The notes beneath the pieces were generated by a model. It was not told where the DNA came from. It made no database searches and saw only the letters and a program-made list of their open reading frames with translations. The position numbers and the translations under genes were made by a program. Of a DNA stretch of 39,717 nt, positions 1-39,717 are shown piece after piece (position 1 is the first letter of the stretch; each line of letters begins with the position of its first letter). This stretch comes from a virus, in IMG/VR virus record IMGVR_UViG_3300030382_004862, positions 1-39,717 of that record; one strand, 5' to 3'.

Positions 1-1
1 T

Positions 2-2146
2 ACAACAACAACTTATACTGATAGTTCAAGTACTAATAAATCTACTACTACTACATATAATACATCCACATCTACAGCATATGAGACAAGTCATAGTACC
101 ACGACTACATTTAACACTACAACTAATACCGAGGTAAGTACTAATAAAAACACTACAACTACTTTTGAAACTAGTAAGACCACAACTTATAATACTACTA
201 AATCAACAGCTATAGAAAAGAAAAAAGATATGAGTTGGTCGACACATTATAATACAAGTACGTCTACTAACACAGTATATAACACAAGTACTAATACTAC
301 CACTACATATAATACAAGTACCGATACCACAACTACATTTGATACGTCCACAATTGTATCAACAAGTAAAAGTACGACCACAACCTATAATACTAGCACC
401 ACTGAATTAACAGTATACCAGACACTTTGGTCAACTACTAAAAGTACAGTTGTAGAAACTAGTAAGTCTACGGATACTACAACTACTTATGAAACCTATA
501 AAAGTACTTCTACAGCTTATAACACTAGTACTCAAACTAGAAATATGATCCAAACAACTAGAGCGACAGCAACTACGACAGCATATTCTACATCTTGGAG
601 CACTAGTAAAAGTACAACTACTACGTATAATACTTCTACAGCTACCACTACAACTTATAATACGAGCACTAATACTACAACAACGTATAATACAGCTACT
701 ACAACGGTTGTTAGTACTAGTAAGAGCACAACTACCACATGGGCAACATCAAAATCTACAACTGAAACATCATCTACTAGTAAATCTACTACCACAACGT
801 ATAACACAAGTACAGCTACTACAACTACTTTTAATACTGCTACAAATACAACAACGACGTATAATACAAGTACATCTACCGTAGTAAGCACGAGTAAATC
901 TACTACTACAGTATATAACACAGCAAGGAGCACGGATACAACATATAACACAAGTAAGAGTACTACAACTACATGGGCAACCAGTAGAAGCACAACTACA
1001 ACATTTAATACGAGTACGGCAACATTAACAACTAGAGCTACAGCCACAGTTGTTTCAACGAGTAAAGCAACAGCTACAGTAGTTTCTACTAGTAAAAGTA
1101 CTACTACAACCTATAATACTAGTCGTTCTACTACAACCACTTATAACACAGCTACTAATACAACAACCGCTTATACTACAACGTGGAATACAAGTAAATC
1201 AACATTAACATCTCGAAGTACTACAACAACTTTCAATACAACAACAGCATATAATACGAGTACAGCTACAACCACAACTTATAATACAGCCACAACGACA
1301 ACTATAAGTACAACCACCACTTGGAGTACTAGCAAGAGTACCACAACTGCATATAATACAAGTACCGCAACTATTACAACTTTTAACACAAGTAAAACAA
1401 CAACAATAAGTACTACCACAACTTGGAGTACAAGTAAAAGTACTACCACAACGTATAATACAAGTAAAAATACAACGGAAAGTAGATCAACTACAACAAC
1501 GTATACAACTAATACAGCGTATAATACTAGTACTATAACAACTATAAGTACAACAACAACTTGGTCTACAAGCAAGAGCACTACTACAACTTATAATACA
1601 AGTAAAAATACATCTGAAAGTAGATCTACCACTACAACGTTTTCAACTAGTACGGTGTATAATACATCTACAAGTACTACAACTGCTTATAATACTACGA
1701 CAACCACAACTATAAGTACAACCACAACGTGGTCAACTAGTCATGAGACTACTACAACCTTTAATACAACTACAACATATACTACCACAACCACATATGA
1801 AACTAGTCAGAGTACAACGACAACATTTAGTACAGCAACAACTAGAAGTACAACTACCACTTGGAATACTAGTAAATCAACAACAACCACGTTTAGTACA
1901 GCAACAACTCGATCTACAACAACCACATGGTCTACTCAAAGATCTACAACAACTACGTATAATACGTCTCAAGTGACTAGTAAAAATACTACAACAGCAT
2001 ATACAACATATTGGAATACTAGTACAACAACTGCAGCTGGTGATACGACGTCAACAGTAACAAGTACGTCAAAAACAACAACAACATACTGGAACACAAC
2101 GAGAACTACTGAAACAGGTGGTGGGTGTCCTAGAGGATGTCAATAA
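2..2146 (+). CDS. Thr/Ser/Asn-rich repeat protein, probable fibre (5'-partial)
   Basis: The frame is open from base 2 with no stop, so the gene enters from the left. The ATG at 230 is internal: the 76 codons before it encode the same repeat. At least 714 residues remain. Almost all are Thr, Ser, Asn, Tyr/Phe/Trp and Lys in units of 10 residues (TTTTYNTSTA type), broken by 8-residue units (STVVSTSK type) and ISTTTTWSTS variants. Hydrophobic core residues are nearly absent, so an extended or solenoidal beta fibre is more likely than a globular fold. The C-terminus changes to GGGCPRGCQ, giving two cysteines in a protein otherwise without them. No named family is recognised. A fibre or adhesin role is inferred from the repeats, size and position beside virion genes; a secreted or capsule-like product cannot be excluded. 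Confidence 0.7.
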   Translation, partial: TTTTYTDSSSTNKSTTTTYNTSTSTAYETSHSTTTTFNTTTNTEVSTNKNTTTTFETSKTTTYNTTKSTAIEKKKDMSWSTHYNTSTSTNTVYNTSTNTTTTYNTSTDTTTTFDTSTIVSTSKSTTTTYNTSTTELTVYQTLWSTTKSTVVETSKSTDTTTTYETYKSTSTAYNTSTQTRNMIQTTRATATTTAYSTSWSTSKSTTTTYNTSTATTTTYNTSTNTTTTYNTATTTVVSTSKSTTTTWATSKSTTETSSTSKSTTTTYNTSTATTTTFNTATNTTTTYNTSTSTVVSTSKSTTTVYNTARSTDTTYNTSKSTTTTWATSRSTTTTFNTSTATLTTRATATVVSTSKATATVVSTSKSTTTTYNTSRSTTTTYNTATNTTTAYTTTWNTSKSTLTSRSTTTTFNTTTAYNTSTATTTTYNTATTTTISTTTTWSTSKSTTTAYNTSTATITTFNTSKTTTISTTTTWSTSKSTTTTYNTSKNTTESRSTTTTYTTNTAYNTSTITTISTTTTWSTSKSTTTTYNTSKNTSESRSTTTTFSTSTVYNTSTSTTTAYNTTTTTTISTTTTWSTSHETTTTFNTTTTYTTTTTYETSQSTTTTFSTATTRSTTTTWNTSKSTTTTFSTATTRSTTTTWSTQRSTTTTYNTSQVTSKNTTTAYTTYWNTSTTTAAGDTTSTVTSTSKTTTTYWNTTRTTETGGGCPRGCQ

Positions 2147-2179
2147 AATATAAATAAAACAAGTAATAATAATAATAAT

Positions 2180-3241
2180 ATGGCAACAGATTTTCAAAAG
2201 GGATATAAGAAAGCAAAACTAACGTTTGAAAGTGATAGAATTACTTTTCAAAACGAGCTTACTAATTGGAAGTTTTCTCCTGGGGTAATGGAAGTTATGA
2301 TGGATTGGGAACAACCTATTATGGAAAAAATGGCGGAAATCGCTGTATCCGAAGGGGACCATGTTCTTGAGTGTGGTTTTGGTATGGGTATATTATCTGA
2401 TGCTATTCAAGCAAGGAATCCTGCATCACATACTATTTGCGAAAATCATCCTGATATAATACCTAAAATGAGAGCATGGGCAGAAGGTAAATCTAATATT
2501 ATTTTACATGAAGATAGATGGTTTACATTAATAGAACAAACTGGTAGATACGATGCAATACTAATGGACACGTATGCTGATGATGATTTACATCCACGAT
2601 TTGTTTATTTCTGTAGAAATAAAGGTGCAAAATCAGGTTGTAAAATTAGTTGGTGGAACTGGAGTGGTGGTACAACAGATGAATATATGAAATTCTATTG
2701 GGATAATGTATCGTTTACTGATGTGGCTGTAGATCCTCCATTAAATTCATATTATAATAAAGATATATATAAAGTACCATTAAAAATATTAACTCCAAAT
2801 CCTACAAGTTATGGTGTGCTTAAAGGATCAACAATTCATAAGTATGATCATGATGATGATATAGTTGCTAAATCAACAGAACTTATAGGCTCAAATCATA
2901 ACATTGTAACATGTGCAGATCCTAGTAATCCTAGTTTAGTAAAACAACAAAATTCAATACGTTTTATTATGGGTTGTAAAGGTGTGTATACAATAAATGA
3001 TGATTTATTAACCGCAACTGGTAATCATCCAATGATAATAAAAAGAGATGGATCATGGATAACTGACAAAAAAATGAATGAATTAGTTGTTGGTGACAAA
3101 CTTTATACAATAGATGATACAGAAGTTGAAGTTCAAAAAATACAATTTGATGGTGATACAAAAAATGAAGTGGTACGCTTAGAAATGGATTATAATTATT
3201 TTGTTAACAGTATTTTAATGAAAGGAGGATCTGATGGCTAA
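2180..3241 (+). CDS. GAMT/Rmt2-like methyltransferase fused to a degenerate Hint domain
   Basis: Residues about 40-205 form a class I SAM-dependent methyltransferase resembling guanidinoacetate and arginine delta-N methyltransferases: WEQPIMEKMAE near 43-53, the SAM loop VLECGFGMG at 62-70, the acidic ENHPDII at 88-94, and YDAILMDTYADDD at 124-136 (GAMT has FDGILYDTY). Residues about 211-348 look like a Hint/intein fold: GSTIHKYD near 216, TGNHPM with the TxxH pair T280/H283, ELVVGDKLYTID near 301-312, and VVRLEMDYNYFVNSILM near 331-347. The usual N-terminal Cys/Ser is missing (Val213 or neighbours align there) and the C-terminal His-Asn is replaced by Lys-Gly-Gly, so splicing looks impossible. 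A (TAA)5 run at 2164-2179 abuts the ATG. The gene overlaps the next by 8 bases. The substrate is unknown; the neighbouring fibres are a guess. Confidence 0.72.
   Translation: MATDFQKGYKKAKLTFESDRITFQNELTNWKFSPGVMEVMMDWEQPIMEKMAEIAVSEGDHVLECGFGMGILSDAIQARNPASHTICENHPDIIPKMRAWAEGKSNIILHEDRWFTLIEQTGRYDAILMDTYADDDLHPRFVYFCRNKGAKSGCKISWWNWSGGTTDEYMKFYWDNVSFTDVAVDPPLNSYYNKDIYKVPLKILTPNPTSYGVLKGSTIHKYDHDDDIVAKSTELIGSNHNIVTCADPSNPSLVKQQNSIRFIMGCKGVYTINDDLLTATGNHPMIIKRDGSWITDKKMNELVVGDKLYTIDDTEVEVQKIQFDGDTKNEVVRLEMDYNYFVNSILMKGGSDG
3221..3228 (+). promoter_or_regulatory. Strong Shine-Dalgarno site for the 1850-aa fibre gene
   Basis: AAAGGAGG ends five bases before the ATG at 3234 and lies inside the last codons of the methyltransferase-Hint gene, where it encodes Lys-Gly-Gly. 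It is the only near-perfect Shine-Dalgarno match in front of a gene start in this window. Other starts have A/T-only leaders. It could raise fibre translation, or it could be a by-product of the Hint C-terminal sequence. Confidence 0.5.
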
Positions 3242-6200
3242 TACTACAACAACTTTTCAAACTAGTCAGGGTACAACAACAGTATATGGTACTAGTACAG
3301 TATTTATTGGTCCTGTAACTACAGAATGGCAAACAAGTTCAGCTACTAGTAGGACTACGTCAACACAATATACAACAACTTGGGCTACTCAAAAATCAAC
3401 TACCACTACTTACAATACTAGTCAGAGTACAACAACAACATTTAATACATTAACAACTAGATCCACTACCACAACATATAATACTAGTCAAAGTACGACT
3501 ACTACATTTAACACGTTAACAACTAGAAGTACAACTACCACTTGGAATACTAGTAAAACTACAACAGAAAGTAGAAGTACTGCTACGAGTAGGAGTACAA
3601 CAACCACTTATAATACTAGTACAACAACCCAAACGGCTTATACTACAACCTGGGGAACTAGTAAGAGTACCACAACAACATATGAAACATCTCATAGTAC
3701 ATTAACAAGTAGAGCAACAACCACGACATATACTACGTCAACCACTTACGAAACAAGTCATTCTACTACTACAACATTCAACACTAGTACGACGACACAA
3801 ACTGCTTATACAACCACTTGGGCAACATCAAGAAATACAACAGAAAGTAGAAGTACCACAACTACGTACACTACCACAACTACATACGAAACAAGTCATA
3901 GTACAACTACAACTTACAACACAAGTCAATCTACAGAAACCGCATATACTACCACATGGGCTACTAATAGAAGTACTACTGAAACATCTGCAACAAGTCA
4001 TAGCACAACTACAACATATAATACTAGTACAACAACACAGACAGCTTATACAACAACATGGTCTACGAGTAAAAGTACAACAGAGACATCATCAACAAGT
4101 CATAGTACATCAACAAGTAGAAGTACTACAACAGAATTTAGTACAACAACTACATATAACACAAGTACAATTACATCTAAAGCTACATCTACAGTTGTAA
4201 GCACTAGTAAATCCACAACGACCACTTATAATACTAGTAAATCGACAACGACTACTTACAACACTAGCACAAACACAACCACAACCTATAATACAAGTAC
4301 CAACACTACTACAACATTTAGTACAACAACAGTGGTGTCAACTAGTAGATCAACGACCACAACATTTAATACATCTACCACCACTACAACAGTTTATAAT
4401 ACAGCGAGAAGTACTGATACAACATATAATACTAGTCATAGTACCACAACAACTTTTAATACAGCAACAACAACAGTGGTAAGTACAAGTAAAGCAACTT
4501 CTACAGTAGTTAGTACAAGTAAAAGCACGACTACAACTTGGTCAACAAGTAAATCTACAACAACAGCATATAATACTTCGACTGCTACAACAACCACGTA
4601 TAATACCAGCACAAGTACAACGACTACATATAATACAGCAACATCAACTGTAGTAAGTACTAGTAAGGCAACCGCTACAGTTGTATCGACTAGTAAAAGT
4701 ACTACTTCAACATGGTCAACTAGTAAAAGTACAACAACCACATTCAATACAAGTACCATTACATCTAAAAGTACGAATACAACAACTACTTATATAGTTA
4801 ACACTGATATAGCAACTGCTTATAACACGAGTACATCTACTACCACTTGGTATAATACATCAAAAACTACAACCACAACTACAGTATATAATACTAGTAC
4901 AACAACATCATATAACACAACTACAGTTACAAAACCACTTACTACTACAACTTGGAGTACTAGTAAATCTACAACAACGGTATATAATACATCTACAGAT
5001 ACTTCTACTACCAAAGCTACATCTACAGTAGTATCTACATCAAAAACTACGTCTACAGTGGTTAGTACTAATAGAAATACTACTACAACATATTCTACAC
5101 AACCTACCACAACAAAACCCGCAATACTTTGGAGGTATCCACATACAGCAAGTTTATCAGGAGCTCTATATAATTGGGATACAAATATAAACGTGTCTGT
5201 ATTCGCTGGTGCTGGAAAAATAAAAGGTAACAGTACTGATACACAAGCTATAACAATACTACAAGTAGCTGCAGTTGATGCTGATAGTAATGATAAAAAT
5301 AATGTATTTGATTCAATAGATGGTGCATCTACTACAAGTGGTAATTTAGGTTCAATAAGAATAAGATCTTCTACTGAAACACTTTCTGCACAATATAGAA
5401 TAACTGAGGTTATTCCTTCAGGAGATGATACCTATTTTTTACTATATGTAACATACACGCATGCTCCAATTGCAGGTGAAGACACACATGCGTTTGGAGG
5501 TGGTAAAGTAATGGATTGTCATATGATAAGATATGATGAGGGTGGTTATAATACATCTACTACCACCACGTATAATACTAGTACAACAACTACATATAAT
5601 ACGTCAACTGCTACAAATACAGTATATAATACTACTACTGCAACCACATGGAGTACGAGTAAAAGCACAACAACTACATATAATACGACCACTACTACAA
5701 CATATAATACTTCTACTAATACAACTACAGTTTATAATACCGCTACAATAGTTAACAGAGGAACATCAACCACTTACAATACAAGTACTAGTACTACTAC
5801 AACTTACGAAACTACTAAAAGTACAAATACAGTAGTTAGTACAAGTAAACTAACTACTAAAACAACATCTACTGTTGTTTCAACGTCGAAATCTACTACT
5901 ACAACATGGAATACAAGTACTGATACTACAACAGTATATAATACTACTACGAATACCACAACTACATATAATACACAAACTGACACTACAACAGCTTATA
6001 CGACTACATGGAATACATCTACTTCTACCACTACCACATATAATACAAGTACTGATACCAATACCACTTGGAGCACAAGTAAAAGTACTACTACAATATT
6101 TAATACACAAACTGCTACTAACACAATATATACTACAAGTTGGGAAACTAGTAAGACAACAATATTTGAAACTAGTTCGATCACAAGTAAAAATACTGAT

Positions 6201-8786
6201 ACAACATGGAGTACTAGTAAAAATACTACGACAACATATAATACACAAACTAATACTCAAACAGCATATACAACCACGTGGGCTACAAGTAAAGCTACAG
6301 ATGAAACATCATCAACTAGTAAAAGTACAACAACAATATATAATACATCTAAAAGTACCACAACAACATATAATACTAGTACGTCTACTACAACTACATA
6401 TACTACAACAAAATCAACAAGTAAATCAACTGACACTGTTGTATCAACTAGTAAAAATACAACTACTACTTTTAATACGACTACTGCTACAACTACTACA
6501 TGGGCAACTAGTAAATCTACCACAACAACTTGGGCTACTAGTAAGAATACAACGACTACATATAACACTGCTACGAATACTACAACATTATTTACAACAA
6601 CGTTTAATACTAGTACAGCTACTACAACCACTTATAATACAAATACGGCTACTACGACAACGTTTAACACGAGTACAAACACAACAACCACTTATAACAC
6701 AAGTACGTCTACAGTGGTTTCAACGTCTAAATCAACAACAACAACGTGGAGTACAAGTAAGTCTACTACGACAACGTTCAACACAACTACAGCTACTACC
6801 ACAACATACAATACAACAACAAGTACTACGACTACGTACAATACTAGTACAGCTACGGTTGTAAGTACTAGTAAAGCAACATCCACTGTTGTTTCAACAA
6901 GTAAAAGCACGACTACTACATTTAATACTAGTACTGCAACAACTACTACATTTAATACGTCTACAGCTACTACTACAACTTATAATACATCAACAAATAC
7001 TACTACGACATATAATACTAGTACGTCAACTACAGTTTCAACTAGTAAATCAACAAGTACGGCATTTAACACTTCTACAGCCACAACTACGGTTTACAAT
7101 ACATTCAGGAGTACAGACACTACATATAATACTAATCTTAGTACAACTACTATATATAATACTGCAACCACAACTGTAGTTTCTACAAGTAAAAGTACCA
7201 CTACAACCTGGTCAACAAATAAAAGTACTACTACAACATACAGTACATCTAAAAGTACCACAACCACATTTAACACGAGTACTAATACAACTACTACATA
7301 TAATACCTCAACATCAACCACCAATCATACATTTTATGATACATCTACTGTTGTAGAAACTAGTAAAAGTACTACAACCGCATATAATACTACCACAGCA
7401 ACAACAACCATATACAATACGAGTACTAACACAACGACCGCGTTTAACACAAGTACAACAACTACTTGGACTACAAGTAAAGCAACTTCTACTTCGCGAT
7501 CTACTACTAAAGAAACTAATACAGTAGTTGAGACAAGTAAAAGTACCACTACTACTTTTAATACTTCGACCACTACAACAACTACGTATAATACTTCTAC
7601 TAGTACAGTAGTTTCAACTAGTAAATCTACTACAACTGTATATAATACTTTGAGATCAACTAATACCACATATAATACTAGTAAAAGCACAACTACTACG
7701 TGGAATACATCTACTGCTACAACAACTACTTATAACACAAGTACCGCTACAGTAGTATCTACTAGTAAAAGTACATCTACGGTTGTAGAAACGAGTAAAT
7801 CAACGACAACAACATTTAATACAAGTACCGCTACAACGACTACGTATAATACGAGTACAGCGACAACTACGACATATAATACAAGTACTAACACGGTGGT
7901 AAGTACAAGTAAATCAACAACTACAACATGGTCTACTAGTAAAAGCACCACTACCACATATGAAACTAGTAAAAGTACCACAACTACTTACAATACAAGT
8001 ACTAACACAACAACCACGTTTAATACAGCTACAACAACCACGTGGAGTACTAGTAAAGCAACGGCTACCGTGGTATCTACATCTAAAAGTACAACAACTA
8101 CTTGGTCTACTAGTAAGAGTACTACAACAACATACAATACACAAACCGCTACTACTACAACGTATAATACCGCTACAAGTACAGTAGTTAGTACCAGTAA
8201 ATCTACTACTACTACATGGAGCACGAGTAAATCTACTACTACAACATATGAGACTAGTAAAAGTACTACAACGACTTATAACACTAGTACAAACACTACT
8301 ACTACATATAACACGAGTACGTCAACTGTTATGTCTACTAGTAAATCTACCACAACAGTATATAATACTGCTAGAAGTACTAACACTACGTATAATACTA
8401 CTAAAAGTACAACTACTACGTTTAATACATCAACTAATACCACTACTACGTTTAATACTAGTACAACTACTACGTGGAATACATCAAAAGCAACCGCGAC
8501 AGTAGTTAGCACAAGTAAATCTACGACTACTACTTACAATACCAGTAAGTCTACAACCACAACGTATAATACATCAACTACTATAACTACAACATTTAAT
8601 ACGTCAACTAGTACAACCACAACGTTTACTACTGGTGGTACTACAACAACGACTTACAACACAAGTACGACGATTACAACAACATTTAATACAACCACAA
8701 CATTTAATACGACTAAATCATGGTTTAGTACGTATAGACAAGATCTGTCTACGGAACGTGTAGATTTTAACAGATCAACAACTTAG
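3234..8786 (+). CDS. Giant Thr/Ser/Asn-rich repeat fibre with one internal globular domain
   Basis: This 1850-residue protein is mostly 10-residue units, TTTT(Y/F/W)NTS plus two variable positions (TA, TN, TS, KS, RS or HS), punctuated by 8-residue STVVSTSK units and TAYTTTWATS variants. Residues about 629-771 are different: a 143-residue mixed domain starting AILWRYPHTASLSG and ending MIRYDEGG, with normal hydrophobic content and strands such as AQYRITEVI and YFLLYVTYTH. After residue 1780 the repeats decay into GGTTTTTYNTS and a polar tail ending DFNRSTT. No signal peptide is seen. The start is fixed by the Shine-Dalgarno site at 3221-3228 and by the repeat beginning at once. The likely role is a virion adhesion fibre: repeats as shaft, inserted domain as binding, capping or trimerisation module. 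No named family is recognised for the repeat. Confidence 0.75.
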   Translation: MANTTTTFQTSQGTTTVYGTSTVFIGPVTTEWQTSSATSRTTSTQYTTTWATQKSTTTTYNTSQSTTTTFNTLTTRSTTTTYNTSQSTTTTFNTLTTRSTTTTWNTSKTTTESRSTATSRSTTTTYNTSTTTQTAYTTTWGTSKSTTTTYETSHSTLTSRATTTTYTTSTTYETSHSTTTTFNTSTTTQTAYTTTWATSRNTTESRSTTTTYTTTTTYETSHSTTTTYNTSQSTETAYTTTWATNRSTTETSATSHSTTTTYNTSTTTQTAYTTTWSTSKSTTETSSTSHSTSTSRSTTTEFSTTTTYNTSTITSKATSTVVSTSKSTTTTYNTSKSTTTTYNTSTNTTTTYNTSTNTTTTFSTTTVVSTSRSTTTTFNTSTTTTTVYNTARSTDTTYNTSHSTTTTFNTATTTVVSTSKATSTVVSTSKSTTTTWSTSKSTTTAYNTSTATTTTYNTSTSTTTTYNTATSTVVSTSKATATVVSTSKSTTSTWSTSKSTTTTFNTSTITSKSTNTTTTYIVNTDIATAYNTSTSTTTWYNTSKTTTTTTVYNTSTTTSYNTTTVTKPLTTTTWSTSKSTTTVYNTSTDTSTTKATSTVVSTSKTTSTVVSTNRNTTTTYSTQPTTTKPAILWRYPHTASLSGALYNWDTNINVSVFAGAGKIKGNSTDTQAITILQVAAVDADSNDKNNVFDSIDGASTTSGNLGSIRIRSSTETLSAQYRITEVIPSGDDTYFLLYVTYTHAPIAGEDTHAFGGGKVMDCHMIRYDEGGYNTSTTTTYNTSTTTTYNTSTATNTVYNTTTATTWSTSKSTTTTYNTTTTTTYNTSTNTTTVYNTATIVNRGTSTTYNTSTSTTTTYETTKSTNTVVSTSKLTTKTTSTVVSTSKSTTTTWNTSTDTTTVYNTTTNTTTTYNTQTDTTTAYTTTWNTSTSTTTTYNTSTDTNTTWSTSKSTTTIFNTQTATNTIYTTSWETSKTTIFETSSITSKNTDTTWSTSKNTTTTYNTQTNTQTAYTTTWATSKATDETSSTSKSTTTIYNTSKSTTTTYNTSTSTTTTYTTTKSTSKSTDTVVSTSKNTTTTFNTTTATTTTWATSKSTTTTWATSKNTTTTYNTATNTTTLFTTTFNTSTATTTTYNTNTATTTTFNTSTNTTTTYNTSTSTVVSTSKSTTTTWSTSKSTTTTFNTTTATTTTYNTTTSTTTTYNTSTATVVSTSKATSTVVSTSKSTTTTFNTSTATTTTFNTSTATTTTYNTSTNTTTTYNTSTSTTVSTSKSTSTAFNTSTATTTVYNTFRSTDTTYNTNLSTTTIYNTATTTVVSTSKSTTTTWSTNKSTTTTYSTSKSTTTTFNTSTNTTTTYNTSTSTTNHTFYDTSTVVETSKSTTTAYNTTTATTTIYNTSTNTTTAFNTSTTTTWTTSKATSTSRSTTKETNTVVETSKSTTTTFNTSTTTTTTYNTSTSTVVSTSKSTTTVYNTLRSTNTTYNTSKSTTTTWNTSTATTTTYNTSTATVVSTSKSTSTVVETSKSTTTTFNTSTATTTTYNTSTATTTTYNTSTNTVVSTSKSTTTTWSTSKSTTTTYETSKSTTTTYNTSTNTTTTFNTATTTTWSTSKATATVVSTSKSTTTTWSTSKSTTTTYNTQTATTTTYNTATSTVVSTSKSTTTTWSTSKSTTTTYETSKSTTTTYNTSTNTTTTYNTSTSTVMSTSKSTTTVYNTARSTNTTYNTTKSTTTTFNTSTNTTTTFNTSTTTTWNTSKATATVVSTSKSTTTTYNTSKSTTTTYNTSTTITTTFNTSTSTTTTFTTGGTTTTTYNTSTTITTTFNTTTTFNTTKSWFSTYRQDLSTERVDFNRSTT
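3330..5105 (+). repeat. Protein-level 10/8-residue repeat array, first block
   Basis: Tandem units are regular in amino acids but not in bases. Thr is spelled ACA, ACT, ACC and ACG, and Ser AGT, AGC, TCA, TCT, TCC and TCG, so adjacent units seldom match over long stretches. The pair Thr-Ser is often spelled ACTAGT. The aromatic residue recurs about every 10 codons, followed by Asn-Thr-Ser. Confidence 0.85.
5118..5546 (+). other. Globular domain inserted in the repeat fibre
   Basis: This covers residues about 629-771 of the 1850-aa protein. It begins at PAILWRYP, contains alternating hydrophobic strands (INVSVFAG, AITILQVAAVDAD, GSIRIRSSTETLSAQYRITEV, YFLLYVTYTHAP) and ends before the repeats resume at YNTSTTTT. 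The pattern resembles the small beta-rich domains of phage tail fibres (polar strand, IxSTxxxxxYxITxV, Y-x-hydrophobic-V-x-Y), but that is only a resemblance. It is the best candidate for a receptor-binding, capping or folding-nucleus module. Confidence 0.6.
5547..8730 (+). repeat. Protein-level 10/8-residue repeat array, second block
   Basis: This is the continuation of the repeat after the globular domain, about 1060 residues. Runs of TTTTYNTSTN-type units are separated by TVVSTSKS units. The higher-order order varies (for example VVSTSKATATVVSTSKS), so it is not a simple duplication of the first block. Codons are scrambled as in the first block. Confidence 0.8.
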
Positions 8787-8845
8787 GTAGAAAATGGTAA
8801 AAATGTGTAATAATATATATACTAATAACAATTAAATTTAATAAT

Positions 8846-9754
8846 ATGGAAATGTTTAATAAAAAGGAGTTGGACAAAAGAATAGGTCCACTCAAAAAAA
8901 GTAAAAACTTAGATGAACTTGAACAAATTGAGGGCTACGTAATACGAAAATGTAGTGAACTTGATATAGAAACAAGTTATGATGTTTTAGCAGAAGAAAT
9001 GCCTTATTTTAAAACAATGGCATATACTGAATTTGCTACTAATTTTTATCTTCAACCATTGAATGTAAAACTTAGAAATGAACAGATGATCGATGCTTAT
9101 AATGATAATATTAAAAAGCCAGATGATTGGTCATCGTATTTAGTAAATAATGTAATAAAAAAATCTGTTAATAAATATCAAGATAGAAAAGATAAAACAG
9201 ATAAATGGCCAGCTAAAGATTACTTAGTAGTATTACCTGGTTCAAATAAAGTAAAAACTAATGTTTGTTTAAATAGATTAAGATTTATATCTAAACAACA
9301 TGGTAATAATGTATATTTTAAACCACATCCAATAACAACACATCAAATCATTGGTGAGTTAAAGGATTTCTTTGGTGAAGCTAATATACTACCTAGAGAT
9401 GTTGATATGTACCATTATATGCAAAAAGCTAAAAAAGTATATACAACACATATAAGTGAAAGCGCTATTTATGCAGCGGTATTAGGTAAAAGAATAGAAC
9501 CAATTGATATTTGGAATAATATACATATGGGATCTTTTGCTTGTATAAATAATCATTTATTTACACATCAAGATAATGTAAAAGAATATATTAATAAAAT
9601 ATTTTCTAGTCCTAAGTCTGGTATTATAAATCCAGCTATAGACAAAAATTGGAAAGATAAAGTAGATAAATATTTTGATTATATTTGTAAAAAAAGAGAT
9701 GTTTATAATTCTTGGTTTATAGATACTAGGAAACCAAAGCAAGAAAAGAAGTAA
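8846..9754 (+). CDS. GT-B-like capsule/teichoic-type glycosyl- or glycerophosphotransferase
   Basis: This is a 302-residue protein. Residues about 127-135 form a hydrophobic strand (YLVVLPGSN), followed by VYFKPHPIT with K159-P-H161-P162, then AKKVYTTHISESAIYAAVLGKRIEPID around 195-220. A KPHP followed by a Ser/Glu-rich HISESAIYAAVLGKR segment is the nucleotide-sugar or CDP-alcohol binding half of KpsS/capsule-synthesis, TagF and sialyltransferase-like GT-B enzymes. The first 120 residues are helical and charged and match no family I recognise. The gene follows the giant fibre after a 59-base A/T-rich gap. It might decorate the Ser/Thr-rich fibres or alter host surface glycans. The family call is moderate; donor and acceptor are unknown. 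Confidence 0.55.
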   Translation: MEMFNKKELDKRIGPLKKSKNLDELEQIEGYVIRKCSELDIETSYDVLAEEMPYFKTMAYTEFATNFYLQPLNVKLRNEQMIDAYNDNIKKPDDWSSYLVNNVIKKSVNKYQDRKDKTDKWPAKDYLVVLPGSNKVKTNVCLNRLRFISKQHGNNVYFKPHPITTHQIIGELKDFFGEANILPRDVDMYHYMQKAKKVYTTHISESAIYAAVLGKRIEPIDIWNNIHMGSFACINNHLFTHQDNVKEYINKIFSSPKSGIINPAIDKNWKDKVDKYFDYICKKRDVYNSWFIDTRKPKQEKK

Positions 9755-9814
9755 AAAGCGTGACAATTGCGTGATAATATAAAAGTGAAATAAAGTTTAA
9801 TTAAATAAAAAATT

Positions 9815-10072
9815 ATGGCAAAAGCAAAACCAACAAAAGTAACTAAAGACGAACTTCTTGAATTACAAAATATTGTAAAAATGGTTAACAATGCCCAGAT
9901 GGATATTGGTAATTTAGAAATACAAAAAGCAAGTGCAATCAGCGCTGCGTTTGAATTTAGAGGAAATCTTGTTGCAAATCAAAAGAAGTTGAAAGAAAAG
10001 TATGGGGACGTTAATATTAATATTACCGATGGTACTATAAAAGGAAAAGAGAATGGGAAAGTTAATACGTAA
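9815..10072 (+). CDS. Small coiled-coil conserved phage protein
   Basis: This is an 85-residue charged protein. Residues 10-68 form one long helix (ELLELQNIVKMVNNAQMDIG, then NLEIQKASAISAAFE and LVANQKKLKEKYGD) and end in VNINITDGTIKG. Proteins with this helix followed by KYG-x-x-x-INI-x-DG are common and uncharacterised in marine phages; I know no function. The start follows a purely A/T leader (TAAATAAAAAATTATGG). Its 3' end overlaps the next gene by 20 bases, suggesting translational coupling. Confidence 0.75.
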   Translation: MAKAKPTKVTKDELLELQNIVKMVNNAQMDIGNLEIQKASAISAAFEFRGNLVANQKKLKEKYGDVNINITDGTIKGKENGKVNT

Positions 10073-10274
10073 AATTAGTGTTGGCAAAGATTATAAAAAT
10101 GAAGCCATGCATTATGCCGTTGGGCAAGAGGTCTATGGTGGACATACCATTTGTGATATAGTAGAAAATGATGATAAGTATAGTATTTTTATAGAAAAAA
10201 ATAAAGATGTTATGCCTTGGAAAGATTTTAATAAAAATATGGCTATATCAATTGAATATAATCTTGAATATTAA
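10053..10274 (+). CDS. Small conserved hypothetical phage protein
   Basis: This is a 73-residue protein beginning MGKLIRKISVGKDYKNEAMH, with a central strand pattern (YAVGQEVYGGHTICDIVEN, then KYSIFIEK) that suggests a small beta barrel. No catalytic motif or membrane segment is visible. It overlaps the previous gene by 20 bases and shares one base with the next (TAATG), so it belongs to a coupled cluster running to the terminase. The function is unknown. Confidence 0.7.
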   Translation: MGKLIRKISVGKDYKNEAMHYAVGQEVYGGHTICDIVENDDKYSIFIEKNKDVMPWKDFNKNMAISIEYNLEY

Positions 10275-10861
10275 TGAAAAGTACGTTTTATTTTTTAATA
10301 AAACCTAAAACAACAAGATATAATAATACTAAAAAAATTGGTGATAAAGAGTTAATTTTAAACTCTGAAGTATTTAATCACAAATATATAAGTAGACACG
10401 CAATAGTTTTAGGTTTACCATCTGAATTCAAAACAAATATAAAAATTGGTGATGAAGTTATAGTGCATCATAATGTTTTTAGAAGATGGCATGATGCTAG
10501 AGGTAAAGAAAAAAACTCTGGTAATTTTATATCAGAAGATCTATATAAAATAAGTATTGATCAAATATTTGCATATAAAAGATGTTCTTGTAATAATATG
10601 TGGAAAGCGGTAAAGGGATATTCGTTTATTAAACCAATACAAAATGAAGTTGGTTTAGAAGCTAAACAAATAGGTATTATAAAATATTCTGATGGTAGTT
10701 TCAAAAAAGGAGAGTTAGTAGGATACCATCCAGCTGGAGAATATGAGTTTATTATAAATAATAATAGACTTTATAGAGTGAATAATAAATTTATTGAAAT
10801 TAAATATGAATATCAAGGAAAGGAAAAAGAATATAATCCAAGCTGGCTACAAAGCAGTTGA
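10274..10861 (+). CDS. GroES-like (co-chaperonin fold) protein, possibly tandem
   Basis: This is a 195-residue protein. Residues about 44-100 read IVLGLPSEFKTNIKIGDEVIVH, a polar loop, FISEDLYKISIDQIFAYKR. That matches the second half of GroES (VKVGDxVLF..., the roof loop, YLIxxESDILAVI). A second copy of the pattern follows near residues 135-180: IGIIKYSDGSFKKGELVGYH, then YEFIINNNRLYRVNNKFIEIKY. Two half-barrels in one chain would give a GroES-like dimer fold. Phage co-chaperonins can cap host or phage GroEL during capsid folding, which fits a position just before the head genes. The mobile-loop sequence cannot be confirmed by eye. Alternatives are a simple beta-barrel virion or regulatory protein. 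Confidence 0.5.
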   Translation: MKSTFYFLIKPKTTRYNNTKKIGDKELILNSEVFNHKYISRHAIVLGLPSEFKTNIKIGDEVIVHHNVFRRWHDARGKEKNSGNFISEDLYKISIDQIFAYKRCSCNNMWKAVKGYSFIKPIQNEVGLEAKQIGIIKYSDGSFKKGELVGYHPAGEYEFIINNNRLYRVNNKFIEIKYEYQGKEKEYNPSWLQSS

Positions 10862-11078
10862 AGAGTTAGTTAAAGTTGCTAAAGAACCTATTGTTGATTC
10901 AGATGATGATATTTCTGCAGATAGATTAAAGAATGCAGCTGCTACTAAGAAATTAGCTATATTTGATGCTTTTGAAATACTAACTAGAATACAAGAAGAA
11001 GAAGCAATATTAAATGATAAACCTTTAGAAAATAAAGAAAAATCATTTAGTGGTTTTGCTGAAAGAAGATCTAAATAA
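10806..11078 (+). CDS. Small helical protein ahead of terminase (candidate small terminase subunit)
   Basis: A TTG at 10794 would extend the frame, but the ATG at 10806 is the better start and gives 90 residues: MNIKERKKNIIQAGYKAVEE. It overlaps the previous gene by 56 bases. The protein is helical and charged, with the segment SADRLKNAAATKKLAIFDAF near residues 38-57 followed by EILTRIQEEEAIL. I recognise the type as common in front of large terminases in Bacteroidota phages, but not a proven function. Position and size allow a small terminase subunit, though no helix-turn-helix is obvious. It ends in TAATG, sharing a base with the next gene. Confidence 0.65.
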   Translation: MNIKERKKNIIQAGYKAVEELVKVAKEPIVDSDDDISADRLKNAAATKKLAIFDAFEILTRIQEEEAILNDKPLENKEKSFSGFAERRSK

Positions 11079-11386
11079 TGGAATTTCTATGTACAAAATG
11101 TGGTGCATGTTGCAGAAAAGCCGGTGAATGGAATGGTGCAGATCATGGTTTACCAATAAATAAAGATGGATCATGTGGACATTTGAAAAATAATCTATGT
11201 TCTATATATGACAAAAGACCGTTAATTTGCAACGTAAGAGAACTTAATAAATATAATAAAAAATTATATCCAGATTTCGATATAAAACAGGCTTATATAG
11301 ATCATACAATTAATGTATGTCATAAATTAATTGATGAAGAAGGGTTAGATGATAGTTATAAGATAGACATTAAAGAGTACGATTAA
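11078..11386 (+). CDS. CxxCxxCC (YkgJ-type) metal or Fe-S cluster protein
   Basis: This is a 102-residue protein. The N-terminus FLCTKCGACCRKAG has the signature CxxCxxCC, followed by DGSCGHLKNNLCSIYDKRPLIC with further Cys residues and the typical IYDxRPxxC block. These define the YkgJ-type zinc/iron-chelating family, often annotated as Fe-S oxidoreductase. Its biochemical role is unclear even in bacteria. It begins on the stop of the preceding gene and ends 3 bases before the terminase. Similar genes occur in other phage genomes, where they may protect or mature host or phage factors. Confidence 0.8.
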   Translation: MEFLCTKCGACCRKAGEWNGADHGLPINKDGSCGHLKNNLCSIYDKRPLICNVRELNKYNKKLYPDFDIKQAYIDHTINVCHKLIDEEGLDDSYKIDIKEYD

Positions 11387-11389
11387 ATT

Positions 11390-13600
11390 ATGTATAAACA
11401 AATTTTATATAAGGTTATAGAACCTATAAAAATAAATACCGTTAAAAGACTTAATAAGTCTAAAAAATGGAAATATGGTTATAACAAAGAAAACGATGTT
11501 ATAGTTATAAGTAAAACAGGTCAAATTGGTGAGATATATGAGATACAAAATCTTAAAATAGCTTTACCAAAAATACCTAAAAAAATTCATAAATTTAATA
11601 GTGACAAATGGGAGGTAACCGCACAACCTCAACCATTAAAAAGAATTAAAACTATATTTGATTGGAAAGAATACCCTAATAATTTTAAAAATCAACATAT
11701 AGATTATATAGAAGAAGAATTTAAAAGAAGAGAAGATGGGTTTTGGTATTACAATAAAGGTGTACCAACCTATATAACAGGCACACACTATATGTACCTA
11801 CAATGGTCAAAAATTGATGTAGGTCATCCAGATTTTAGAGAAGCTAATAGATTGTTTTATCTATTCTGGGAAGCATGCAAAGCTGATCAAAGATGTTATG
11901 GAATGTGTTATTTAAAAAATAGACGTTCTGGATTTTCTTTTATGGCATCTGGTGAGATAGTTAATTTAGCAACAATATCAAGTGATTCAAGATACGGTAT
12001 ACTTTCCAAAACTGGTTGGGATGCTAAAAAGATGTTTACTGATAAGGTTGTACCAATATCGCTTAATTATCCATTCTTTTTTAAACCGATACAAGATGGT
12101 ATGGATCGACCTAAAACAGAATTAGCATATAGAGTACCAGCTAGTAAGTTAACTAGAAGAAAAATAACTAGTAATGAAAAACTAGAAGAGTTAGAAGGTT
12201 TAGATACTACTATAGATTGGAAAAATACAGCGGATAATAGTTATGATGGTGAAAAGTTAAAGCTATTAGCACATGATGAAAGCGGAAAATGGGAGAGACC
12301 TGAAAATATTTTAAATAACTGGAGAGTTACTAAAACTACTTTAAGACTTGGTAGTAGAATTATAGGTAAATGCATGATGGGTTCTACATCTAATGCTTTA
12401 GATAAAGGTGGTGATAATTTTAAAAAACTATATAATAATTCAAATGTTACAAAAAGAAACCGCAATGGACAGACTAGCTCAGGATTATATTCTTTGTTCA
12501 TACCTATGGAATGGAACTACGAGGGATTCATTGATTCTTATGGAATGCCTGTATTTGATACGCCAGAAACAGAGGTTAAAGGACCATATGGTGATTATAT
12601 AGATACTGGAATTATAGATCATTGGCAAAATGAAGTTGATGGTTTAAAAAATGATCAAGACGGTTTAAATGAATTTTATCGTCAATTTCCAAGAACAGAA
12701 GATCATGCGTTTAGAGATGAAACAAAAGGTAGTATATTTAATTTAGTAAAAATATACGAACAAATAGATTTTAATGATTTTGGATCTCATCCTATAAAGG
12801 GTAGTTTTGTATGGGAGAATGGAGTAAAAGATACAAACGTTAAATTTTATCCAGATAAAACGGGTAGGTTTAATATATCTTGGGTTCCACCATTAAGTTT
12901 ACAAAATAACTATTTTATAAAAAATGGTAAAAAACAACCCAGTAATGAGCACATGGGTGCTTTTGGATGTGATAGTTATGATATATCAGGTACTGTAGAT
13001 GGATTAGGATCAAAAGGTTCTCTACATGGTTTAACTAAATTTAGTATGGAAGATGTACCACCCAATACATTCTTTTTAGAATATATAGCTAGACCTCAAA
13101 CCGCTGAAATGTTTTTTGAAGATGTTTTAATGGCGTTAGTATTTTATGGAATGCCATTATTAGCAGAAAATAATAAACCTAGACTTTTATATTATTTAAA
13201 ACGTAGAGGTTATAGAGGTTATTCAATGAATAGACCTGATAAAATTTGGAATAAACTATCTGTTGCAGAAAGAGAAGTTGGTGGAATACCAAATTCTAGT
13301 GAAGATATTAAACAAGCTCACGCTTCAGCTATAGAAAGTTATATACAACAACACGTGGGTTTAAAAGAAAATGGTGAACAAGGTAATATAAATTTTAATA
13401 CAACGCTAAATGATTGGGCTCGATTTGATATTAATAATAGAACAAAGTTTGATGCTACTATTAGTTCAGGTTTAGCAATTATGGCATGTAATAAACATTT
13501 ATATAGACCCAGACCAGCAAGAAACCAAACAACTACAAGTTTTGGTTTTACAAAATACGACAATAAAGGTATGTTATCAAAAGTAATAAATAATGATTAA
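11390..13600 (+). CDS. terL: Large terminase subunit (TerL), DNA-packaging ATPase/nuclease
   Basis: This is a 736-residue protein, the motor that pumps DNA through the portal. Residues about 127-160 (YITGTHYMYLQWSKIDVG) match the start of crAss-like and marine Bacteroidota-phage TerL. The Walker A-like loop is KNRRSGFS at 176-183, a variant of the RRxGKS terminase motif with Phe in place of Lys. Walker B is KLLAHDE with D296/E297. The nuclease half has FGCDSYD near D528, as in RNase H-fold terminase nucleases, with later acidic residues such as those in SSEDIKQAH. It overlaps the portal gene by 8 bases. The family is assigned from motifs, length and neighbours. The missing canonical Lys suggests that an Arg in the loop takes its role, as known for this terminase group. 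Confidence 0.88.
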   Translation: MYKQILYKVIEPIKINTVKRLNKSKKWKYGYNKENDVIVISKTGQIGEIYEIQNLKIALPKIPKKIHKFNSDKWEVTAQPQPLKRIKTIFDWKEYPNNFKNQHIDYIEEEFKRREDGFWYYNKGVPTYITGTHYMYLQWSKIDVGHPDFREANRLFYLFWEACKADQRCYGMCYLKNRRSGFSFMASGEIVNLATISSDSRYGILSKTGWDAKKMFTDKVVPISLNYPFFFKPIQDGMDRPKTELAYRVPASKLTRRKITSNEKLEELEGLDTTIDWKNTADNSYDGEKLKLLAHDESGKWERPENILNNWRVTKTTLRLGSRIIGKCMMGSTSNALDKGGDNFKKLYNNSNVTKRNRNGQTSSGLYSLFIPMEWNYEGFIDSYGMPVFDTPETEVKGPYGDYIDTGIIDHWQNEVDGLKNDQDGLNEFYRQFPRTEDHAFRDETKGSIFNLVKIYEQIDFNDFGSHPIKGSFVWENGVKDTNVKFYPDKTGRFNISWVPPLSLQNNYFIKNGKKQPSNEHMGAFGCDSYDISGTVDGLGSKGSLHGLTKFSMEDVPPNTFFLEYIARPQTAEMFFEDVLMALVFYGMPLLAENNKPRLLYYLKRRGYRGYSMNRPDKIWNKLSVAEREVGGIPNSSEDIKQAHASAIESYIQQHVGLKENGEQGNINFNTTLNDWARFDINNRTKFDATISSGLAIMACNKHLYRPRPARNQTTTSFGFTKYDNKGMLSKVINND

Positions 13601-16004
13601 AACACAAGCAAAATCTAGTTTTCCTAGTCAAGCAGTGCCTGATGTAGAGAAGTCTAGTCAAGAATATGGTTTGCAAGTTGCAAAAGCCATAGAAGGTGAA
13701 TGGTTTAAAGGTGATAACGGTAGTGATAGATATTATAATACACAACTTCGCCACCACGAATTAAGATTATACGCTAGAGGCGAACAAAGTATACAAAAAT
13801 ATAAAGATGAATTATCAATCAATGGTGATTTATCATATCTTAATTTAGATTGGAAACCTGTTCCAATTATACCTAAATTTGTAGATATAGTAGTTAACGG
13901 TATAAGCGAAAGATTATATGATATAAAAGCTTTTTCTATTGATCCTGCTTCTGCAAAAGAAAGAACAGAATATATAGAAGCTGTATTAGAGGACATGAAG
14001 TTTAAAGCATTTAAACAAAATGTTGAAGCACAAACTGGTATTAATACTTTTAAAAATGATCCTGCTAAACTACCTGAAAACGATGAAGAGTTATCAGTTC
14101 ATATGCAATTAGATTATAAACAATCTATAGAAATAGCACAAGAAGAAGCTATATCTAACGTTATGAATCTTAATAAATATGATTTACTAAAGAAACGTTT
14201 GGATTATGATTTGACTGTTTTAGGAGTAGCTGCTGTTAAAAATAGTTTTAACACTGCTGAAGGAATAGTACTAAAATATGTTGACCCTGTTAATTTAGTT
14301 TATTCTTATAGTGAATCACCTTATTTTGATGATTTATGGTATGTTGGTGAAGTAAAAAGAGTTCAAATAAAAGAACTTAAAAAAGAATTTCCAGAAATAA
14401 CATTAGAACAAGTTGAGGAAATAGAGAAAAAATACCAAACACAAGGAGGAGATACATATAATTATAATCCTAATGAAAATAAAGGATATGTTAATTTATT
14501 ATATTTTGAATATAAAACATACAACAATCAAGTTTATAAATTAAAAAAAGGAGCAAGTGGCGGTGATAAAGCTTTAAAAAAAGATGACGAGTTTAATCCA
14601 CCAAAAGATCAAAGAGCAAGATATGAAAAAGTATCAAGATCTATAGAAACATTATATGGTGGTGTGAAATGTGTTGGTCATGATGTTTTGTTTGAATGGA
14701 AGAAAAAAGAAAACATGACTAGACCTAAGTCAGATATAACAAAAGTAGCTATGAGTTATAATATAGTTGCTCCAAGAATGTACAAAGGTAGACCAGAATC
14801 TCTAGTTGGTAGAATGATCTCATTTGCTGACATGATTCAAATAACGCACTTGAAACTACAACAAGTTATGGCTAGAATAGTACCAGATGGTGTTTATTTA
14901 GATGCTGATGGACTTGCAGAAATTGATTTAGGTAATGGTACAAACTATAATCCACAAGAAGCACTTAACATGTATTTCCAAACTGGTAGTGTTATTGGTA
15001 GATCAATGACACAAGATGGTGATTTCAATAATGGAAAAATGCCAATCCAAGAGTTACAATCAAGCGGAAGTCAAGGAAAAATACAAAGTTTAATACAATC
15101 ATATAATTATTATTTACAAATGATAAGGGATGTGACCGGATTAAATGAAGCAAGAGATGGTAGTTTACCAGAAAAACAATCTTTAGTAGGTTTACAAAAA
15201 CTTGCTGCTGCAAATTCTAATACTGCAACAAGACATGTGTTACAAGCTGGAATTTATTTATCTTTAAAGACAGCAGAAGCTGTAGCTTTAAGAATATCTG
15301 ATGTTTTAGAATATTCTAATACTAGAAATCAATTTGTACTTTCTTTAGGTAGATTTAATGTAGGAACTTTAAATGAAGTTAAACAATTACATCTACATGA
15401 TTTTGGTATATTTTTAGAATTAGCACCAGATGAAGAAGAAAAACAATTATTAGAGAATAATATTCAAATGGCTCTTCAAAAAGAGCAAATATTACTTGAG
15501 GATGCTATTGATATTAGAGAAATAAAGAATTTAAAACTTGCTAATCAATATTTAAAGATTAGAAAGAAAAAGAAATTTGAATTAGATCAACAATTACAAC
15601 AACAAAACATACAAGCTCAATCTGAATCTAATGCTCAAGCAGCTCAAGCTGCAGCTGAAGCTGAAATGCAAAAGGAACAAGCTTTAGCAGAGAGTAAGAT
15701 AAGTATTAATCAAGCTCAACTTGAATTTGATATTAAAAAAATGGAAAGAGAAGCTCAAATTAAATTTGATTTAATGGAAAAAGAATTTGAATTAAATATG
15801 AGGTTACAAGACGCGCAAGGCAAAGTTAGTAATGACAAGGAAAAGTATAAAGAAGATCGTAAAGATGATCGTACTAAAATACAAGCATCTCAACAAAGCG
15901 AGATGATTGAACAAAGAAAAAAAGATTTACCAGCTAAGAATTTTGAATCCAAAGGTATGGATAACTTAGGTGGTTTCGACTTGGAACAATTTGAACCAAG
16001 ATAA
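13593..16004 (+). CDS. Portal protein with long C-terminal coiled coil
   Basis: This is an 803-residue protein directly behind the terminase, with the features of podovirus and crAss-like portals. The N-terminal region has WKPVPIIPKFVDIVVNGISE (residues about 88-107), a segment typical of the portal wing. The centre has LVGRMISFADMIQITHLKLQ (residues about 409-428) and the stem/crown segment MIRDVTGLNEARDGSLPEKQ near 510-530. Residues about 640-790 are Gln/Ala/Glu/Lys-rich and strongly coiled-coil, probably the barrel projecting into the capsid. The dodecameric portal is the packaging entry and genome exit. The start ATG lies inside the terminase stop region. Confidence 0.85.
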   Translation: MIKTQAKSSFPSQAVPDVEKSSQEYGLQVAKAIEGEWFKGDNGSDRYYNTQLRHHELRLYARGEQSIQKYKDELSINGDLSYLNLDWKPVPIIPKFVDIVVNGISERLYDIKAFSIDPASAKERTEYIEAVLEDMKFKAFKQNVEAQTGINTFKNDPAKLPENDEELSVHMQLDYKQSIEIAQEEAISNVMNLNKYDLLKKRLDYDLTVLGVAAVKNSFNTAEGIVLKYVDPVNLVYSYSESPYFDDLWYVGEVKRVQIKELKKEFPEITLEQVEEIEKKYQTQGGDTYNYNPNENKGYVNLLYFEYKTYNNQVYKLKKGASGGDKALKKDDEFNPPKDQRARYEKVSRSIETLYGGVKCVGHDVLFEWKKKENMTRPKSDITKVAMSYNIVAPRMYKGRPESLVGRMISFADMIQITHLKLQQVMARIVPDGVYLDADGLAEIDLGNGTNYNPQEALNMYFQTGSVIGRSMTQDGDFNNGKMPIQELQSSGSQGKIQSLIQSYNYYLQMIRDVTGLNEARDGSLPEKQSLVGLQKLAAANSNTATRHVLQAGIYLSLKTAEAVALRISDVLEYSNTRNQFVLSLGRFNVGTLNEVKQLHLHDFGIFLELAPDEEEKQLLENNIQMALQKEQILLEDAIDIREIKNLKLANQYLKIRKKKKFELDQQLQQQNIQAQSESNAQAAQAAAEAEMQKEQALAESKISINQAQLEFDIKKMEREAQIKFDLMEKEFELNMRLQDAQGKVSNDKEKYKEDRKDDRTKIQASQQSEMIEQRKKDLPAKNFESKGMDNLGGFDLEQFEPR

Positions 16005-16031
16005 TTTAACATTTAAAAACAATAACAAATC

Positions 16032-16391
16032 ATGGAACAAAGAATGAAAACTTTCCCAGGTAACATATCAGGATCTGTATTTCAGATAGCTGGTGGTGAT
16101 CCTATAGTACCTCCAACCGATTGTGTATTTGTGGCAATAACAGCTTTAATTGCAACAGATTTTGCTGCTTCAGGTGGTTTAGTTGCAGAAACAGCTACAC
16201 GATGGGCTAATACACAAGATGCTGCTGGTGATTTAGCTGCAGACGCTGAAACAACAGCGGAAGGATCTGGTGGTGTACAAATAGATGCAACAAATTTTGA
16301 TTTACCAGCTGGATGTACAATTTATGGTAAATATACATCAATTGATGTAGGTGCTGCTGGACAAATTATAGCGTATTACGCTAAAAAATAA
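16032..16391 (+). CDS. Small virion protein, possibly head decoration
   Basis: This is a 119-residue protein, rich in Ala, Gly and Thr and acidic, between portal and scaffold. The C-terminal part FDLPAGCTIYGKYTSIDVGA, followed by GQIIAYYAKK, matches a small structural protein frequently found next to head genes in marine phages (aGvTIYGrWTs then IIaY). No enzymatic motif is seen. The role could be capsid decoration or head fibre; this is inferred from position and composition only. Confidence 0.6.
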   Translation: MEQRMKTFPGNISGSVFQIAGGDPIVPPTDCVFVAITALIATDFAASGGLVAETATRWANTQDAAGDLAADAETTAEGSGGVQIDATNFDLPAGCTIYGKYTSIDVGAAGQIIAYYAKK

Positions 16392-16424
16392 AACTTTTAT
16401 TAACTAATTTTATAATATTATATT

Positions 16425-17621
16425 ATGGCAAATGAAAAACAACAAGAGGTTGTTGAGCAAGTAGCTGATGAGAAAATTTCAGCTAAAGTTGTTGAAGAAC
16501 CCAAAAAAGATACTGGCTTCCAGGAAGACGGTACTTTCAAGGTGGATTTGAAAAAACCACCTGTAGAAAAGGAAACCACTAAAGAAAAAGTGGAAGTAAC
16601 AAAGGAGGATGTAAATGATCCACCTGTAAAAACTGAAAGTCCTGTTAAGGAAGAAAAACAGGAAAAAGAAGTTGAAAATACTTCAGTGTTACAAGAAGTA
16701 ACAGATGAAGTTGAAGAAGAAACAACTAACGATTCTGTTGAAGAAACAGAACAATTAGAAGAAAATATTGAAGAAAAAGCTCCAGGAATGGATCTACCGG
16801 AAAACATTGAAAAACTCGTGGAGTTTATGAATGAGACTGGTGGAACGGTTGAGGATTACGTTCGCCTCAACGCGGATTATTCAAATGTTGATAGCGAAGC
16901 ACTCTTGCGAGAGTACTACAAGTCAACAAAACCTCATCTTTCTTCAGAAGAAGTTAATTTCATGTTAGAAGATAACTTTAAGTATGACGAAGAAGTTGAT
17001 GAACCAAGGGACGTTAAGCGAAAAAAACTTGCTTATAAAGAAGCAGTTGCACAAGCTAAAAACCATTTGGAAACTCTGAAGAGTAAATATTACCAAGAAC
17101 TTAAGTTAGGTTCGAAGTTATCTAAAGATCAACAAAAGGCTATAGAATTTTTCAACCGTGAAACTAAAAAGCAAGAGCAGGTTACAGAACAAACCGCAAA
17201 ACAACAATTACATTTTAACAAAGAAACTAACAAGGTTTTTAATGAAAAATTCAAAGGTTTTGATTTTGAAGTTGGAGACAAAAAATATCGTTACAACGTT
17301 AAAGATGTGCAGGAAGCAAGAAAAGCCCAAGCAGATGTGCTAAATGTTTTTAGCAAATACATTAGTAAAGATAATTTACTACAAGATGCAAAAGGCTATC
17401 ATAAATCTTTGTTTGCTGCGAGAAACGCTGACGCTATAGCTAGTCATTTTTATGACCAAGGTAAAGCCGATGCCATTAAGCAAATAACTTCTGAAGCAAA
17501 AAATATAAATGTGGACGGAAGAAAAACTGCTGATGGTATGGTTGATGCTGGTGGACAAAAAGTGAGGGTTATAAGCGGCGATACTAGTTCTAGTAATAAA
17601 TTTCGACTTAAAAATTACTAA
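16425..17621 (+). CDS. Capsid scaffolding protein
   Basis: This is a 398-residue protein. The first 125 residues are disordered and strongly charged (EEP/KKE/VEE repeats). A more ordered part starts at MDLPENIEKLVEFMNETGG, then SEALLREYYKSTKPHLSSEE and VNFMLEDNFKYDEEVDEP, followed by long charged helices. That pattern and the place directly before the major capsid protein are typical of scaffolds in Bacteroidota and marine phages. The LLREYYKSTKPHLSSEEV segment is the best recognisable signature. The protein is expected inside the prohead and lost or degraded on maturation. No protease motif is visible. The start follows an A/T-only leader. Confidence 0.82.
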   Translation: MANEKQQEVVEQVADEKISAKVVEEPKKDTGFQEDGTFKVDLKKPPVEKETTKEKVEVTKEDVNDPPVKTESPVKEEKQEKEVENTSVLQEVTDEVEEETTNDSVEETEQLEENIEEKAPGMDLPENIEKLVEFMNETGGTVEDYVRLNADYSNVDSEALLREYYKSTKPHLSSEEVNFMLEDNFKYDEEVDEPRDVKRKKLAYKEAVAQAKNHLETLKSKYYQELKLGSKLSKDQQKAIEFFNRETKKQEQVTEQTAKQQLHFNKETNKVFNEKFKGFDFEVGDKKYRYNVKDVQEARKAQADVLNVFSKYISKDNLLQDAKGYHKSLFAARNADAIASHFYDQGKADAIKQITSEAKNINVDGRKTADGMVDAGGQKVRVISGDTSSSNKFRLKNY

Positions 17622-17653
17622 AACAAGTTTAACAATTAAAAATTACAAAAATT

Positions 17654-19114
17654 ATGGCAACGGTAAGTTTTTCGGGTCCTGCATCAGGATCGGTAGTTAG
17701 CCCAGCAGTGTCTCAAATGACACTTGCGAGCAACTATCTTGATATCCAGAATAATGGATGGGCCCAACAGTATCTTCCTGAATTATATGAAAAGGAAGTT
17801 GACAGATATGGTAATAGAACCTTATCTGGATTTTTATCTATGCTTAGTGCTGAATTACCTTTACAATCTGATCAAGTTATTTGGTCTGAACAAGGTAGAT
17901 TACACTTAGCATATAACGGTCAAATTAACCCAGTTACTGGTGTTATTGACACAATTACTAACATTGACACAGATGCTTCAGAAGCACATGCTGTCAGAAG
18001 AGGCGCTACATTAGTTTGTACTGTCGCGGGAGTTGTGTTTAAAGCAATATGTACAGCGGGTATTGACGGTAGTGCAGCAGGTGGCGCAAGCGCTGGAACT
18101 GCAGAATTAACTATTAGACCTTATACAGGACAAAATGTAGATGATATATCTGCAACTATCGGCACAGCTGATAATCAAGTTATATCATTCTTTGTTTATG
18201 GTTCTGAATTTGCGAAAGGTCAAGACACAATGCAAGCTTCAGTTGAAGCCAATTTCTCTACTTTCACTAATAGACCTATAATCCTTAAAGATCACTTTGA
18301 AATTAATGGTTCTGACACTGCTCAGATCGGTTGGATCGAAGTTGACGGTGAAGGTGGACAAGGTGGATACTTATGGTATCTAAAATCGTCTGGCGACACT
18401 AAAACAAGATTTAATGATTATATGGAAATGGCAATGGTTGAAGCTGAAAAAGCTTCTGGTAGTAATGTATTCTCTGGTATGACTACAGCTAATGGACTTG
18501 AAGCTCCTGAAGGATCTGATGGTTTATTTGCTGCAATTGAAGCAAGAGGTATTATAGCTACTAACTTAGTTGATAATGCGGCTGACGCTTTAGCGGATTT
18601 CGATTTATTATTAGCTGAACTAGATAAGCAAGGTGCTATTGAAGAGAACATGCTTTATTTAAATAGAAATGCTAACTTAATTTTTGACGACATGCTAGGT
18701 CAAGTTAACGCGGGTCACGACTCGGGAACTTCTTGGGGTGTATTTGAAAATAGTAAGGATATGGCGCTAAATTTAGGATTTTCTGGATTTAGAAGAGGTT
18801 CTTATGATTTCTACAAAACTGATTGGAAATACTTAAACGATTCTTCTACAAGAGGATTAGTTGGAGGTGTCAAGGGATGTTTAATTCCTGCAGGTACTTC
18901 TTCAGTATATGATCAGCAAGTAGGTTCTAATGTAAGGAGACCATTCCTACACGTTAGATATAGAGCTGGACAAGCTGATGATAGAAAATTAAAATCTTGG
19001 GTCACTGGATCTGTTGGTGCTACCAACTCTAGTGTTGATAAGATGGAAATTCATTATTTATCAGAAAGATGTCTTGTTACTCAAGCTGCGAATAACTTCG
19101 TAATACTTAAGTAA
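17654..19114 (+). CDS. Major capsid protein
   Basis: This is a 486-residue protein behind the scaffold and ahead of a strong terminator. The N-terminal arm is Ser/Gly-rich and is followed by YLPELYEKEVDRYGNRTLSG, then LPLQSDQVIWSEQGRLHLAY, a segment I associate with major capsid proteins of crAss-like and marine Bacteroidota phages. The C-terminus VRRPFLHVRYRAGQADD ... KMEIHYLSERCLVTQAANNF fits the conserved axial-domain end. The HK97 fold is assumed from family knowledge. Codon use shifts toward ATC, GAC and AAC compared with neighbouring genes, consistent with very high expression. Confidence 0.85.
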   Translation: MATVSFSGPASGSVVSPAVSQMTLASNYLDIQNNGWAQQYLPELYEKEVDRYGNRTLSGFLSMLSAELPLQSDQVIWSEQGRLHLAYNGQINPVTGVIDTITNIDTDASEAHAVRRGATLVCTVAGVVFKAICTAGIDGSAAGGASAGTAELTIRPYTGQNVDDISATIGTADNQVISFFVYGSEFAKGQDTMQASVEANFSTFTNRPIILKDHFEINGSDTAQIGWIEVDGEGGQGGYLWYLKSSGDTKTRFNDYMEMAMVEAEKASGSNVFSGMTTANGLEAPEGSDGLFAAIEARGIIATNLVDNAADALADFDLLLAELDKQGAIEENMLYLNRNANLIFDDMLGQVNAGHDSGTSWGVFENSKDMALNLGFSGFRRGSYDFYKTDWKYLNDSSTRGLVGGVKGCLIPAGTSSVYDQQVGSNVRRPFLHVRYRAGQADDRKLKSWVTGSVGATNSSVDKMEIHYLSERCLVTQAANNFVILK

Positions 19115-19125
19115 CATTTATTATT

Positions 19126-19168
19126 AAAGATGACGGGTGCTTCGGCACCCATCACCTTTAAATTTTTT
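19126..19168 (+). terminator. Intrinsic terminator after the major capsid gene
   Basis: The stem GGGTGC-TTCG-GCACCC carries a stable UUCG tetraloop. It extends outward through one mismatch to TGA/TCA and through a second to AAAG/CTTT (19126-19159), and is followed by a run of six T at 19163-19168. It lies 12 bases after the capsid stop. This is the clearest terminator in the window and probably uncouples capsid expression from the tail genes. Confidence 0.9.
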
Positions 19169-19191
19169 AATTATTTATATTATATTATATC

Positions 19192-20013
19192 ATGAAAAAC
19201 ACAAAAAAAGAAGTGGTTAAAGAACCACAAGTAAAAGTGGTTAAAGAACCACAAGTAAAAAAAGAAGTGGTTAAAACCACACCAACTAGTGATGGTTGGA
19301 TAATTAAAGATAGATTGTATGAACTGCAATTACAAATAGTACCACCAGTTTATATAATGAAATCAAGAGCATTATTTTATTTTGATGAAGAGAAGGGATA
19401 TGAGAGAGAAATAAAATATTGTAGAAATCAACAAACAGTTTTTGTTGATGAAATGAAAGGTCCTCAAAGACTTGGACATATAATTTTTAGAAATGGGAAA
19501 TTATATGTAGAAAAAGAACAAGTAATGTTACAAAAGTTCTTATCTATATATCATCCAGAAGCTAATAAAACATATATTGAATTTAACGCAGAAAAAGTTG
19601 CTGCATCTGATATTGATATATTAGAACTTCAATTAGAAGCTATGAACATTGCTAAAAATTTAGATATTGATAAAGCTGAAGCTGTTATGAGAACAGAACT
19701 TGGCGATAAGGTATCTAAGATGACTTCTAAGGAACTTAAACGAGATGTAATGATATTTGCACAGAAAAATGCAGAATTGTTTTTAGAACTTGTTTCTGAT
19801 GAAAATATAAACATTAGAAATATGGGTATAAAATCTGTTGAGCAAGGTATTATAAAACTCTCTAGTGACAATAGAACATTTACATGGGCTTCAAATAGTA
19901 GAAAATTATTTACTGTTCCATTTGATGAAAATCCATATTCAGCATTAGCTGCATGGTTTAAAACAGATGATGGTATTGAAGTTTATCAAGTAGTCGAGAA
20001 AAGACTAAAATAA
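19192..20013 (+). CDS. Capsid-adjacent virion protein with repeated basic N-terminus
   Basis: This is a 273-residue protein. Residues 9-24 are an exact tandem duplication of VVKEPQVK, followed by KKEVVKTTPT, a Lys/Val/Pro-rich flexible arm. The ordered part starts GWIIKDRLYELQ and includes ALFYFDEEKGYEREIKYCRN and QRLGHIIFRNGKLYVEKEQV. Close relatives of this block sit after capsid genes in other marine phages, but I know no function. The second half is helical (LQLEAMNIAKNLDIDKAEAV, VMIFAQKNAELFLELV). It may be a capsid-associated or head-completion protein. The gene lies alone between the capsid terminator and a downstream stem-loop. Confidence 0.65.
   Translation: MKNTKKEVVKEPQVKVVKEPQVKKEVVKTTPTSDGWIIKDRLYELQLQIVPPVYIMKSRALFYFDEEKGYEREIKYCRNQQTVFVDEMKGPQRLGHIIFRNGKLYVEKEQVMLQKFLSIYHPEANKTYIEFNAEKVAASDIDILELQLEAMNIAKNLDIDKAEAVMRTELGDKVSKMTSKELKRDVMIFAQKNAELFLELVSDENINIRNMGIKSVEQGIIKLSSDNRTFTWASNSRKLFTVPFDENPYSALAAWFKTDDGIEVYQVVEKRLK
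19213..19280 (+). repeat. Tandem 24-base repeat of self-complementary units at the gene's 5' end
   Basis: GTGGTTAAAGAACCAC plus AAGTAAAA is repeated exactly at 19213-19236 and 19237-19260. A third partial unit GTGGTTAAAACCAC lies at 19267-19280. Each unit can fold as a hairpin (GTGGTT/AACCAC), so the start of the mRNA would carry up to three small stem-loops. Unlike the fibre repeats, the DNA here is identical, indicating a recent duplication. Confidence 0.85.
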
Positions 20014-20022
20014 AAACACTTT

Positions 20023-20060
20023 ATAGAGGTAGTCATCTCTGTGAGGTGACTACTTACTAT
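20023..20060 (+). terminator. Stem-loop after the 273-aa gene (possible terminator, no T-run)
   Basis: GTAGTCATCTC at 20029-20039 pairs with GAGGTGACTAC at 20043-20053: 11 pairs, one a T-G wobble, with loop TGT. An outer ATAG/CTAT pairing extends it to 20023-20060. It starts 10 bases after a stop codon. What follows is A-rich (AAATAAAAAG), not a T-run, so it may instead be an RNA-stability or processing element. Confidence 0.55.
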
Positions 20061-20075
20061 AAATAAAAAGAAATT

Positions 20076-21116
20076 ATGGCGATTAATATCAACAAAGTAT
20101 ATAAAACTGTTTTATCTATACTCAATAAAGAACAACGAGGTTATTTAACTCCTGCAGAATATAATAATCTAGCTGCACAATCACAAAGAGAGATATTAGA
20201 CAAACTATTTTATGATTACAATAAGTTTTTAAATTTAGATAATTTTAATCGTATCAATGAAGGTTTAGCAGATATACCTAGTAAAATACAAGAACAATTA
20301 GATGAATTTTACACATACGCAGACATAACATTAACAGATGGCGTTGGAACTCTTCCAACAGATCTATATAAAATACTTGACGTTACTATTACTAATCAAA
20401 CAGTTGAAGTAGAAAAAGTAAATAAACGTAGATTATCTTATTTAAAATCCTCACCTTTAACAAAACCCACAACAACTTTCCCAGTATACTATCAACGTGC
20501 AGCTGATATTGTCGTTGAACCAGCATTAACAGATGCGGCCTGGACTTTAGGCGCTTTAAGAATGCAATATATTCAAGTACCCGCTAATCCTAGATGGGGA
20601 TATACAACTAACGCTACTTATGGAACACAAGTTTATGATACAAATTTATTTGTTGCTACTGGTGCAGTATTAGGATCAAGAGGAACAGGTATAGTATCAA
20701 CTAACCAAACAGTTGGTTTAACGGATGGTACATTCACATTAACTCTTGGATCAGATAGTGTGGTAACAAGTGGTAGTGGAACAGGTTTAGTATTCACAGT
20801 AACAGTTAGTGGATCTACAATAACAGCAGTAAATGTTACAGCCGCAGGAACTGGATTTGCTGTAGGAGATACTATAACAATACCAGCAACGTTAGTTTGG
20901 ATGGGAGCAAATGATGCTATATTAACATTAAGAGCATCAGATTTATATAGTAGTAGTACTAGAGGTTCTACAGATTTTACATTACATGAATCAAATGAAA
21001 CAGAATTAATAATAAGTATATTAGGTTATGCAGGATTTGTAATTAAAGATCCTAGCATATTACAAGCTGCAACACAGTTAAGTCAAGCAGGAGCAATGTC
21101 AAAAGCACAACAATAA
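20076..21116 (+). CDS. Head-tail connector (adaptor/ring) protein with inserted beta domain
   Basis: This is a 346-residue protein. It has an N-terminal helical part (MAININKVYKTVLSILNKEQ, LTPAEYNNLAAQSQREILDK), a beta part (TLPTDLYKILDVTI, then QRAADIVVEPA and QYIQVPANPRWGY) and a C-terminal DFTLHESNETELIISILGYA, then GFVIKDPSILQAA. This order is that of connector/ring proteins that stack under the portal in Bacteroidota-phage tails. Between NPRWGY (about 171-176) and STDFTLHES (about 298), a Thr/Gly/Ser-rich stretch is inserted with GSGTGLVFTVTVSGSTITAV and GTGFAVGDTITIPA. That is a beta-repeat module widespread in phage structural proteins. The assignment rests on layout and order; no motif is enzymatic. 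Confidence 0.65.
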   Translation: MAININKVYKTVLSILNKEQRGYLTPAEYNNLAAQSQREILDKLFYDYNKFLNLDNFNRINEGLADIPSKIQEQLDEFYTYADITLTDGVGTLPTDLYKILDVTITNQTVEVEKVNKRRLSYLKSSPLTKPTTTFPVYYQRAADIVVEPALTDAAWTLGALRMQYIQVPANPRWGYTTNATYGTQVYDTNLFVATGAVLGSRGTGIVSTNQTVGLTDGTFTLTLGSDSVVTSGSGTGLVFTVTVSGSTITAVNVTAAGTGFAVGDTITIPATLVWMGANDAILTLRASDLYSSSTRGSTDFTLHESNETELIISILGYAGFVIKDPSILQAATQLSQAGAMSKAQQ

Positions 21117-21122
21117 AAAATT

Positions 21123-22253
21123 ATGGGATTATTAGGAACAACAACAGCAGAACAATATTACAACAGTAGTCAAAGGTTTACAACTACAGCTGCTCAAGCT
21201 AGTAGTGGTGATTTTCAACTTACAGTATCTAATTTACCAGCTAATGAAGATGCTTTTATAGTTTATGTAAACGGTACAGAGGTAAATCAAAGTACATATA
21301 CATTTCCTAAAGCTACAACAACAGATACTATAAATTTTACATCTGGTTTACCAATTCTTGGTGATGTTGTTTTAATTGATTTTATAGATAGATCATTAGG
21401 GGATTATAGATATATAAATTTAACAGATATAGTAACTAATTTTATGTATGGTTATACTGGTAATGGTAAAGTGTTAAATAATATTAATAAGAGTGAAATA
21501 TTATTTCAAGCAAAAAGAGGTATTCAAGAATTTGCTTATGATGTCGCTAGAATAGAAAAAATACAAGAAATATCAGTACCACCTAGTTTAACAATTCCAA
21601 TGCCACAAGATTACGTTCATTACGTTAGATTGTCTTGGGTTGATACAGCAGGTGTAGAACATCCTATTTTCCCCGCTAGATATACATCACGACCTTCTGA
21701 ATCGATAGCACAAGACAGTGATGATAATTATTTATTTGATGAAGATGGTGGAGTATTACAAATGACTCCAAGTGTAACAGAAGATAGATTTACAAATGAA
21801 TTTGTATTAGATAAGTTTTCTGGAAAATCTAATAAAGATGATTATTATTTATTTTCACATTATATTGCAAATAATTTACAAACATCTTCTTCAAGAATTG
21901 GACTAAATCCTGAAACTACAAACTACAATGGTGTATTTATAATAGATGAAGTAAATGGTCAATTTGGTTTTGATAGTTCTATGGCAGATAGAATTATTAC
22001 TCTAAAATATGTATCAGATGGATTAGCACAAGATGGCGAAATGAGAATACATAAATTTGCTGAAGATGCTATATATAAATACATATATCATGCTATATTA
22101 TCTACAACATTAAATATACCTGAATTTCAAATAATGAGAGCAAAGAAAGAAAGAAGAGCTGCAATGCGTAATGCTAAATTAAGATTATCTAGTATAAAAC
22201 TACAAGAACTAACTCAAGTAATGACCGGTAAGGCCAAAATTATTAAACGTTAA
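21123..22253 (+). CDS. Tail connector/tubular-type protein with N-terminal Ig-like domain
   Basis: This is a 376-residue protein. Residues about 28-90 form an Ig-like sandwich (FQLTVSNLPANEDAFIVYVN, then TYTFPKATTTDTINFTSGLP), a module often found on phage structural proteins. After DYRYINLTDIVTNFMYGY comes the connector part ILFQAKRGIQEFAYDVARIE, IPMPQDYVHYVRLSWVDTAG and EHPIFPARYTSRP, then a helical end rich in Arg/Lys. This matches tail-connector proteins of marine Bacteroidota phages. It begins 6 bases after the ring-type protein and ends 4 bases before the tail hub gene, in line with ordered tail assembly. Confidence 0.68.
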   Translation: MGLLGTTTAEQYYNSSQRFTTTAAQASSGDFQLTVSNLPANEDAFIVYVNGTEVNQSTYTFPKATTTDTINFTSGLPILGDVVLIDFIDRSLGDYRYINLTDIVTNFMYGYTGNGKVLNNINKSEILFQAKRGIQEFAYDVARIEKIQEISVPPSLTIPMPQDYVHYVRLSWVDTAGVEHPIFPARYTSRPSESIAQDSDDNYLFDEDGGVLQMTPSVTEDRFTNEFVLDKFSGKSNKDDYYLFSHYIANNLQTSSSRIGLNPETTNYNGVFIIDEVNGQFGFDSSMADRIITLKYVSDGLAQDGEMRIHKFAEDAIYKYIYHAILSTTLNIPEFQIMRAKKERRAAMRNAKLRLSSIKLQELTQVMTGKAKIIKR

Positions 22254-22257
22254 TTAA

Positions 22258-25200
22258 ATGGCAGAAATAAAAAGGACCTTTATAAAAGGCAAGATGAATC
22301 AAGATCTCGATGAGAGACTTATACAAGATGGTGAATATAGAGAAGCTCAAAATATTAAAATCTCTGAATCAGATGATAGTGATAGTGGTGCTATTGAAAC
22401 CGTTAAGGGTAATGAATTAATAAGTCAAGCTTTAAGTCCAGCTATTGCTGGTACTCCAGAAGTTATTGGTGAATATACTGATATAAAAAATAAACGTTTA
22501 ATATATTTTATAAGTAATTTTGCTGGTTTAGTTGACTTTTCAGATAATATAAGAAAAATAACAAGAGCAAGAGGAGCTGGTACGAGTAGTTATAGTGGAA
22601 GTTCTACAGATGATTGTGCTATAGTTATGATGGACATGTCTGGTGGTAATTCTTTTAGTACATTAGTACAAGGAGCTTGGTTAAATTTTAGTAAAAATCA
22701 CTTAATAACAGGTGTTCAACTTATAGATGATTTACTTTTTTGGACAGATGATTACAATCAACCAAGAAAAATTAATATAACTAGAGCAATTGCTAGTAGC
22801 ACACATTATCAATATGAAGACCAAATAAGTGTTGCTAAATATGCTCCATATGAAACTATAAGATTAGCTAATAATTCTGGCGTTAGTGGTTTATCAACAG
22901 TAGCAACAACTACTATTGGATCAGATTATTTACAAGATAAATTCGTAAGATTTTCATATAGATATAAATATGAAGATGGTGAGTATTCAATAATAGCACC
23001 TTTTACAGGAACTATTTTTAAACCATTAAATACCGGTATTATTAGTAATACTGATGATAGCAATAATGCTGTAAGTAATGAACCCACTGTTTCAATAAGT
23101 AAACACGAGGTATATAGAAAAACAACTGTTGATATAATGCAGAACGCTATTAATAAAGCTGTATTAAGAATACCTATACCGAATATTAATGAACGAGGAC
23201 ATACATCAGATGATTTTAGTAGTGCATATGCAAATCCATATAATATAACAAATATTGAAATATTATTAAAAGAATCAGATGGTTTAAGTTTTAAATTAGT
23301 AAAAGATATACCAGTAACAAATGATGCTGGTAATGTTTTATCTGCTTTTAATTCAAACGTAGAAGTATATACTATAAAGCCAACAGCAACTAGTAGTACA
23401 TTTTATAGACAAGTATATAGTTATACTTATAGATCTGAAAAACCATATAGAACACTTCCTGAAGATGAAATAATGAGGGTTTTTGATCAAGTACCTTTAT
23501 TAGCTAAATCGTTAGAAATAAGTAGTAATAGAGTTATTTTTGGTAATTATGTAGAAAACTACCCTTATCCATTAGATTATAGTGGTAGAAAAGGTATGAA
23601 TTTTGTTATATCAGATGCTCCAAAAGGTGATAACGAATGGCATAGTGGCGCTTTTGCGGCAAATGGTAAACTACAATATTTAGCTGAATCATATCCTTAT
23701 CATTCTACAAAACAAAGAAGAAATTATCAAGTAGGTATTGTATTTGCAGATAAATTTGGTAGACAATCTCCAGTAATATTAACATCCCACGTGCCGTCTA
23801 GTGATTCGGATTTAGATACACATAATATAGCACCAATCACTGGTGATCTTTCAGATGATTTCGGTGGTGCTTATAGTTGGTCGAATGAAAGAGCTGCTTA
23901 TGGTAGAGAATTAGTAATAGATTTTAAAGATACAGAAGGAGTAATTAAAAACTCTACAGGTGATAACACAATATATAATGGTACTTTTGGTGCAGATTAT
24001 AATCCACATGGTTGGTATTCTTATAGAATAGTAGTACAACAAACACAACAAGATTATTACAATGTATATTGTTCGCACCCTTTTGATGGTTGGAATAATA
24101 TAGATAGTTTAGCTGATACTACATATTCTGGTAAAAGTTGGTTAAGTTTATATGGAGACAATATAAATAAAGTACCAAGAGCTATTAATGATCAAGATGT
24201 TAATCGACCTGGTATTATGGGTTCAGATGTTGAATTATATCCCAAAGTAGTATTTGCAGCTGCGGGTGAATCAGCAATGAACAATCAAGTACATTATTTA
24301 ACAGATGTAATATCACTAGGAGATGCTTTTGAACAGAACATGTTTATATCTGGTGATGATAATGTTTCTGGTACAGGTGGTTTTAGTGTATATAATTTTA
24401 TATATGGTAAAGATAAAAATCCTTTAATAGCAGAACTACCTAATATGAAAATATATGGTGCCACGGCTGATGGTAATAGTTTGTTAGAAACTGGTTATAT
24501 TAAAACTGCTACAACTGATGCTAACACATTTGTTTTAGATAACGATCAAGATCCCGATAATACTGATGCTACAACTTATGCTAATGATTTCTTTAATGAT
24601 TATACTATAAACCACAGTAGTTTAAAATTTGTTGGTGAAGAGGGAAAAGTAGTAAAAGTTACAGATTACACTGCTACATCACCTGATGATACAGTAACGA
24701 TAACAAGTGAGCAAACATTTGTTGCTGGTGATATGGTATTATTTAGTAAATATTATGAAGGATTGTCTGTTTTTGAAACAGAACCTTTTGAATCAAAAAT
24801 AGATATATTTTATGAAACAGCAACGAGTGGTTTAATAGAAGATTTAAATGCACAGGTGCAAGCCGCTGCAACAGGTGGACCTACTGGTGGAGTATGGGCG
24901 AGTGGAGAGACAGTTGAAGAATTTACAGAAGCAGCAACAGCAAGTGGTTTAACTCAACAAACGGTTGGTACTTTTAAAGCTGTAAGAGATGCTACTTTAT
25001 CCTCTGGACATATATCATTTGCTATTGAAAATGGTTATGGTACAGATGAAACAGGTGGTACACATGGATTTACATTAGGATCAGTTGAAGAGGTTGGTGG
25101 TGTTGGTTATAATAACGCAGTACCTATATTAACAAATGATACCTATGCTTTTAAAAATACAGTAGCTGATAATATAACATTAAGAATTATTGCTACTGAC

Positions 25201-25986
25201 AGTGTTGGTTCAACAACACATGAGGTGTTATGTAAAAAAACAAATGCTGCTCCAACATTTAGTTTTGCTTCTATACAAACAGCAGAAGTTGCTGCATCAG
25301 CAGCAGCTGACCAACTTGCTTTTGAAGATCCAGATATAAGTAATGGTGCTAGTAAAACTGCTGGTGAATTAGATAATCTATCTATTGCTTTTAACTTTAG
25401 TAGTTATACAACTGCTAATTCTTACTTTACAATTGCAATAGATGATAATAACGTTCAATTGAAAACAACTTCTTCATGGGCCGCAGCAGCTGATGCATTT
25501 TTTGATTTAACGTCAACACAAAGAACATGTACCTTAACATTAACGGATAATACGGATTCTAGTGCTTTATTAACAGATACTTTACCTGTATTAATTTCTG
25601 AAAGTTCACCATCAGAAACAGGAAATTTAGTATACAATGCTTGTGCTTACCCTGAAGGTTCAACTGATGTAGACGATCTTGGTCATTACAATTCTGATCC
25701 AGATTATTGCGCAGAAGTTGCATCACAATATTGGGCGGTACAAGGCACTGGTGCTTCTGCACCAACGGTTTCAGAGGGATATCTTGTTCTTGTACCTGGT
25801 AATATACTATATACTAATTCAGGTTTATCAAGTGTAGCAAGTAATGGTTGTTATAATTGGGATATTGCTTCTGGAGATTATAGCGCTAAAGTAGGAAACT
25901 CATGGCCAATAGATGGTTCAGGTGGAAGTAATAATGGAATAGTGGATTTAGTTGAAACTGGTGAATGTGATGATCGTGACTACTAA
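22258..25986 (+). CDS. Tail hub / stabilization protein, N-terminal part (split gene)
   Basis: This is a 1242-residue protein. It begins IKRTFIKGKMNQDLDERLIQ, DGEYREAQNIKISES, the signature of P22 gp10-like 'stabilization' or crAss-type tail hub proteins of marine phages (NKDLDERLVPNGEYRDAxNI). A long beta-rich region follows, ending at FETEPFESKIDIFYETATSG near residue 860. The rest (about 870-1240) carries cadherin/Ig-like repeats (NAAPTFSFASIQ, DPDISNGAS, LTLTDNTDSS) and a Cys-containing end (NLVYNACAYPEGS ... ETGECDDRDY). In homologues I recall, the chain continues into the ISYYNCF segment that here starts a separate ORF at 26479, so this gene looks split. It probably closes the tail below the connectors. 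Confidence 0.75.
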   Translation: MAEIKRTFIKGKMNQDLDERLIQDGEYREAQNIKISESDDSDSGAIETVKGNELISQALSPAIAGTPEVIGEYTDIKNKRLIYFISNFAGLVDFSDNIRKITRARGAGTSSYSGSSTDDCAIVMMDMSGGNSFSTLVQGAWLNFSKNHLITGVQLIDDLLFWTDDYNQPRKINITRAIASSTHYQYEDQISVAKYAPYETIRLANNSGVSGLSTVATTTIGSDYLQDKFVRFSYRYKYEDGEYSIIAPFTGTIFKPLNTGIISNTDDSNNAVSNEPTVSISKHEVYRKTTVDIMQNAINKAVLRIPIPNINERGHTSDDFSSAYANPYNITNIEILLKESDGLSFKLVKDIPVTNDAGNVLSAFNSNVEVYTIKPTATSSTFYRQVYSYTYRSEKPYRTLPEDEIMRVFDQVPLLAKSLEISSNRVIFGNYVENYPYPLDYSGRKGMNFVISDAPKGDNEWHSGAFAANGKLQYLAESYPYHSTKQRRNYQVGIVFADKFGRQSPVILTSHVPSSDSDLDTHNIAPITGDLSDDFGGAYSWSNERAAYGRELVIDFKDTEGVIKNSTGDNTIYNGTFGADYNPHGWYSYRIVVQQTQQDYYNVYCSHPFDGWNNIDSLADTTYSGKSWLSLYGDNINKVPRAINDQDVNRPGIMGSDVELYPKVVFAAAGESAMNNQVHYLTDVISLGDAFEQNMFISGDDNVSGTGGFSVYNFIYGKDKNPLIAELPNMKIYGATADGNSLLETGYIKTATTDANTFVLDNDQDPDNTDATTYANDFFNDYTINHSSLKFVGEEGKVVKVTDYTATSPDDTVTITSEQTFVAGDMVLFSKYYEGLSVFETEPFESKIDIFYETATSGLIEDLNAQVQAAATGGPTGGVWASGETVEEFTEAATASGLTQQTVGTFKAVRDATLSSGHISFAIENGYGTDETGGTHGFTLGSVEEVGGVGYNNAVPILTNDTYAFKNTVADNITLRIIATDSVGSTTHEVLCKKTNAAPTFSFASIQTAEVAASAAADQLAFEDPDISNGASKTAGELDNLSIAFNFSSYTTANSYFTIAIDDNNVQLKTTSSWAAAADAFFDLTSTQRTCTLTLTDNTDSSALLTDTLPVLISESSPSETGNLVYNACAYPEGSTDVDDLGHYNSDPDYCAEVASQYWAVQGTGASAPTVSEGYLVLVPGNILYTNSGLSSVASNGCYNWDIASGDYSAKVGNSWPIDGSGGSNNGIVDLVETGECDDRDY

Positions 25987-26482
25987 ACTATTTAAATACG
26001 ATAACGGTATAAGTTTTTATAAAAACTGGAATAAATTCGTAGATAAAAAACAAGTTTTAGATTGGTGGGAAGATTTTAGTTCTTTTAATATTCATAATTA
26101 TGAATACTACATAGTTGGTGGTTTTATAAATAAAGAAAAAACTAAAGATTTAGATGTTGTTATAACAGGACAAATAAATAAAGAATTAAACTATATACTT
26201 TCTTTAGCTAGATTAATAGGAATAAAATATAAATTATTTGTAGATATAAGATATAAAAGTAATGTTGATTCTTATGATTTTTTTCATATAAAAAATTATA
26301 AAAAATTAGATATATTTAAAAATAACAAATTAATTAAAACATGGGATTGGGGCGGAGAACATATAGGTGATAATTTATATAGAAAAGATTATACTGAAAA
26401 TGATATAAAAAATCACGATATATTAAAAAAAAATATAACAAATAAAAATAAGTATATAAAAATAAAAGATTTTGTAAAATGA
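25970..26482 (+). CDS. Small nucleotidyltransferase-like protein inserted between tail hub halves
   Basis: A TTG at 25952 would extend the frame, but ATG at 25970 is preferred and gives 170 residues, overlapping the preceding gene by 17 bases. YYIVGGFINKEKTKDLDVVI has Gly50-Gly51 followed by D60-L-D62, the GG/S-x(8-13)-D-x-D pattern of the polymerase-beta nucleotidyltransferase fold. A later strand LFVDIRYKS could give the third carboxylate. The C-terminal third is Lys/Asn/Ile-rich. The base composition is more AT-extreme than in the flanking tail genes (long A-runs, ATA and AAA codons), hinting at separate origin. The stop overlaps the next start (ATGA). The fold is suggested by one motif; the function is unknown. 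Confidence 0.5.
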   Translation: MIVTTKLFKYDNGISFYKNWNKFVDKKQVLDWWEDFSSFNIHNYEYYIVGGFINKEKTKDLDVVITGQINKELNYILSLARLIGIKYKLFVDIRYKSNVDSYDFFHIKNYKKLDIFKNNKLIKTWDWGGEHIGDNLYRKDYTENDIKNHDILKKNITNKNKYIKIKDFVK

Positions 26483-27876
26483 GTACTAAAATAGGAATAA
26501 GTTATTATAATTGCTTTGTTTTAGCTGGAGGTAGTGCTGTCGGTAAATGGCATGTTGAAGAATCTAGAATAAAAGGTGGATATAATGAAACATCAACTGA
26601 TTATGGAGCTAGAGCTTATGCTACTGATGAAAATTATACCACAAGAAGAAGAGGTAATGCTATGATGTATTCTGGTATTTATAATTCAAAAACAAAATTT
26701 AACGGTACAAATAAATTTCCTATAGGAAGTGCTATTACTAGAGCAGTTGATTTAGCACATGGTAGTATACAAAAACTATATGCTGAAGATACTAATTTAA
26801 ATATATTTCAAGAAAATAAAGTTAGTAGAGCTCTTATAGATAAAGATGCTATTTTTACTGCAGAAGGAGGTAATTTAACTGTTAGTGGATCAAAAGTAAT
26901 AGGACAAGTTGTACCTTACTTAGGTAAATATGGTATAAGTACAAATCCTGAAAGTTTTGCTATTCATGGTGGAAGAAAATATTTTACAGATAAAAATAGA
27001 GCTGTTGTATTGAGATTAACAAGAGATGGTGTCACACCTATATCCATGTATGGAATGAAAGATTTTTTTAGAGATAATTTAAAATTAGCTGATAAAGCAT
27101 ATGGAATGTATGATGAAGTTAATGATCATTATATATTATCTCTTCAAGGTAGCAGCATAAACGAAGGGAAAAAAGTAAGAGCCGCGTCACCTGTTATTAC
27201 AACTGATAATACTGAATTTATAACAATAGGATTTGGAGAAAGAGTTAAAGGTTGGGTATCTTTATATTCTTATAAACCAACTTTTGGTACAAGTTTATCT
27301 AATAGATTTTTTACTTTTAACAGTCAAAGCTTATATGAACATTACACATCAAGTTCTAAATATATGCAGTTTTATGGAGCGACATTTAAAGATCCTTCTT
27401 ATTTAAAATTAGTTATGAATGACAGTCCTAGTTCTATTAAAACATTTCATACTATAAATTATGAAGGTTCTCCAGGTTGGTCAATGGAATCAGGCGTTGC
27501 TGAAAACGTTAGTAAAGCGGGTACGATTGTAAACGCTACTGGTGATACAGTAACTGTATCTGATCCAAGTCTAGTAGAACAAGCATTTAACATACCTAAA
27601 AAGGGTGTAACTATAGTAGACGAGAATAATATACCAATAAATGTTGGTTTTGAATTAAAAGAAAGTAAGTATTATAAAGAATTACGAAAAAGTATACCTT
27701 ATGATACATCATATTATGATGCATCATTTAATAGAAATACTTTAAACCAAACTTCTGGTATAAAAGGGTATCATGCGGTATTTGAATTACAGTATTGGGA
27801 GCCAACAGAAGTTGTTGACGAAACGAAAGCAGAATTATTTGCTGTTTCGAACGAAATAAATATATCATCAAAATAA
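26479..27876 (+). CDS. Tail hub / stabilization protein, C-terminal part (split gene)
   Basis: This is a 465-residue protein starting MSTKIGISYYNCFVLAGGSA. It includes NAMMYSGIYNSKTKFNGTN, HGSIQKLYAEDTNLNIFQEN, KVSRALIDKDAIFTAEGGNL, GKYGISTNPESFAIHGGRKY, FTDKNRAVVLRLTRDGVTPI and SMYGMKDFFRDNLKLADK. These blocks, in this order, are the C-terminal half of marine-phage stabilization/tail hub proteins, where I recall them on the same chain as the DLDERL N-terminus. Here they are a separate ORF, starting on the stop of the nucleotidyltransferase-like gene. There is no in-frame link to the upstream half. The two products probably assemble together in the tail hub. Confidence 0.72.
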   Translation: MSTKIGISYYNCFVLAGGSAVGKWHVEESRIKGGYNETSTDYGARAYATDENYTTRRRGNAMMYSGIYNSKTKFNGTNKFPIGSAITRAVDLAHGSIQKLYAEDTNLNIFQENKVSRALIDKDAIFTAEGGNLTVSGSKVIGQVVPYLGKYGISTNPESFAIHGGRKYFTDKNRAVVLRLTRDGVTPISMYGMKDFFRDNLKLADKAYGMYDEVNDHYILSLQGSSINEGKKVRAASPVITTDNTEFITIGFGERVKGWVSLYSYKPTFGTSLSNRFFTFNSQSLYEHYTSSSKYMQFYGATFKDPSYLKLVMNDSPSSIKTFHTINYEGSPGWSMESGVAENVSKAGTIVNATGDTVTVSDPSLVEQAFNIPKKGVTIVDENNIPINVGFELKESKYYKELRKSIPYDTSYYDASFNRNTLNQTSGIKGYHAVFELQYWEPTEVVDETKAELFAVSNEINISSK

Positions 27877-27888
27877 ATTAATAAAAAT

Positions 27889-28809
27889 ATGTGGGGACAA
27901 GTAGCACAAGCGGGAATGCAAGCAATTGGAGGAATAATCCAAGGTATTAGTGCAAGTAGAGCCGCAAAAAAAGCAAGAGCTAGAACAAAAAAACTAGAGG
28001 GTCAACTTAGAAACTTGGAAGCGAATAGACAAGATATTATAGATCCTTCAGATAGAATGGTCGATAGATCTGGTATGATACAGAATCAATTTAGTAACTT
28101 ACAAGTTGCTACAGGTGCTGCAGAAATGCAAGCCGAAGAAGCTGATATATCATTAGCAGGTACATTAGATACATTAAGAGCTACTGGAGCTGGAGCTGGT
28201 GGAGCAACTGCTTTAGCACAAGCTGCGCTTAGAAGTAAAAAAGGTATTGCTGCTACAATTGAAACACAAGAAGCACAAAATGCTAGGTTAAGAGCACAAG
28301 GCGCTCAACAAGCACAACAAGCTAGATTAGCTGAAGGTGGTAGAGTAGATTTAAGTAGACAAAGAGGTGCTATGTTTGAGTTTCAATCTTTAGAAACAAG
28401 ACAGCAAGGAAAAATTGAAAACGTTTTTGGTCAAATCGAACAATCTAGAGCTCAAGCAAACGCATTACAAGGACAAGCTGCTGCTGGATTTGGACAAGCA
28501 ATGGGAGGTGCTGCTGGTGCTCTTGGAGGTGGTATAGCAGGTTCCGCAGCATTAAAACAAAAATATTCACTGGAGAAAGAATCGGATCGTAGATTAAAGA
28601 AAAATATTAAATTAATAGGATATTCGCCTAGTGGTTTGAAAATATATATATTTGAATATATAAACAAAGCGTTAGGTAAAGGATTATTTCAAGGTGTAAT
28701 GTCAGATGAAATACCACAACATGCTGTTGTTAAAGATGACAATGGATATGATCAAGTAGATTATTCTAAATTAGACGTAACATTTAAAAGAATACAACAT
28801 GAGTTATAG
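27889..28809 (+). CDS. Internal/ejection protein with C-terminal Peptidase_S74 chaperone domain
   Basis: This is a 306-residue protein. The N-terminus MWGQVAQAGMQAIGGIIQGI is an amphipathic/hydrophobic helix followed by Ala/Gln/Arg-rich helices up to about residue 205, like internal core proteins (T7 gp14 type) that line the DNA-ejection channel. After a Gly/Ala-rich hinge (FGQAMGGAAGALGGGIAGSA), residues about 230-306 are a Peptidase_S74 intramolecular chaperone: ESDRRLKKNIKLIGYSPSG, LKIYIFEY, FQGVMSDEIPQHAV. The catalytic Ser232 and Lys237 are five residues apart, as in the endosialidase Ser-Lys dyad. Self-cleavage before Ser232 is expected, releasing about 75 residues. The gene overlaps the next by 11 bases. 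Confidence 0.8.
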   Translation: MWGQVAQAGMQAIGGIIQGISASRAAKKARARTKKLEGQLRNLEANRQDIIDPSDRMVDRSGMIQNQFSNLQVATGAAEMQAEEADISLAGTLDTLRATGAGAGGATALAQAALRSKKGIAATIETQEAQNARLRAQGAQQAQQARLAEGGRVDLSRQRGAMFEFQSLETRQQGKIENVFGQIEQSRAQANALQGQAAAGFGQAMGGAAGALGGGIAGSAALKQKYSLEKESDRRLKKNIKLIGYSPSGLKIYIFEYINKALGKGLFQGVMSDEIPQHAVVKDDNGYDQVDYSKLDVTFKRIQHEL

Positions 28810-30967
28810 AAACCCAAGATTTTACAAACCTGTAGATTACACTAGCTTTAACAGAGCTTTTACTAGTGCGTTTGACACACAGTATAAAAATGCTACAAAT
28901 TATTTTGATAAAAAAATAGAACAAAGAGAACTATACGAAAAAGATTTATTTGCTCAAGCAGATAAAATGAGGGAAGGTTTTGGAAACATGGAAGAGTTAA
29001 GTGAGAAAGTTCAAGAACAACTCGAACAAACAGTTCAAGATTATGTTAAACAAGGTTTAGAAGTTGAAGGTTTAGATAAACCTGGTATTTTTGGTCAAAA
29101 GATAAAACAAAAAAAATATACTAAATTAGATATAGATAAAGGAATTGCTAATTTTAATGCTAAAGCACAAACTTTAAGTGGTATATCAGACATGATACTT
29201 AAAAATGATTTAAATCCTAATGACGAACTTAATAATGGTTCTAATTCATATAGAGAAATAAACGCGCTTCAACAAGCTATGACAGCTAATCAAAGTAATA
29301 TTAGTTTTAATCATGTAAAAGGAGGAGATGGTCAAGAATTTGACTTTAGTATAGAAATTGATAATCCAAGATATAGAGAAAATGAACCAAAGGAAATTCC
29401 AGATCCTAATAATCCTGGTGAAATGAAACCTAATCCACATTTTCCCAAGAAAAGAAAATTTTCAGCTACAGAATTAAGTCAACTGATGGGTGAAAATACA
29501 AAGGAAGATAGAGTAGCAATAGATGCAGATAAAGACGCACTTGTTGATAAAATTGTAAAAACATCAGAAGGTAGACTTAACGAAAGAAATGCGGATGGTA
29601 AAGCTTATCCTGGAACGAGAACAAATACAGATGGTAGTGTAAGAGGTGTAGCATACCATGGAAGTACAGACGCAGAAGGTGTTGTTGATGAAATGATAGA
29701 AGAACTTAGTTCTAAAAACGAAAACAATCCTGATGAAACAAATACTTTAGATGATATATTTAATAATCATGTAAATTTTAATGATAAAATAAGATTAGCA
29801 GAATTTAGTGAAATAAAAGGCGATGCCTCAACTGGTCAATTAGATTCAAGTGTTATAACAAATCTTTTAAATGATCCAGATACAGCAGATTATTTTGCAA
29901 TGATAATGGACTTACCTAAAAATGAAATTGGAGAACAACAATATTTATTGAAAAAAATGGGTATCACTGATGCTCAAATGAAAGGTGCTTTATTAACAGT
30001 TGATGCAGCAAAAGATAGATTAACTAGAAGATATTTAATTAATGAAGCAGAAGCACGAGGATTAGAAAGTAAATATATAGAACCAGAAAAAGTACCAGCT
30101 TCTGGTACAGGTAGTGGTAGTGGTGGTGGTAGTGGTGATACACCACCTGAAATTGATACATACTCTCCACAGCAAGCTGGCGAAGCTTTCACATCAATAA
30201 ATGCAGTTCAACAATCTATGAGTGATATTTCAGGACTAATGGATAAAGTTGGTCTTGGTAAAGATCCTAGTAAAATACCCGGAGAATACAAAGGTGGATT
30301 ATTAGGGTTTGCTTTAGAAAATCAAAACATGTTAGATCCTGGAACACTTAATCAAATAAAGGAACTTAGGGAATCATTTACCGGATCCACATTAAAATAT
30401 GGTGGCACTTCTGTTGCTATTAGCGATTTTGAAATTGATTCTAAGGGTAATATGAAATTTGGTTTTGAAAAAGGTAGTGCGACTGAAGATGTTTATGAAA
30501 ATGGTGTAAAAACTGGTGTAAAAGAAAAAATTGATTTTGAGAAACTAACTGATAGTTTTAACATATATGATCCAGAAGATATGAGAAACTTTTATTCAGC
30601 AATATCTCCTGAAGCTGGAACATCATCTAAGTATACTAGAGAATTTGCTAGTGAAGGATTTGATAGAAATATGACACAACAGTTTATAAATGATCCAAAT
30701 GGTATAGACAAATTAGCTGATCCAAAATACGAAAAATGGCTTAAATTTATAGATGAAAGAGCTGAGATGACAAAGGATACACTTGGAAACACTGTTAAAG
30801 GCGCACCTTACGGTAAATTGCAACTAATGAACTTAATATTACAAAATGAAAGTTATTGGACAGATACACCTGGCAACACTACTTATAGTCCACAAATAGC
30901 TGGATGGGTAGCTAACAACCAAGATTTTATCGACGATCAAAAAATTAATGGATTTATAAATAAATAA
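28799..30967 (+). CDS. Internal virion/ejection protein (722 aa), unrecognised family
   Basis: This is a large hydrophilic, mostly helical protein between the S74 ejection protein and the giant virion protein. The N-terminus RNPRFYKPVDYTSFNRAFTS is followed by a coiled coil (IEQRELYEKDLFAQADKMRE, ELSEKVQEQLEQTVQDYV). A flexible linker GTGSGSGGGSGDTPPE near residue 435 separates it from a C-terminal domain of about 280 residues. No catalytic motif or membrane span is seen. Position in the gene order corresponds to the middle ejection protein of podoviruses. Close relatives are known to me only as hypothetical virion proteins. Confidence 0.6.
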   Translation: MSYRNPRFYKPVDYTSFNRAFTSAFDTQYKNATNYFDKKIEQRELYEKDLFAQADKMREGFGNMEELSEKVQEQLEQTVQDYVKQGLEVEGLDKPGIFGQKIKQKKYTKLDIDKGIANFNAKAQTLSGISDMILKNDLNPNDELNNGSNSYREINALQQAMTANQSNISFNHVKGGDGQEFDFSIEIDNPRYRENEPKEIPDPNNPGEMKPNPHFPKKRKFSATELSQLMGENTKEDRVAIDADKDALVDKIVKTSEGRLNERNADGKAYPGTRTNTDGSVRGVAYHGSTDAEGVVDEMIEELSSKNENNPDETNTLDDIFNNHVNFNDKIRLAEFSEIKGDASTGQLDSSVITNLLNDPDTADYFAMIMDLPKNEIGEQQYLLKKMGITDAQMKGALLTVDAAKDRLTRRYLINEAEARGLESKYIEPEKVPASGTGSGSGGGSGDTPPEIDTYSPQQAGEAFTSINAVQQSMSDISGLMDKVGLGKDPSKIPGEYKGGLLGFALENQNMLDPGTLNQIKELRESFTGSTLKYGGTSVAISDFEIDSKGNMKFGFEKGSATEDVYENGVKTGVKEKIDFEKLTDSFNIYDPEDMRNFYSAISPEAGTSSKYTREFASEGFDRNMTQQFINDPNGIDKLADPKYEKWLKFIDERAEMTKDTLGNTVKGAPYGKLQLMNLILQNESYWTDTPGNTTYSPQIAGWVANNQDFIDDQKINGFINK

Positions 30968-30970
30968 AAC

Positions 30971-33900
30971 ATGGGCGAAAGAGACAAGTTTATAAAATCT
31001 CTCGTGGATCAAGGTTTTAGCAGAGAAGAAATACATGCTAAATTAAAAGAATATGATAAAGCGGAGAAGGCAAAAAGTATCCCAAGCGATGATACAACTG
31101 ATGTATCAGAGCAAGGGGAAACAAGCGAAGCCTTTAAAATAGAGGCTGGTTCAACGGAGTTTGATAAATCAAATGCGTTATATGAGGAGAATAGGAAGAA
31201 TTATATAAACGGTACTGGTAAGTATGAAAACGTTGGTGGTACTAAAGAATCTAGAGAAAGGTATGTTGATCTGTTAGTTCCCGCACCCGAAATATCTCAA
31301 TATAAAAAAGGTACTTTCATAGAACACGTACCTGGTGCTGACACGACATTTACACCCAGCGGTAAACATTCTGGTGGTGGTACGTTTGGTAAAAAAGATA
31401 CTGGAAAAACTATTTCTTATCAACAAGAAACAGATTTTTTTAATGATTTTGAAAAACACGTTAATAAAAATTTAGATGCAAAATTTAAAGTAAAGAGAGA
31501 TAAGGACGGTAACGTTATTGACGTAAAAGATAAAAATAAAAAAGACGTAATAGATTATCAGAATAATTTATATGGAGACAACTCAGACGCTTCAGACGAT
31601 GAACTTTATAAATCTATATACGATACTATACAGAACGATTTCGTTTCAAAAGATCCTATAATTAAAAGAAAATCCGAAACTTTTAATGCTACTTTAGAAC
31701 CTCAAGTAGAAAAAATTCAACAACAATTACTCGATAAATACAAACCATTATTTGGGACATCACCTAAAGGTAATGAGAAATTATATAACGCATTACAAAA
31801 AGAATTTAAAGATAAAGTTGGTGAACTACAAAAAGACTTTTATGCAGATCCAGAAGTGCAAGCTAGATTACAAAAATATCAAGGTGTAGCAAATGGATAT
31901 TTTGATAAATTAAATAGAAAAATCAAAAGAAATAGAAGTGATTTATTTAAATTTTATGATAAAACCGGTTATTTAGGCGATTTAATAGAAGGTATTGATA
32001 TAGGTTTAACGGGTATGATGCAAGGTTATAGAGGTATAGGTTTACAAGAAGAAGAAAAAGATCTTACTAATGCTCAAAAAAGACTTAATACATTAAACCA
32101 ACAATTAAAAGCAAATCCCGATCGTGGTGACGAAGAACGTAAATATATAACAGGTGTAGAATCATTCCAAGTAACCCCGGGACCTGGAGGTTTTCATACA
32201 AGGGTTAAAACAAAGAAAGGTACTTTAAATGAACTCATAAAACAAGAGGAAGAGAATGTTAAAAAACATACAGACATATACGAGAAAAGATTAGATCGGT
32301 ATATGAAGAAACAAGATAAACAAGCTTTGTTTAATACATATTCTATAACTCAAGGTGAAGTTGGTCTAGATGATATATTAGGTACCATTGGTTCTGTAGC
32401 TCCTTATATGGGAGTTGCTTTAATACCTTATGTTGGTGTACCATTAATGGCTGCTCAAAGTTATGGTAGTTCTAGACAAGGTATATTAGCAAAGCAAATG
32501 TCTAAAGCTTTAGGTAAAGATGAATCTGCTTTAACAGCACAAGATTATATTGATTTCGCTAAAGGTAATAAAGAACAAATAGATGAATGGTTAGTTGGTG
32601 CTGGTGCAGTAGTTATGGCTGGTTTAGAAAGAATAGGTGCAACTAGAGTTGCTGGTAAAACAATAAAAGCCCTTGGCTTAGGTAAATCAGCAAGTTCTAA
32701 TGTGTATGGATCATTACTTAAAGGTCATTTAAATAAATTTGCTCAAGGTTTAGGTGGTAGAGCTAAAGATGTATCACTATCTAGTTTCTTTGAAGGTAGT
32801 ACGGAGGTTTCACAAGAATTTATTGTTGGTGTCATGGATTATTTTTCTGATGAAACTATCAATGATAAATCTGCTAAAAATGCATTTATAAATAATGAAT
32901 ATATTGACAGTGCACAAGTTTTTGAAGCTGGTGCAGCTGGTGCTTTAGTTGGTGGTTTATTTCCAGGTTTAGGTGGTATAGTTAAACAAAGTGTAGTTGA
33001 AATGAGAACAGCGGCTCGAATGTTTTCATCTAAATTTGATATGAAAAATAACCCAGCTAGAGCTGAAGAGTATTTTAATGGTGTAAAGAAAGAACTCGAT
33101 AGAAAATTAAAAAATAATGAAATAGATCAAGAAACATATGATAGAGAAACAGATTATATGCAAGGTCTATATGGTAAATCGTTAAAAATAAAAGGTCATT
33201 TAGACGCAGACGTTAAACATGATATACTTAATTTAATGTATAAACGTGATCAGAAACAAGCCGATCTTAATGATGAAAATACAGATGAATCAGAACACGC
33301 GAAGTTAAAAAAAGATATTGAAAAAATAAACAGTGAAATACAAAATAAACAAGGTGTTTCATTTGTTGAAAAAGGAGTACAAGAATTAAAAGATCTGGGT
33401 TTCACTGAAGATTTAGAAATAGATGGTAGTTTAACTCAAAAGGAATTAGAGAAGAAATTTGGTAAAGAAAATGTTTCAGATAGTGAAGGATTTTTTGATC
33501 CTGTTACAAACAAAATGTATGTTAATTCTGAACTAGCAAATTCCAAAGGTAATATCACAACAGCACAACATGAATTTTTACATCCAATAACAAAAGCTTT
33601 AATAAAAGCTGGTAAAATTAAAAAAGAAACCATAACTGAAATGGTTAGTAAATACGACAAAGATGGTTACGTACAGGGTAGATTAGATGGTGACAAAAAA
33701 ACATATACGGAAGAATATTTGAATCAAAACCCTGATGAATACCTTGCAATGTTTGGTGAAGGTGTTGCTGAAGGTAAAATAAACATAGAAGAAAACTTCT
33801 CAGGTGTAAAAAACTTTTTTAGAAAAGCTTTTAAAATGGCTATGCCTAAATCTGATATTGATTTTGATACTGTTGACGGTTTAAAGAACTTTATGGTTGA

Positions 33901-36900
33901 GTATAGTAAGTCAGATAGAGAAGGTAAACTTACAAAAGCTTTTACTGGTAGTTTAGAAGGTGTTAAGCAAATTAGAGATGAAGAAGGTGGTGTTGTTAAG
34001 TCATCTAATATAGCTGGTCAACTAGATAAGTTTAATGGTGATGCAAATAGAATGGTAAATTCCACGTTAATGAATACCAAAGATGGTAGGATGGTTGACA
34101 TGGATAAAGTACCACTTCATCAAAGTGAATTTGGAGAAGAAATTGGTGGTATTGTAGAAGCGCTAACAAAAAAATTGTTTGATCCTATTGCAATTGATGC
34201 AACACGAGTTATTGATGATGATAGAATGGTAGCAAGGAATAAATTTAAAGATGATCTTGTAACAAAAGCTGCAACCTTAATGTCTAGTGAATATAAAACA
34301 GAAAAATTAGGTGGTTTAACTGTTGATCAATGGTTAACACAAATGTTATATCAAAGAGGTAATACATCAGCAACAGATTTAGGTGTAGAAGAACACATCG
34401 CAAAACGTCTTGATCATACAACTGATACTGGAGGTACAGTGGACCAAGAAGGAACTAAAAAAGATAAAGAATTTATAAATCTTAGAGGTGATGTTTTTGA
34501 GATTCAAAAAGATAGTAAACCATATAAAAGAATAGTTGCTAAAGTAAAAGATATAATTACTAGAAAATATCTTACAAAAGAAAAATCTGTTAAAGGTAAA
34601 AAAACAAAGGTAAAAGTTAAATTAGATTTTGCTAATCCTAATTTACGAAAAGATTTACATAATCTTTTCCAAAAAGAAATAAGAAAAATATTAATAGAAG
34701 AAGGTGTAATACCTAAAAAGCTAGTAGATTATCAAGCGTGGTTAAGAAAAAAACAACCTGGAATTTGGGGTAAATTATCTCAAGATGTTATTAATGTTAG
34801 ATTTGATGATTTAATAAAAAAAGTAATAAAGAGAATGGGGAGACCGGGATCTAAAGTATCTTTAAACGTTAAAGATATAAACGCTGGTAATGCTTTATTT
34901 ATTAAAAATAATATTGATTCAGATGCGTGGGTAGAATATTTTACACCAAGAGGTAGAAAGGAATCATTAGGTCAAGCATTATCTATAGAATTAGCTGATG
35001 ATGCTGTTAACATGGTTATGGGTGATCCTGAAGTAATAAGAACACGCGAAGATGGTGGTTTAAATATAGGTGTAGCAAAAGGTGAAACAGCTGTACAAAC
35101 AATGGCAAGAACTGTTCAAAGACCTGTTGGTTTAGTATTTTCTAAAACAGCTGCAGCAAAATCTATAGGTACTGAAGCTGAACAAGGAGATTATAAAAAA
35201 ATAATAAATATATTTAAATCTAAAGATTTTAAAGATGATATAAGAAAATATGCTCAACACACAACAGAAGATGAGCGTGGTACACCTGCTATAAAACAAG
35301 TATTTAGAAAACATTTGGAGAAAGCAGGATTTGAAACAATAAAACCTAAGGAATTAACTAAGATAATAAATGAATATAATAAAGAAACAGCTTTTTCTAT
35401 AAACAATCAAATAGAATATAGAAGGTTAGAAAAAAACATAGATGATTATGTTTCTAATTACTTAGTTAATATAACAGAAGACCCTAGTTCTCGTGAAATC
35501 GTTAGTGTGCTAGCAGAAGTTGATGGTAAGTTTGATAAAAGTTCTGTAGAAGATATTAATACAGGTAGAGATGGTGCTAAGACATTCGCAGATGCTGTAG
35601 TTGATGGATATATACTTGATAAAAATGGTAATAAAATACCATTAAAAAGTAAAAAAGAAAATCTTGGAATTATTTTATCTGGAACTTGGGAACAAGAAGG
35701 AATTGGTGCTTTTACAACACGTGGGAAAAAAGGTAAAAAAGAAACTCCTAACAGTATTAAAGTAGAAGAAAAAGAATTAATACCTAACCTTAAGAAAGGT
35801 AAGCCAAAACAAGCTAGAGCTAGTTTCTTTATTAATGTGGCTGATATAGTAAAAAATATACCTAAGTTCGGAAAAGCTAAAAAAGATGGTTTTAATAAAT
35901 TATTAAGTGATTTAGGTAAAAAAGATATTTATACTGATCCAAGCAGTAAACTTAATAAACAGTGGGAAAAAGAACCGGGGAATTTTGAAAAAATAAAACC
36001 ATTTTTCAAAGAATTAAATACCGAAGGTAAAAAAGTTAAAAAAATATTAGAAGAAACAATTGAAGATTTAAGAACATTAAAAAAACATGGGTACTTAAGC
36101 AACGAACAAGTAAGAATAAAGATTGAAAGCTTATTCTCAGACACACATGGTTTAGGTCGATTAGCAGCTGTCCCAACTTATTTCCCAACAAAACCTATTT
36201 CAGAAATAGTAAAACAATTAGGTTTAACTCCAGAAATTGTTAAAAAATATATTCCATCATCAAAAACAGGTATTGATCCTTGGGTTCTTGAACATATGAT
36301 AGTAGCTAATAATATATCTGCAAGAGCATATCAATATGTAACAAAAGGTGATGCAAAATCTAAAGCATCTTTAGATAAAGAATTAGCTAATTATAAAACA
36401 GCTATAATACCTCAAGTTTTAGATCAGATGTTAAAAGCTGGGGGTTTACAATCTAATATGGGTATAAAACATGAAGCTGGTGTTGATCCTCTAATATCTA
36501 GATATAAAGAACTATTAGAATACATAGAATTATACGATGTGGATACAGATAAATCTATAGGTAAAAATAGTATCGTACATTCTAAATCTATAAAACAAGA
36601 TAAATTACTGGATAAAGCTATGGAGATGTCTCAAAGAGAAAATGCTCCAAAAAAAGGTATTACTATAATGGATTTTGATGGTACAGTAGCAAATACAAAA
36701 AGCATGGTTACATATGAAATACCTAAATATGTACGATCAGGTGCGCATTTATATGATGTGTTCATGGGAAAAATACCAAAAAAAGGTAAATTAACACCAG
36801 AACAATTCGCTGAACAATCTGCAATGTTAGAAAAACGCGGTGCTATATTTGACTTTGGTGAATTTAATCAAGTTAAAAAAGGACAAAAAGGACCTTTATT

Positions 36901-39295
36901 TGATGTTATTAAAAAGAGGGTAGAAAAGTTTGGGAATAAAGATGTTCATATATTAACAGCAAGACCTCAACAAGCTGCACCTGCTATAAAAAAATTCTTA
37001 GAAAGAAATGGAGTTGATATACCTATAGAAAATATACACGGTTTAGAAAATGGTACATCACAAGCAAAAGCAGATTTTATGATTGCTCGTGCTGCTGAAG
37101 GATATAATGATTTTTATTTTGCAGATGATATTCTTGCTAATGTTGATGCTGTTAAAAATGTTTTAGATATTGTTGATGTTAAATCAGATGTTCAACAAGC
37201 TAAAATAGTTTATAGTAAAAAATCAAATAGTGATAGATTTAATGAAATAATAGAAGAATCATCGGGATTAAGACAAGAAACAAGATTTTCAGACGCAGCA
37301 GCTAAAGTAAGGGGTGCTAAAAGTAAAGGTTTTAAATTTATAGTACCTAGTGCTGATGATTTTAAAGGATTCATATACAGTTTTTTAGGTAAAGGAAAAA
37401 CAGGTGAAGCTCATAAGGAATTTTTTGAGAAGAAGTTATTTAGACCATTGGCTAAAGGGATAGATGCTTTAAATAGAGCTAAACAAGCATTACGTAATGA
37501 TTATACTGCGCTTAAAAAGAAATATCCAAAAATTCATAAAATGATGAGAAAGGATAGTGGTTATAATTATTTTACAAATGATCAAGCTGTCAGAGTTTAT
37601 TTATGGGCTAAAAATGGTGTAAAAATACCTGGGTTATCAAAAGCTGATGTAAAAGCATTAGTTAAAATAGTGGAATCAAATCCAGATATGGTAGCTTTTG
37701 CTAATAATATATCTGCAATAACTAAATTAAAACAAGGATATATAAAACCAGGTGATAGTTGGTTAGCTGGTACTATAGGGTATGATTTACTAAATTTAAA
37801 TCAATCAACAAGAAGAGGTGAATATTTAAAAGAATTTATAAAGAATACTGATGAAATCTTTAGTAAAGAAAATTTAAATAAAATTGAAGCTATATACGGT
37901 AGTAAATTTAGAGAAGCAGTAGAAGATATGCTACATAGAATAAAAACTGGTACCAATAGAAGCAAAGGAGCAAATAGAATAGTTAATAGATGGCTTAATT
38001 GGGTTAATAACTCAGTAGGTGTAATTATGTTTATAAATACTAGATCTGCTGTTCTTCAAACAATATCTATGGCTAATTTTGTAAATTGGGGAGATAATAA
38101 TATACTTCAAGCTAGTAAAGCATTTGCTAATCAACCTCAGTTTTGGAAAGACTTTGCTCATTTATTCAACTCTGATTTCTTAAAACAAAGAAGAGGTGGT
38201 TTACGTCAAGATGTAAACTGGCAAGAAATTGCAAGAGAAGCACAACAATCTACTGACCCAATAAGGAAAGCTACAGCGATGTTATTACAAGCAGGTTTTA
38301 CACCTACACAAATAGCGGATAGTTTTGCAATAGCAATGGGTGGAGCCACATTTTATAGAAATAGAATTCAAACATATTTAAATCAAGGCCTATCGCCGGG
38401 TGATGCTGAACAAAAAGCGTTTATTGATTTTATGGATATTGCTGAATCAACACAGCAATCAGGTAGACCAGATCTTGTATCACAACAACAAGCAAGTTCA
38501 CTTGGTAAAGTTATATTAGCTTTCCAAAATGTTACAATGCAGTATACTAGAATAGCTGGTAAAAATATTTCAGATTTAATTAATAATAGAAGAGTTAGGA
38601 AACCAGGTGGAGGATATTATGATCTGACAAAAAGTGGTATGATTCGAATTAGTAGAGTAGCTTATTATATGGGTGTTCAAAATTTACTATTCCATTCCAT
38701 GCAACAAGCTTTATTTGCAATGGTGTTTGATGATGAAACAGAAGAAGAAGAATTAACAAGAGCCGCAAATATAGCGAATGGTATGTCTGATTCTATATTG
38801 CGAGGTTTAGGTTTTGGTGGCGCTATAGTTTCTACTCTTAAAAATATGGTAATAAAGTTTAGTAGACAAAGTAGTAAAAAAGATGTATACAAACAAGATT
38901 ATATGCAGGTTTTAATAGAGGCTATAAACTTATCACCACCTCTTGGTAGTAAAGCTAGAAAAATATATAACGCTTTAAATACCTATAAGTATAATCAAGA
39001 AGAAATAAAACGACGAGGATTAAAAGAACAAACTCTTTGGGAAGCTATGGCTAATGTTATTTCTGCTGGTACAAATATACCATTAGATAAAATATTTATG
39101 AAAGTAGATAGTTTAGGTGAAGCATTAGATAATGAAAATGAAGCTTGGCAAAGAATTGCTTTGTTCTTTGGTTGGAGAAAATGGCAACTTGGAGTAGATG
39201 AAGATCCCCCACCTGTAACAACATGGAATAATAAAACATCTACAAGAAAATCAACTACTCGTAGATCAACAACAAGAAGAAGATCAAATAATTGA
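30971..39295 (+). CDS. Giant polyvalent virion protein with Zn-peptidase and HAD-like domains
   Basis: This is a 2774-residue protein. Residues 1-470 are charged and helical. Two Gly/Ala-rich hydrophobic stretches near 475-497 (VAPYMGVALIPYVGVPLMAA) and 650-675 (GAAGALVGGLFPGLGGI) could insert into membrane. TTAQHEFLHPIT at 864-875 is a gluzincin-type HExxH (H867, E868, H871), with NPDEYLAMFGE giving E923 as likely third ligand. IMDFDGTVAN at 1899-1908 is HAD motif I (D1901, D1903); ILTARP supplies T1996 and FYFADDIL supplies D2052/D2053. From 2150 on it is helical. The end is strongly basic (STRKSTTRRSTTRRRSNN). The size and position after two ejection proteins suggest an internal protein delivered with the DNA. 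The two enzyme domains may act on host wall, proteins or nucleotides. Confidence 0.75.
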   Translation: MGERDKFIKSLVDQGFSREEIHAKLKEYDKAEKAKSIPSDDTTDVSEQGETSEAFKIEAGSTEFDKSNALYEENRKNYINGTGKYENVGGTKESRERYVDLLVPAPEISQYKKGTFIEHVPGADTTFTPSGKHSGGGTFGKKDTGKTISYQQETDFFNDFEKHVNKNLDAKFKVKRDKDGNVIDVKDKNKKDVIDYQNNLYGDNSDASDDELYKSIYDTIQNDFVSKDPIIKRKSETFNATLEPQVEKIQQQLLDKYKPLFGTSPKGNEKLYNALQKEFKDKVGELQKDFYADPEVQARLQKYQGVANGYFDKLNRKIKRNRSDLFKFYDKTGYLGDLIEGIDIGLTGMMQGYRGIGLQEEEKDLTNAQKRLNTLNQQLKANPDRGDEERKYITGVESFQVTPGPGGFHTRVKTKKGTLNELIKQEEENVKKHTDIYEKRLDRYMKKQDKQALFNTYSITQGEVGLDDILGTIGSVAPYMGVALIPYVGVPLMAAQSYGSSRQGILAKQMSKALGKDESALTAQDYIDFAKGNKEQIDEWLVGAGAVVMAGLERIGATRVAGKTIKALGLGKSASSNVYGSLLKGHLNKFAQGLGGRAKDVSLSSFFEGSTEVSQEFIVGVMDYFSDETINDKSAKNAFINNEYIDSAQVFEAGAAGALVGGLFPGLGGIVKQSVVEMRTAARMFSSKFDMKNNPARAEEYFNGVKKELDRKLKNNEIDQETYDRETDYMQGLYGKSLKIKGHLDADVKHDILNLMYKRDQKQADLNDENTDESEHAKLKKDIEKINSEIQNKQGVSFVEKGVQELKDLGFTEDLEIDGSLTQKELEKKFGKENVSDSEGFFDPVTNKMYVNSELANSKGNITTAQHEFLHPITKALIKAGKIKKETITEMVSKYDKDGYVQGRLDGDKKTYTEEYLNQNPDEYLAMFGEGVAEGKINIEENFSGVKNFFRKAFKMAMPKSDIDFDTVDGLKNFMVEYSKSDREGKLTKAFTGSLEGVKQIRDEEGGVVKSSNIAGQLDKFNGDANRMVNSTLMNTKDGRMVDMDKVPLHQSEFGEEIGGIVEALTKKLFDPIAIDATRVIDDDRMVARNKFKDDLVTKAATLMSSEYKTEKLGGLTVDQWLTQMLYQRGNTSATDLGVEEHIAKRLDHTTDTGGTVDQEGTKKDKEFINLRGDVFEIQKDSKPYKRIVAKVKDIITRKYLTKEKSVKGKKTKVKVKLDFANPNLRKDLHNLFQKEIRKILIEEGVIPKKLVDYQAWLRKKQPGIWGKLSQDVINVRFDDLIKKVIKRMGRPGSKVSLNVKDINAGNALFIKNNIDSDAWVEYFTPRGRKESLGQALSIELADDAVNMVMGDPEVIRTREDGGLNIGVAKGETAVQTMARTVQRPVGLVFSKTAAAKSIGTEAEQGDYKKIINIFKSKDFKDDIRKYAQHTTEDERGTPAIKQVFRKHLEKAGFETIKPKELTKIINEYNKETAFSINNQIEYRRLEKNIDDYVSNYLVNITEDPSSREIVSVLAEVDGKFDKSSVEDINTGRDGAKTFADAVVDGYILDKNGNKIPLKSKKENLGIILSGTWEQEGIGAFTTRGKKGKKETPNSIKVEEKELIPNLKKGKPKQARASFFINVADIVKNIPKFGKAKKDGFNKLLSDLGKKDIYTDPSSKLNKQWEKEPGNFEKIKPFFKELNTEGKKVKKILEETIEDLRTLKKHGYLSNEQVRIKIESLFSDTHGLGRLAAVPTYFPTKPISEIVKQLGLTPEIVKKYIPSSKTGIDPWVLEHMIVANNISARAYQYVTKGDAKSKASLDKELANYKTAIIPQVLDQMLKAGGLQSNMGIKHEAGVDPLISRYKELLEYIELYDVDTDKSIGKNSIVHSKSIKQDKLLDKAMEMSQRENAPKKGITIMDFDGTVANTKSMVTYEIPKYVRSGAHLYDVFMGKIPKKGKLTPEQFAEQSAMLEKRGAIFDFGEFNQVKKGQKGPLFDVIKKRVEKFGNKDVHILTARPQQAAPAIKKFLERNGVDIPIENIHGLENGTSQAKADFMIARAAEGYNDFYFADDILANVDAVKNVLDIVDVKSDVQQAKIVYSKKSNSDRFNEIIEESSGLRQETRFSDAAAKVRGAKSKGFKFIVPSADDFKGFIYSFLGKGKTGEAHKEFFEKKLFRPLAKGIDALNRAKQALRNDYTALKKKYPKIHKMMRKDSGYNYFTNDQAVRVYLWAKNGVKIPGLSKADVKALVKIVESNPDMVAFANNISAITKLKQGYIKPGDSWLAGTIGYDLLNLNQSTRRGEYLKEFIKNTDEIFSKENLNKIEAIYGSKFREAVEDMLHRIKTGTNRSKGANRIVNRWLNWVNNSVGVIMFINTRSAVLQTISMANFVNWGDNNILQASKAFANQPQFWKDFAHLFNSDFLKQRRGGLRQDVNWQEIAREAQQSTDPIRKATAMLLQAGFTPTQIADSFAIAMGGATFYRNRIQTYLNQGLSPGDAEQKAFIDFMDIAESTQQSGRPDLVSQQQASSLGKVILAFQNVTMQYTRIAGKNISDLINNRRVRKPGGGYYDLTKSGMIRISRVAYYMGVQNLLFHSMQQALFAMVFDDETEEEELTRAANIANGMSDSILRGLGFGGAIVSTLKNMVIKFSRQSSKKDVYKQDYMQVLIEAINLSPPLGSKARKIYNALNTYKYNQEEIKRRGLKEQTLWEAMANVISAGTNIPLDKIFMKVDSLGEALDNENEAWQRIALFFGWRKWQLGVDEDPPPVTTWNNKTSTRKSTTRRSTTRRRSNN

Positions 39296-39346
39296 TTAAA
39301 TAATACTACAAAACAAGTGATAATAAACCTTATAAAGACTTAAACT

Positions 39347-39717
39347 ATGAGAATACTACTAATAACATTAATGTTGCTAATATCTAGCAACGCAAACGCA
39401 CAGTTCTTTAAGGATGTATATAAAGATTTCCTTAAATATGGAACATTCTACGCAGCTGGGAACATAGGTAATGCCTATGATACACAAACACCTAGTTACT
39501 TTATTAGAACTGATCCAGATAACTTATATGCAATACCAACTGTTTTAGATAATACAGTTCACCATCCTTTTGATTATAGATATGGTATAGGTATTAGAAA
39601 GTTAGCTAGATTTGATTATGAGGTTAAACCTGGTAATTTCTGGACTGGTGATAGTAAAATAGAAAAACAAACAGCTTTATCAGCACCATCATCCGCTGTA
39701 AAAGGTTTCGAATATCT
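39347..39717 (+). CDS. Secreted / outer-surface-type protein, 3'-partial
   Basis: This frame runs from ATG 39347 to the window end with no stop (about 123 residues visible). The start RILLITLMLLISSNANA|QFF is a typical Sec signal peptide with cleavage after Ala-Asn-Ala. The mature part (FFKDVYKDFLKYGTFYAAGN, PSYFIRTDPDNLYAI, HPFDYRYGIGIRKLARFDYE) has alternating aromatic strands like a small outer-membrane or periplasmic beta protein. Similar signal-bearing proteins occur after tail genes in marine phages; the function is unknown. A phage gene sending a product across the host membrane suggests superinfection exclusion, lysis aid or a virion surface component. Confidence 0.68.
   Translation, partial: MRILLITLMLLISSNANAQFFKDVYKDFLKYGTFYAAGNIGNAYDTQTPSYFIRTDPDNLYAIPTVLDNTVHHPFDYRYGIGIRKLARFDYEVKPGNFWTGDSKIEKQTALSAPSSAVKGFEY

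Follow-up and report, generated by a model that had tools for sequence, protein, structure and literature searches.

Two giant Thr-rich reading frames in a marine phage genome

The window, by which we mean the whole stretch of DNA that was analysed, spans 39717 bp and covers all of a linear record. Its gene content is that of a crAss-like marine phage, with genes for TerL, a muzzle-like protein, a portal and structural proteins; the named phages nearest by TerL have Flavobacterium, Cellulophaga and related genera as hosts. Two Thr-rich open reading frames, here called fibre A and fibre B, open the window (Table 1). As the record is linear and fibre A is open at its edge, the fibre A gene has lost its 5′ end.

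The original prediction had described positions 2–8786 as a pair of giant fibres made almost only of Thr, Ser, Asn, Lys and aromatic residues. The two open reading frames (714 and 1850 residues) are real, and T, S, N, K and Y/F/W together form 84% of the residues of A and, excluding the knob, a non-repeat domain within B, 86% of those of B. However, the open reading frame between them is a separate gene, and residues ~625–775 of B form an ordinary domain. Thr alone accounts for 48–49% of the two fibres, and there is one aromatic every 11.3–11.4 residues. A DNA pattern of two units matched 26 times in the window and never in 100 shuffles.

Table 1. Features of the locus and of related loci. Coordinates refer to the window unless a locus is named.
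Feature	Position	Strand	Remarks
Thr fibre A, C-terminal 714 aa, no start	2..2146	+	Open frame; outgoing strand in the proposed model
Fibre A C-terminus, GGGCPRGCQ	2117..2143	+	
Methyltransferase–Hint-like ORF between A and B	2180..3241	+	GAMT-like, residues 39–202
Thr fibre B, complete, 1850 aa	3234..8786	+	Open frame; returning strand in the proposed model
Knob, non-repeat domain in fibre B, residues ~625–775 (151 residues)	5106..5558	+	
Fibre B C-terminal cap (SWFSTYRQDLSTERVDFNRSTT)	8718..8783	+	Similar in L001–L007; fibre base in the proposed model
302-aa GT-B-fold protein	8846..9754	+	phrog_26179; Kdo-transferase-like; partner gene of Thr fibres
TerL	11390–13600		phrog_6681
Muzzle-like protein	22258–25986		PF25731
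KdsA	Within L123:6062–7498; also L041, L052, L075, L113, L141		One myophage group; KdsA follows the GT-B-fold gene in these loci

Elsewhere in the window, a 2774-aa protein (30971–39295) ends in a T/S/R tail (TSTRKSTTRRSTTRRRSNN) with fibre-like alternation, and the C-terminus of the protein encoded at 27889–28809 looks like an S74 chaperone (SDRRLKKNIKLIGYSPSG...VDYSKLDVTF), with no Pfam match reached.

A two-residue alternation underlies the repeat

The repeat had been read as units of 10 and 8 residues. Distances from one aromatic to the next were 4, 6, 8, 10, 14, 16, 18 and so on, that is, even, with odd values rare. The invariant is thus a two-residue alternation, of which 10 and 8 are merely common multiples, and the 10/8 unit is not supported as a structural unit. 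In fibre B, 151 of 163 aromatics fell on one absolute parity, rising to 140 of 143 without the knob and the C-terminal 35 residues; the parity was the same before the knob (52 of 53) and after it (88 of 90). Among 169 fibre ORFs, local spacing was even in a median fraction of 0.97.

Aromatics and K/R/H lie on one face of the strand and S, N and A on the other. In the window and the first relatives, the aromatic face held 93–98% of Y/F/W and 96–99% of K/R/H, compared with 2.1% of S, 0.8% of N and 4% of A. Insertions and deletions thus come in even numbers, which would be expected of one extended strand with in/out alternation that cannot slip.

Could the repeat be a low-complexity DNA expansion devoid of structural meaning? 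Tandem Repeats Finder does report arrays of period 30 and 24 in the window. Yet the 53 copies of TTTT[YF]NTS are written in 53 distinct DNA words, with a third-position identity of 0.44 against 0.77 overall while the peptide stays constant, which argues against recent slippage. Since the rules are also common to many phage lineages, we regard such an expansion as having next to no chance of being the explanation.

The two window fibres contain only 5 and 7 Gly, few aliphatics and a period of 2/10, and neither GxY triplets nor hydrophobic heptads were found in them. They are therefore neither collagen-like nor coiled-coil, as the original prediction had noted. Its view that the repeat resembles no familiar shaft also found support: neither window fibre matched Pfam or PHROGs, PDB sequence searches with the repeat, whose sensitivity is limited by low complexity, returned weak and unrelated matches with none credible, and literature searches yielded no description of it.

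The design recurs in many phages

Relatives were located by DNA pattern, protein queries having been unsuccessful. With the low-complexity filter on, tblastn with fibre B gave no match, and BLAST-type matches of fibre queries in Staphylococcus phages were simple repeats and were discarded. The repeat pattern occurred in at least 120 IMG/VR stretches. In 84,980 species genomes a single contig had it, 11.7 kb long and from a Flavobacteriales MAG. This contig (L147, NHFY01000092.1) carries the full order of A, methyltransferase, B and GT-B-fold gene and is probably phage DNA that was binned with the MAG.

The backgrounds that carry the repeat include crAss-like phages, tail-sheath phages and further phages whose head and tail genes differ from these. 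The Thr-fibre design occurs in many unrelated phages, with the GT-B-fold gene almost always adjacent.

Paired fibres share an antiparallel register

Some relatives encode the fibre in a single gene. In 14 complete single-gene fibres, a non-repeat knob or turn sits at 0.50–0.52 of the length, so that the two arms are equal (r = 0.9997 over 63–816 residues, n = 14), the N-terminal arm usually being 3–11 residues longer. Two-gene systems behave similarly: the repeat parts of A and B are of equal length (r = 0.98; 21 pairs spanning 404–1408 residues), apart from one frameshifted A and one A with a knob of ~157 aa, which were the outliers. Longer A proteins have 100–176 additional residues, mostly a C-terminal domain that is S74-like in many or Hint-like by eye. 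In a close relative of the window, a frameshift near the end breaks fibre A (L001:4952–6973), probably through a sequencing error.

In the ANTIPARALLEL register test, A was read forward against its own B read backward with the ends aligned, and aromatic spacing was compared. The end-aligned antiparallel arrangement was the single best offset in 14 of 18 pairs (p ~2e-15), whereas the parallel comparison was best in none. In the remaining four pairs the end-aligned offset was not top at the threshold used, yet it exceeded gap shuffles. When each A was instead set against a B of similar length taken from another phage, 1 of 72 combinations was end-aligned; pairs from the same clade are not fully independent, but their spacing patterns still differ enough that mismatched partners fail. 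Coincidences exceeded the expectation from shuffled spacing order in 19 of 19 pairs, although gap shuffles break local order and parallel scores were raised too in many pairs; antiparallel scores were higher than parallel ones in all 19.

The window itself follows this pattern. Its reversed A (714 residues) matched B best at the end-aligned offset of −2 among 1,700 offsets. For these C-terminal 714 residues of A, there were 33 antiparallel coincidences against 10.8 ± 2.1 expected, compared with 12 against 11.2 ± 2.1 when B was taken in the other direction. We know of no DNA event that reverses a protein sequence, and the mirrored spacing is thus best explained by two strands that co-evolved. 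What appears to be low-complexity protein becomes a readable structural code, in which spacing gives the partner, the direction and the register.

These results bear on two alternatives. In the first, A and B would be separate fibres, each a parallel homotrimeric triple-stranded beta-helix in the style of gp5 or VgrG. Long chains that keep parity are typical of intertwined trimeric beta-helices, and some A proteins carry S74 domains, which belong to trimeric fibres. Such helices predict neither equal lengths of A and B nor mirrored aromatic spacing, and a parallel register that is never the best and the mid-chain knob of single-gene forms also speak against them; we consider this arrangement improbable. 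In the second, each protein would be a single-chain beta-solenoid with Thr ladders, in the manner of ice-binding proteins. Although Thr content is high and a spacing of 10 residues is common, solenoid turns need not preserve parity, the spacings range over all even numbers where a solenoid would have a fixed rung length, Gly and other turn residues are almost absent, and the partner chain is mirrored. We judge a solenoid very unlikely. The ice-binding Thr array put forward in the original prediction has no support either, as such arrays are one-chain solenoids that predict no pair-specific antiparallel register.

A proposed out-and-back fibre

The equal lengths of A and B and their pair-specific reversed register lead us to read the two proteins as outgoing and returning strands. 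That they form virion fibres at all is suggested by gene position, by the layout of the knobs and by the S74 domains that some A proteins carry. On the computed regularities described above, namely the alternation, the equal lengths and the pair-specific end-aligned antiparallel register, together with the GT-B-fold linkage, it is likely that A and B pair as the two antiparallel strands of a single giant virion fibre. A would run outward with its N-terminus at the virion, where the GFxKKDFW-type anchor is like the one in single-gene fibres; B would return to the virion, and the tip would lie between the end of A and the start of B. In relatives with one gene, the same chain would go out and back, with the mid-chain knob or turn as the tip. 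The new beta-fibre with stacked aromatics that had been proposed survives in part: the aromatics are in register, those of A facing those of B in our model, but the two proteins would not be separate fibres. Several A/B ribbons probably close into a bundle, perhaps of six strands like the T4 gp37 needle.

For the most complete version of this model the chances seem to us about even. It comprises two giant polypeptides zipped antiparallel over their full length (~1,700 residues per strand), with aromatic spacing as the register and a coat made by a dedicated glycosyltransferase, and posits an undescribed class of beta-fibre that is widespread in marine phages and hardly found in cellular genomes. 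If true, the structure would be among the longest beta-fibres known, and it would be built by two co-evolving genes.

In the T4 gp37 tip, the work of Bartual in 2010 reportedly found an out-and-back chain with strands that follow the fibre, alternating side chains and a head at its tip. The T4 gp37 needle (PDB 2XGF) and the Bizionia prophage tip C24 (6OV6) are the nearest in design, both with out-and-back strands. By sequence statistics (arms and register), Thr fibres share the gp37-type course in which both ends lie at the base. The domains of the tip are named collar, needle and head (PMC12028318). HxH metal motifs, however, were absent from window A and B and numbered 4 in all fibres, which have 945 His; Thr-fibre strands are 60–1,700 residues long against tens in the gp37 and C24 tips; and in the Thr-fibre pair, unlike these tips, one protein would go out and another would return. 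For these reasons we do not file the Thr fibres as gp37 homologues.

Knobs of ~150 residues also occur at non-central sites, in window B and in fibre A of two relatives (L003, 717–874; L010, 688–844). The domain in L003 fibre A looks similar to the window B knob, for which no match was found in the phage collection. Present in A or B depending on the phage, these knobs look like exchangeable cargo or receptor domains.

A GT-B-fold gene accompanies the fibres

The 302-aa protein encoded behind fibre B belongs to a family of which 94 of 97 members lie no more than 500 bp from a Thr fibre, and never upstream of it. The linkage also held in reverse. Among 80 loci found by the GT-B-fold protein alone (the closest 80 of 449 relatives, and so biased to near kin), a T-rich ORF ended just upstream in 74 of the 74 that were testable.

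The structural model of the 302-aa protein (pLDDT 91) has a modified GT-B fold. Its closest folds were the Kdo transferases KpsC, WbbB and KrkA (GT107, GT99 and GT140; Z 9–10.6), which made up most of the best 14 matches listed. These enzymes share with it the fold and an HP motif, present in 43 of 43 aligned family members, at 9–16% identity. QXXXD, the nucleophile motif of retaining Kdo transferases (PMC10148158, PMC12887879), is conserved in those enzymes, but the aligned family has no conserved Q..D column, which makes Kdo uncertain as the sugar. A family profile search of PDB sequences gave no match; the Kdo-transferase-like assignment thus comes from the fold.

In six loci of one myophage group, a gene for Kdo-8-phosphate synthase (KdsA, E 4e-92) begins 12 bp beyond the GT-B-fold gene, and in five of the six it is followed by cupin, GT29-like, radical SAM-SPASM and SDR genes. 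As predicted from these genes, the run behind the fibre is a phage-encoded sugar operon. The natural reading is that the 302-aa protein would be a CMP-sugar-using glycosyltransferase acting on the fibre. Where the original prediction had offered a glycan-binding Thr array as one possibility, the linked gene suggests instead that the fibre itself may carry a glycan, and we infer glycosylation by the GT-B-fold enzyme, possibly with Kdo. If so, the locus would be a candidate phage-encoded system for virion-fibre glycosylation.

A GT-B-fold neighbour would also suit a disordered, mucin-like brush of unfolded Thr/Ser chains decorated by this enzyme. The Thr/Ser composition fits such a brush, as does the very low confidence of AlphaFold2, which gave a pLDDT of 34 for the monomer of a minimal relative. 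A brush nevertheless needs no strict two-residue alternation over 1,700 residues, nor equal arms, nor a pair-specific antiparallel register, and we hold it to be an improbable account of these proteins.

The slot between A and B and the end of fibre A

The ORF between the window fibres matches guanidinoacetate N-methyltransferase (GAMT; PDB 3orh, E 2e-11). It is a sequence relative of that enzyme but is fused to a Hint-like region: its C-terminus resembles Hint by eye, although no Hint or intein model in Pfam matched residues 201–353. In other phages, too, a methyltransferase usually occupies the slot. It is either GAMT-like or belongs to a second family, spermidine-synthase-like by eye; where A bears its own Hint-like domain, the slot holds almost nothing. 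The second family (L038:5793–6356 and relatives), which has no Pfam match, fills the slot of S74-bearing phages. GAMT-like genes also adjoin ordinary fibre genes in phages that have no Thr fibres (L011–L023), so the enzyme is not specific to the Thr-fibre system.

The end of fibre A differs between lineages. Relatives of the window lineage have a Gly run and CxRGC (CFRNCI once), and other lineages have an S74 or Hint-like domain. Pfam did not detect PF13884, the S74 intramolecular chaperone, in window fibre A; it scored above the cut-off in fibre A of the two relatives tested, L101 and L147. The methyltransferase and Hint-like modules presumably act in maturation, and one guess is that the conserved CxRGC terminus of A serves as a substrate.

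Small relatives in cultured phages

Smaller relatives, assigned by composition, gene order and in part by profile match, occur in KVP40 (KVP40.0254), other Vibrio phages and the Caulobacter phages Lullwater and Cr30. The Lullwater protein is gp41, and the GT-B-fold genes are KVP40.0256 in KVP40 and gp42 in Lullwater. The family escapes BLAST-type searches and so still stands as hypothetical protein, even in a model phage such as KVP40. In PHROG 30374, to which KVP40.0254 belongs, Thr-rich arms flank a TKGS turn and a GT-B-fold gene lies nearby, as in Thr fibres; these proteins differ in being small and in having an N-terminal domain of ~62 residues. Antiparallel self-register was not significant in the short proteins of KVP40, PVA8, Lullwater and Cr30, which have too few aromatics. 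DLP6 gp075 was rejected as a relative, as it shares only the N-terminal domain of KVP40.0254 and lacks the repeat.

As KVP40 and the Caulobacter phages carry small versions, the idea is testable in culture. The KVP40 protein with its TKGS turn is encoded at L231:3938–4531, and a relative of it in phage 6E35-1b (L233:3001–3531), missed or misannotated in the record, has a GCGKGVCG turn.
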